Shown here: positions 1 through 64,000 of the stretch, piece by piece | How positions within the stretch are numbered: the stretch's first letter is position 1 | Layout: each line of letters begins with the position of its first letter | Assembly: GCA_950295325.1 (NCBI GenBank) | Contig: OX485805.1 | Span: 21,563,501-21,627,500, forward strand | Length of the DNA stretch: 64,000 nt | Source: Polytrichum commune | Lineage: Eukaryota > Streptophyta > Polytrichopsida > Polytrichales > Polytrichaceae | Reading direction: 5' to 3' | Made by a program: the position numbers and the translations under genes | The notes under the pieces: generated by a model | The model's database searches: none | Told to the model about the DNA's origin: nothing | Seen by the model: only the letters and a program-made list of their open reading frames with translations

Positions 1-455
1 TGGGCTCACATAACCTTACTCCAAAGTTCATGTCCAAAATGGGAGCTCCGTTTCCCATTGTGGAACAAGTGTTCAAGGACATATATAAGTTGGAATTACC
101 GCCCGAGATCAAAGTGCATCCGACATTTCATGTCTCATTCCTAAAGCCATTTAAAGACGACACCTTGTGATCCAATCACAAGCAAATGATAAGGCCACCT
201 CCCGACCTTGTAGAGGTCATTTGGAACATGAGGTAGGAGGGCATCCTCAAGTGTAGGAAGCCCAAGTAAAAAGGAAAGAAAATGTTCAAAGGAGTACTTG
301 GTGAAATGATGAGGATACCATGAGAAAGAAACCGCTTGGGTAGCGGCAAGAGACATGATGAATGGCAATGAATTGGTGAAACACTTTGAAGACACTAAGG
401 CTAGACATTCCAATGAAAAGAAGTGTAGGCATTGATGAGGACATCAATCTCCTTT
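1..455 (+). mobile_element. Ty3/gypsy chromovirus, decayed 3' end of pol (integrase C-terminus and chromodomain)
   Basis: Frame 3 reads through positions 3-170 with the segment YKLELPPEIKVHPTFHVSFL followed by KPF, the hallmark of the integrase C-terminus just before the chromodomain in plant chromoviruses. A chromodomain-like stretch follows at about 240-345 in a shifted frame (EYLVK, then GYHEKETAWVAARDM), interrupted by stop codons where KW would be expected. The element is therefore dead. Its 5' part lies outside the window. The chromodomain normally directs integration into heterochromatin. Identification is by motif only. Confidence 0.8.
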
Positions 456-468
456 AGTGGGGGAGAGA
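456..468 (+). other. Polypurine-tract-like sequence of the retroelement
   Basis: A short purine run (AGTGGGGGAGAGA) follows the chromodomain remnant, where the plus-strand primer of an LTR retrotransposon is expected. A 3' LTR should start directly downstream, but the other LTR is outside the window, so its limits cannot be set. Confidence 0.45.
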
Positions 469-2010
469 CGCTAGTAGCACACTTAGCTTCGAGGATAATC
501 GCTCCACAACATGTACTTGTTCTTTGGCTTGAGGGAATAAAGTCCAAACTTTAGTGGTGCAAAGAGAAAAGTATGAGATGAGGTCCTAGTCTTGTACTTG
601 TGCTTGGTTAGTAGAAGAGGGAGAATAGACATGCCAAACTAGGTTGGGTAAGCCGAGTAATTGGGGGCCATGGCTTGGAGGGGCCTTGGATAACGGCACG
701 GCCTCCATGGGCTTTGGCCCATTGTGAGGCCATAGTTGCCTAGTATGGTTCGGGTTGTTGTAGTGTTGCTCCGGCAACGCAAGGATCAACATAAGATGGG
801 ACTTCCATGGATGGAAGTCTACATTCGGGAATTGGTTACCGATCAAGGGGTGAGTCCCAAAATCAAAGTAGGAGGGTTGGTTCCCCTCCTATGACCTATA
901 TGGTCCGGGGTGAGAGGAGCTAACCATTAGCATGGCGGTATGCGAAGGGTTAGCGACTCGTAACCTTTGCTAGAATTGAAAATTGGCAAGATTGTTAAGG
1001 GGCCTAGCAAGGGTTGCGATAGAGGTCCCCTCACTCTACCACTTCTCGGCGGTGGATGCAGCCTCGGCCGTGGACTACTCCCGGGACGTCGACGTCGACG
1101 ACGGTGTTGTCAACAGCCCGCCCCCCAGGGTTGTCCCCCGCGCGTTCGCCCCGTCGCCCTCCCTCCTCTCCAAGGAGTAGCGGACGCTCAACGTGCCCTT
1201 CTTTGTCCCTAAACCCATATTCACCGTTGCTTTCCTCTTTGTTTCCGCGTGCCAAGTGGTTTACGAGCGCCCATCCCAAACCACCCTTCCTCATTTTTCC
1301 CACTCCGTTCTTATTATTATCTTCCTATGGCGTTTTTTGGCAGGTGGCTCCCCGCTCGCTTGGTGGCCAACCCTCCTCGACTTCGTCATTGCCAAGGCAC
1401 GCCCTCAAGGCCGCATCTTCCGAGTCCGATCGTTGTCTGGCCCTCCGGGGAAGCGCAAGACGTTCCCTTTCGCAAACGCCCTCGTATTCTACTTATAATA
1501 CCACCTCGTACAATTCGGGAGCGCGTCCTGAAATATGCAAGAACGACACATATTCCGGTCCAAGCAACACACAAGGATACAGTCGTGGGCCTGAGAATTT
1601 TAGAGCCATAGAGGCCGCCAAAAAAAAGGACTTAGCCGCAAAAAAAAAATAGTGGGACTACAAACATCTATTTCAAACGTAGTAACGGAAGGTAGTGCTT
1701 GGTTCTCTATAGGCTATGAATTTCTCCAATACATTGATGGTATTTCCATTATATTTGTATTTCGACCCCATTTAATATATTCAATTTGCAATTGTTGTCC
1801 TCATACTCCCTTCCATCAGCATCGATTTCTTATTTCATACGCAAATGTTCTCATGTATGCTTCATATTTGTTTCCACTTACATTCACTTTATCCGATAAT
1901 TATATGCAAAACCTTATATATGGGATTTTTATGCTGTCATTATTGGTCCAAATTTGAAATTTGCGGCCTTAATAAGTCTCAAAATCATCAAAAAGTCTCC
2001 AATTAACGAA
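469..2010 (+). other. Downstream flank of the retroelement, GC-rich island with an open frame of unknown status
   Basis: This stretch probably includes the 3' LTR of the preceding element. The part from about 1020 to 1480 is markedly GC-rich. A frame from 1056 to 1652 is open for 198 codons; its last third (about 1345-1652), after a plausible splice acceptor (TTTTGGCAG at about 1343), reads as a polar segment ending in KKKDLAAKKK. No family was recognised. It could be a last exon, LTR-encoded sequence or chance. Confidence 0.3.
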
Positions 2011-2014
2011 TATA

Positions 2015-2300
2015 GTGTTACATGCTTTTTTGACGGTTTCACTTTGTGAATGAAATCCAAGCAATTGCTTATTTATTTGATGAAAGTGAACATATATATT
2101 GAATTTGGGACCTTGAAAGTGAAGTGCACTCAATATGAGATTTGTGGATAAGTGGCCTTCAAAAATGCAAAAACAATAGTATTTTCGAAGTCGGGCGGGC
2201 GGGCAGCAATTTTCGGTCGGGTCCAGAAAATCTGACATGCGGCAGAAATATGACAGGCGGCTGACAGAATATTCCTCCCCCAAAGAGTTCGTGGGGGGAC
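2015..2300 (+). repeat. Left arm of an inverted repeat bracketing the HAD-terpene cyclase gene
   Basis: This segment reappears as its reverse complement at about 6560-6835, beyond the gene. Matching landmarks include GTGCACTCAATATGAG, TTTGTGGATAAGTGGCC and the inner end TTCGTGGGGGGA. It lies only about 150 bp upstream of the start codon, so it must contribute to the promoter or leader. Part of it also matches the right arm of the fold-back element ending at 7667. Confidence 0.8.
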
Positions 2301-2455
2301 GCATCCATGAACCTACAAGAAGCTGGATAAACGACTGCAATTAACAACAGCGCCACTCTCCTCCACTGCCAGACAGCAGGATTCTCGCAGAGCAGCATTC
2401 CTTGACGCCCTGGACATGATCAGATTACAACCGTGACAGCCCATTGACATCGCCG

Positions 2456-5053
2456 ATGGAAGTGCCTGAGCCCTGCGGAATGCCCCATGCAACGATGAGT
2501 ACTGCAAATTTAGTTGATAGCCTTGCGAGTGCTGCTACTGCTGGCATTCCATTTCTTACCTGCAGCAATGGCCAATTCAAGAATGTGTGCTTCGACATTG
2601 GCGGGGTGCTGCTTGTGCCGAACCTGGACATGGTAGGCTCGACATTGTCACCCTCTCTGTTTAAACGAATGCTTCGAAGCTATGCGTGGCTCCAGTACCA
2701 CGAGGGCAGGCTCTCGTGGACTGAAGCCCGGCGCCGGCTGGCCCTCGAGATGAACCAATTACGAGATCACCATTGCAACGAAGCCTCAGTGCAAGCGATT
2801 CTTGACGGTGCCCGAGCTTCCCTGCAGCCGGTGACGGAATTCGTGCGGCTTGTCAACGCGTTACACGCCACGGGCAAGCTGAAGCTGTTCTGCATGACGA
2901 ACGCCGCGAAGGAGGATCACGATGACATCCTCGCACGGTTTCCGGACGTGTTTCGAAAGTTCGACCGGATCTTCTACTCGGCCGCCGTGGGACTTCGGAA
3001 ACCCAGCTTCGGGTTCTTCGAGCACGCCTTGCGCGAGATGGCGTGCGAGGCGTCGGAAACGGTGTTTGTGGACGACACGATCCAGAATGTGGTGGCCGCC
3101 GAGTCATTAGGGTTCACCGGTGTTCTCGTGCGCTCTCATGATGAAGAAGGCGTGAAAGAGGCCGTGAATCTCGTTGTGTATCATCTTCGAAGCGATGAGG
3201 AGAAGTGGGCGGCAGCCGCGGGATACTTGTCGAGTCTGCGAGGTTTAGGACCTGTGGTGGAGAAATGCCCCTCGCTTACTTCGGACGGCCTTCGAGTGCC
3301 GGTCCATTTCGACCACTTTGTGGTCGCGGAGCTTTTGGGGGACCCGGGCTTCCTTCCCATGCACCAAGCGCCTGTGTCCGGGACGCTCAACTTTTTCCCT
3401 CCCATGGAACGACTGAACCAGAGAGACCCAAATACCAATGCTGTGACGCATAAAAGCTTCCCCGACGACCTCGACACCACCTCCACCGCATTGTCTGTTT
3501 TGCACAAATTCTCCAAAGTGGACATGGACATAATCCATGTTGTCTTGGACAAAATGGTAGACGCACAGAACGGTGACGGTATTTTCCAGGTCAGACGCAT
3601 TATTAACTCTTTGATGCAATTTCATGGATTCCCTGTTCACGATTCATGCCGAGGTACCTCCAATTTGAGTTTATGAGGACATGATGGATTGTATAGTCTT
3701 TGCAGATCTGATCATTAATTAATTATGTCAGGATCGGTTGGCTACGCACATGCACAGCGTTGTATTTCACTGTTGTCCCATGATCCAGTGCAACTATCGT
3801 CCCAAGCAATGCAAGCAAATAAATGGGAGAGAGTCAGTCATGAGACGTCAGAGCATTTCCTTTTGAGAAGAAGTGTGGTAAACTGTGATCGGCCTACGTC
3901 CAAGTCAAAAATTTAAGGTCCACGTTAACATGCTATCAGCTACCCACTTCCTATTATGGAATGAAATACCATGGTGATATTGGTTGCAACTCAATGGATC
4001 TTTGTGGCAGGTGGATGACTGATCTTGTCTACAAGGATAACAGTCTAGCTTGCCTCATACCTATGCACGTCATGAGCCAATTCTAATCAGAGATTTTGGG
4101 TAACATCGGTCAGCATCCAAGTGTTTCCAAGTCCAATCGTTTGCATGTTGATATCTTTTGGTTTTCCTTTATTAATTTAGAGTATGCTCTATAGATTCCT
4201 CTATAATGATTGTCAATTTGAATCCAGTCTTGAACCTGAACCAATCATTTCTCAAACTCAACCGGATCATCGGTAACTAGCGGTCGGATCTCTCCTCGTT
4301 CGTAGCTCCCAGTAATCAACAACACACATATTTAACAGAACTAATCTAAATGTCAATTTAATATCACAGCAGTCTTGGAGACCCGTAATATCAAGCACCT
4401 GTTAGCAATCTGAATCTGCCCCGTCCGTAATTATCAGTACGTATCATGCTCGAGTGACCAAAATTACAATGCTGTTTTTGTTGAACCAACATCATACGTA
4501 TAATTTAATTCTGCTTCTTATGATCTGCCAGACTTACTTTGACTCAACGCGGCCAAGGGTAGATGCGGTCTGTGTAGCCAATATCTGCTACCTGTTCCGC
4601 TTAGCCGGCCGAGTGGTAGATGTGAAGAAAAGCGAAGAGTTTCTCTACAATGTGTTGAACAGCGAGGCCTATTTACGGGGCAGTCTGTACTATCCGCTGC
4701 CGGAAACGTTTCTGTGTCAGCTAGCTCGCCTCACGCACAAATTCAAGGAGCACTTTGAGAGCATGGGCATGGCCAAGTTGTTGGCGGAGAAAGTGGGCAA
4801 GCGCGTGGGACTGCCAGGGACTGCTTTGGCTCTCGCAATGAGACTGCTTGCTTGCGACATGTGTGGGGTGAAGAACGTCATCGACCGACAGCAATTGGCA
4901 CGGCTGCAAAATGTGGATGGATCGTGGGACGTTTGCCCCTTTTACAGCTACAATGACCCTACAAGTTGGTGGGGGAACGAGATGACAACGACGGCGTATG
5001 CTGCTGCTGTGCTCCAAGAATGCCATTTGGAAACTGGAAGCTTGGTCAACTGA
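2456..5053 (+). CDS. HAD-like phosphatase/class II terpene cyclase fusion (HAD-TC; drimenol/albicanol synthase type)
   Basis: Two exons, 2456-3589 and 4532-5053, join in phase 0 (CAG|GTCAGA donor, TGCCAG acceptor; 942 bp intron) to give 551 residues, a normal length for the family. Residues about 42-255 form a HAD domain: motif I FDIGGVLL (D47), motif II MTNA (T148), motif III GLRKP (K182), motif IV VFVDD (D206, D207). The rest is a class II cyclase beta domain with FPDDLDTTSTAL, where D338-L-D340-T-T is the DxDTT motif of HAD-type drimane cyclases. Exon 2 continues with TYFDSTRPRVDAVCVAN, a family-typical block, and ends with a QW-like QNVDGSW and a GNEMTTTAYAA segment. In characterised fungal and bacterial relatives the cyclase domain protonates and cyclises farnesyl diphosphate and the HAD domain removes phosphate, giving drimenol or albicanol. 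No targeting peptide is obvious, so it is probably cytosolic. The ATG at 2456 is the first in frame; another lies 13 codons on. Product specificity cannot be read from sequence. Confidence 0.88.
4095..4285 (+). repeat. Dispersed repeat inside the HAD-TC intron
   Basis: A block including AGTGTTTCCAAGTCCAA, TCTTGAAC and CAAACTCAACC recurs in the same orientation at about 14290-14480. Either a repeat inserted into this intron or an intron segment was copied elsewhere. Confidence 0.65.
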
Positions 5054-6559
5054 GGACTCTCCTTGTATTTCTAGCTCCTTGCTTGCATGGCAGTTTCGCA
5101 ATTTATGTCAAAATGTCAGAAAATTAGAAGAAACTAAGGCTTTGCTATGAGTGGGATTGCTAATTAGGGAGAGCTACTTACGTAGAGGGTGCTAGTGCAA
5201 GGTGAAGGGGAAGCAAACTTTTTGGCGAGGTCTTCTTGACTATGCTAGAATTGTTTGGAAAAAAGATCTCAAAGACTTAAAGAGGGAGGCCATCTATGAT
5301 AATGTCCTTGTTAAATTCGACACTACATGGGGGCAACAACTTCCTCTTCCATAGGTCGAATTTTAGAATCGTGTGGAACAATCAGGCGGCTAATGTTGGC
5401 TTTAATTTCTATTACATTAGTAAAGGAATATCACATGTACTTAATTCATATTACACATAATTATGTACAATTAAATATAATTATATGAACAATGTATGTG
5501 TAATAATATCTTAATTATTTTGAATGCAATTATATTACATAATTCATATTACATATTTTGCTTATGAGCACATCTGTCGATCTGGTGGTTGTGAAAGGCA
5601 ATACAGTACTGCGGTCATGTCCTACCCTTGTTCTTTTGCCTAGAAGCCACTGTTTCTTTTGACAATCAATTTGGATCATTTTAGATTCTTATCGGTTTGC
5701 AGTGTCATGTCCCAACTAACATACATATTATATATCTCACCAAGTGCACTGACTCAATATTCCAGGTGAAGATGACAAGTATTGTACTAAAAAAGGATGT
5801 GACAATGTTAAATATTCAGAGTACTCAGATGCTCGGCAGAGTTCGGGAAGTTTTTGAAGCCTTAGTGGCTAATTGCCGGTAGTTGCTACAAAGGGTCGGA
5901 TTTTTTCCAATTTACATCGGCAAGAGCCAGTCTTTTGTAAAATCAATCGGCCAATTGCCTATATTTTCATATTTTCATTGGCCAATATCCAATTAAATGG
6001 AATTCATATTAGCACTAATTGTTTAAAAAATGTATGAAAAGTTATTAGAAATCATTTCTTAGTACAAAATCTTGAATAAGTGAAAAGAAAGGCATGTTCA
6101 AAACTTTAAATTTGAAGAGTTAATATCCTTGGCAGGAATTGAACCTAGTAATGCCTTCACCGCTTGAAGGCCAAGGCTCCCCCAATTCTTCATAGAAGCA
6201 ATTGGATTTGGTCATGGAAAGGTTGCATAATTCAAAAAGTTTAAGGTTTAGGGTACTTCCTCAGGTGCATCATCAGATGCCCCAGACAAATAGCGCTCTG
6301 GATGCTTCCGATTGAAATCCAGTAACTCACAAGAAGAATCGGCTACATTTCCGGGACATTTTCTGGTCCATCGGCTAATTGCCGGAGGATTGAAATTCCA
6401 GTCGGATTGCCATCCGATGGTTGGAAATTTGGACTGGCCATGAGGGGAAATCCATCGGCTGATAATGAACTAGCCGTCGGTTTTCTCCGAACATAGATGC
6501 TCGGTCAAGTGGGTTTTCTAGCTAAGGTTAGTCTGTTTTGCTCCGACGGCGGACGTTAA
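5054..6559. other. Intergenic stretch downstream of HAD-TC
   Basis: I see no gene here. The sequence becomes AT-rich after about 5400. A tRNA-like B-box motif sits near 6130-6190 on the minus strand but does not form a tRNA. Confidence 0.6.
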
Positions 6560-6835
6560 GTTCCCCCCACGAACTTTTCAGGGGAGGAATATTCGGGCAG
6601 GGACAACCGCCCGTCAGATTTTCTGGACCTGACTGAAAACTGTTGCCCACCTGCCTGACTTCAACTATTGTCCTTGCATTCTTGAAAGCCACTTATCCAC
6701 AAATCCCATATTGAGTGCACTTCATTTTTAGGGTCCCAAATCCAATATATATGTTCACTTCCATTGAGTAAATAAGCAATTGATTGTATTTCATTTTCAA
6801 AGTGAAACCGCCAATAAAACATGTAATTCACTTGG
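6560..6835 (-). repeat. Right arm of the inverted repeat bracketing HAD-TC
   Basis: Reverse complement of 2015-2300. Its inner end TTCCCCCCACGAAC mirrors GTTCGTGGGGGGA near 2300. Its outer part overlaps the left arm of the fold-back element that starts at 6654. Confidence 0.8.
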
Positions 6836-7667
6836 AAGTCTAAAATATTACAAAATCCTCATTAGCACTGAGGTTATAATTTTTGTGACTTACCAATTAA
6901 AAGGATTTTGTCATTCTAAAATGGAACTAAAATTAATGATTTAATTTTATATGTTGAAAATTATAGTTTAATTAATACCTTCTACTATCACAAAGTATTC
7001 ATATGCATTTAAATTATTTAAGTGTGATTGAATGTAACTAAGTCTAATTGATTCTGATTAATCCTAACCAATCCTAATTAAATCAAAAAAATGCTTACCA
7101 AATTATTTAATCATAATTAATTATAAATTAGATTTATTGGAGTTAATTCCATTAAATCATGATTAATTCCAATAAGTAAATTTTATTATTAATTAGGCTT
7201 AATTATTTTGGTTAACATGATTTCTGATTTAATTGGGCTTAATTAGAATTAATCAAGATTAAACAGAATTTGTTAGAATTATTTGCATTCAATCACACTT
7301 AACTAGTTTAAATGCATATGAAAACTTTGTGATAGTAGAAGGTATTACCTATAAAATATTAAAATATTAAAATAAATCATTAATTTTAGTTCCATTTTAG
7401 AATGGTAAAGACCCTTTCAATTGTAAGTCACAAAAATTATAACCTCAGTGCTAATGAGGATTTCGTGATATTTTTAACTTCCAAGTTAATTACATGTTTT
7501 ATTGGCAGTTTCATTTTGTAAATAAAATCCAATTAATTTTTTATTTATTCAATGGAAATGAACATACATATTGGATTTGGGGCCTTGAAAATGATGTGCA
7601 CTCAATATGAGTTTTGTGGATAAGTGGCCTTTAAGAGTGCAAAGACAATAGTTTTTTCGAAGTCAGG
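6654..7667. mobile_element. 1.0 kb fold-back (long inverted repeat) element
   Basis: The two halves are inverted copies around a centre near 7160. The ends read CCTGACTTCAACTATTGTC at 6654 and its degenerate complement at 7667. Internal pairs include ATAACCTCAGTGCTAATGAG (right) against CTCATTAGCACTGAGGTTAT (left) and the ACTATCACAAAG/CTTTGTGATAGT pair. Arms are about 500 bp with almost no loop and no coding capacity, as in fold-back or long-TIR MITEs. A transcript would form a long hairpin. Confidence 0.85.
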
Positions 7668-7672
7668 TGTGT

Positions 7673-8221
7673 CGTGTAAATAGCGATCGTGTGTCACTAC
7701 AGCTTGAGTACCAACCAGCACTAACAAACAACACTAAAACATAGCAAAGTCGCACATAAACAACACACATCGACAGAAAAGGAAGAAAATCAATCATTCA
7801 TAAGAGCTCTAATCTCTCTTCAAATGTATATAATGAATCAAATTATTTCTCACTCCACCATGGGAGAATCTAAGAATGTAAGAACGGGGAAAAAAACTCA
7901 AGATTTATTACAAACACATGCAATCTTCACCTCATACAAGCTCTCTCCACACACACACTCACTCATAAGACTTGACTTGGCAAGAATGTCAAGCCAAGGA
8001 GGAGGCTCCTCACTTAGGAGCCTTCCTTTTCACAACTAAGATTCATCCATCCAAATCTAAATGGATGAAATCCAACGGATAAGGTGTAGTTGTCGACGCC
8101 GCATACCGTGACAGCTATTGTGTAAATAGTGATCGTGTGTCACTGCAGCTCGAGTACCAACCACCACTAACAATTAACACTAGAACATAGCAAAATCACA
8201 CATAAACAATACACCTCGACA
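7673..8221 (+). repeat. Pair of ~110 bp direct repeats
   Basis: About 7675-7778 and 8112-8221 share a near-identical sequence (GTGTAAATAG, GATCGTGTGTCACT, GAGTACCAACCA, ACATAGCAAA). They are about 435 bp apart and the interval has no gene. They may be remnants of an LTR or a local duplication. Confidence 0.7.
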
Positions 8222-8517
8222 TGCTCCCCCTCAGCTGACTATGGAGTCCTGCCAAGCAGCTAGGACCAATGCCAATCTAATGGACATGGATAATGAAAGA
8301 TTGCTCTACAACTAACTAATGTGGTATACGTCATTCCAAGGAACTATAGGTTGGGTGCAATGTGAGCCCCATCCTTAATCGCCTCTGATGTTTAGGCATC
8401 AGAATTGGTATCTAGGGCCTAAATGTAGGCCACACTAGGAGGACATCTGCGTGCATTTGATCAAATGGTGTTCTTTATCAAATCGTTGATTTTGTAATGT
8501 GTTCTTCATCGTTGCAG

Positions 8518-9094
8518 GTTTTCAGGGTCTTTAAGAAGAACGAAATCAATGTCCAAATGATATCACAAGGAGCTTCTAAGGTGTGGAAATTTTTGATTGC
8601 AAATTTTTGAACAACAAGCATATATATGACGCCTTGATATTTCTTGCAAACCTAGAATGAATACCTTCTCAGAGATGTGAATACTTGATGTGTGGATAGG
8701 TGCATGAAGAAGTGTGGTCAATCAGTACTCTCCATATTCATTATGTAGTGCAATAAAGATGTTATGAAGTCTTCTACTCGTTTTTGTGGAAAGTTGTAAA
8801 GTAATTCTTAGATTTGTAGTCCAAGTTGCTTTATTTACAGAAATGGTCACGGGTTAAATATGCACTGGCTTGTGAGTCAATAGTAATGAACAAAGTTTTT
8901 GAGGAACCATGTGGTCTTAAATATGCTCGGACATGATATGTAGACAAGGTTTTGATTTATACTTCTGGATGAAACAGGTGAATATCTCCATGGTGGTGGA
9001 TGATGAAGATGCTCCAAGGTGTGTGCAGGAATTGCACAAAGTATTCTGGCCTGAATCAGACAGGGCTATGTTGAAATCAACTATTGAAGTTTAG
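8518..9094 (+). pseudogene. Aspartate kinase C-terminal ACT-domain fragment
   Basis: Two spliced segments fit the last exons of a plant monofunctional aspartate kinase. Exon 8518-8580, after acceptor TTGCAG, encodes a segment ending NVQMISQGASK, the allosteric ACT-domain signature. Exon 8978-9094, after acceptor GAAACAG, encodes VNISMVVDDEDAPRCVQELH and continues to IEV and a TAG stop. The phases match. No kinase domain or first ACT domain is visible upstream, so this is a truncated copy rather than a working gene. Aspartate kinase catalyses the first step of lysine, threonine and methionine synthesis in plastids, and this domain binds lysine. Confidence 0.8.
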
Positions 9095-10290
9095 AAACAG
9101 TTTCCCGGACTTAACGGTTGTAGCTTTTTTCCGAGCAAAGAAACATTCTTTTCAGGGATTGAGACTGTCCTGACTGTTCAACAACGGGCAGTGGGCGCTG
9201 AGGAATTGAGAGAACCTAGTCAGATACAAAGCAGACCTCACTTATTGACTGGTTTAGCTCAGGAATTCTGCTGAGACTTGTGCTTTTGTTAGAGATCATT
9301 ACCTCAAGACTGGGATATGTACTCCTTTCAATTGGCCTTCTTGCTTCAACTGGTGGGAAGTCATGTATACCATCCATTTTCTCACCAATTACATCTAACA
9401 GGTCTCGCAGATGCTGAACCGTCCTACTTGCATCTTACTGCCTCTTCAAAATGATCCATGGAATTTTGAAGCATGGGCTGGTTATCCACCTGGGCATCCA
9501 AGATTTTATGATGTGAAAATTAGATGTGGACCAAATTAAGATGGGAACTAAATGCTTATATGACATACACACTGATATGTGCAATTAGGTTGATCCTTGC
9601 TAATTTGTTGACACTCACATACTAGTTTTGAACATTCATTACCATTTAGTGACGAAACACATGAATTTATGTGGATGCTATATGATGGGTAAACAAAGTT
9701 TTGAGATTTTTTGAGCTGGTTTTGGCTCAAGTTAACCTGACCTAGTTTTTACGACCCACCCTATCAATTTTTGCATACTCCATTTTCCTTTCATTCATAT
9801 CATCAGCAAAGACATTATGATGCACAAATTCAAGGTGGTCCTCACCATTAATTCTCCTTCATGCAACACCCAACCATTCCTAAGAATATGTACAACCTGA
9901 GGGGTGGACTCTTCACATCATGTACGAATTAACATGAGTGTAAGAAGGGGTATTGTTCAAGGCATTAGCTTACATAATATACATAAGAGAGAGGTATTAT
10001 TTTTCTATAGTTTGTAAATTTCAAAAGACTATAAAGAAATATGAAGTATAGGTTGATGTACAATAGGGCTCAAAGGAAAATTTGACAATAGATGTGTTAG
10101 CTTGGTTTAAACTATGTCATCCATTATTGTCATATGTGTGAACCCTTTGAGTGGTCCACCACTCTGCGGGATCACTTTTAGTTAGAATGTTAGCATTAAA
10201 AGTTAGAATTGATAGGGAATTTAGGGAAAATTAGTTCATTTAGCATTTAGCCTAGAAGAAGGAAGGTCAAAATGAAACTAAGTAGTGCTA
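9095..10290. other. Gene-poor intergenic stretch
   Basis: No coding region or RNA gene recognised. The first few hundred bases could be the old 3' flank of the aspartate kinase copy. Confidence 0.5.
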
Positions 10291-10304
10291 GAAGATAGCA
10301 AAGT

Positions 10305-10430
10305 AGAAAAAATATGCTAGCTAGTAAAAACAACTAGCTAGTAAAAGCAACTAGCTAAGCAAATGTTAGTAGATGCTAGCTAAGCAAATATTAGTAGATA
10401 CTAGCTAAGCAAGTGTTAGTTTATTAGTTA
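10305..10430 (+). repeat. Short tandem repeat of ~24 bp units (CTAGCTA core)
   Basis: Units such as ACTAGCTAAGCAAATGTTAG recur several times with small changes. The repeat lies upstream of a promoter-like GC-rich stretch. Confidence 0.75.
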
Positions 10431-10746
10431 GTGTGAGGCACACAAGACTATTGGAGGTGTTTTGCGTAAGAAGACAAAATCGGCTTGAAGACTTTTGAAG
10501 ACAAAAAAGAAAGAGAGCAAGGGGGCTACTTGCCCACTTGCCCTTTTGCCAACTCGATGGCGGAAAAATTAGAAAGATTTCTAGGTTCCCCGTCGGAGCC
10601 ACCTCGGCGAGAGGGTGGCAACCTTAACCGGGAAAACCCCCGAGCCAAAATTTCGGAAAAGGGTTTGAAAAAATGGAGCCGGTGGAGGAGGGGTCCAACC
10701 CTTTTGTGAGAGGGTTTAAAAACCCCTCCTTCCACCTTGTAGGTCT

Positions 10747-11095
10747 CTTTCTCTTTCTCTAGTTTTTGGGCGAAGCCCTGCTTCAATGTAATTAGGAAAA
10801 AATCCTTTAGCATGTATTCTCAATGGCTTAAGACAAGGGCTTGATAAACTCCTCTACTCTCTCTCTTCTTCTAATGTTTGGGCGAAGCCCTGCTTCAATG
10901 TAGTTAGGAAAAAATCCTTTAGCATACATTCTCAATGGCCTAAAAGAAAGGCTTGAGAACCTCCTCTACTCTCTCTTCCTCTAATGCTTGGGCGAAGCCC
11001 TGCTTCAATGTAGTTAGGAAAAAATCCTTTAACATGCATTCTCAATGGCCTAAAAGAAAGGCTTGAGAACCTCCTATATTCTCTCTCCTAGTTAG
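10747..11095 (+). repeat. Three tandem ~110 bp units
   Basis: GGGCGAAGCCCTGCTTCAAT starts at 10768, 10880 and 10990 (periods 112 and 110). Each unit carries CCTTTAGCAT or a variant and ATTCTCAATGGC and ends in a CTCTCT-rich stretch. The layout (promoter-like 10400-10740, repeats, then a T-rich end) would fit a solo LTR, but no terminal boundaries or target duplication were found. Confidence 0.8.
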
Positions 11096-11439
11096 AATGT
11101 GTGTTTATTAACACACCAACAAAATGATTATTTCTTTTGTAGAGGTAGGTTGGATGGTAGAGTTTTGAGTAGAGGCATTATAGACCTCATCTGCCAATGC
11201 CCTGAAGGCTTAGTTCAAAAGCTAGAAAAAGATACTTATCATTTTTCTCTTAGAGAGATTTTCTATAGCTATCCATAGCCGTTTCCCATTTGTGATTTGG
11301 TTAAGATGACAATTAGTTATAGATTTTCAAAGATGGAGTAGAAAAAATTGGGTGGTCTTGTGGGTAGCGGCTGCTGGATCAGACCTGCAAGCCCAATAGG
11401 AATTTTAATTCCAAGAAGTTATATTTTTCCCAAGTAGAA

Positions 11440-11800
11440 CTTTTGTGTAGCTTTCCAAAATGGCTTAGAACATTTGATTTGAGCATGATTTGAATTAGAT
11501 ATGAATTGTGCAAGATGGGACACATAGTTTGAGAACTTTTGGTTGACTGCTGCATTACAGAGGATCTGCTGGGTTCACTTCGGCTTACCTTTCTAATCAC
11601 ATATTTTTATCAAATAAATCTTTTTAATATCTCTCCAGGGTCATATAGAACGTTTGATTTGACTAAGATTTGAATTAGATATGAATTGTTGAAGGCGAGA
11701 TACATAGTTTAAGCCTTCTTGATTGACTGCTGTGTTACAAGGAGTCTGCTGAATTTCCATTAGCTTAACCTGCTGATGTCATAATTTTCCTAGTTAGAAC
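11440..11800 (+). repeat. Two tandem ~180 bp units
   Basis: TTTGAATTAGATATGAATTG and its surroundings (TAGAAC, ACATAGTTT, TTGACTGCTG, GTCTGCTG or ATCTGCTG) occur twice, with the TAGAA starts at 11466 and 11646. The copies are clearly diverged. Confidence 0.7.
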
Positions 11801-14283
11801 ATATTCATAGATTTCCAATGGTATAAGAAAAGCCTAGACCCAAGTAGCAAAGAATGTGCTATGAATTTTTGAAGTTAGAAGTTAGATAGGTGGGTTGGAA
11901 GGGTCGGTTGAATCGACCTCACACTTCCAACCCTCATAACTTTTGCATTTCTTATCCGATTCAAGTGATTTTTAGATCATTGGGAAGATAATTAGGTGTA
12001 ATAAGTATAAATATTATTCTTAGGATTAAATTACAGTGCAGAATAAATACTTTATATTTTAATTGTTAACTAAGGTACGCTTACTACCAAACTAGTTACA
12101 AAGAAGGAGGCAAGGTCGACGCTAGGGAAGTGGAGCAAGGAAGGAAGTAGCGGCTCGGCCTACATCGAGCCCAAATCAACCGAGGAAAATTGAGGTAAAT
12201 TTACTAACGCTAGCCTTCCATTTAGGGTTGGAGGGAGCGCGGCTAAGGTACGCATCTATAAACCCACTCACCTATCTCGTAAGGTCAAGTGGCTTGACCA
12301 CTTGACCGCCAAGGGAATATCCAACTCCATTGTTTTCGGGGCCCTTGGTATGTTTTGTGGTAGTAGCTTCATTTATTAGCAAGTTTCGTGTGTGGTAAGT
12401 CGGATTAATCACCGACACGACCACTCTTAATGTTATTGGTGGAAATGTGGGGTTAATGACCCGCGAATCCACTATTATGTTGTTGGCCCCATAGATTGGG
12501 AGTAATGGCCCCAATTTATGAAGATTGCGCAACAGGTTGAACTTACAGGTCGCCCGTCACCCTGGTCCCATTGAGTTGCATTTCGTGGTCTATCCAGTGT
12601 AAACACATTTAACAATCAAAACATACAAAATAAATCGTAAACCCTTGTTGGCAAGAGATCCGAATCGGAAACTTAACTCGGTAGAGTGACACCACCCTTC
12701 GAACCATTGATGTCCGAAGGGTTTGAGATGTTACTCGACCTTCAAAGGACCTGCACGAGGCCTTAGAAGGTTCCGAGGTAAGGGGTGCACCAACCAGGTA
12801 AGGGGTGATGCCTAATATGTTAATGTAGTGAGTTAGGATGTGCAAACAAAAGTAAGTAATTAAAAAGGAATTTGTGTGAAGGGTAGGACTTAGGCCAAAT
12901 TCCTCCGCTTAGAAAACTAAATAGAACTAAATAAATAAATAAGAAGAATTGAATGGTCCATCAAATTGTCGTTATTCCGTTCGTTGAGTTAGGGTGGTAT
13001 GAGTCACACCCGGTTGGGTGTGTCAGAACCATCCCAATTCATAAATTAGGATTGTCTTGGTTTCAAGGCTGGTGCGTCTGCGCGTAGAATAGGTTGTAGG
13101 TTAAGGTTAGAACTAGATATGAATTTGGTTAGTAGAGTTTAGAGCCACACTAGTAAAAAACTAAGGCCCAACCTCCGGAGGTACTACAACGCATATTTAA
13201 TCTCCCTTAAGAATCTAACTACTCACGTTATACACCTATCATCCGGGTTCGGCTTGGGCACCTGCAAGTGCAGGCTACCTTCACCGAAGGGCTTGTGTGA
13301 TACTTTTAGGCTCCCTCGAAAGGGGGTGGCCCAAAAGTACCACATAATTGGTATATGTCCATTCATGTTAGGGTTTGCATTTGGGATCTAGGTTTTTATA
13401 AACCAGAGTTTTAGTCTTTGGATTGTAGCTAAGGTGTTGTACTCATGTATTTGTTTGTTTGATGCAATTTTTGAGAGATTGCAATATCTTGTTTGCACAT
13501 TGGACAGAAGGTGACATGTTCAAAACCCTAAGCATAGATTGGACTTCTTTCAAACCTTCTTGTAGGGCACTTGTGACATCATCATCAGTGGCAATTAATG
13601 TGTAATCTCATAGATTGCAAGCAAGTTCACCCTTAACAAGAGGATGGAGGCTAGCCCATACATTCTTCATTTCCTTTCGTGGCCAACCTTCTCCTTATTG
13701 AGACAAAAGAGAGGAGAAGGTGGTTACAAACAATAACCAACTTGAATTAGCAATATCATAGATGTCTAGCAGCTTGGGCACCTTTTGCCTCATACTTAAT
13801 TAAAGTGCGAAAGTAAGTTGATCAGTCAGGTTGGGTATGCATGTGTCAACTAGCTTCTCTCGTCTTCTCAAATCCGGGCCCACCTACCAACCTCCTCCTC
13901 CAAATTGAAACCTCCAAATTCTAGTAGGCCACCGGAATATGGTGGGATGGCGGCTTCTACTTATCTACATCAGAACACCTCCGACCCACTATTATCTAGA
14001 ATGTAGTGGACAAATGGCCTACATGGAAACTCACCCTAACTCGGAGATTCAGAGGAGGATCCCATCCTCTGCTGCAAAGTGGAATTCACAATCTATGCAA
14101 ACACCTAGTCTGTCAGCAAATTCACAGTTTCTAGCACTGGACAATATTATTTAGCCACTGCAATAACTCCAGATTCAAGACTCCGTACTCAAGAGAAAAC
14201 TCTCCAGAGAATGGTGATGAATCAAAGCTGCTTGCCTGCCTACATGAATCAAACGGACTCAGTGTCCAGGGAGCTTTTTGGGC
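11801..14283. other. Gene-poor stretch with unclassified repeat-like DNA
   Basis: No gene was recognised. The blocks 12240-12850 and 13000-13400 have the look of LTR or retroelement leader sequence, but no terminal repeat pair or protein motif confirms this. Confidence 0.4.
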
Positions 14284-14490
14284 ATATCCGGTCGAGATCC
14301 CAGTGTTTCCAAGTCCAACTAGCTACATCTTCACATCTTTCGGATTTTCTTCATTAATTTGAGGCATATTCTATAATTTCCTCTGAATTGATGGGTAGTT
14401 TTCCTGAAGTCTTGAACTTCAACTAGTTTTTTTTCAAACTCAACCTGTTCATCTGTAACTAGCATCTGGTTCTCCATTCTCTGTAACTGA
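14284..14490 (+). repeat. Second copy of the HAD-TC intron repeat
   Basis: It matches about 4095-4285 in the same orientation, with AGTGTTTCCAAGTCCAA, GAAGTCTTGAAC and CATCTGTAACTAGC as landmarks. No cyclase exon is found next to it. Confidence 0.65.
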
Positions 14491-14577
14491 ATGGACTTCA
14501 TGCAGATGGAAACCATGAAGATTTTTCTTGGCAGGCATGAGGACCCGATCGGTTAACCTAAAGTTGCCCATGGGAAA

Positions 14578-14690
14578 CAATTCCCTATGACAATTGTCAT
14601 AGGGAACGTCATACATTGTCATGCATTGTCATAGGGAATGTCATACATTGTCATGCATTCCGTATGGAAAACAATTGTCATAGATGTCAA
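14578..14690 (+). repeat. Short tandem repeats with CATTGTCAT core
   Basis: Copies of GTCATAGGGAAYGTCATACA and ATTGTCATGCATT alternate and partly pair as hairpins. Confidence 0.65.
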
Positions 14691-17600
14691 AGATGCATGG
14701 TTGAGGTCATCACCCAAAAAGCTCTGAAAGGGGGCAGTACCTCACCGCCATAGAGAATCTTTATTCATGCCGTCTTCCAAGGGAGCCGGCATTTATATCT
14801 ACCTTTCATTTTGGGACAGAAATTAGGTTAACGAGCCGCTAGGGGCCTAAGGCCCACCGCTGGTGGGAGAAGAAGTCCGCAAGGAAGTTGGCAAAGCAAG
14901 AAGTTGACGAATTTCAACCTTCGTACCGAATGGAAAATCATGAGGGACCAACTCCCAAAAAAATCCCATTAAATTAAAGGATAACTCTAATCTGCGAAAC
15001 TCAATATACATGCAGGTACTTAAATTATATTGTAGCCTTCTCATCACACACCTATTATTCAACAAAATGAGCTCATGCACCTTGAGTAAACCGATCTAGA
15101 AGTAATCCCATCCATAAGCATAGAAAATTGCACAAAGTACTAATGGATTACTACTATGTTGTAAAAATTCATGCTCCCAACATCACCACAGCCAGGCACA
15201 ACATGTTAGTTTACTTGGCTCCTGCAAATCATGTGAAAAGTTTATAAATATTAATCTTCTTACCTCAAGTGTTAAGAACCTTGTAGGTTTGGACTTAAAT
15301 GATTTTATTTCAAAACTTGTTTCAAAAATTATTACGAGTTACATATCCTACAAAAAGTAGGCGCAAAGCTAAAAATGTCCATTGATGGTCCATTTACCTG
15401 AGGGCTAATATTGTTTCCATTTGTAAGGTACAAAAAAATAAGAACATTTAAAAATTATGCATCACCCACAAGATTGATACTAGAACCCTAAATCCTAAAA
15501 ATCTCAAAAGTATACACTTGCCTCTCCCTGCTTATCAACTTCAGCCTTGCACTCTTGAAGAAGAGGTTGTTGTGCATCCACCTTCGCCTTTTTTCTTACA
15601 TTCGATCAACTTCTAAAGCCTCTGTGACAGGTGAAAATTGGTCAAGAAAATCGAATGGTCTTTTTGAAACTGGGGTTGACATGATCACAAAATGCATATA
15701 ATAACAACATTGAGTGAGAATTATCCTATCAAATTCACTTGCATGTTATTTTTTACGATTAGATTGTCAGATAACCAGCCCAAAATCCAAAAAAAAAAAA
15801 AGTGCAGAGTTCGCCATACTTTGTTTGTCCTACTTGACATTCTTTTTTTATGGGATTGAAAATGAAGATTTCCCAAAGTTCACATTATTGAATGAAGATA
15901 CTTTTGTTCTTGTCCTTGATCCAAAAATTGAAGTTGATGTGAAATTTGTACTCTTAAACCATGAGCTAATGCCCTCAAATTTAACAATCTATTCAATTTT
16001 AAGGATCAACATATATAATCTACATATATAAAAAAACAAAAAAAAACAACAACAACAACATGATAGGAAGAAACGATATTTTTGTTATTTATTTGTAAAT
16101 TTTCTCTTGAACATCCAATACAAAGGGTCGACTGATGGGCGGCCCCTCATAATATTATAGCTTCGGAAAGGCTCGGATTGGTATATGCATATTAGTTGTT
16201 TCTCCTTTCTATTAGCTAGATATTTTTGTGTAGTGATATAGACAACTCCATATTAAAATGTTGTGCAAATGGAACATATAATCTTGCGTCGTCTTTTATT
16301 TTGAGAGGTGGAGACTGGGCGTGTTGACGTAGTCGCATGTGTGGTAATATCGTTGGCCTACATACACTCGTCCATTGTCTTTGGCATGAATTATGCAATG
16401 TAATGAGTATTAAGAATTATATCCAATGTAACGATGAAACACAAATGCAGAATTATAGACGTGATAACCGAGGTGTACCTGCAGATTATAGTGTAGATGC
16501 TCAGGGACCGCGTTTCCCGTTTTTTGGACGAGAAATTCATGCAGGAGCTAGAACCGACGCATCATCGGACCCCGGAGTAAGATTTGGATTTGCAACTGGG
16601 GAAATAGGGGCCAGTGGATCGATTTGCATCTTGATGTTTTCTTCCTTCATTACACACAATATAGATTTTGCATGATCGTAGGACAGATCGGATCATGTTG
16701 TAGTGTTGGTGATTCCAAATTTATGGTAAAAATAGAATATTTGATGTGGCGTCAAATATCCAAAGACGACGGTCTTAAATATTGTCTTGGCTCTCCAAGC
16801 TGGGAGCGTGGCTGCGATGTTTACGTATTGGACATGAAACACGTCTAGAAGCACCTTCAAATAATCTGAGGAAGAGGTGCATTTAGGAAATTACAGTGGT
16901 AATGACATGTATATGGAAGGATACAAAATTGTTTGGTAATTAAAAAAATGATAATGCATGATGCAATGAGTGTTCGAAACAATGAATGTAGTCATGGGTC
17001 TTATCAAAATCCTTCCGATATTCTGCATACACTGTAACGAACTGATTAACCTCTCACAGAGTGTCGAAACTAGATGGGTTCAAGAAATTTTTGTAGCCAC
17101 AAACATCTAGGAATCGTCGTTGCGCTTCGGTGGGATAAATTTTTTTTACATTGTGTGGTTTCTTTGGAATTTTTTTCTGGCGACTCCGCCTTGAGTTTGA
17201 AAGCAGGCGGGAATAGTTGATTGCAGGACCACCTCTGTTAGCATTGGTGGCTACCATTCTGAGCACTGCGCATGAAACGTATGTTTCAGGACATTTGCAG
17301 CACCAAATTATAGAAGGTATAACAATCGCTATGGATTTATAATTACGAAATCATATGGCGTTTTATGATGCTGAAGGATCTCAATTCGTTAATTCAACAC
17401 AATGAAATGTAGCCTTATTATTTTGGTGGCCCAAAACCACCACTTTACTATCGACAACCAATATTAATTGACATATTAGTTTCTTTCAAAACATATGCAT
17501 TATATGACTTATATGGGCGATTAGTTATATGAAAATTTTGTAAAATCCATAAAATCACAATTACATTGAAAGCTTGGAACTACATTATTTTTTACAAAAA

Positions 17601-18429
17601 TAAAACATTGTCAGAAAAGACGAAGACAGACAAAAATTCTCACCAAAAAAAATCTACGAACGCAGATATATTCTTTTAACTTTGTAAGAATACGGGGAAG
17701 ATTGTCGTTGTATGCGAAGTCTGAGAAGATTTAAGCTTATATAGATGACTATATAGTCGACCATTACAGTGCATGTTAAGCCGTTCTTCAACTTTCACTT
17801 CGTGAACAAAGTTGAATGATGGACATGCAACTTAAATAAAACAATTTTTTAACTTACAATCTATGGGTTGAATGTATATGTTGTATTTTTTTCGTCTGAG
17901 AAGCTTTGAAAGTACATTATAGATTGCAAAAGATAACTTTTCTATGGATTCACAAACGTAATTGTTAGTGAAGAATCTATCACAGATTGAAGTCATGGTA
18001 ATCTCAACCAGTTCAGTGCATGGTGGAACACTGAAGCTATTCTTGCACTTACGGTTTATGAGCAAAGTTAGAGTATTAGACATGCAACTCAAGCAAATAA
18101 CTAGTTTAAATTATAAAAAACCTTTTTCGATATTCAATCGACCATTACTGGTCTTTTATTGAAATCTAATGAACTAAGTTCCAATGAGCCAAGTTCCAAT
18201 GAGGGATAGAAAGCCTCAGATGATGGACTAGAATAGGCAGATAAGGATTCTCGAAAGGTATTTTGTTATGAATATAAGGCACTTTCTTCCCATAAGAAAC
18301 CTTACTAACTATAGCATAAGAATTCACGACACCTACAATTCTCTTAGAATTTCATAAGTTTCTAAAAACATTGGTGCTCTAAAATTGTACGATCGTTTAA
18401 TGGTCAATATACTCCGTGCGGTCGAGTAT
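14691..18429. other. Gene-poor stretch
   Basis: No gene could be supported. An open frame at 16337-16675 (plus), with the segment GPRFPFFGREIHAG, and one at 16624-16848 match no family I know. 17760-17850 and 18010-18160 are weakly similar to each other. (AAC)n and A-rich runs occur near 16030-16060. Confidence 0.4.
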
Positions 18430-18890
18430 GATTGGTCACAACTTTGCCTAAAGTTGTTTTCCATGTCATCATCAAAGAAGTTCCAACCAATCACATGATG
18501 GCATGTGAAACATTCAGGCAAGAATTAATTAAGTAACATTTAATCCCCCACACGTTGGGTAGAAGATTCTGGAGTTACCCAATGTGTGGACAATTTATTT
18601 TGAAGTTGATCGAGAGGAATATAAGTTTGGCTTATGAGGTTGGATCATTGCAAGCTGAGAACCTACAATGCATTAGGTACTGTGATCTTCACTCGAACTA
18701 ATCTTTTGGCAAGGTACAGTCATATCATTTTTATCTCTACTTATTTCATGTTGACTTCTAATAATACCAAAACCCCTGAACAATATCCTCCATATATCAA
18801 GTGAAATGTAATTTCACAATAGAGATGCCAATTGGCATTTTTATATTCTAAAATAAACATCTAAATTCTATCTTCCTTGCCTACATGGAA
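18430..18890 (+). repeat. ~490 bp direct repeat, left copy
   Basis: It matches about 27322-27820 in the same orientation: TGATTGGTCACA, TTCCAACCAATCACATGAT, CATTGCAAGCTGAGAA, TTTTGGCAAGGTACAGTCA and CCCCTGAACAATATCC appear in the same order. The two copies lie on either side of the Plavaka-like transposase and its divergent partner gene. Confidence 0.8.
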
Positions 18891-19566
18891 ATTACTTGGT
18901 CCTATAATACACTTTCCATTTGAAAAATCTCCCCAGACACTGTTGTAGAAATAGCTGTGAAATTGAGTACTGAATGCATAGAGTCTTTACGTTGGATGGA
19001 TGACGGGTTCGCTTGTATACGATGATTCCCTCCCATCTAGAGTTGATTGTTTGCAATCAAGATTCTGAAACCCTGATTGTAAATTTGATTAGCAGGTCGA
19101 TCGTCATTTTCTCCTTCTGGAGACATTGACGAACCTGATGAGAGTACTCCCTCGCCACAAACATCAAACACAATGAAAAACATCTCAAACTCTCACATGC
19201 TAAATTTCAATGCCATGTCAATCACCAATTGAATTGGCATTGAGGTGAGGTTTGGAAGGTACAATAAATTCCATTGCATTAACACATCTATACTCAATGC
19301 CAACTCAATCGACAACAAAATTAGCATTGAATTATTCATCCATTGATTTGATACTATAAACACACTAGAAAATTTGGAATTTGAAATAATAGATGATTGA
19401 GTCAATATTAAGCTTTCCAGCTATTGATTTGGTGCTGTGAACATATTGGATTTTTTTGAAATATTATGAAACAATACTAAGTTGACACAAAATATAAGAA
19501 ATATTCAATGCAAACTTAGCATCTACTCAACAACAGTAAGAGTGCAGACTAGGCTATGCATCTTGC

Positions 19567-22290
19567 TCAAAACTTAAAGGAGTTTATAAAAAAAAAGCCT
19601 TCCTTGCTAAAATTCGGAAGCACATGAATGGCTTTAAGAATATTTTGAACATCAAGAATCATGTAAGATTCACACTTTCCTACGTTACTCTTGTTCCTTG
19701 CTTTACTAATTTGAAACTTAGTTTTAGGCCATATGAGTTGGGAACATTCAACTAGCCTACTAAGTTGAGTGGTAGGAACTTCTTCATACATTCTAGGAAA
19801 TGCTAAATCTTTAACAACTCGATTTTGGACTTCATCTTCAAAAGACACTTTGAAAATCAATCGAAGTTGACCATAATAGGTCAATTCAGACTCACCAGGT
19901 GCCTCGATCTGAATGGCAACACTGCTGAACCATGGTGAACCAAAAAATTTGCTTGTTGCTCATACATATTATGGCATGCTACCAAAGCAGTCACCAGGAC
20001 CGGCAGGGATGGCGATAGAAGTGAAAACATGAAGCACCTGTTCATGTCAAGAAATTAATCATCACCCAAACATGGATCATCCTAATAAAAGAAAAATTTT
20101 AATTAGCAAAAATTGCAAACTAAATACTTCAATTATAGCAAAGCTACATATAATAACATTGAACCGGTGTAAAGCATACCTCTCCACCTGTGAAATTGTT
20201 TTCAACTTTGAAGGTATTAAAAGTTTCATAGAAATTGGTTTGTAGCTGTGGTTGCCCATGAATGAGATTTTGAGCACTCCTGGATACAAAAAGTTGCGTG
20301 GACTCAAATGAAAATCCAAAAGCTGGATCCAACCATGAACTCTGCAAGTTGACTTTTGCTCCCCATAAAACATTCAAACCTGATTCCACAGCCTTCAAAC
20401 CCACAATACATTAAATAAATACCAGTCAAATTTGGAAACCGCTCTAGCTTTTATAATAACAAATGCCACACTTTAGCCAACTTCATACTCAAGACCAATA
20501 ATGACTTTCTGAACAATGATAGAATAAACCATATGATTGAAAACTTACTTGGTCTAGTGAAGTATATTTCTCTTTCTCTCTAGAGTTATCAAGCCCCTCC
20601 ATAGTGTCTTGCATCTTCCATAAGGCAACAAGTCTTTGATTATGTCGGGCAATTTGAGGAGTAGCTTGCCTCTTATTGCTACTTTTGTATCCAGCCTTCA
20701 TCAAAGTTGTATGCATTTGTTCATACATATTGGTATTATACTCCCATGGAAGTCCAGATCAGCAGATACAATCATTAAAATGTGACATGGCATGAATTTT
20801 CACTGTGTTAAATCCTGATTTTTGCCATTTCAACATGGCTCTCTTCATAGCTTGTACAGACCTGATTAGCCAAAGACATTTGAAGATTATCAATTTGTTA
20901 CTAAAAAATTAAAACACCTAGAACTTAATTCCATTAAACCTCAATTCCGTAAAATGGCCTTCCATGTGCCATTTGGAAGAGCATATGTGCAATTTTGGCA
21001 TCCGTTGAGAAACATTGTACCTTGAAAAACCTCCCAAAACCTTATAATTTTATTGACTTTTTGTACCCCAAAACATGCCATTTTGGCATTATAAAGCCGT
21101 TTCAACGGAATTGAGTATATTTCTTACAATCAAATTGTTTCATTTCTAAAAAACCTGAATTGCTAACAATATGACATGACCATAGCAAAAAAAACCAAAA
21201 CATACCTTATCATAAGCTCATCCATTTTGGCCAATGAATCTTGTGTGTGTTTTGGACTACGAGTAGCAACCTTGTACCATTGTAGAAACAATACAAAGGC
21301 TCTAATAACATCATCTTTGTAGATCCCGACAAGGCACAAAACAATCACCTGAAAATGATACAACAATAACAAAAACTTCAATACCAAAATGATATTCACT
21401 AACAAAATTTTTAGAAAGATGTTCAAAGTCCATGAAGGTAGTAAAAAACAAAAGCAAACCTGCATAATTGCTCGATGCTCAAACCCTGCAAAGTTTGCAT
21501 TTGATCCAAAGTATGCCCCCTTATCAGTTCCTAGAATCCTGGAAAAATAATAAATAAAAGTATCAATTAACAAACAACCAAACAATTATCATGTTTTTGA
21601 ATTGAAAACAATTTATTCAGAATCATACATTTTCTACAAAAAAAAAATGCAAATATGACATATTAATAAATTCAAGATAAAACAAACTTTAAATTAGGAA
21701 AATTCTAAGTAAATTAATGATATTTCACCCAAATAATTCTAGGGATATGAAATAAACACCTAAAATGAGCATAACGGGCCTCCTTTTTTATGACAAGTAG
21801 GCGTCGATCAAGCTCTTTGATTGCCCTTGAGTGCATAATATCACCATCACTTGCCATAGATCTCAAAATTCCTATAAGCATCTTGAATATACCAACATCT
21901 GTTTGATGGAGAACATCAACTTGAATGGCCAAGTAAGGATTGCCAAACTCAGTGTTTCCACCATTGAATCCCCAAAGAGCACACTACAATAAAACAAAGG
22001 AACTTATTTAGACCAAAATAGTCAAAGTACCATATTGGAAGTACCAAATCCATTGGAGAAAACATTGAATTATTTGAACACTTACAGGGATTGGATGCAA
22101 TGACCATTGCTTGGAGAGGGCAGCCACATCTTTCTTATCTCTTGTTTCCATCATGGCTTCGTACACCTCTTGCATATTTTTCTCTATGCGTACTGAATTT
22201 TTTTGATGAACATCTCGTAAAGAATCCTTTCCACACAAGCAGATGCTACAAGGAAATTTCCCCTGCTAATTTGAGAAGTTATTGACCTTT
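19567..22290 (-). pseudogene. Plavaka/CACTA-like transposase, broken
   Basis: Reading leftwards from about 22290, spliced segments give GNPYLAIQVDVLHQTDVGIF (about 21930), GAYFGSNANFAGFEHRAIMQ (about 21480), YKDDVIRAFVLFLQWYK, then KIHAMSHFNDC and NTNMYEQMHTTLMKAGYKSS with NKRQATPQ (about 20680). The order and spacing are those of fungal Plavaka transposases (DxLHxxDxG, AEWRxFMQ-like, KxHxxxHY, NTExxExLH, SNKR). The last part (19567-19884) fits the family's C-terminal region. Introns with normal splice sites separate the segments. An in-frame TGA after NDCIC (about 20763) and further stops near 19965-19985 break it. The N-terminal DDE part is not recognised, so the copy is also truncated. It would have been a cut-and-paste DNA transposase. 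Confidence 0.7.
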
Positions 22291-23461
22291 GGAGGTGAGC
22301 CACATGCGGTTCATTTTCTTCAAATTGGCTTGCTTTCGGCAGATGCATGGAATCCTTTCAGCTTGCCTTCCAAGCTAGTAGGAACTTACAATTGTAATGC
22401 TTAAGTTGCTTTGACCAACGGAAACTTCAAAGAGCATCATTTAGCTGGATTATTCTCTGGTTTTTGCTGAAGCTCCCTTACCCCTAAATATGAGTGTGTT
22501 ATTTGAACTTGGTTGAATGACTTTTGCTTGTTAGATCTACTATTTGTTTAATCAGAATCAATGCTTGTCATGTGGGTTTAAGAAATTCACATCTTATCTT
22601 ATCTTATCTGTAGTTGTGCTTCACGTCGGAAATTATCTTCACTTCTATGCCAAGCACAAATCAACCAGTGCAATTCTGGATTGTCCGCAGCACTTACTTA
22701 CTTTTTGTCCGGCCACCAATGACGCCTTAGTTCAAATAATGTGTGAGAGAGTAACAAGAAAGAAGCATTGACACATGCCATTCACACGATTTATGTAACG
22801 AGACTCTCTTTAAAGATGTGCTTGAAAGTATTATATGGTTTTACCGGCGTAATTTATACAATGATAAGCATAAATAAGGTGAAAATTGTGAAAACAGTGT
22901 TTGTGAGGATTTCATAAATGTTGTGTTTAAGCAGTCGTCCTAGAAATGACGTTGGAAGTCTGTGATAATGGTTGCAGGTTTCCACTTCGAAGATTCAGCT
23001 TCAATCTCAGCCTCCACGGCAGACGGCGCAAAGTTCCAAAACCTTTGTTTGAGGTTCATTTTCATTTTACATAGAAACTTCTAAGATTTACAAAATTCAT
23101 AGATTCGTGTAGAGTTTTTGTCTGTAGAGTTTTTGTCTGTAGAGTCTCTATTTGTAGGTGTGTTCTCATTCCCCGACTCCCCGAGTGGCCTCTTGGTGTG
23201 GCCTCTTGGTGTTGCCACAGACGTTTGGGTAAAAGTTAAGGTTGACAGTGAAATTCATATTAAGATATCTTCAAATGCGTTTTTCATTGCTTAGAGTTGC
23301 AACTATATCAACGTTGCCAATCACTCAAACTATGATGTTCGAGATGTGCCAAAAATTGTGTAATGCAATTTTGTGATTCTACATTCTGTAGGTCTTGTTT
23401 TCTAGGCCTCTTAAATATCATTGTTGGGCCTACGTTTCTGTAATTCTTTGATGTCCTGCAG
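22291..23461. other. Interval between two divergent transposon-like genes
   Basis: No coding region is supported. It could hold a shared bidirectional promoter, but no element is clear. A short tandem duplication (TAGAGTTTTTGTCTG) lies near 23110-23145. Confidence 0.4.
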
Positions 23462-25651
23462 GTGGATGTATGTCAGCATGCAGCCTGTTCGAGGAGCCTT
23501 CAAGCATGTCCAAGGACGACGAAATATTCATAGCCCTAGTCAGACTATACCATGCACACCAGAGGATCTTCTTAGGATTCCTGAGGCAACTGGTACATTC
23601 ATCAGATGACTGTCATTAAATGTAAAGATTAATTGAGCAATTTAGTAATTTATTAATAGTATAGATTTGGATTTTCAATAGTTAATACTAATATGTGATC
23701 TTTTGTTTGCATTGCAGTTAATAATACACATTCTTTTAGGGCAGCATTCAGGAGTCCGTTAAATCGGCGGTCCAAGCGTTCCAATAGCCAGCATGTGTCA
23801 TGTACACAAGTGCGTCTTAGTGAGAATACACCTCCTCGAGATCAACCTTATCCTAATCCATTACCATCTGGTAATCATCAAAACTTTCTTGAATTGATTT
23901 TCTTAAAAGAAAATAGTTTGTTCTATTTTTTGTACAAAGCCATTAAGATAAGCCATGTGATAGATATAATTATCTAAAAAAATAGTTGGTTTACTAATTC
24001 CCTACCAAGTATTTTAGTAATTCTCAACTAAGTAATTTTCCTTATTTGAAGTTGTTGGAGGCAGCTCCCGTGTGATGGCAACTCCAACTGCTCAGATTTC
24101 AAGAGGGGATGAAGGGCATCCGGATCTAAGTCATTGGGTTTCTGAGGAGGTAATGTTTTCATAATTACTTAAGTTGAGTTTTTTTAATTCTCTTTTGAAT
24201 TTGTTTGTTTTATTATTTTCTTATTGAACTACCTTGTGACTACAGAGGGAGTCCCCAATTGATGATGATGGTGTTGTGAGAACCATGGGCAATACAGTGA
24301 TTGTTAATAAGTCAGCATTTGAGAAGCTGCGGAGTGAACAACTAAAGAAGCTCACCTCTGTTCAAGCTAAGCAAATTGCAGTACTCACTGAAGCGCTCAA
24401 ACAATATCAAGAGAAGAGTGATATTCCACATTGCTGCCAAGTTATGCATGTGAAGGTAAATTCTTTTATGATTTATCTTTTGCTTTACATTAATTTTTCC
24501 CTTTATTAATTAGAATCTAAATTTGGATTAGTTATAATGTACAAACTCATTCTTTACTAATGATAATCATATTTAGAATGACTATTTGTAGAAGGATTAT
24601 TCATGATTTGTTTGGCATACATATTCACTAATGTAAGGTTTTTTATGACATAAAATTATGACAGACGTGGCTACTAAACTCTTGTATGGGAGCCATCCGT
24701 TTTCCACCTTGTACCCATCTGAGGAGGTGGTGAAGGAGTGCATCCTTTCAGGTTTTGATATTACTGAGGAAGATTTAGCGACACGGGCCAAATTTGATAA
24801 GGAATGGGGCCCTCTAGGTGAAGGAAAGCAAGGTAGCTTACAACATTTTGCTATGAAGAATATACGAGATAGGCGTGGTCTTATGACTAGTGAGTTGCGG
24901 AATGAATTCTACCGTTTGATAGATCATCCAAAACCAGAGGATGATGTGGATGGTTCCAAAATTGAAGCATGAAAGGAATATTTGTGTGCTTCATACAAAG
25001 GTAGGCCTTCTGGAGAATTCAAATTCATTTTGAATATGCAAGTTTTAATTTTTTTTTTCCAAAGTTGGAGACATATTAAAAGTATGTGTAAATGTATGGT
25101 TGTAAGAATCTTTGTTGTTTTTTTCTTTTTCTTATTGCTCTTTCTTTTTTTTGAATCAAATAGGGAACACATGGCAAAACGGCGTTAATGATAATGGTGT
25201 AGTGGATCCCTATGGGTCAAAAGCAATTCATGGTGCTATTGGTAGGGTGCTACATGGGGCACACTATGACCGTTCAAAACCTGTCTACATCACCCAGGAG
25301 CAGTTTGGTTTTTTCATATACGTGGTGAGTTCAATTCTTCTATTCTATGTGATTTTATTAATTCATGGTTGTGCATGAATTTTGAATTAATTCAACTTCT
25401 TGTTTAGTTCAGGTTTTTTTCAAATTGAATTTAATACAAATTATATTTTGAATTTATTTTACTAACGGAGTTTTTTTTTTCAATGGGAGTGGTACATGTA
25501 TAGATACAACTTGCAGCTTTGGGAAGAGACATGAAATTTGGCCATCCATCCATGCATTTTTGGCTTATGAAGCAACTGGAAGAGTCAGTTCTTCCGAAGA
25601 TGAGGAACATGCGACGATTAATAATTGTAGAGAAACAATGATTTTGTATTA
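23462..25651 (+). pseudogene. Multi-exon gene of unknown function, divergent from the Plavaka-like transposase
   Basis: Exons with good splice signals are 23462-23592, 23718-23870, 24052-24149 and 24246-24455 (all phase-compatible). An open block follows at about 24661-24969 (contains LLYGSHPFSTLYPSEEVV), then about 25165-25323 (WQNGVNDNGVVDPYGSKAIH) and 25503-25651 (DMKFGHPSMHFWLMKQLEES). The fourth exon has a helical, Lys/Gln-rich segment. The fifth block does not splice cleanly to the fourth and has a TGA at about 24970, just before KEYLCASYK, where a TGG would restore the frame. I do not recognise the family. Its divergent orientation next to the transposase suggests a second gene of the same element; a decayed host gene is the alternative. 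Confidence 0.55.
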
Positions 25652-26407
25652 GTTGGACATTTAGGCGTGATTTGTTTTTGGAACTCATTGATTTGATTGA
25701 TTGTTGATGATTTTTTACCCTCACAGAAATAAATTGAATTTGGCATTTGGCAATTGAAAGATATTAAAGATATTATAGGTTTTTGGAGCCTTTTGTAACA
25801 TTTATGATTTGACTCATTTATTCAATTTTTACCAAATTTGTGGTTGATGCAAGATTCTCAAAATAATTTAATTAATTTAAAATTCAATCATATATTTCAA
25901 TGTTGAGATTATATATTTGGATTGTAATTGTATTGGTACTTATATAATATTTGTTGGCTGTGATTGAAATAATATCAAATGTGAACTTTAATAAAAATGT
26001 CAAAGTTGATACTATGTTAATATTTGGTATTTATTTTAATTTGTAATTATTAGTTGTAATAATAAGAAATAAATGGATGAAGAGTTTAGTATTATTTTAA
26101 TTATCATTTGTTTCAAATTTGATTTTTATAGTGTATTTATAGTATTAACTCAATAGTCAAATGTTTCAGTGTGTTTACAGTGTTAAATCAATTGTTGAAT
26201 ACCTCACTACTAACTCAGTCGACAATCAAGTTGATATTGAGTTGGCGCTAAAAAAACACACCCCGATAATCCAAATGAAATAGTACTCAAAAATTACCAT
26301 TTTAGTGTTGATTTTGACACTTTGGAAGTTTGTGATGAAAAGGAAGCGTCTTCCACGTGGAGTTGATAGCCTTGTTACTATCATTGAACGTGGTTACGAT
26401 GCGAACT

Positions 26408-26589
26408 GGCAAGTTATGCTCAAGGTGAAGAACGTCGTGATGTACGTCACAGGGAGGGTCTGCAAGCGAATCGTGAAGCATTAGACCGGCAGCTAGAGTC
26501 ACAGGAACGAATTGCAACTGGGTATACTACCGCCTTCCTTGGAATTGCTGATGGTCTACGAGAAGTAGCACGTAGATCCAATTAGTAGT
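26408..26589 (+). pseudogene. C-terminal exon of a transposon-type accessory protein (Myb/SANT-like tail)
   Basis: One frame reads LASYAQGEERRDVRHREGLQ and on to GIADGLREVARRSN before a TAG stop. The Arg/Glu/Gln-rich helix resembles the tails of Myb/SANT-like proteins carried as second genes by PIF/Harbinger elements or of trihelix factors. No DNA-binding domain is visible upstream. The assignment is tentative. Confidence 0.4.
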
Positions 26590-27321
26590 TGTTATGCACA
26601 CCTTGGGCTTCATTTCTGCTGCAGTAGCAACATTCACAACATATCGTTTCAATGTAAATATGGTGAATGCAATCTTTGTTTATTTAGAATAAAAGAACTG
26701 CATGATTCCTGAAGAAGCTGTGTAACTTTGCAAAAAAAATGTGTTCCTGTTTTGTACAATCTCGTCGCTACAATCTGCAATTTTGGCATCAGAAGAAATT
26801 ATGATACAATTAGAAGATTGCAAGAGCTCCGCCTCACCCACTTCTCTTGTGGTTGAAGACTCAAGAGAACTCTATCCTTGATAACCGGGAGGAGGTTGCT
26901 AAATGGGCCCGGATTGGAGAAGATGGCAGTAGCTAGTTGGCACATACGAACCCTATCCCACCATATTTCCCTCTACATTTGGACAAATTTGTCCTATTCA
27001 CACTAAAATATGGTGGGCAAGTGGCTCAAATGGAAACTCACCCTTATTGCAAGAATAGCTCGTCATCTAATTCCTCTTGCCAATCATGTAGTCCATAGGC
27101 TATACAACTAACCTTACTTAAGAGTCAGTTCTTACTCAAATTATTGAAGCAAAGCTCATGAGACATTTAGACCCATGTAGTCCCATTCATGAAGGGTTTA
27201 CATTGTTCATTTTCGTTGCCTATTCACCATAAAATCGACTTATGGACTGGTTAGTAGGTGTGCAACTTAACCGAACATCAAACGCACATTTTCTTTGAAT
27301 TTCTTATAATACCTTATGTTC

Positions 27322-27820
27322 AAGTCTGATTGGTCACAGCTTTGCATAAATTAATTTCCACATCATCTTTAAAAATGTTCCAACCAATCACATGATTACA
27401 TGTGGCACTTTTTGGCGCATTTACACTTGATCTGACCAACACATAGGATAGAAGATAGTGGAGATTTCCAATTTTGTTTGGTCAAATTATTTTGAAGTTA
27501 AATGAGGGAAATATAGGTTCAACTAATTAAGTTGCTTCATTGCAAGCTGAGAATCTAAAAAGCATTAGGTACTGTAAGATTCACTTGGACCAAACTCGGA
27601 CTGTACAGTAGCTTGGAAGTCCCAGAAGCTCCAAAGAAACAATGATTTTGGCAAGGTACAGTCAAGTCGTTCTATATATCTCTATTTATTTCATCTATGC
27701 TTCTCATACTATAAGCCCCTGAACAATATCCCATATATAATCAGAGAAATAAAGTTTTATAGAGATGCCAGATGACTCCTGTATATTATACTAAAACAAG
27801 AAAATCTACCATCCCTCTTT
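27322..27820 (+). repeat. ~490 bp direct repeat, right copy
   Basis: It matches 18430-18890 in the same orientation. The right copy has an extra ~55 bp after CACTTGGACCAAAC. Just upstream, 26990-27050 weakly resembles 13990-14040 (ATGGAAACTCACCC). Confidence 0.8.
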
Positions 27821-29443
27821 CCTTGGAATGGTCTCCTAATTTTCCTCCCCCCTTTCTTACCTTATGCATACTTTGGGTCTTCCCTTGCCCTCGTAAACAT
27901 TGTGTTCAACTAAGATCTAGTAAGTTCTGACATTATGAATGTGGTCCAAGATAAGTTCAAAAATATAAAAAATTCATTTCCAACCTTCATTAATACAATG
28001 TATCTTTCAATTCAGTTTCAGTGGTCGCAATTGTCCAAGGGACGGGCACCTGACCTATCAAGTGCATACGCCGATTCTGTGTACCCTTATCCCTAGATCC
28101 CATACTCCTCATTGCCTTTCTCATTTATATAGGGCTCCCAAGGGCCCAGACTAATGATCTCAAATGGAACAAGGCCCACATATTTGCATCATCTCAGCTG
28201 ATGAGACAATCCTTTTCACCTCCACATGCCTGCCTGTAAATTGCACTCTCTTGGAGCTTCTCAACCCTCTCCTACTTGAAGGTAATCCTACAACGAATTC
28301 AGACAAGCCTGTGAAATTTGAGGTATTTGTCTAGACTGGTACTACTCAATTTCCCAGTACTTTCATATTACAGTTCATCAAAGCCTCGCAAAATAACCTT
28401 GCCCAATACTTGAGTCCTGATCAGTTTGTTTGCAGAGATATTCGAAGATAGACTGCATCAGAAGTTGACTAGAATTATGGGCTGCTTTCATTGGTAAACG
28501 CATGCTCTATTTCTTCTAATTAGTGCGGATTACAATTTGGAACATCCAGTGCAAACTGCTAACAGAGAATGTGCCTGTTTGCCGTGAATGTTTTGTTATG
28601 TCCTATAAAGTACATACAATCTATTTGTGTTGTACTTGTTAAATATTGCATCCTTAACAAATAAAAACTTGATGCACTATATGACTTAGCTCGAAATGGT
28701 TTCCACACTAATTGAAACAAAGGTGGCGTAGCCCACATAACTGGACACCATGGATTGACTAGCATTTCAAGTTTTGTTGATGCACAAGAATGACAGTAAA
28801 ATGTCATGTAGCTACTAGAACCTTTTGTGAATATAGAACACATTTTTGAGTTACTTTATATTCAAACTGCACAAAAAAGAAGCAATTTGCTTCAGCAGGA
28901 AATGCTACTGTAGTTTGGGAATACAGGTGACAGAAAGATAATCAGAGCTCAAGCAAATTGCTGGTAAGATTCTCTTACATGAGGAATATGTGGCATGAAG
29001 ATGACACCAGCTGAGGTTTCGTTCCTCAGATCATCTTTTGCTCAGGCCAAAACTTTGTGGCAACCACCAAGGCCATCCAAAGCACCCCAAACCAAATTCA
29101 TCCAAAGCTGCCCGTGATTTATTTGTATGGTTTGAAACCTTCGCTTCTACATTAAATTGAGTCTCGAACTTCAATCAAACTCAAATCTACACACATGCAC
29201 TAATTTGAAAGCCTACCTGAGCTGAATTCAGTTTCATTTGAATGACCTTGGCAGTTGTCAAGAAGACATGGCCCATTTCTCATCATCTCTGATAGCCACG
29301 AAGCTTTGGTTGAAACGGTCCGATAAGTGCAACCTTGTGCTGCTACTGGAGAATAAATTACATCTACATTTGAGAAGTGCGATTCCTCTCGTACAATCAA
29401 TTCCAGGTCAGGAAACAAACATCCAGTAAATGTCATGATCTCA
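27821..29443. other. Intergenic stretch between repeat and lipase gene
   Basis: No gene seen. The right end should contain the 3' UTR and poly(A) site of the leftward lipase gene. Confidence 0.5.
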
Positions 29444-32400
29444 CTAGTGCCTGGTTTGCAAGACTGATGTGAGCCAAGAATCCTTTAGTTCCTCAGGCCA
29501 GTTGTAGGTCTGTAACAGAGACAGTCAAAATGTCAGCCCTAAACTTTAGGAAATGCCCAGAAACTGCAAGGCAAAGGTCGTCACATAGAACATTTGAAAA
29601 GGTTGCACCTTGACAAGTTCAAAATCACAAAAAAGTTCAGTCACCTGAATTGATCCTTGAAAGAAACATCTAGACTGCACACAAATCAATGGCTGGAGTT
29701 ACCTTCAGGTGCTTTGCCAATTTCAAAACAGAGTGATTGGTGGCTGTTCCTGATGATGAGAGAACAAGGCGCTCAAACCTTCCTTCAGCTGAGGGCACTA
29801 TGCGTGCTCGAATAGGACGATGCCCTGGTCGACCTGGTTGCTTGTATACAAAATGAAAGATTTTGCCTGGTGGATATAAACGCCGAGTATCCTTTGAGAC
29901 TCTACTTTGAAATGCTTGCCTTAACCAATAGATAAACACCACTGCACCAGTTCTGCCCATAGAATACACCCCAAGACAATTTATTAACCACTTTATACAG
30001 CAAGCAAAAAGCTCTTGCGTAATAGTTCCAGTCTTCACAGTATTTGAGGGCTGGATTTAGGCTGTAACAACCTTGTTGTTGAAAAACGAAATGCCCATCA
30101 AAGTACTGTCGCTGATTATAGCACATAGGGCTATGAAGAATAATAAAAGTTGAATTTCTCAATTACACCAAAATATTACGCTTTGACCAATCTCTATGAA
30201 GATTTGCAGTCATGCATCTGCTTGGTTGGAGGAAGCTTTATAATTCAAGGGAGAACAGATGTTTTCCACGTTGCTGGGTTGCAACACTAATTTCCTACAG
30301 AAGACAATCACATTTCAATTGACCAACAACTGAAAGGGACCACATAGGAGGCAGGCACAAAGTGAATTGAATTTCTGACGTTTTCCAATATAGATGAAAG
30401 TGGACTACATGTCGTTTTTAGAAGCTTATCTTTAATGAACTACCAATTGCATTGTATAGAACATTTTTGATAATTTTGCGAGTCACTTCACTGAAGTCCA
30501 GAACTGCATTCAAAGTGGCCCTGATTTGCATTCTTTCATGGACAAGAATGTGCTTACATTGCAAACGTGAGTAAGAACACTCGTTTCACAGATTTTGTTG
30601 AAACTCTTGGTAGAAAATCATCCTGTAACACTCACATAGGCAACAAATTAAGGCCGGGCACCTCAGAACATGTACTGAAGATGATGAAGCCCATTGGTGA
30701 GAATTTAGACTACTGCATGACAAGTAGAATCATCATTTCTGCTACTGGAACATTCACAATGTATTTTTTGCAGTAGGGAAGAATGTGCCCAGAAACGCAC
30801 ACTAACAGGCACCACCTATGCATCCCGTTCACCCTCAAATGTAACAACTCCTGTCCTTCCTACTCCCAAGGTTTTCACATGTGTCTTAAACAACAAACAG
30901 ACACATTGCAACAAGTTCAGCCACCATACCGCTGCAAGTATACGCAAGCAATTTTCAAACCAGAGAAGTGGGATCATTTACACAATCCCTAAGTCGATGT
31001 TCATTGTGAAACTTGCCTGGTATACCACGCTGTTGATATATGGAGCATATTTGATGGCTAAATCAAGTGACATGACTCGAGGTGGGGCAAACACAAATGC
31101 ACAAATTCGATCTGGGCTGATGTTCCCCAACACCTCCAAGTTGTTCAGTAAGAAAACTGTCAACAAGGCTGCTACACCAGCTCCAAGAGAGTGTCCTACT
31201 ATCCTTAGTCGATATCTGCATAACATAGTTGGTCACTTCAATAATGCATACGTATTCTGCCTATTGCATCTACAAAGAATGAACCTTAACCACCATCCAC
31301 AAACCCGTGAAGAGTTGTACACTTTCCATGCTAGTAGAATTTAAGTTGCTTACAAGGCAGAAAGGTGTACACGTAGGTCAGGCATACCCATTGTTGGAAC
31401 GAAGTTGCTCATTTAGAACAGGTCCTATATGCTTAACAGCCCATTGAGCAGGCCCAAACATGCCATGGTGTACATAGCCCCCATCAAACGCCTGCAAACA
31501 AATTGCAATGAAGATAATGAACCAGAGATATTTAATGTGCTCATCCCAATACAAAGTTCAATGGCAAAGCTACCCAACCTAATCCTCATCGTTCACAAAT
31601 GCTTCAAAACAGGATCACGTATCATCAGATAAGGTGATGAATGCCAACCTCCTCACCCTTGCGATTGTTCATGAGGGCAATATAGTCTCGCCGATGTAGG
31701 AGGTTGAGACCTCGGATATAGACAGCTACTTCCTTATACTCGTGGTCCACATATACAAAATAGGGTGGGCATTCTCCAGCACCAGTTGGCTGCTGCAAAG
31801 CAACAACTCCCTTGCAATCAAAGTGAGGTTCGTGCTTACGTATAGGTTTTACCAATTCGTCCATACTATTTCCATATGCTCCAAGTATCTGCAAGAAATT
31901 ATACAAATTGGTAAATAGATCTTATGTGAATTAGAGAACTGTTCACAACCGCAAGGACTATTTTTACAAGTATCATCTGCCACCTGAACTTTACACTCAT
32001 GTTATGAGACAAGGAACCCCATTGAGGCAGAAGAGGCAATGTTTGTAATGAAGGCCAACCCCCCCCCCCCCCCCACCCCCCAAAGAGCACTGGAACCTGT
32101 GTTTACAATATGGGCTTATGTGATGTTAGGGGTACACCATCCTCACCTATGTAATCCACAAGTATATTTGAGAAGGGAGGAGGAGGATGTGCAGTCAATA
32201 GCGCTTGTCCTCGTTTATGGAAACTTGGGGCACTTGAACCTAGAAAACCCCATACAGCACTTAGGTATCTCTAGGGCTTGGATACAGTACACAGAACTTA
32301 GATATCTACGCAGAAACCAAATTTTGTTGTAATAGTAAGATAGGTCTGAAGAGGATCGGTCAAAGCTTTACTTATTCTCAAGAATTGAAGCCAGCGTTCA

Positions 32401-33888
32401 TGTCATTTTCGGCATCCTACTTCCAAAATTGGGAAGTATACAGCCATGTTGATGCGGAAGCCTTGTCTATGTGATATCAAAATGGTGCCTTCAGATCCGG
32501 AGACTCATTTTATGTTTTCTTACTATCTTCAATGACTCTTCACTTACCCAGCTGGGCGTCCCCCGCGTTTCTTACTTACTTTCATCAATATTTGTAGTGT
32601 GAAGTATCCAACACTATGGACAATGCCATGTATCGGTTCAATGACAGGCAACTCCACCCTTTCAGAAAGAAATCCAGCCGGCAATAGTGAAGATACTCAC
32701 CCTTACACAGTGGCGAAAAATGTCCTTAATTATGACAGATGATGCCGTTGGACAACCCTGAGAATCCAAAGAGCCTTTCCAGAATATACGTTTGAAACCA
32801 AATTTTCCTTTGACATTTCCAATCAGGTCCTCATCGCCAATCTCTTCCCAGTGCTTCTCTTCCTCTTTCCTTCTCTCCGCTCTCATGGTGAAATAGTTCT
32901 TGAAGCTTTGTGCAGCATTTAATTTTTTTCCCTGCTGTCCAATTGGAGACAATTGTGGGACTGTGCCCGTCACAGGAATTCCTTGAAGCGCTGCATGCGG
33001 TTGACCTTGAGGCCCTGAGATTACACATTCCCCTGGATGTAAGATTATCACATCAATGTCAAGTGGATAAACCTCAAGAGTACATTTCTCACAAATCTTT
33101 AAAATCTCTAAGGTAAATGATCTTGGGTGAACCTATGTCAGAGGCAACAACTGACCAAACGGATATTTCAACGAATCGCGTCCTTCTAAGTCGAGGTGTC
33201 ACACTCTTCTGAAACATGCTAGCAATCTATGAGGAAGATAAGATATAAAAGAGCACAATATTTGAAGATTGGGTTTGGATTCATTCAAGCAAGAATTTGA
33301 GGATTCGGATAGAGACACATAAGACAACAGCAATGTGCGACAAGCTAACGGTCCTGAACCTTGATGACCAGTAGATCTGCATGGCAGACATCTAGATTAC
33401 ATTACTATAGATCTACATATTTCTCATCTATCAAGCTTTATGTTGTATACCCATATTATTCTTTAGACGGAGAAATATTGAATAACACAAAGATTTTACT
33501 TAGTGTAATGTAGACACCTGAATTTGAGAGCACAATGCCAAAGGTTGAGGGCATTAGCTTACATAAAGACCGCCAACTCTCAACCACAGATTCGTCCAAA
33601 AATGCATGCCACACTATTTGCGTCTAGATATTTACGCTCAGCAGATTGACCATTTGTGCAAATTGACTTCCTCCTACCTTTCTCTGCAGGCATGGAGTCC
33701 GATACAATGCTATTGGCACCGGCTCTGTTTGAATTTCGGACCTCCTCATTTCTTCTTTGAAGCCGTCGCTCTTCTTCCTCTTCAAATTGGTCTATAAAAC
33801 TACCATCTTCACACAGCTTACTGACAGTAACATCACGAAGCTTGTCACAAGCACCCCCAAAGACCTTGTCATGTTCTCCTTCCGACAT
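29444..33888 (-). CDS. Class 3 lipase (mono/diacylglycerol lipase-like, alpha/beta hydrolase)
   Basis: Seven exons join in phase: 33888-33678, 33107-32701, 31888-31649, 31491-31388, 31215-31017, 30622-30558, 29952-29703, plus the last at 29509-29444 (eight segments in all), giving about 513 residues. The nucleophile elbow is GHSLGAG with S330. The Asp is probably in DDFLPR, the first residues of exon 30622, and the His in ATNHSV near the end. DGGYVHHGMF and APPRVMSLDLA are conserved with Arabidopsis At4g16070. A hydrophobic segment (VFLLTFAITGAVVFIYWL) follows DDFLPR and suggests membrane association. The intron after SVVYQ has a GC donor (CAG|GCAAGT). The first 206 residues are polar and charged, with EEEEERRLQRRNEE, and unlike the Arabidopsis N-terminus. 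The ATG at 33888 follows a splice acceptor (TTGCAG|G), so an upstream leader exon exists, and a different coding start there cannot be excluded. Confidence 0.83.
32058..32081 (+). repeat. Poly(C) tract in a lipase intron
   Basis: A run of 17 C, one A, then 6 C. It is likely to be length-variable and prone to sequencing error. Confidence 0.9.
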
Positions 33889-35500
33889 CCTGCAAGATCA
33901 ATTTGAGAGGAGTGCGCTCCTGATAAACAAGGATTTTACTTCCGATGTCCAAAAAACAACTAAGTATTACTAGTCCGACAAATCGTAATTGTGCAACATA
34001 ACAACTTGGCCTCCATAGCCACCAGGAAATCTGCAGGCTACGTTGTCTTCAGGACATCTGTCATCCAAACTTCTCAAGCACACGGGACATATCCGTTCAG
34101 TTTCTCACATCTCTATCCCCAGAAACATGTGAGCCACTGCCTAGCATGGTAAGAGATGCAGCACAAGTAATGAACGTGAGCACCGCAATGCTATTATCCA
34201 ATGAACTCCCTCTTGCTCTCTTCCATGAAGACTTCAGAAACCCCCAACCTCAATACAAGGAACGATGTAAACAAAAACTCAAGTTTCTCAATGCCGAGGA
34301 ATTTGCAATTCAAAACTGATATCATAGTCAAGCTCGTACTTGAGTGTAAGAAGTACGCCGCTAAGTAAGAAAAAACTTTTTGAAGGCATTGAATCCATGC
34401 AAACCTCTTCATCTCGAGACTTCAGTAAGAAAAATGCCTCAAAAGTTGAGGAACCTCGCTAGACTTCTTCCTCCAGCTAAAACCAAATGCCACAACGACG
34501 TCATAGAGAAGCCGGTCGTCAAATAACATTTCCGATTTCATAAAACCAATAGACTATTGGGAGGCTTTGTTGGTGCAGTGTGGACAATATTTCAGTTGAC
34601 TTCCTTGCAGATCAATTTTGAACATCAGTCGCCATGAATTTGGCCTGAAGCGTGTGCTTCTTAGCACGCACCCCCATACTTGGCAGTTGGAGATTCGATA
34701 GCCTCGCTGCGTAATATGCCACTATACATATACATACATTGCAGGAGAAGCTGTAAATTTGGGGGGCTCTTACTTCGTTCCTACCACGAGAGGTTTCTAT
34801 TAGTGAGAAATTTTGCAGTTAAATTAGTGAGCGCGTTCACAAATAAATCTGCAACACCATTGGCCTTCCAGGTCCTCAAGTTTAAAGATCTCTTTCTAGC
34901 TGGAAATTGCACTACCATTGCCTCAACTACGTCTCAAGTCAGCTAAGGTATCTCCTCGGTAACCGCATAAGCACAGCCACTGCCACTGGTGACAAACTGT
35001 TGAATATAGTGCCTACAAAAAGCACGTCTAAGCGACTCTACCACAACTTTCACTTCTGCCTCATGTTCTCGATTGAATTTCCATGATGCTGAACAAATAT
35101 CACCAATATGCTGATCACCTACTTGGAAGAAAAGTCCCGTTCAAACAATCCATAAATGTCTGGTGCGCGCCTGGTGACAGCGTCACAGACACCTTGAGTT
35201 CCACAATGCTTGAAGACAGAATACGTCACATAGGACTCTCATTGAAGCTCACATGGGGACTACATTAGAAAAATACCTTATCGACAGCAATCCCTCAAAA
35301 AGCGCAAGCAAAATTCTCAGATAATTTCCTCATCACGGGACTTTCCTTTGTAAATCTCTACTAACCGAAGGGCTTACCAATCACTATATCAATCCAAGAT
35401 ATCATACCAAATTTTCCTTTTGAAAATCTCTGCTAACCAATCACAAAACATGCACAAACCAATCACTCCAAGACAGAGCATGTCACGCAATACGCTCATT
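33889..35500. other. Upstream region of the lipase, probably a long first intron
   Basis: The acceptor in front of the lipase start codon implies an intron running to the right. No coding sequence was recognised here. Confidence 0.4.
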
Positions 35501-35539
35501 CAAGACTGCAATCGAAAACACACCTTGCCGACAGCGGTT

Positions 35540-36935
35540 TCTGAGGACAGTCTCAAACAAGTCATCAGTGACTTCTTCCTTTGGAAACCTCTCGCAATCA
35601 CTTCAACACGGAACACACCCATGCACCATTCTCATTCAAGAACACGTACCTTCCCGACAACAAAGAATTCAAAAAGCGCAAGCTCGATTCCAATTAAGTT
35701 CACCATCCCGAGACTCCCTGTTAAGGAGGCGCTGCTAAGGATCAAGAAAGATAAACACGAGGCTCCTCGTACCGCTGAGCTGAAATTCAAATTGTGACTG
35801 GAATCCGACCCGGAGTACTGAAGAGCTGAAAAGCGAAAACGAGAAAACGAGTGGCATCAACTATACACATTGGTGGCCAGCCACGCGGGGGTGACTAGCG
35901 TGCGAGGGAGAGGGTGGCTCCACACGCAGCATTTCTCAGAACAGTCTCAAAGAAGCCATCAGTACTTCCTTTGGAAACCTCTCGCAATCGCTCCGACACA
36001 GTACACATTCATGCAACATTCTCTTTCAAGAAACCGTACCTCCCCGACAGCAGTTTTTCAGGAAGGGCACTGAGCTCAACTCCCAAAAAAGATCACCATC
36101 CCGAAACTCCCTTATCCTCGGCAGTAACTTCTGCTTACGAGGCGCTACTAACAAGCGACAACAAAGATAAACACTAGACTCAGGCTCCTCGTAATAATGA
36201 AACCCTGGAGCCGAGCTTGTATTCAAATTGTAAACGGAATCCGACAAGTAATGGGGAACACAGAACAGTCATACACCATTCTCAATCAAGGACACGTACC
36301 TTCTTCCCAACAGCAATTTTTCAGGAAGCGCAAGTAGCTCAACCCTCAAACAAGTTTACTATCCGAGACTCCCTTAAGCACGGCAGTCACCTCTGCTTAG
36401 GAGGCGCTACTGCTAATAAGCGACAACAAAGATGAACACAACACGAGGCTCAGTCTCCTCGTTATGACACCCTGCAGCTAGGCCGGAATTCAATCCCGTT
36501 CACTACGACACACAAGACAGTAGTCACACAACATTCTCAATCAAGACCCCGTACCTTCTTCCCGACAACAACTTTTCAGGAAGCGCACTGAGCTGAACTC
36601 CAAAACAAGCTCACCATCCCGGAACTTCCTTAACCTCGTCAACTCCAGTAACCACGACGGTAACCTCTGCTTAGGAGGAGGTGCTACTAAAATACGCGAT
36701 ACAAACATGAACACGAGGCTCAGGCTCGTCCTCGTAATGATGAAACCTTGGAGCCGAGCTTTCATTCAAATTGTAAACGGAATCCGACACGGAATTGGGA
36801 GCTGAAAACGGCAAAAGGGGGAGGAAAGGGGTGACTGCAATGATAATACACATTGGTGCGCGAGCCACGCGGGCGTCAGGCAAGTAAAGTGTGCGAGGGC
36901 GAGGCAGGAGGAGAGGGAGGCTCCGTAGGCAGCGA
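35540..36935 (-). repeat. Tandemly duplicated upstream/leader segments of the lipase gene
   Basis: At least four related units lie head to tail on the minus strand. The shared splice-donor-like GTACG (CGTACC on the plus strand) occurs at 35645, 36035, 36295 and 36550, giving spacings of 390, 260 and 255 bp. Each unit shares the blocks GAATGTTGTG-like, CCCGACARCA, CATCCCGAAACTCC, GGAGGCGCTACT and CTCAGGCTCCTCG in order. A second block, the plus-strand CCACGCGGG...GTGCGAGGG region, occurs at about 36865-36905 and again at 35880-35912, so the presumed promoter may also be duplicated. The units look like copied first exons with donor sites. Three of them have a related open frame containing SDSVYNLN, but no family match. 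Confidence 0.7.
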
Positions 36936-37111
36936 TGGCGATGATGGCTCTGAGTGTTCGCTGCCATGCCATGCGACGCGAGGCGTGGCCCCTCCCCCGC
37001 ACGCCTCGCCTCGGCCTGTCCTGTCCTAACTTAAGCCCATGCAGGAGACTGGGGGCCGCCCCATGGCCGTCCATGTGCACTGGGAACCTACGGTCTAGAT
37101 CTGCGCTGCCA
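36935..37111 (+). CDS. Possible orphan first exon with plastid transit-peptide-like sequence
   Basis: An ATG at 36935 opens 59 codons that end in phase 0 at a strong donor (CCA|GTAAGT). The peptide starts MAMMALSVRCHAMRREAW, is rich in Arg, Ser, Ala and Leu and nearly free of acidic residues, as in plastid transit peptides. It is GC-rich and lies back to back with the duplicated lipase leader, as at a bidirectional promoter. No continuing exon was found in the MITE-rich 37-49 kb. It may be a broken gene, a non-coding transcript or chance. Confidence 0.3.
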
Positions 37112-37394
37112 GTAAGTTCTCGCTGCCCGGGATTATCATCATGCGGATGAAGGAGGGGCCTGCGTTTTTCTAATGTGTGTTAGCATGGAAATGGAATGCC
37201 AGCCTGACTACATAGTCTAGTTTATACATTCCTCTGTTCAAATAATATAAGGTAGTAGTCCACGACACCTAAGCTTATTCCCGGCTCGACATTCGGCTCG
37301 TTTATTAGGTACTTATTAAGTTAGTTAGGCTGCTTACATTGAGATCCACAACACCCCCCTCATGGACCTTACTTCTTCGTGATGACTTCCTTTA

Positions 37395-37996
37395 GGGCCA
37401 CTTCACACACAAGACTGAAGGCCCGTGACCATTGCGAATCTAAGAGCTCTCATTGGTCGAAAGGGCGGAGACCATCCAAGTTCACTTCACATACGAAGGT
37501 GAAGGTCCAGAGGTCCAAAGAAGGCTTTATGGATGAAAGTCTACATGGAGTCCTACATGGCGGACTATGGATGAGGTTTCATGATCTCCCGGAATTAGCG
37601 TCAGGGCCACCTCCAAGAGATGGGCTTGACGCAAATTTCGGGAGACCATGACTTTTTTAATATTTTTTCCAACATGAAAAATCTCAAGACAAATTGGCAG
37701 GGCAGATTTTAGAACATATTATAGGGTAGATTCCAGGACAAACAAACACCACCAAGTAATTCTCTCAAATTGATAGAGTTTGAGGCATATTATATTAAAT
37801 CAAATCCTCCCCTTTTTTTCGTCAACAAAATATGCAATGGTCCCGCAACATGGTCCATTCTCACTTCACACTATGCTTGAAGGCCCGTGACTACATAAAA
37901 CGGCTTTCCCAACACCCATAGTACGGCCTTTGGATGAGAGTCAAGGGTCCTCACCATTACAAGGTCACGGCTCTTGGCTCATGTGTGAAGTGGCCC
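37395..37996 (+). mobile_element. PIF/Harbinger-like MITE, copy 1 (602 bp)
   Basis: The left end is GGGCCACTTCACACACAAG and the right end is the complement of GGGCCACTTCACACATGAG, flanked by TTA and TTG (an imperfect target duplication). This is the most diverged and longest copy. Confidence 0.75.
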
Positions 37997-40900
37997 TTGG
38001 ATGTGTGTTGTTTCAAATACTTTCTCTCTACACCCACTCCTCGTAGGATATGAAACATCCAATTGTTGCGAGATGATAAACAAACCCAAATTATGTCCAT
38101 GGCCATTTCTCTTGTAATTTTCAAAACTCATACAAACATCTTATCAATTATCAACGTGAATCGTGTGCTCATTAAATGATCATGTATGTCCCCTCAATCA
38201 TGTTGACTTTTGGGCTTAGAATGGTTAGCATATTATAAGCACACAGTTTAATATCCTTTAAACATGTGTCCTTTGTATGCTTGTTCTTCAATCCACACCT
38301 AACCACATATCACTTATATATAGGTGTTTATATTATGGTCATGTTGGATTTAGGCATGTCTACCATAGATGAAGTCCGTGACACATGGCCTTCCACAACC
38401 TTATACATTGGAAGCCTTGGGACAAGGTTCTTATTGAGCATAAAGCTCATGTGGGTGGCCATTTGCAGATTATAATAGGTCTGCATATTACACTGAGGGG
38501 AAAACCAACATGGGCATTTAGGACTCAAGATTATATATACAATTTTGGAGACCATGACATATTTGCAACGGTCATGGACCACGAACATCGGTTTCTACAT
38601 TTTGTCATTGGTTCTTAAACGAGTGGCAATTGGGTGGCAATCCCGCTTCGCTTCACACAAAGTCGACGACAATAAGATTGACGATGTCACAAAACATATG
38701 CGAAAACAACGTGGACTCATACATGTCCTAAAATGAATACAGTTTGATGATCACCGGATTTTGAAGTATGCAAATGTCAAAAATGAGTTTTGCCCTCAAT
38801 GAACTGATTTATGATGTTCATTCATATGTCCACACCAACTCTAAACATACACCAAAAAATCATTGACCATAGAAAATGTTGCATGCAAAACAACCAACCT
38901 CCGACCAAATGTCCCATTAATTCATGTATATAGAGAGAGATCAATCTCGTAATTAACCAACTAGTTCCTTACATTGAATAGACGTGTAGGTATGGACAAT
39001 GTTCATTGTTCACTTACCTAGGTGACCCCATGGGCTCCCATCCTCAAATGCTAGTTTAGGTCCATAATGTAGGAGCGCTAATGCATTGATAATGGTGCAT
39101 CTGGCAAAGAGAAAATCCCCTTCCAAAGGACTTCTTGACATGAAATCCCTAGATATTGAGGCTAGTAAGCTCAATGCACCATTTAGGATGCTAGGCCCAT
39201 GGATTTTGCGAAACCCCCAGGAATCTTATGGAGGGATGCTTATAGCACTTGTTCCACTTCATTACTCGGTCTCAAAATGTGTGTGTGTGTGTGTGTATAT
39301 ATATATGCATGCACACTATGTACTATTGTCGTACCATCTTTGTCAAGTAGTCGAATTTGACCCATATTGAAGCACAAGGTCTTGGCATGTGCTAAAAACA
39401 AAGTGTCCATACAAATCAAACAATCTTGCAAACTTAACTTCTTGAATTGAGAATGTTATATCAATGGTTCCACGCATACATTGTCACAACATGATTCGTG
39501 AGTTCGTTGAAAATGAAAAGACAACATGACCAAACAAACTCTGTTGCTATGCTTACAACATTTTAGTCATGCTATGATTATAAACAACGCATGCATCTTT
39601 AGTAGTGGTTCCACTGATACAACCAAACACAACACTAATTCTTTGGACTCTGCACTAATCCAACTTTGCTTGATTCTCTATTTCAAGTGGGCAATTTGTT
39701 TGATTGATTGATTATAGCCAACAGCAATTACGCATGGCCACATGGCACGAAGCATCATCTTAGTGTGCTTGTATGAATTTACGGACATGTGAACTATATA
39801 CTATGAGAAGGGAGATAGGGTAGTACCACCAAATACATAAAACGAAGGAACTTGAATGGTACATTTTCATAGCACAACATTGGCTAACTACTGCACACAT
39901 GTACTAAAGATCGTGAATAGAAAGAGAATGGTGGCCCTTGGTTGAGTAATATTATGAGTGTGAAGTTATGACAAAAAGCCTTTGCAACTCGTACGTTGTT
40001 GACACAAAACAACCTTATGTGCGTAACCATGGTATCAAAACTTGAACGACTTTATGTACACTTCATTATGAATATACTTGCTATGCAAGTCAAATGCTTG
40101 TGGAATGAAGTAAGGTAGACGTGTGTTATTTGGATAATTTTTCCTCTTTGCATTCACTTCTCGTAGGATATGAAACATGCAGTTAGTGTGAGATGATTAG
40201 CAAATACAAACCTTGCTTGTAGCCACTTGCCTCATAGTTTTCGCAGCTTGTGTGGAACTCATAAGAATAATCTACGTACATATAGACAAAAAGACATGTG
40301 TAAAATGAATCATGCAATTGAAGGGTTTCTTTGTGCCATCAAAAAGTATTTATTTGAAGGATACTTTAATATTATGAAGAAGAAAAAACCTAATCATATA
40401 TCTTCCGAGATGTAATGTGGTGAAATAATCACTATGTGTATTTTTCACAAACAACATGGTGTGCATGCAACTAAAACATGTAGTAGCAATATACGCAACC
40501 TACATCTAGGCCTAGTGTTTTGTCATTTTTATTATTAGATCCGCCAATAGAAGTACATGTTTTTCATTATCTTCATAATCCATGCATAAGTTTAGATTTA
40601 TTGAAAACTCAATCTCATATGAATAACTTATTTGTTAGAACTATTTGTGGGCTTGATCCTTCTTTAAGAAACTTTTATATTAAGAGCTCATTAACTTGCC
40701 ATGTATTGGAGCATGAAAGTTGGGTGAAACTTTTGGGACCTCCTCTTTCCACCTCTTCAACTATTTCTCTCAAAGGTTGTGCACATGGGACCCACTGTCC
40801 TAAATCCCATATCGGCCTATGTAAGGCTAGCTTGGGTCGCCCATCCTAGTACAACGAGCTAGAATACCATGTTTTAATAGCCCAACACCACTCTTTGTGT

Positions 40901-41218
40901 GTTGTGATTTAAGCATCAAAAAACTTGGGTGATTTTGTGTTAATTCTCATATACTCAAGATTTGGGACTAAACCCATGGATTCATTTGCCTTACTTTACG
41001 AATAACTCTATTATCAAAGTGAAGATTCTCATGCTCATTAAGTGGTCATATATATTGAGCTTAGAATGGTTAACATATTTTGAGCACATAGTCTAGTCTT
41101 TTAAAAGACATGTATTTTTGGTGTCTGCCCTTAGATCCACACCTAACCACATACCACTTGAACGCATGTCTTTGCATTATCACTCTCTTGGAATTAGGCA
41201 TTATCACCTTATAACTTA
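37997..41218. other. Gene-poor stretch with dispersed repeats
   Basis: No gene seen. 38030-38130 and 40140-40250 share TCGTAGGATATGAAACATSC and neighbouring blocks. 38270-38310 and 41110-41160 share TCCACACCTAACCACATA. These are copies of unclassified repeats. Confidence 0.5.
39278..39309 (+). repeat. (GT)n(AT)n microsatellite
   Basis: A compound dinucleotide run: about nine TG units followed by five to six AT units. Confidence 0.95.
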
Positions 41219-41690
41219 GGGTTGGTTCACATGGGCTCCCAAGTCCCACTCAAGTCAGCAAGTCCCAACATGGAGGCAAAGTCCCAACTTTTAAGCCTCG
41301 AGAAACCCTTCAAATATGGTAAATTCTCATTAAAGTTGGATCTTGATTATCTTATGTATAAAAATTCACGGGACTTGTGTAGAGAGTTGGATATAGTTTT
41401 TTTGCTTGACCCAACTCTCAACACAAGTCTCAAGCCCCATCTCCAAAATGTATTGCCATGTAGGCATCCATGTCATACTTGGGACTTAGGACTTGGGACC
41501 CGTGTGAAGTGCCAACTTCCATGCTCTCAACACTAAAGGGATTGCACGGATTGGCCTAAAGGGACTTGGAACTTAGGACTTGGGACCCATGTGAAGTGCC
41601 AACTCTAATGCTCTCAACACTAAAGGGATTGCATGGATTGGCCTAAAGGGACTTGGAACTTAGGACTTTGGGACCCTAAGCGAAGCAACT
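41219..41690 (+). mobile_element. Second MITE family (GGTTCACATGGG ends), diverged copy
   Basis: The left end GGTTGGTTCACATGGG and internal blocks (GGAGGCAAAGTCCCAACT, CTCGAGAA, CATGTAGGCATCCATGTCAT) match the element at 45521-46397. The right end is degenerate and internally duplicated. Confidence 0.6.
41481..41675 (+). repeat. Tandem ~80-87 bp units inside the MITE
   Basis: GGGACTTRGRACTTAGGACT-like unit starts occur at 41481, 41561 and 41648. The units share GTGAAGTGCCAACT, GCTCTCAACACTAAAGGG and GGATTGGCCTAAA; the third is cut short. Confidence 0.8.
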
Positions 41691-41948
41691 TGAAAAGTGG
41701 TACTCGAGGAAGCCACCACACAATGACCTTGCTCTATGCGCAATTTGTTGGGAGTTCCTTGACATTGTTTTATTGATACGTCATTGTTAGAACATTCATT
41801 TTAAAGATGGTTGAAATTGTTCTGAAACTTCCCAACAGTGAATGATATTTCCAGCGAAGTTGGTTGGCAAGAACCATGGAGCTTAATATATGCAAGTTTG
41901 CGAAACCTGAATGATATTCTAGTGAAGTGAGTTCAAAGATGAATATTA

Positions 41949-42448
41949 GGGCCACTTCACACACGAGACTGAGAGCCCATGACCATGACACTTCAAGCAC
42001 TCTCATTGGTGGAAAAGGCAGAGCCGGTCCAAGTTCGCTTCACATTACGCTTAAGGGACCAACAGAGTATGTGAATGCAAGATGGATGTAAAGTCTACAT
42101 GGATTCCTACATGGCATCAAATGGATCATGTTTCATGGTCACTTGGACTATTTTCAAAAACCACCTCTTGGAAGTAGGCCTAACACAAAACTAGGAGACC
42201 ATGGCACTCCGAACACTCACAACCGTTGGTTTATTCTATTTTATCATGTGTGAAGACCTGCATGAATAAAAATTCATAGAAATAGCATTTAGTTAAGGCC
42301 CTGGTCACATATGACTTCACACTACACTTGAGGGCCCGTGACTACACTACATGATTTTGGAGGTGTCTTGGGACGGCCGTTGGACACCGTATTTTTGGGC
42401 TCTCACAATTTCATGGTCACGGCTCTTGGCTCGTGTGTGAAGTGGTCC
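41949..42448 (+). mobile_element. PIF/Harbinger-like MITE, copy 2 (500 bp)
   Basis: Terminal inverted repeats GGGCCACTTCACACACGAG / CTCGTGTGTGAAGTGGTCC, flanked by a perfect TTA duplication. No coding capacity. Confidence 0.85.
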
Positions 42449-45400
42449 TTAGTGCCCAACTTTGAGCAGAGCTGAATGTTATTGACAATGATCTGCAAGT
42501 GATCAGCTGTGATGTCAAACATTGACAAGAGTGAATGTGAAATTACATTAAAATTTTATTAAATTATACCGGACTCTGTGGTGTAAAGAACCACGGGAAA
42601 GATATGTTTCTTTATTGGCAAGGTGCCAATTTGGGACAACATATTAATTGCATCCCCAATTTTGGGGTGGGTCATTCGCTCTTTACTTTACAAATCCCTA
42701 AATGAAAGGAGGGAGTAGTCTACGGGTGGCACTCTCATGCTCTCGTGACGTTTGTTTCAGGAATACATGTAAGTTAGCATTAAACCGACTCGAAGATGAA
42801 GCAACATCGTAATTCATGTCGGTGGCAACATCAAGGTCATGAGTTTTACCCCTAAATGCATTGGGGGGTGGGTTCAGATTCAACATATTTATATATGAGT
42901 TGGAGATCAAATATGGAGTTCACATACAAGAGAGTTTGTAAATAAAGCATGCTATATAATATCTATATACAATGGACAACGTGGCATGGTGTTGAGGCTA
43001 TCGCTCTACTATTCTCCCCCATTCCGCACCGTTCCCCATCGTTCTTGAGAGGTGTGGGAGTGATGCGAAGGGCCGGGACAACGTGGGCCCAACTAGTTCA
43101 TGAATGTTGTATTTAGCAACTAGCAACTAGAAACCTTTTTCAAATTCCTTGTTTAATGTTGTTTCCTTTTTCAATTTCCTTCTACACACATGTAGTTGAA
43201 TTTCAAGATCCCAAGAGTCGTCTACAGTTGCAAATATGTGCTTGAAAATGGTACGTTGCACCAAAGATGCTAACCACGACAACAAATACTTTATTCTACC
43301 CCAATCCAAGTCAAGTGTAGTTTATTGTAATTGTGGTATTATAAGCCGTCAACATTGAAGAAGCCAGATTTTTGTGAAGAAAGAAAAAGGGACAATCACC
43401 TTTACCTATGTGGTACAAGGACAGTACAAGACCAAGATTGAAACATGTCCATTCCCCCACCTCAACTTTCATTTGACCTTGTTATTATATGTCTTTTGTA
43501 TTCACCTTAATTTTGAGCACCTTCCAAGTTATTGATACTTGATACATGAAACTCAAGTCCGATAGTCATTTGGATTGTTTCGATTTTATGATCCGTTGGA
43601 TAATATTATAGATGCATTTGTTGCTTTACACAAAGCATAGTAGAGTTGCAACTGTAGTTGGTGTGGCAATGGCAAAGGATGTGGGATCCTATTGGTTAGG
43701 AAGGGTGCATAAGACATGAAGGAAAGTTGGATCAAAATGGAGAATATTGTGACAACATGTGGACCTTTTAAAGAAATCATCATCCAATGGGAAGAAAATC
43801 AAGTCTAGTTGCAACATTATGATCTTATGCATTGGTTTTCTAAAAGCTAGAGATTATTTGAAATACAAATGTGATGCTTCAAACTATAAGTGGATAGATG
43901 TCAATTCAATTATCTCAAGTATGACAATGATATATCAACCATCTTCCATGTTGTATGCATTGGATAACAATGATGCTAAATGTCTAGCAAAATTTGTGTT
44001 TGCTTGAGGTTAAGTTGTCTATATGTATGCTAGACCATATACTTGAACCATCATGTGATGTAATTTTTACACTTCATCTCATCAATAAATGTATGCCAAA
44101 AGTATTTTTCATTGCTATGTTTTATGTGATTTGGATTCTTGAAAAAGGCCTCTATTACTTCTAGTCTTACGTTCAAAAATTTAGTCTCTTTAAAAGAAAT
44201 GCATGGTTATGGATGTAAAAGTGCTAAAGATTTATAACTAACATAAAATCACATCAAAAGGCTTTGAATTCCAATATATGTAATCATAGGGTCCTCAAAT
44301 TATATGCCAATATAATAACTACCCCTCCCCCCCCCAAAAAAAATGTTGGTTATCACACATATATGCAACATTTTACACTAGGTGACCCCCCCCCCCATGA
44401 AGAGTTTACAACACAACCTCATAAACTTGGATAGAAAACTGCAAAGAAGCCAATAAAACTAAGGGAACATGCAAACATGCAATCGTTGCCCCCTTCATTA
44501 TCCCTTTGTTGCATTTCGATAAGTAAATGAATTAACAATGCTTATAATTTGAAATTAGAAACCCGTAAGTAGTAGTCTACCTTGGAGTCTTCCAACCCCA
44601 AAGTGGAACAAAACCACAAAGAAAGCCATGACCAAGAGAGCTCATGCATGTGAACCCATGAGTATTCACAAAGTAAAGTCCCCCCCCCTTCAACTGTTAT
44701 TTAAATAAAATTGGACTAAATCCAAGTCCATAATTATAATGTGCTAAATTCTAGCATAATAGAATATGCAATGTTGGTTATGATAATACTATAGCAAATG
44801 TTTTGGTTATATTTCATTACTTAACATTTAACTATAAATATAATACAATCAATAAATAGATGTGTTGTTTTTTTTTTCATGTTTTAAGAGAAAATTATTT
44901 AGGTAATCGCTGAGGATTCACATAACTCCCGTATAAACCAAAAAGTAAAGGTTTTGAAAGCATGTCCATAATGAGTTCTTTCTTCCTTACCTTGCCTTCA
45001 ATCTCAATATAAATGTGATGCTCATCCATTTCTTTCAATACCATCACACTCTCGTACCCCTTTTGTACCCCCATATTAATTATGCACAATGCAAACCTCA
45101 CAAACAATCATAATGCAAACCACTATTCAACTCATGATGCTTCTCTAGCTAACTCATAAGACATACATCAAAGAGTTGCTCACAATTTTGTAAAGGCCTT
45201 CCTAATTAGGCTATTATGTGGTCAAAGTGGTTAATTAATGAAAAAACATATTTTGGTAAATTGTCGTGGAACATATTTTGATATGTGTGCTTATTATAAA
45301 TGCTAACCACAACCACAACCACAATACTTATTCAGCATCAGTACTTCTTGGAGTTAATTATTGCGAGTTTGATCACAATTGCTCATGTGGCATTGCTGAA

Positions 45401-45520
45401 GCCAAGAACTTAGGGACGAGAGATCCTTTGATAACTTAGATTTCTTGTTCTAAAACGAAGTCCCCCTATATGGGTACTAATAGGTTCGGTGTTGGCATCG
45501 GGTCAAGCTGCATGACTTAA
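42449..45520. other. Gene-poor stretch
   Basis: No gene recognised. C-rich runs occur at about 44327-44337 and 44387-44397. Frames at 43759-44007 (plus) and 44895-45107 (minus) are open but resemble nothing I know; they could be retroelement remains. Confidence 0.5.
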
Positions 45521-46397
45521 GGCCGGTTCACATAGGGTCTTAAGTCCCAAGTCCCAATATGGAGGCAAAGTCCCAACTATTGAGTCTCGAGAACCCAAAG
45601 TATGGTTCTATCATATTATGTCAAATCTTGATTATTTTATGCAAACCATTTGTCAGGACTTGTGTTGTGAATTGGGTCTAGCTTTTTGTTCAATCCAACT
45701 CTCAACACCAATCCCAAGCCCAACCTCCACAAAGTGATGCCATGTAGGCATCCATGTCATACTTAAGACATAGGACTTGGGACCTCGTGCAAAGTGGTTA
45801 GTCCCAACTTCCGTCCTCTCAACACCCGAGATTGCATGGATTGACTTCAAGTGAATTGGTACTAAGGGCCACTTCACACACGAGCCAAGAGCCATGACCA
45901 TGGAATTGTGAGTGCCCAAAAGAAAGTGTCCAAAGGCCATCCCAACACACCTCCAAAATCATGTAGTAGTGTGGTCACGGACCCTCAAGTGTAGTGTGAA
46001 GTCATATGTGACCATGCCCTCAACCAAATACTATTTCAAATGAATTTTTGTTCATGTGGGTCCTCACACATGATAAAATAGAATAAATCAACAGTTGTGA
46101 GCATTCAAAATGCCATGACCTCTTGGTTTTGTGTTAGGCCTACCTCCAAGATGTGGTTTTTGAAAATAATCCAAGCGACCATGAAACATGATCCATTGGA
46201 TGCCATGTAAGAATCCATGTAGACTTTACATCCATCTTGCATCCACATACTCCGTTGGTCCCTCAAGCGTAGTGTGAAGTGAACTTGGACGAGCTTGGCC
46301 TTTTCCACCAATGAGAGTGCTTGAAGTGTAATGGTCACGGTCTCTTAGTCTCATGTGTGAAGTGACCCTAAGGACTTGGGACCCATGTGAACCGACC
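45521..46397 (+). mobile_element. Second MITE family, interrupted copy
   Basis: The left end GGCCGGTTCACATAGGG and the right end GGGACCCATGTGAACCGACC are inverted. The element is split by a Harbinger-like MITE at 45866-46368; after removal it would be about 370 bp. TAA precedes it, but no matching duplication follows. Confidence 0.7.
45866..46368 (-). mobile_element. PIF/Harbinger-like MITE, copy 3 (503 bp), nested
   Basis: It starts GGGCCACTTCACACACGAG and ends TGTGTGAAGTGACCC, with TAA on both sides. Its interior is inverted relative to copy 2. It sits inside the second-family MITE. Confidence 0.85.
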
Positions 46398-46658
46398 CCC
46401 CATTTTACTCCCTTGTCAAGTGTAAAGGCTTGGGCCATGTTTTCAAACCATCCCCATCACCATTTACAATTTGATTCTTATTCCAACAAAACATAAAAAC
46501 AAGCAAAAGTTAGTTGTTTTGGTTGACATACAATGGTTGAACATAAGAGATGACACTACTAGGTGTTTGTTGTGAAGAAAACTATGAAATGTGGTCGCAT
46601 GAAATCATTGAAAATAAGTGTGCATCTCCTTCATCTAGTAGTGCAAAGCCTAGTATAA

Positions 46659-47157
46659 GGGCCACTTCACACACGAGCCAAGAGCCGTGACCATGTAATT
46701 GTAAGAGCCCGTAACAAAGTGTCCCAAGGCCGTCCCAACACACCTTCAAAATCATCTAGTGTGGTCACGAACCCTCGAGTGTAGTGTGAAGTCATATGTG
46801 ACCGGACCCTCAATCAAATGCTATTTCAATGAATTTCTATTCATGCGGGTCCTTGCACATGATAAAATAGAATATATCAATGGTTGTGAGTGTACGGAGT
46901 GCCATGGTCTCCCGGTTTTGTGTTAGGCCTACCTCCAAGAGGTGGTTTTTGAAAACGGTCCAAGTAACCATGAAACACTTTCCATTTGATGCCATGTAGG
47001 AATCCATGTAGACTTTACATTCATCTTGCATTCACATACTCTTTTGGTCCCTCAAGCGTAGTGTGAAGTGAACTTGGACCGACCTCGCCTTTTCCACCAA
47101 TGAGAGTGCTTGAAGTGTAATGGTCACGGGCTCTCAGACTCGTGTGTGAAGTGGCCC
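46659..47157 (-). mobile_element. PIF/Harbinger-like MITE, copy 4 (499 bp)
   Basis: Ends GGGCCACTTCACACACGAG / CTCGTGTGTGAAGTGGCCC form an almost perfect inverted repeat, with TAA on both sides. Same orientation as copy 3. Confidence 0.88.
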
Positions 47158-47641
47158 TAATTTAACCTGTCATATTATCTCTGGTAATTAAAGTGTTGGT
47201 GAAATTAGACGTACTTGGAGCTTTAATCATAATGAGGGAATCGCAAAACCACTAGAATATACGTTTTCAGTTTGGAATCTGTTGAATGGACGAGAAAGGT
47301 ACACTTGTATGCAACAAATTCCCCATGTCTTTGGACCGAAACGCCTTGAGTAACGGCCCCCTTTCCGTAAGTACATGGTCCTTTTTGATAGTACGATACC
47401 CGAGTTTTCAATATGTTCGAGATGCAAACATGATGCGGTTGAAAGACCCCATTAACTTATCCATAAGTTAATCTAGTCATGTGGCATGTGCCTTCCGTCC
47501 TAAAGCATTGAGCTACGGGGAAGTGCATTTAGGTCACCTATGCTTCCAATAATGGTGGGATCCCTTTAAATATATTCCGTAAACATTAGGAAATCATTTT
47601 TAAGTCAGTGCCATGTCATAAGAACATAGCCTATGTCTTAA

Positions 47642-48141
47642 GGGCCACTTCATGCATGAGACTGAGAGCCTGTGACCATTACACTTCAAGCACTCTCATG
47701 GGTGGGAAGAGGTGCAGCCGGTCCAAGTTCCCTTCACACTACGCTTGAGGGACCAACGGAGTATGTGAATGCACGATGGATGTAAAGTCTACGTGGATTC
47801 CTACATGGCATCAAATGGATCATGTTTCATGGTCACTTGGGCTTTTTTCAAAAACCACCTCTTGGAGGTTGGTCTAACACAAAACTGGGAGACCATGGCA
47901 CTCTGAACACTCATAACCTTTGGTTTATTCTATTTTATAATGTGTGAAGATCCGTATGAATAGGCATTCATTGAAATAGCACTTGATTGAGGCCCCGGTC
48001 ACACATGACTTCACACTACACTTGAGGGCCCGTGACTACACTACATGATTTTGGAGGTGTCTTGGGACGGCCTTTGGACACTGTCTTTTGGGCTCTCACA
48101 ATTTCATGGTCACGGCTCTTGGCTCATGTGTGAAGTGGCCC
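47642..48141 (+). mobile_element. PIF/Harbinger-like MITE, copy 5 (500 bp)
   Basis: Ends GGGCCACTTCATGCATGAG / CTCATGTGTGAAGTGGCCC, with TAA on both sides. Same orientation as copy 2. Confidence 0.85.
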
Positions 48142-49290
48142 TAAGTACGGTGACCATGTGTTGATTACTTTTGAGATCAAAGATGAGGGGGGTTGAAAGA
48201 CCCTATCAGTTAATTCAATAACCACACGTGCCTTTCAATCTCAAGTAGCAAGCTTTATGAGGAAGTGCGTTTGAGTTGCCTATTCTTTTAATAGTGGTAC
48301 CCAATAAGGATTATTCCATAAATATTAGGATTAAAAAAAAAACTTAATAATAAACTCTTCTTCGGTCTTCTCTTATCATGTCATAAGATACTGCGTTCTT
48401 GAAAGCTCCAACATATTTTGATCCTATATGATTACATGTTTCAAAGACAAAGCATAGCCATGCTTGAAGTGATGAAGCAACTAAGAAGAATTAAGGACAT
48501 GCAACTACTAGGTAACACAAGAAAGACTGCATTGATGACATTCATTGTCCAATGCATCCTTCAACTTAGTTTATTTTAATGGTTATGATTTTCCAAACCA
48601 TGATTAGCTTAATGCATATGATCTAGTAGCATGGTCCCAACCCCAATTCTTTTAATTTTGTCTCTAGGTTCCATACCACTCATTGCCCTGTGCTCTCATA
48701 TTGGTTGTTGCTATTTAAGTTATAAGTATTTAGGATCTCCCTAGGCCAAGGTATGTGACGATGTTGTGAGCACTTCCAACTCCACATACAATTTTGGACG
48801 TTAGATCAAATCAAGAATCGTCTCATTCAATTAACAATTGTAGTTCACAAAGATTGTCATTCAAGTAAGAACAAGAGTTGAGATGGAAACTATAAGAAGT
48901 CAAGGTTGAGATAGAAGTTAGAAGAAGTTGAGATAGAAGTTCCCATCGTTCTAACTATTGAGTCAAGAACGGCGTCCACACTTTCAACACATAAGTCTAA
49001 TCTCATTGTACCATGTGTGACTTTGGCGTATGTTCACGATTCTAAGCCTTGCCATACACCACTCACAAGTGATGTGCGGGCTCAGAGATCTCAGACACAT
49101 GTAATAAATACATATATAAGATTTTAAAGAATGATAAATGCATGAATACATGCCCTTCCCAAATACGTTGTTAATATATGTCAATTGAGTCCCACCGAAC
49201 TAAATTAATTCTCTTACCAACTCAACCAAAATTAAGATCCATAGACTACATAAAGTCTCTATGCATTTTCATCTTCCACGAAACTTTACC
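48142..49290. other. Intergenic stretch upstream of the kelch gene
   Basis: No gene or element recognised. Base composition shifts to GC-rich from about 49330, where the transcribed leader of the next gene probably begins. Confidence 0.5.
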
Positions 49291-49299
49291 CCATGCGCC

Positions 49300-49898
49300 C
49301 TATGATTCTCGGGTGGAGAAACTCGGCCTCTCGCTTTAGCTACTTACCCTTCTCCTCTTGGACAAACCCAGGGCTGACAACCCCACGGGGCACGCCGCGG
49401 ACGCGCGGCTGCGTCCGTCAGTACTTTCTATGCTCCTGGTCCTGCGCGCCTCGCCCTGCAATGCCCGTCATCGTCGTTGATGCTTCAAGGTTGCTGCAAC
49501 GCTAAGGTCCCCCCCGGGGCCTTGAATGCGATCACAAGAAAGCATCGCACTTCATAGCGGTAGATATCATCATGAAAGCATGCAAGCGGCCATGGTTTCG
49601 CACAGATTCATCACAGTGCAATCAAGATGCCGTGTCGAGCCTGCTACTTACCACAGCTCATAAATTTACTGTAGCCATTTCTAGCCTGCCGCTCGTGGAT
49701 GACATCGCAGTGGCACACTCTCATTTTGGCATTGCTATTTCCGGTGTCTTCGAGCGTGGGCTGCATTGCTGTTTAGCTGAGCCTGTTGCGCCGGGGATGC
49801 CAACCTTGCTGCTGCTGCTGCTGAGGGGTTATTCCTTCGCGGCGCTGTGATCGGAGGTTTCGTCCAGATAGCCATGAGAGGGAGGAATCTGTGATGAA
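49300..49898 (+). promoter_or_regulatory. Probable 5' leader of the kelch gene
   Basis: This GC-rich stretch precedes the start codon at 49899. It has several short upstream open frames (for example an ATG at 49572 opening 92 codons) and a (GCT)n run near 49809-49823. No TATA box is clear. The region is inferred from position and composition only. Confidence 0.35.
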
Positions 49899-52800
49899 AT
49901 GGCAATGGCGGGATCATTGGAGGCGCGCGAGGGTTCGGGTTACAGCGGCGGGGGTTTGAGTGATGCGGAGGAGGCGGCTGTGTTGCGAATGAAGGAATCT
50001 GTGAGTTGTCAGGGTGTAGAAAGAGGCGGCCATATGGAGGAAGGAGGGGGCCAGGGTTCGGACGAAGGTTTTAGCGATGTTTGGAGGGAGAACGATCGCC
50101 CTGGTAGAGAGCTTAATGGCGCCGGTGGTGTTGCAGAAGACGAAGAAGAGAGCGTATTAGTGCGAGAAAATGGCATGGCATTGGAGAGCGAGGATGTGGA
50201 GGAGGAGGAGGAGTCACCTGCTGTTATTAATTTTAGAGAGGATCAGCACGAAGCATCAGGGAGTCCTGCTGTTGTAACGAGCGACGAAACTCCTCACGAA
50301 AATGTAGCTTATGTAGAGGAGAAGAGGAACGGGGAAAACGCTGATGATGAGAAGTCTTCCTCTCCTTTGAGAGAGACGCCTGATGTTATTGTGAGCAGTC
50401 AGGGAAAGGAAAATGGCAAGGGAGGGTTTATAGCATCGTTCCTGCGGAGAGGTCGAAAAGGTGGTCTTGGCGGTGACGAAGGGAAGCGAGATGGGTTCTC
50501 GAGAGGTTTTTCGAAAGTGCGGTATACCTATCAAAGCTCCGGTGTCCGGAAGACTATGGTGATGACACCCGAGGGTATGGCTACCGAGGAGGAGGAACAA
50601 ATGAGGCCGGATATTACAACAAGCAGGCCTAGTGTAGACGAGGAGGAGATAACTCCAGCAGCGGAGTGCAACGCTAACTATAGCCCCCCCGCACACTCAT
50701 TGCATGAAGATGATGACAGGGGTGTGTTCAAGGATGCGATTGGAGACGAACGTGGAGCAGAAAGCTCTGAGGACAATGGGGGTGTATTTTATGATGCCAA
50801 GGAAAATGGTAGTGAGGGTGCAGTATCGAACGGCAGTTTTAGTGCCAGTGACAGGCATGGGGGAATGGAAGACTCTAATAATGAGGGCAGCAGTAGAATG
50901 ATGATGGAAACAGCAGATGTGGATGTTAATGTGTTGAGTGGAAGGCAAGTGGAGACGAAGCATTCCGTGTCATCAAGAAAGAAAAAGTCTTTTGTAGAGA
51001 AAGGGAGGGCGCCGCCTGATGGGTTTTGTAGCGGAAGAGATTTGATGATGAATGCGGATTCGCTCATTGGAGCAGAGAGAGCTCACGACTCCAAGCGGGA
51101 TGGATATATCACCTCTCGACTATTCGCGAAGCCGCTAGCTGGCAGGGTATTTTCTTCTATTCTACTTTTAGACCCTTTTTCCGCTAATCTTTAGTTCGTG
51201 AAGCATCGTGATGAAAGCGCCACAGGTTGTTGGATCCAGCAGTCAGTCACAAGCGAGGATCTTCCACGTCCCTTCCGGATCAGCTACCAGAAAACTAAGT
51301 CCGCAGCCTTCTCATCTTACTCTCTCGAATTGAAGACAATTTAATGTTCCAGTTTCCAATCTTGGACAAACGCCTTTGCAGTAGTTTAAGGGTGGGATTA
51401 CATTAGCGTCCGGGGTTCAAGAAAACTTGGGGTCACCCTCTTAATGAACCTTACTTTGGGATTAATGAGTGGACTCATGATTGGACCCAAGCTTGAAGAT
51501 TGGTTTCTCAAACTTGGAGGAGTATTTTTCTTAAGTGCGAACCGCCGAAAGTTGGCTGGAAGTGATGCCCCGTTAGCGCCACTTCAAATTTTCATACCTT
51601 GGGCCTGGACCCTGTTCAAGTCCAAGACCCCAATGAGAACTTCTTGGGTCTAAATTTTTGCTTTCGACAAATAAGATCGCTCGATTTTGGAGTGTCTGCT
51701 CTTGGACCCTAGAGTAAACCCAGTTTAAGTTTTATGGCCGCCGTATCCACGTCTTCATCGAGATGAGCGAACGTTTAGGAAAGCATGCAGGAAAAGTGAG
51801 CCTGAGAGTTTATTATTAACAACCCAGTGAAGGGCGATTTGCGCAGTGCACAGATGTCCAGTGCAACCTGTGATTTTTGACGAATCAATGAACAAAAGTG
51901 AGTGCAAGTTATAAGATTCCGCCAGCTATGATAGCAGGGTTTACGGAGTGTTCTGTGCATTAGAAAGATAGTGGGCCTTGCATTTAATGTGTTCAAAGTT
52001 CCTCAATTCAGTCTTCAGGTGTTGGCTGATGTTGTGCAACTTCAAACATACTCGAACTGCTCAAACAAATCGATAACTGACGAATGGTTTTGTGACCACT
52101 TTCATCTGGCCCAACCTCGGAACTCCTTGACGTCATGTCCTTGCCATTGGAGTTGGGCGTTGTTTTCCTTAACCTGCGAGAGAACGTATGGAAAAATTCT
52201 CGAAACTACAGTGTGGCAATACTCTTATGTGCTGTAGTTGGGTATATCTTTGACCTACATTTTATGTATTCCAAGGTCAATTCGGACGATTTGCAAAACT
52301 TCACTTTGAATTCTCATCCAGTATTTTTGATATCAGGATGACTTTTTGAGCAATTTCAGCACACCGTCACCAAATGTGGGGGCTCAAGCCGATAACAAAC
52401 TAGGTTCAATGGGCAGCTTTGAAATCACATTTGACGATGTTGGAGATGCGCAAGGCTGGAACAATGTGTATCCACGTGGAGAGAAACCTGAACCCCGTTA
52501 CTTTGTGAGGTCCCTCTCAACTTGCATTGTGTTCCACCGCCCAGTATTCTGGCAATACTGACTACTGTTGAGGACTCTTTTGCATGATCATCTGTGTGAG
52601 TCTTAAATGATTTTAGGTGATATTCACTGACAGTATTGAAATCCATGCTGTAGTGCTTCTCACTCTTTTGCACATTCTTAGCTATTAATCAAATATGCTA
52701 GAGCATTATACACACACGTGGGTTGTACATTCTATGAAGCCAGTGTGGTGGAAAGTGTCACCCTTCGGTGACAGGAAATGATTTGGGATTCTTGCAGCAT

Positions 52801-55800
52801 GCAGCAGCTGTGGTGGGACGGAAGATGGTCGTGGCAGGTGGTCAAACTGCATCTGGACCTAGCAATGATCTGAAGGTATCTCCATTTGCTTCTCAGGAAG
52901 TTGTGTTGCATTGTGATCGGGTTGGTGGACCTCCTATCTCTTCAAATGTATTTATTTTGAAACCAGAGTATATGCTATGGATATGCAGATGCTGCATCTT
53001 GGTCGAATGACATGGTCAGAATTGGGGAGAGGAGAAGCTCCAGTCAAGGGACAAGTTGGAAGTGGGAAATCTGGGCCTCTGGAAATTCCTTCATGCAGGG
53101 GTCATAGCCTGGTAAGCAGAAGTCCTGCTTTTCTTACTGTGATTTTGTGGTGGATTCCACTTTATGTTCACGGCCAATATCCTATTCCAGGTTCTATATT
53201 GGCCACAATCAGTTCTATATTGGCTATTTATTGTTCTGGGCTGATGATTAGCTTTGAACTACTAGCTGATAAAAGTCAGTGGGGGAATGATGGAAGCTGG
53301 TCATTTTCAAACATGATGTATGTGATGGTCTGATGCTATTGATCGACTTTTCACAATGTTAAACAATGTTCCAGTTGCACCTTGTGTTTGTTGGATATAT
53401 TCCCACCAAGTCTTTTAGGACCTACTCTGTATCTGTTGTCTATGTGCTGCTTGAAGTATTTCTGTTCATTTCTGACATGCAATCTGTTTGAGTGCTGTCG
53501 TGCAGATTTCTTGGGGAAAAACTGTTCTTTTAGTTGGTGGAGATTTAAATCCCTCATCTGATAGAATTGAAGGTAAATCATCTGATTATATAATGGTTAA
53601 AATATGGTAATGTCTGTGTACACATCTCTTGAATTAATGGACTTTTTTGATTTTGGAATTTGAAGAAGAATTATTTACACTCCTTCAGTGCTCACATACA
53701 TGGATGAACCAATAGCTATTGCAGTATTTGATGGACTTATCCTCTCACCATGTGCGATGCACTTTCAAAATTCCTGAGAGGAAGCCACCTAAAGCTCAAC
53801 TATTTTGGTCTAGCAGTCAGAATAAGAGAAATCTTGTCCATCAGATTCTTTGGTAACATGTTTGTGGTTTTTTACACAATGGCAGTGTGGTCTTTTGATT
53901 TGGAGACTGGGTGTTGGACAAAAATCACAGCGAAAGGAGAAGTTCCGGTACAAGCTCTCTTTCAAGCAATAATTACGACTCTGTCTCTTCCTCACTCTTT
54001 GCATAAAGAACCACATAGCACGAACAGGACTTGAACACTGACTCTCATTGAGGACCAACCTTTCTTAGTGATTCACCAGAAATCACATGTCATTGTTTTG
54101 AAATCATGTCCACAATATTAGCTTAGATGGGTATCTGGTTCAGGTTTGCCTTTTGAAGTATGTGTTGGTTGGATGAAGACTTTCTGCATGGGTGAATTGC
54201 TTCTGTAAATGATTACTGTGTTCCCTATTTAGGACTTGTTGATAAGTTTCATTTGCCTGCTTCTCTTGGTGCCCGTTTTGACCAATTTATAGGCTATAAG
54301 AATCCGGTATTGCATAGCTGTTATGTGAGTAATTGTATTCTGTTGCAGTCAGCAAGAAGTGGTCAAAGTGTGACAAGAGCAGGGAGCATACTTATCATGT
54401 TTGGAGGTGAAAATGCAAAGGGTCACAAACTGAACGACCTTCACATCCTTGACCTAAAGTCTCTGATGTGGCTGCCCTTGCACACTGCGTAAGTTTGACA
54501 ACCTTCTTTCTTGCCGTCCTTAAGCTCTCTGGCTTCCTTGCCAAACCGGATTTTAAAGACAAAGTTGAAACCATGGTTATGTTTGCAGTAATATGAGGAT
54601 GTGTGTTCACCTGAAGCAGATTATGTATGCATCTGGTTGCAACATCTGTAGTTTGTAATGGTGTTATTAGGTTCCACTGTAAACTTTTTGATTTAATTAG
54701 TACCATTTATAAAATAAATAAAATTTTTGCCCCTTCCTTCACTGTGTGTGCGACACTATAAATGATTTTCTCTTATTTGGGTTGCTAATTATGTGAGTGA
54801 TTATGGTGCAGAGGTCCTGGTCCTTCACCACGAGCTAGACACTGTGCGGCAATGTACGATGATCGCTTTTTATTGATATTTGGGGGAGCATCGAAGTCTA
54901 AGTCTCTCAGTGATGTATTTGCCCTTGATTTTGAAACGGTGAGTTGTTTCTAAGAAAGATTGTCCTCTCTCCGCGATGAGCTCATCTATTGGTCCTAAAT
55001 TCCAGGTCCATTTTAAAAATACAATATGCATCTTTTGTGGTCTCCTGGAGATTCATCTTCTGTCTATTCTAAACAATTCAATATCTCTCTCTAAGGAGAA
55101 AGGCATGTTAAACCTTCTGAGGTCATGAGGGCACAGTTTGTCTGCAATATATTTTGGAGAACAGAGACATCTTATTGCGTAGGCAAACCGTGATAAACTT
55201 CTGACATATGTATGTGGATGTACACAGATGGAGTGGTCTAAGATGAAAACAAAGGGCACTACCCCTTCCCCCAGGTCAGGGCATGCTGGTGTCTTGGTGG
55301 GTGACAAGTGGTATATTGCTGGTGGAGAAAATCGTGGTGTTGGTGAGCTCATGACTACCCTTGCTAAGGATAGATTTGCTGGATTTACTTAGGCAAGCTT
55401 GATTACACTGCATAATGATGTCTGTCATCATATATTTTACCCCCATGCCAACTCGTGATGTATCTGATGCAGGAGTGGCGGATACACTGATGTTTGATGT
55501 TGGGAAATTAACCTGGTCTGTGGTTGCTACAACCACCCCTAATACAGCTGTTGCCAATCAGGTCCAACACGACCATTGAATGTCTTTGTAGATAGTTCAT
55601 GTGTCCACTCTTTGTGGTTGATATTGCTTATCCTTGATTAGAGTTTAAGTGATGAAGAAAATTAAAAGGCAGTGACTTTTTCTAAAGTGTGGACATAGTT
55701 TTACTATGTCCTCAATTGACAATGTCTATAGGTGGAAATTTACTTTCACTTTTCCTGTACTTTGTATACTGGGTTTGACTTGTGGAGGCTTCAAAAAATT

Positions 55801-58489
55801 CTTTCTTGTTCAGACTGTAAATTGAATGGATTGTATCTTTTCAGGGACTAAGCTTGGTACTTGTTCAACGGAAGGAGAAAACGATGCTGGTTGCGTTTGG
55901 GGGGAAGGGATCTGAACTCTGTAATCAGGTATTTGCATCATTCTCAAAGCAAATAGTATCATTGAAGTGGTTATGAAACTGATAGATCCATTTTCCTATA
56001 AACTGCTGATGTACAGCTATATTGTCTTTGGTAGAGGCACTTAAAAATGCATCAATATTCTAAATGATTGGACAACCAGCACATGATTCATGGAATGAAG
56101 TGTGCATGTGTGATGTGTGGACATGCAGGTGCAAGTCTTGTATATAATGCCGCTGGATCATGTCAAGCCTATGAGTCCTTTGGGAGGCAGCAATGTGGAC
56201 TTGAGTGAGGCACTACCAAATGCTGCTGCAGCCTTTCCAACCCTCTCTGGGGCAGGGCTACCTTGTGCTTGTGTAGATGTTGCCAAAACCCATTTGTATC
56301 CTGCTGCTGGGCAACATTATGGAGGACATTCTTCACCTGGTAACTCACCATCTACAGAGCAGTATATGGATGCTTCACCTGGCCTTGTCCCATTACGGAA
56401 GCGGTATGCAGTTGTTCAAGATGGAAGCAGGAACTATAGTGTACGTCAGCAACCTGAAGAAATTCTATCAAGAGTTCTTAGGGAGACTTCATCACATGAA
56501 AGTACACCCTCACATCATTTTAAGGTTTGTAATTTCCTGCTTCAATTTTGTAATTTTGTCTCCAATGTGACATTTCCATAGCTTCTGTGTTTGTCCTTGC
56601 TTTTAAAATTAGTATTACTAGGAGAGTAGATTTTTTTCTAGTTCCAGCCATATCATGTCATCACTCCTGAACATCTCATTGTCTAGGATTCCATATGCTG
56701 GAATACTATCGTAGTGTAAGAGGACTAAGTTTCCTTGGATCCTCATCCAAGTTATTTGAAGCTTATATGCATGAAATGGTTTGTGTGCAGCCATATGTTT
56801 GCTTCAATTGTCGTATTAGGATTCTATAAATTAGGCACAAGAAAATCTGTATATGCTGTAGGAGTTTGTGTTGGATACATTGTGCTGTTACTTCACCAAT
56901 ATTTCTGAATTATTCTGCTTGGAGCAGGCCTCTGATTCGTTACATCAAGACCTGGAGATCAGGTTTAGTGACATGGAAGCAGGCTCAAGATTGGCCCCCA
57001 TTGCCACCCATAGCTCGAAGACAATGAGAAGGCCTGGAGGATCATCTAGGAGAAAAGAGTCCTTTGACTCTAATCTTTCATCTGTATTGGAAAGTGCAGA
57101 ATATGTGGAAACCTCAAGAAGGGGAACAGGTGATGCTGATGCCAATACTCGGCTTTGGAGACCCCAAACCAATGACAGGTCTGAGGGCTATTACACAAGT
57201 TCAGGGAGGACAACTTGGGAAAGGGAAGAGTCCACTGATAGTCAGCTCCTTGCAGACCTGCAGGATGCTACAACCATGGAAAGGCGAATACATCTGATCA
57301 ATAAATTTAGACAGAGTTTTGAAATGAAACTTGCAGCTTCTGTACGGAAGAATGAAGTAACTGAAGGTCGTCTAGCAACTGCTCTCAAAGGTAAAGAGGA
57401 AGCTGAGAAGAGTCTTGCAGCAGCTTTGAAAAGCAGACAAAAGGCTGAAGGAAAGCTTGCAGCTGCAGTGAAGTTGCAAATGGAGCTCAAAGAAAGGGTT
57501 GTAGGTGCAGAGCAGGCACAAGAGGATTCCAACAACCTGTGCAATGTGGTTCACTCTGAGAATCTCCGGTTGGAACACGATCTTGCCTTTCTTAAGGCCG
57601 TCCTTGAAGATACTCAAAAGGTATAGATGTATACATCTTATGACTCCTCCTTGGTAAGAAAGGCCTTCATCTTGTTAGCAGAATCAAATGCATGACTGCT
57701 TTGCCCAGTGCATTTCTGAAGAATACTTTCAGATTAATCTGTCACCTGTTTGTTCCTATCCTGTGACCTAGTGCTGTATTATATGACGCTGGGTACACTG
57801 TAGTGGTCTTCTGCAGTTATAATCTTCCTGGTGCAAACATTTGAGTAGAGAAAGTATTGAGATATGTCACATCTTCTTTAGTTACATGTACAAATTTATC
57901 TTTCTAATTTGTTATCATTATTTTGGTGTAGATCTTATCTGTTGGTCCACATTGGGTTGAAAGTATCTTGACTCTGGCCATTAATTTCTAGCTCCAAGAT
58001 TAATTGAAAGAAATTCACGTTATAATGGTCTCCAGGTAATGATGTGCACTTGTGTATATTTCCATGTTCATGTTGCATGTAGATTGTTGAGTACTGAAGT
58101 TCTATATTACAGGAGTTGCACTCGACCCGCAGCGTGCTTGCTACAGAACGGTCAAGGTCATTCCAGTTACAGGTAAGTATGGTCACATACTCCATGACTA
58201 ATATGTAAAGAATGTTACAAATCACTTGTTTTAGCAATCTCTCTGATCAACTGTAAGTTTTGTGGTGTATTTCTAGTGGTATTGGTTCTAGCATCAAAAC
58301 AAAAGGGAACTTGCCGCATACTTCACAGTTACAAGTTGTTTGTTTAATTCTTGATTCTTCTGATGGATTCAGATGGAGGTTTTTGATCTGAAGAAAAAAC
58401 TCCCACCAACAACTACGGCAATAGAGAAACTTCCCTCTACACATTCTGCCGAGCTGTCATCAGCTACAGTTCTTACAAACGTAGACTAA
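49899..58489 (+). CDS. Kelch-repeat protein with acidic N-terminus and C-terminal coiled coil (AT5G18590/AT5G04420 type)
   Basis: Fifteen exons join in phase: 49899-51146, 52337-52504, 52798-52875, 52989-53111, 53506-53572, 53886-53947, 54349-54488, 54812-54938, 55228-55342, 55473-55561, 55845-55928, 56129-56524, 56928-57620, 58113-58172, 58373-58489. The product is about 1188 residues. Residues 1-416 are low-complexity and acidic. Residues about 450-785 form a kelch propeller with the double glycines MVVAGGQT, LLVGGD, IMFGGEN, LIFGGAS, YIAGGEN and VAFGGKG. About residues 995-1130 (exon 13) are a coiled coil with repeated Ala/Lys/Glu segments (AAALKSRQKAEGKLAAAVK). The propeller closely resembles Arabidopsis AT5G18590, a relative of the kelch acyl-CoA-binding proteins ACBP4/5; no acyl-CoA-binding domain is seen. 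Kelch propellers bind protein partners; the role here is unknown. The first exon joins by the donor AGG|GTATTT and a 1190 bp intron; its link to the rest rests on matching phase and position, not homology, so a shorter protein starting elsewhere is possible. Confidence 0.85.
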
Positions 58490-59689
58490 TTATTTATGCC
58501 TGGTACCAATGGCTCTATGTGGGTACTAGTACTAGACCATCGTCAATCCTGTACAGTTTTTCAAGATCAAGCAGGGCCACCTGAAATGTTTGAACTGCAG
58601 ACAGAATTTGAATTTCCTTACTTCACTCTGTCTCACTGCGATCCGCATGGAATGTGCTACATCCTCTATGCCCTCACTTAAAGTCATATTGATTAGGATT
58701 GACGGTGCAGATTAGGAAGCATTTGTGATCATTGAATTGGCCACGGGTGAACCAGCCCATACACTGGTACCTTTTAGCGTGGCCTCATAGTTGCAGGCTT
58801 AATTGAACTAGTTCTAGAGTTGGATATTTTTTGGGGTTTACAAGAAACCACCAAAACATGGGGGTTCTAACCCTGGCATGATTGTGATTCGTGAGGGGCT
58901 GGTTCATCAAATGATCTTTTTGAAAGCTGGAAATATATGTCTGAGGTGTACTTTCTACACAGGACCATGCAATTCAAGGAATCTCAAACAATGTAACCAT
59001 TTTGTGGATCATCTTTTTCTGGGCCCTCGGTAGATGTGATATGTTCAAAACATACCTGATCAGTGACAACTTCGTGGAAGTACAGACCAAGATAAAAACA
59101 CTGGATCCAGGTTTTGGAAGGTATTTTGAAATTTCAAAATATGTTATACTGTAGATGCTTGATATTCACAATTGCTAAGTGGATTCTTGAATTCAATTCC
59201 TGATCCAAGCTAACATCTAAAATTATCAGTGGAGTTGGAAGTACTCACAATAGGGCCACATACCACATGGTATCTTATCCATAATGTTGTGGATTGGTAC
59301 AATACCACAAATAAATGTGGAGTGTTTTTGGCTTATGGATAGGCATGAGTGCATGCCATTGTTTTGGGCACAATCACAAGCGCAGAGAGAGAGAGAGAGA
59401 GATGTATTTTTCAGAGCTTTTTTCAAAGCTTGATCTTCCTCTTTTCAGAGGCCCTTTCCTTTCTATTCTTCATCAAAATAAAGCAAGGGTGGGTGGGTGG
59501 AATTTTCCTCAACACAAATCTATTTCCTTTCAAGTCATAGTGTCTATCATTATGCTTGTAGTACTAGGCTTTGTACAATATGGAATGGCTTGATTTTTCA
59601 AGAGTTAACTAAAAACTCTGTCTATGTGGTATGAGTAGTCAGAATGTAGAGATTTGGTGTACTCATTGCATGACTTGTATACATAAGCT

Positions 59690-59905
59690 TAGTCCAGAAC
59701 CTAAGTTCAAAACCTTAGTTCAGAACAGAGTCTAACTCAGCATAAACGTAGTTCGGATTGTAGTCTAACTCTGTAGATATACAATCCGTACCAGAGTCTA
59801 ACTCTGTAGAAGTTTAGCCCAGAATATAGCTTTACTCTGTAGTGTATTCTGCTAAGTAATCATAATCCAGAATATAGTTCTATCTATGTAATGCATTGTG
59901 TTTGG
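59690..59905 (+). repeat. Degenerate tandem repeats (CAGAGTCTAACTCTGTAG core)
   Basis: About five diverged units of 45-60 bp share AGTCTAACTCTGTAG or CAGAATATAG. The core AGAGTNNAACTCT is itself palindromic. Confidence 0.65.
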
Positions 59906-60704
59906 AAGCCAATGTAACTAATGTTACTAATGTCACCAATATCATCATCAAGTAATAGGTTGAGTATATCATATGCAAACTTGTACATATGTATCAATAC
60001 TGTCTCAACTACTTTGTAGTGGTTGTGTGCTAATCAAAATACTATTTCAAAGCAATAACACTACTTTCATGCTTATCATATAATAAGGTGAAAGAGTATT
60101 CAAACTCGAACAATGTACTATTGTTGGTGTAGAAAATGTGAAGAGCTAGCCTCACCTGCACCCGTGCCAACCCAAACATACAAATGTGTGTTAGAAAGGT
60201 GTGTGTCAGGTGTCTTCAGCTAGCTCAGTTGCTATCCATGTCACACATTAACCTCACCTATCAAGTCCATTGATAGTTTACAACATCAATATCAATACTC
60301 ATTACAAATCAATGAGTATACTTACCTGCTCTTTTGCCATGTTGTGTAACTTGATAGTAACAATCTTTAGTACACCAAATGTCAGTTTTTTCACCTCTCC
60401 TCCAACCTTGTTCTCACACTCAAAGTTAAGCGTTTTCCTTCACGCATGTAAAAGAGTTTTCACATGGAAGAATGAGAAGCTTAAGTATTGGTGTGGTCAA
60501 GCAAGGAGGTTGTTTTAGGTCACAGAAACCCTAAAAACGCGAAGTATGGTAACTATTCTTTACCATAGTATTTTAACCCATGGTTAAGTTTAGTTCAACC
60601 TTTTAAATGTGGTGTGGATTCCCTTTAGGTGTCTCAGCCCTATTGGAATGCTCATATTAAATTGTCAATAATGTTACTTTTTAGTTTTAAAGGCAAAATC
60701 AAGA

Positions 60705-60706
<2 letters not shown>

Positions 60707-60772
<66 letters not shown>
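60707..60772 (+). repeat. (AG)n microsatellite
   Basis: An unbroken run of about 33 AG units followed by a T-rich stretch. Confidence 0.97.
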
Positions 60773-60777
<5 letters not shown>

Positions 60778-60921
60778 TTGTTTTTTCCTAGTTTTTGTAA
60801 CATAATCTTCTGATTTGAAGAATCAGTTATGACATTCTAAAGCACGTGCAGGGATATTTGATTCCTATTTTAGCTTCAAAAATAAAATTTCAAGAACCAA
60901 GGTCCGTGATTACATGCATGA

Positions 60922-60966
60922 ATGCCAAGGATAGTGAAGTGGCAAGCTCTCATTAGTGGATACATC
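60922..60966 (+). pseudogene. Possible PPR-repeat remnant
   Basis: The frame reads MPRIVKWQALISGYI, close to the pentatricopeptide core in which a MP...VVSW(N/T)ALISGY block is typical. Nothing around it continues the repeat, so it could be a tiny remnant or chance. Confidence 0.25.
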
Positions 60967-61441
60967 ATCATTGTTGCCTATCTTCAGACACAAAGCCTTC
61001 TCCCACAGTCCCACTCACCAAGATTGAACTTGAAACCCTGCCAAAAACAATCTTATCGACTCTATATTGTCCAAGATGCTTATTATCTAGGAGAACACCC
61101 ACTACACCGCTTCAAGTTGACATTTAGTTGTCGGAGACCTCAATGAAAAGTAAGGATGGAGAATCGGAGATCACCGACATGGAGGCATGGAAACAGATGG
61201 ATATGTTCATCTCAGCTACAGGAATGAAAGAGATCAGATAGTTCAGGTTGAACCTCACCGATAGAAAAGTAAGCTGACATCATAAATGATCGAAGCAGCT
61301 TGGTATGATAGCTCTTCTGTGAACTTTCTGAACTTCTAAATTGGCCTTTCAACCTATCAAACTTCGAACACTTCGGGCATTTCATTGCTCTCATGCTTGC
61401 ATTATTCTAACTTTAGCAGGAGGAGGTTGATTATTTTTGCA

Positions 61442-63848
61442 ATGATTCCTGTTTCGGGCGCCACTCTGTGTCGCCCGTCGACGCTTCTTGCCTTGAATTG
61501 CAGCAGCGGCGGGAGCATTAACGTCTCGGCCTCGACCAGGATAGGGTTAGTTGGGTTGCCTCGCTCTGCCTGGAAATTGGGTAGGAGAGGCGGCAAAGGA
61601 AGGTTGGAGAATGTGAGGGTATTTAGTACTAGTGATGGAACTGGGTGGGGTGGCAGTAGTGCACAGCTTGAGCCGCTGGACTTAACCGAAGAGAATGTGG
61701 AGCAAGTGTTGTTGGACGCACGCTCCGAGGTTCGCACAAAATCACAATTTCTTTCATTCCTTCACCTCTTCTCCCTTTGACAATTTCTTCCTTCAATTCT
61801 GGGTTAGGAAGTTATGCCGGGAATGTTGCACAAGAATCCTCTCCTCTTCTCCTACTGCAACGATTTCTTAAGGGCTCTGGTGTCTAAAGATTCTTCTTGT
61901 GAATGGGCCATGCCTGCTCTGTTTTAGGGTTCAAGCGAGCGAGAGAATCGCTGAACAATGTCGCGCTTGCTCCCGAACATCTTCCCGGTATAAGAAAATT
62001 ATGGTTGAAATCCTCTTGTTCCTCAAGTCCTTAAGGGCTTTTGTGCAACTCGCCTTCTCCTTCCAGCTCCCTATTTCTACATTTCTTCCTTGTATCTTGG
62101 GTTAAGAAGTTCTGCCGCGAATGTTGCACAAGAGTCCTCTCCTGTTCTCCTTCCGCGAGCGGGAGGATCTCTGAGATTGTTGCACTTGTTCCTTCACATC
62201 TTCCCCATAGAAGAAAAATGTGTTTGAATCTCTTGTCTCTCAAGTCGCCCAGATTGTCCTAGAGCTCCCTGTTTCTACATTTCCTGCATCCTGGGCTAAG
62301 AAATTCTGCGGGGATTGTTATACCTTTATTCTGTCGCGAATCTTTCTTCTATTCTCCTTCCGCAAAGGTTTCTCTGCAACGCTAGTGTCTTAAGATTCTT
62401 CTTGGGAAATTGGCCCATGCCTGCTCTGTTTTTAGGGGTCAAGCGAGCAAGAGGGATCCTGCAAATGCTGGGCTTGTTCCTTCAGGGATTTTATGCAATT
62501 TAATTTTACTTCCAGCTCCCTGTTTCTACATTTCTTCTATACTGGGCCAAGAAATTCTGGCGGGAATATTACACCTTCCTTTTGTCAAGAATCCTCTCCT
62601 GTTCTCCTTCCGCAAAGATTTCTCTACAAGGTTAGCGTCTTAGCATTCTTCGGCAATTAGGCCATGCCTGCTCTTTGTTTAGGGTTCACCTAGCGAGAGG
62701 AAATCTGAAAATGTTGTACTTTGGTCCTGAACATCTAAACATCTACCCCGTGATTGGAAACTAGGGGCTGAATCCCCTGTCCCTCAAGTCCTTCAGGTTT
62801 TTTATGGGCTTTTCAGAATTCTGCTCTGTTTTCAGGGTCAAGCGAAGCAAGGGTTAATCTGAAATTGTTAGCATTGTTCCTTAACATCTCCACATCTTCC
62901 CCGTAAATGAAATCCCCTGTCCCTTAAGTCCTTTAGGTTTTTAGTGGGCTTTTCAGAGCTGAAGTTTATAATCTTAGAAGAGGAACATGTTTTGCTATGG
63001 ACTAAGATGGAGGTTTTCCGTGTCTTGCAGTTGTTGCAGCTATTTGATACATCAGTTGGCATAACAGGTGATTCTGGGGACTCATAACCATGATTCATGG
63101 AGTAGATAGCATTTCTGAAGTGTAGATAAGACGGAGCATGTCATGGGTAATTTGAAAGAGCTTTACTATGAATTTCATCACGATAGAGAAAGCTATCCAT
63201 GGCATTCATTTACATACCGATACCTCGACTGAAATGTATTTATACACTTGGGTTCCAAATGCAGGAGTGGTTGAATTGGTAGAATTAGACGGCCCGTTTG
63301 TGAAACTGCGGTTGGCAGGACGATTCTGGCATGAGCGCTCCATGGTTCTTGCAAGGCTTGCCAACTACCTCCAGAAACGAATTCCTGTGAGTTCTCCGAA
63401 CCAAAAAGCATGACTCTTAATGATGTGGATCATAGTTATATCCCTCTAAATTTTGTTGTTGTCCAAAAGTAAAGGGGGTTACAGGAAATTTCTTCTGAGT
63501 CAGAGTTGCGGTCTACTAAGATAGTTTTAGTGAAATGATCAACCAGTCTGTGCTCCAAGTTGGTGTTCCTAATGAAACATATCTTGAAGAAATGCTGCAC
63601 ATCTACTTGGTCAAATAAGAAGTAACTCAGATTGTGTTGTTTCTTTTGTCCACCAATTCATGGCGCTTCCAGTCATCATGGCTCAGGTACTAAAGTGAAG
63701 GAGAGATTATGCAAAGCAAAGGAAGCATGTGATGTGTGAAATCTTGATGTGTGAATTGAAGACTTTGGGTGTGGTGGTGATGCAGGAGATAGTGGAGGTG
63801 GAGATTGAAGATGTATCACAACTAGACGATAGTGCTGCAAATTTTTAG
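61442..63848 (+). CDS. Plastid-targeted NifU C-terminal-domain-like protein lacking CxxC
   Basis: Exons 61442-61729, 63031-63067, 63265-63386 and 63786-63848 join in phase to give 169 residues. Residues 1 to about 75 are rich in Ser, Arg and Gly and poor in acidic residues, as in a plastid transit peptide. The mature part starts PLDLTEENVEQVLLDARSE and continues with VVELVELDGPFVKLRLAGRF and LARLANYLQKRIPEIVEVEI, which follows the NifU C-terminal fold (LTEENVE..L, V.L..I.G..V.L.L.G, L...I). In iron-sulfur scaffolds the next residues are GSCPSS-like with CxxC; here the equivalent is RFWHERSMVL, with no cysteine. It therefore cannot hold a cluster in the usual way. It may be a structural or regulatory relative. 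The alternative ATGs upstream are out of frame or separated by stops. Confidence 0.8.
61790..62960 (+). repeat. Degenerate ~240 bp tandem repeats in intron 1 of the NifU-like gene
   Basis: Blocks such as CTGGGYTAAGAARTTCTGCSG, TCCTCTCCTSTTCTCCT, GGCCATGCCTGCTCTGTTTT and CTCAAGTCCTT recur four to five times in the same order across the intron (61730-63030). Unit starts are near 61800, 62095, 62288 and 62540, with a shorter one near 62820. Confidence 0.75.
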
Positions 63849-64000
63849 GAATTTTAGTTGAAGACACCTGAAATTTCTCGAGGACTACTAATAAAGTGAA
63901 GAATGCCCCATTTAGTGAAGATGACAGCCTTTCTCTCCCATTGATCTGTTGCTTCCAATGCTGGACTCCGAACAATTGGGCTCGAACAATTTCACACATG

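Follow-up and report, generated by a model that had tools for sequence, protein, structure and literature searches.

In the available text of three papers on the family, enzymes that combine a HAD phosphatase domain with a terpene cyclase beta domain (HAD-TC-beta) are spoken of from bacteria and fungi only (PMC13244436, PMC12365925, PMC9128629). The drimenol synthase of Aquimarina spongiae (AsDMS) has been mapped by mutagenesis: its HAD positions D43, G45, N139, K171, D195, and D196 each give an inactive enzyme as alanine, complete loss was reported for the cyclase positions D331, D333, Y319, Y373, Y426, and Y427, and R378 loses 96% of its activity as alanine (PMC12365925). The variant Y319F retained product formation, and the exchanges R425A and R513A increased activity (PMC12365925). 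Four product positions have been published for AsDMS and the fungal albicanol synthase AncC, which are occupied by Y319/F, F509/Y, A511/F, and F518/A, respectively (PMC12365925). AstC, a fungal HAD-TC from Aspergillus oryzae, possesses a glutamate at the nucleophile position, and its phosphatase activity is absent (PMC13244436). As to plants, the initial annotation had stated that drimanes usually come from enzymes with a DxDD motif; the characterised plant synthases of drimenol, VoTPS3 and PhDS, depart from this pattern and belong to the canonical class I TPS type (PMC13244436). The microbial-type terpene genes of bryophytes (MTPSL), which are thought to have been transferred, encode a single class I alpha domain with a DDxxD-like motif. 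Among the open-access papers listed as matches, no title or abstract mentions a plant HAD-TC.

The gene described here lies in a window of 64,000 nucleotides (the whole stretch of DNA that was analysed) from the moss Polytrichum commune. A protein of 551 residues is predicted from two exons on the plus strand, 2456..3589 and 4532..5053, which are joined in frame and terminated by the stop codon 5051-5053. Exon 1 (residues 1-378) encodes the HAD-like phosphatase domain and the beginning of the cyclase beta domain; exon 2 (residues 379-551) contributes the remainder of the latter, including Y380, R385, Y431, Y432, Y516, Y518, and W525. The predicted phase-0 intron (3590..4531, plus strand) is 942 nt long and has GT...AG ends. 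Its GC content is 0.40, compared with 0.56 in exon 1 and 0.53 in exon 2; by codon position, the exons are coding-like (.61/.40/.66 and.54/.41/.63), whereas the intron is flat (.42/.42/.37). The reading frame of exon 2 was open in 2 of 5000 shuffles. Across the exon junction, the moss protein (GIFQ, followed by TYFDSTRPRVDAV), AsDMS (GIIQVYFDDNRPRIDAI), and the homologue P0006 (GLLQTYFDPRRPRVEP) align without a gap, as do several fungal members, and the putative 3589/4532 junction is thus supported by homology. These findings are in line with the initial annotation, which had described a full-length gene of two exons with normal splice sites. The splice donor, GTCAGA, deviates from the plant optimum, which counts against the gene reading. 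A segment of the intron (4090..4281, plus strand) is 72.5% identical to positions 14271-14463 of the window. Translation might start at M1, M9, or M14; the relatives have been called from MPHSTMST, MMST, or MSP. Residues 1-40 contain neither arginine nor lysine; the usual plastid transit peptide differs from such a stretch, and the N-terminus would be compatible with a cytosolic enzyme acting on cytosolic farnesyl diphosphate.

The fusion of a HAD domain with a terpene cyclase beta domain, as postulated in the initial annotation, was recovered by several comparisons. Up to an E-value of 1, the Pfam scan of the moss protein gave solely three HAD families, among them PF00702 (E 1.4e-11, residues 42-219; positions 2579..3112, plus strand). 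Up to the same value, the Pfam copy used gave no match to the TPS models PF01397, PF03936, and PF19086, a match to which distinguishes a canonical plant TPS or MTPSL, and none to the squalene-hopene cyclase model. In a search of solved structures, AstC was the top match (E 1.6e-52, residues 41-543), AsDMS was hit with both domains (E 1.1e-48 and 6.4e-48; cyclase part at residues 332-539), and the cyclase-only AstC chain 22ty matched residues 273-543 (E 5.3e-32). By sequence and by tree the protein groups with the known HAD-TC members as a separate lineage, the tree having no outgroup. It combines the N-terminal HAD domain, the fused beta domain, a DxDTT motif with the activating tyrosine, and a complete set of HAD residues, which makes the gene, as judged from its predicted product, a moss member of the HAD-TC-beta drimane synthase kind. 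With VoTPS3 and PhDS it shares the presumed drimane product in a plant, and like MTPSL it is a microbial-type terpene gene in a bryophyte, but the encoded protein belongs to neither type.

All motifs named by the initial annotation were found in their places, and those of the HAD and cyclase active sites have counterparts in AsDMS, whose residue numbering was verified on row L003 (DLDTT at 331). On the plus strand, the HAD nucleophile D47 of motif I (F-D-I-G-G-V, 2594..2596) corresponds to D43 of AsDMS, T148 of motif II (M-T-N, 2897..2899) to S138, K182 of motif III (R-K-P, 2999..3001) to K171, and the metal ligands D206-D207 of motif IV (V-D-D, 3071..3076) to D195-D196. The class II cyclase acid motif D338-L-D340-T-T occupies positions 3467..3481, with D340 matching D333 of AsDMS, and the TRPRVDAV block sits close to the start of exon 2. 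Of the HAD positions essential in AsDMS, 6/6 are identical in the moss protein (D47, G49, N149, K182, D206, and D207 for D43, G45, N139, K171, D195, and D196). Gly49 replaces the second aspartate of motif I, like G45 of the active AsDMS; the same glycine, the same domain order, and DxDTT are also found in other marine bacterial drimenol synthases. AstC has the same domain order and cyclase motif. Its HAD site, however, is degenerate and inactive, the first two of these positions being E and K, whereas that of the moss protein is complete; as AstC lacks phosphatase activity and carries glutamate in place of the nucleophile, the moss protein should proceed to the alcohol, where AstC stops at the diphosphate.

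In the cyclase domain, five of the six essential AsDMS positions are identical (D331, D333, Y373, Y426, and Y427 correspond to D338, D340, Y380, Y431, and Y432). The sixth, Y319, is Phe314 in the moss protein and phenylalanine in all eight fungal rows as well. R378 is preserved as R385, while of the four arginines contacting the diphosphate in AsDMS, two are replaced (R425 by L430, R513 by D520). The phenylalanines F281, F318, F328, F509, and F518 of AsDMS correspond to F285, F313, F335, Y516, and W525 and are aromatic throughout. The DDxxE motif of the bacterial drimenol synthases reads DDTIQ in moss; since it is kept in 7/8 bacterial and 4/8 fungal rows, it is no defining mark of the whole family. 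At the four product positions the moss protein has F314, Y516, Y518, and W525, i.e. F-Y-Y-W compared with Y-F-A-F in AsDMS. Relative to AncC, which was compared by its published positions, F and Y are identical and the third residue is aromatic in both enzymes; at the fourth, AncC has an alanine and the moss protein a bulky aromatic residue, which is closer to AsDMS. Tryptophan at this position was found only in moss and P0006 among the 18 rows covering the region. Trp525 is thus unlike both AsDMS and AncC, and the product or the substrate could differ. Identity to AsDMS is 26% in the best tblastn segment and 31-32% in alignments with joined AsDMS stretches, and AsDMS, in contrast to the moss gene, is encoded without an intron.

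The initial annotation had proposed a comparison with fungal, bacterial, and plant proteins, and this comparison brought to light fungal and bacterial members, with no named plant protein among the matches listed. Two protein searches over 5.8 billion proteins, in each of which scoring covered the roughly 8000 candidates with the most words in common, yielded 14 homologues: P0001-P0005, P0006, and eight fungal proteins. All 14 carry PF28380, a model of a newer Pfam release that is absent from the output of the copy used here; a survey with PF28380 would detect the moss protein. No named plant or algal protein and, more specifically, no named bryophyte protein was among these homologues; the same database includes at least nine bryophyte species (Ceratodon, Physcomitrium, three Sphagnum, Marchantia, two Riccia, and Calypogeia). 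The proteins P0001-P0005 stem from contigs of 1.6-4.2 kb, which are presumably metagenomic, are 84-98% identical over 56-68% of the query, and end just past exon 1. In all five, a valine (GTN codon) follows directly after the end of exon 1, which implies a GT donor, and four run on into similar intron sequence. D338 and D340 are kept in all five, with DLDTT replaced by DLDVT in P0001 and by DLDNT in P0004; from these changes, copies may drift or decay. P0006 (514 aa, a jgi record on a 7.6-kb contig) is 50% identical over 92% of the query, is uninterrupted at the place of the intron, and carries E-I-D-S-T instead of D-L-D-T-T. It could come from a moss, another eukaryote, or a prokaryote, and might hold the clue to where the moss gene came from. 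The eight fungal homologues are 28-41% identical in the search that listed each. One of these, P0013 from Ganoderma sinense, has asparagine at the catalytic acid (DLNTT) and phenylalanine in place of the activating tyrosine and may thus lack cyclase activity. In bacterial and archaeal genomes, a scan identified eight loci among 105 pattern matches, seven in Flavobacteriaceae and one in Rhodobacteraceae KLH11; as a positive control, four of the eight (A. spongiae, AU474, A. aggregata, KLH11) belong to a published set of drimenol synthase candidates (PMC9128629). With A2 or P0006 as query, no relative was found among viral contigs, nor, with P0006 at 1e-10, among plasmids.

The tree with AstC-type and bacterial relatives that had likewise been suggested comprised 19 rows (eight bacterial and eight fungal proteins, the moss query, P0002, and P0006) and was unrooted, with no outgroup. 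It consists of three separate groups, the fungi (95/96), moss plus P0006 (100/100), and the bacteria (100/100), with a program warning that long branches meet in it. The fungal branch reappeared in the cyclase-only tree (97/95), in the HAD-only tree (82/88), and after removal of the partial row P0002 (93/96). We therefore favour, on the basis of these alignments, a reading in which moss and P0006 represent a lineage of their own, the third next to those of fungi and bacteria. When the moss pair was made to join one or another fungal subgroup (five placements), the AU test gave p-values of 0.012, 0.036, 0.069, 0.071, and 0.126. Measured by branch length, P0006 is closest to the moss sequence, and fungal rows follow at 3.06-3.18 changes per column. 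A grouping of moss with fungi nevertheless arises from midpoint rooting of an unrooted three-group tree and is no supported clade.

The plant setting of the window, which the initial annotation had assumed, was confirmed by a kelch/acyl-CoA-binding-like gene at approximately 52409..58200 (plus strand; exons picked by eye). Its best matches are from Ceratodon purpureus (71%), Physcomitrium (69% and 64%), Sphagnum (54%), and Marchantia (45%). In two trees, Ceratodon, both Physcomitrium copies, and an unnamed protein cluster together without this gene (100/100; 100/99), and the gene unites with that cluster before Sphagnum does (100/100 in each tree). AU tests rejected its grouping with Ceratodon (p 1e-6), with Ceratodon plus Physcomitrium a (6e-6), with the b copies (8e-5), and with Sphagnum (0.0016). 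Taken alone, the kelch gene would place the window between Sphagnum and Ceratodon plus Physcomitrium, a position about which hidden paralogy could mislead; in view of moss phylogeny, it would suit a Polytrichum-like moss. A liverwort source, first suspected because drimanes are made by liverworts, was dismissed on account of this gene. According to NCBI, Bryophytina comprises Bryopsida, Polytrichopsida, Oedipodiopsida, and Tetraphidopsida.

The HAD-TC gene sits between two inverted repeats. A foldback element of about 1 kb, almost fully palindromic and 82% self-complementary, occupies positions 6654-7667; an inverted copy of its arm, with about 100 nt of flank, is located on the other side of the gene at 2018..2299 (plus strand) and is 80% identical over 282 aligned positions to 6562..6826 (minus strand), most of which falls within the element. 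That these repeats delimit a gene-carrying transposon was considered but not adopted, as the outer end of the common element points toward the gene. Further repeats, direct and inverted, of about 300-440 nt lie in 41945-48148 (at 42.0, 46.0, 46.8, and 47.7 kb; 85-90% alike). By eye, positions 1-180 resemble the end of a Ty3/gypsy retrotransposon polyprotein, and adjacent reading frames at 21166-22265 (minus strand) resemble a decayed transposase; the latter gave no Pfam match. With the protein as tblastn query, no other convincing HAD-TC locus was found in the 64-kb window (best other E 0.40). Among the 20 of 139 reading frames of at least 75 residues that were scanned with Pfam for signs of a gene cluster, only a class 3 lipase fragment (30981-31232) exceeded the cut-off, and an Arfaptin match stayed below it; a cluster may still exist among the other frames.

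Is the gene a genuine and intact part of the moss genome? Its closeness to the window edge would fit a contaminant from a fungus or a bacterium, or a chimeric assembly at the margin of the moss contig, and so would its GC3 of 0.65, compared with 0.33-0.47 in six in-frame open segments taken as neighbouring exons (a seventh, out of frame, was excluded). Yet the gene is flanked by inverted copies of one repeat, and a segment of its intron recurs in the same window. A spliced intron of 942 nt would speak against bacterial DNA and would exceed the usual length in fungi. In addition, among the matches listed, the closest fungal protein reaches 41% in the cyclase part and the closest bacterial one 28%, and five relatives share the exon end, so we regard contamination as very improbable. 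The 942-nt stretch might instead be an unspliced insertion that breaks a decaying pseudogene, as the uninterrupted P0006 and the drift of DxDTT in P0001 and P0004 could suggest. An interruption with GT...AG ends that falls exactly between two codons and recurs as an identical exon end in five relatives speaks against this reading, as do the open frames and coding-like composition of both exons and the retention of Y380, R385, Y431, Y432, and the aromatic pocket positions in exon 2; a pseudogene is accordingly improbable. A working enzyme of the family might, on the other hand, use another substrate or form another product (a monophosphate, a longer prenyl diphosphate, or a rearranged skeleton, for example). 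The restriction of Trp525 to moss and P0006 and the two altered diphosphate-contacting arginines are compatible with this, and the fungal relative AacA has been described as a monophosphate synthase (PMC13244436). The moss protein retains, however, the residues essential to both half reactions of AsDMS, and we consider a deviating chemistry rather unlikely. The preferred reading is hence a moss nuclear gene that quite probably encodes a bifunctional HAD-TC-beta drimane-type sesquiterpene synthase converting farnesyl diphosphate to a drimane alcohol. Our confidence in this function is reduced by the arginines of AsDMS that are not kept in moss.

With regard to origin, we lean towards a gain by horizontal transfer in an ancestor of the moss group, perhaps from a fungus or from an unsampled relative of fungi. 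The fungal rows are the nearest by branch length after P0006, no named bryophyte protein is among the matches listed in spite of the species covered, and a fungal origin of another terpene synthase family in bryophytes has been published (PMC12890914, PMC12448838). Against a transfer stands that no nesting of the moss sequence in a donor group is seen: the fungi, represented by eight rows, form one side of a branch, and the AU values for the nested placements do not settle the matter. Because the link to the fungi depends on rooting and branch length alone, our confidence in a transfer is reduced, and that in vertical inheritance with losses is slightly raised. Patchiness among bryophytes suits a transfer as well as repeated loss, and vertical descent of an ancient eukaryotic gene, with loss in most plants, would agree with the deep position of the moss pair, a third lineage with about 30% identity to the fungi. 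Such a history would require many losses, and no named plant or algal protein was among the 14 homologues (some 8000 candidates scored per search), which makes it an unlikely one. A transfer of the moss gene is likely, and in this respect the initial annotation was plausible, although the pair stands beside rather than clearly inside the eight fungal rows of an unrooted tree.

By homology to AsDMS, the reaction would proceed as follows. Farnesyl diphosphate would enter the C-terminal beta domain, where Y380, R385, and Y431 would grip the diphosphate. D340, aided by Y432, would protonate the terminal double bond, and the chain would fold to a bicyclic drimanyl cation, which would lose a proton to give the cyclised diphosphate. 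This intermediate would then move to the HAD domain of its own chain or of the partner chain in a dimer. There, D47 and K182, with Mg2+ bound by D206/D207 and the carbonyl of G49, would remove the two phosphates successively, leaving a drimane alcohol of the drimenol or albicanol type. Splicing, substrate, product, and dimer are what we infer for the moss enzyme. As the pocket code F314, Y516, Y518, and W525 is new, we do not commit ourselves to an isomer. The non-canonical terpene route postulated in the initial annotation thus stands as a well-based deduction from conserved catalytic residues.

Drimanes have been named in liverworts and a fern (PMC13364417), and several moss orders, Polytrichales among them, have been reported to contain cinnamolide and its derivatives, which are drimane lactones, based on mass-spectrometry molecular networking with a standard (PMC11745878). 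The putative alcohol could supply such lactones; the available text of the latter report names no enzyme, and the moss HAD-TC gene is a candidate source. A search of the P. commune transcriptome with PF01397, PF03936, and PF19086 yielded one gene (PMC13098426). The moss protein matches none of these models, and TPS surveys of this kind are therefore blind to it. What we describe is a known kind of enzyme in an unexpected kingdom, probably a working drimane alcohol synthase. Tentatively, and with somewhat less than even confidence in the combination as a whole, we propose that it is the first plant HAD-TC and a third deep lineage of the family, a functional drimane synthase with its own pocket code (Tyr518/Trp525), which would be the unrecognised source of drimanes, possibly of a new isomer, in an early-branching, presumably Polytrichum-like moss group and would be invisible to surveys relying on the alpha domain or on TPS models. 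The complete, intron-bearing moss copy adds a kingdom to the HAD-TC family.
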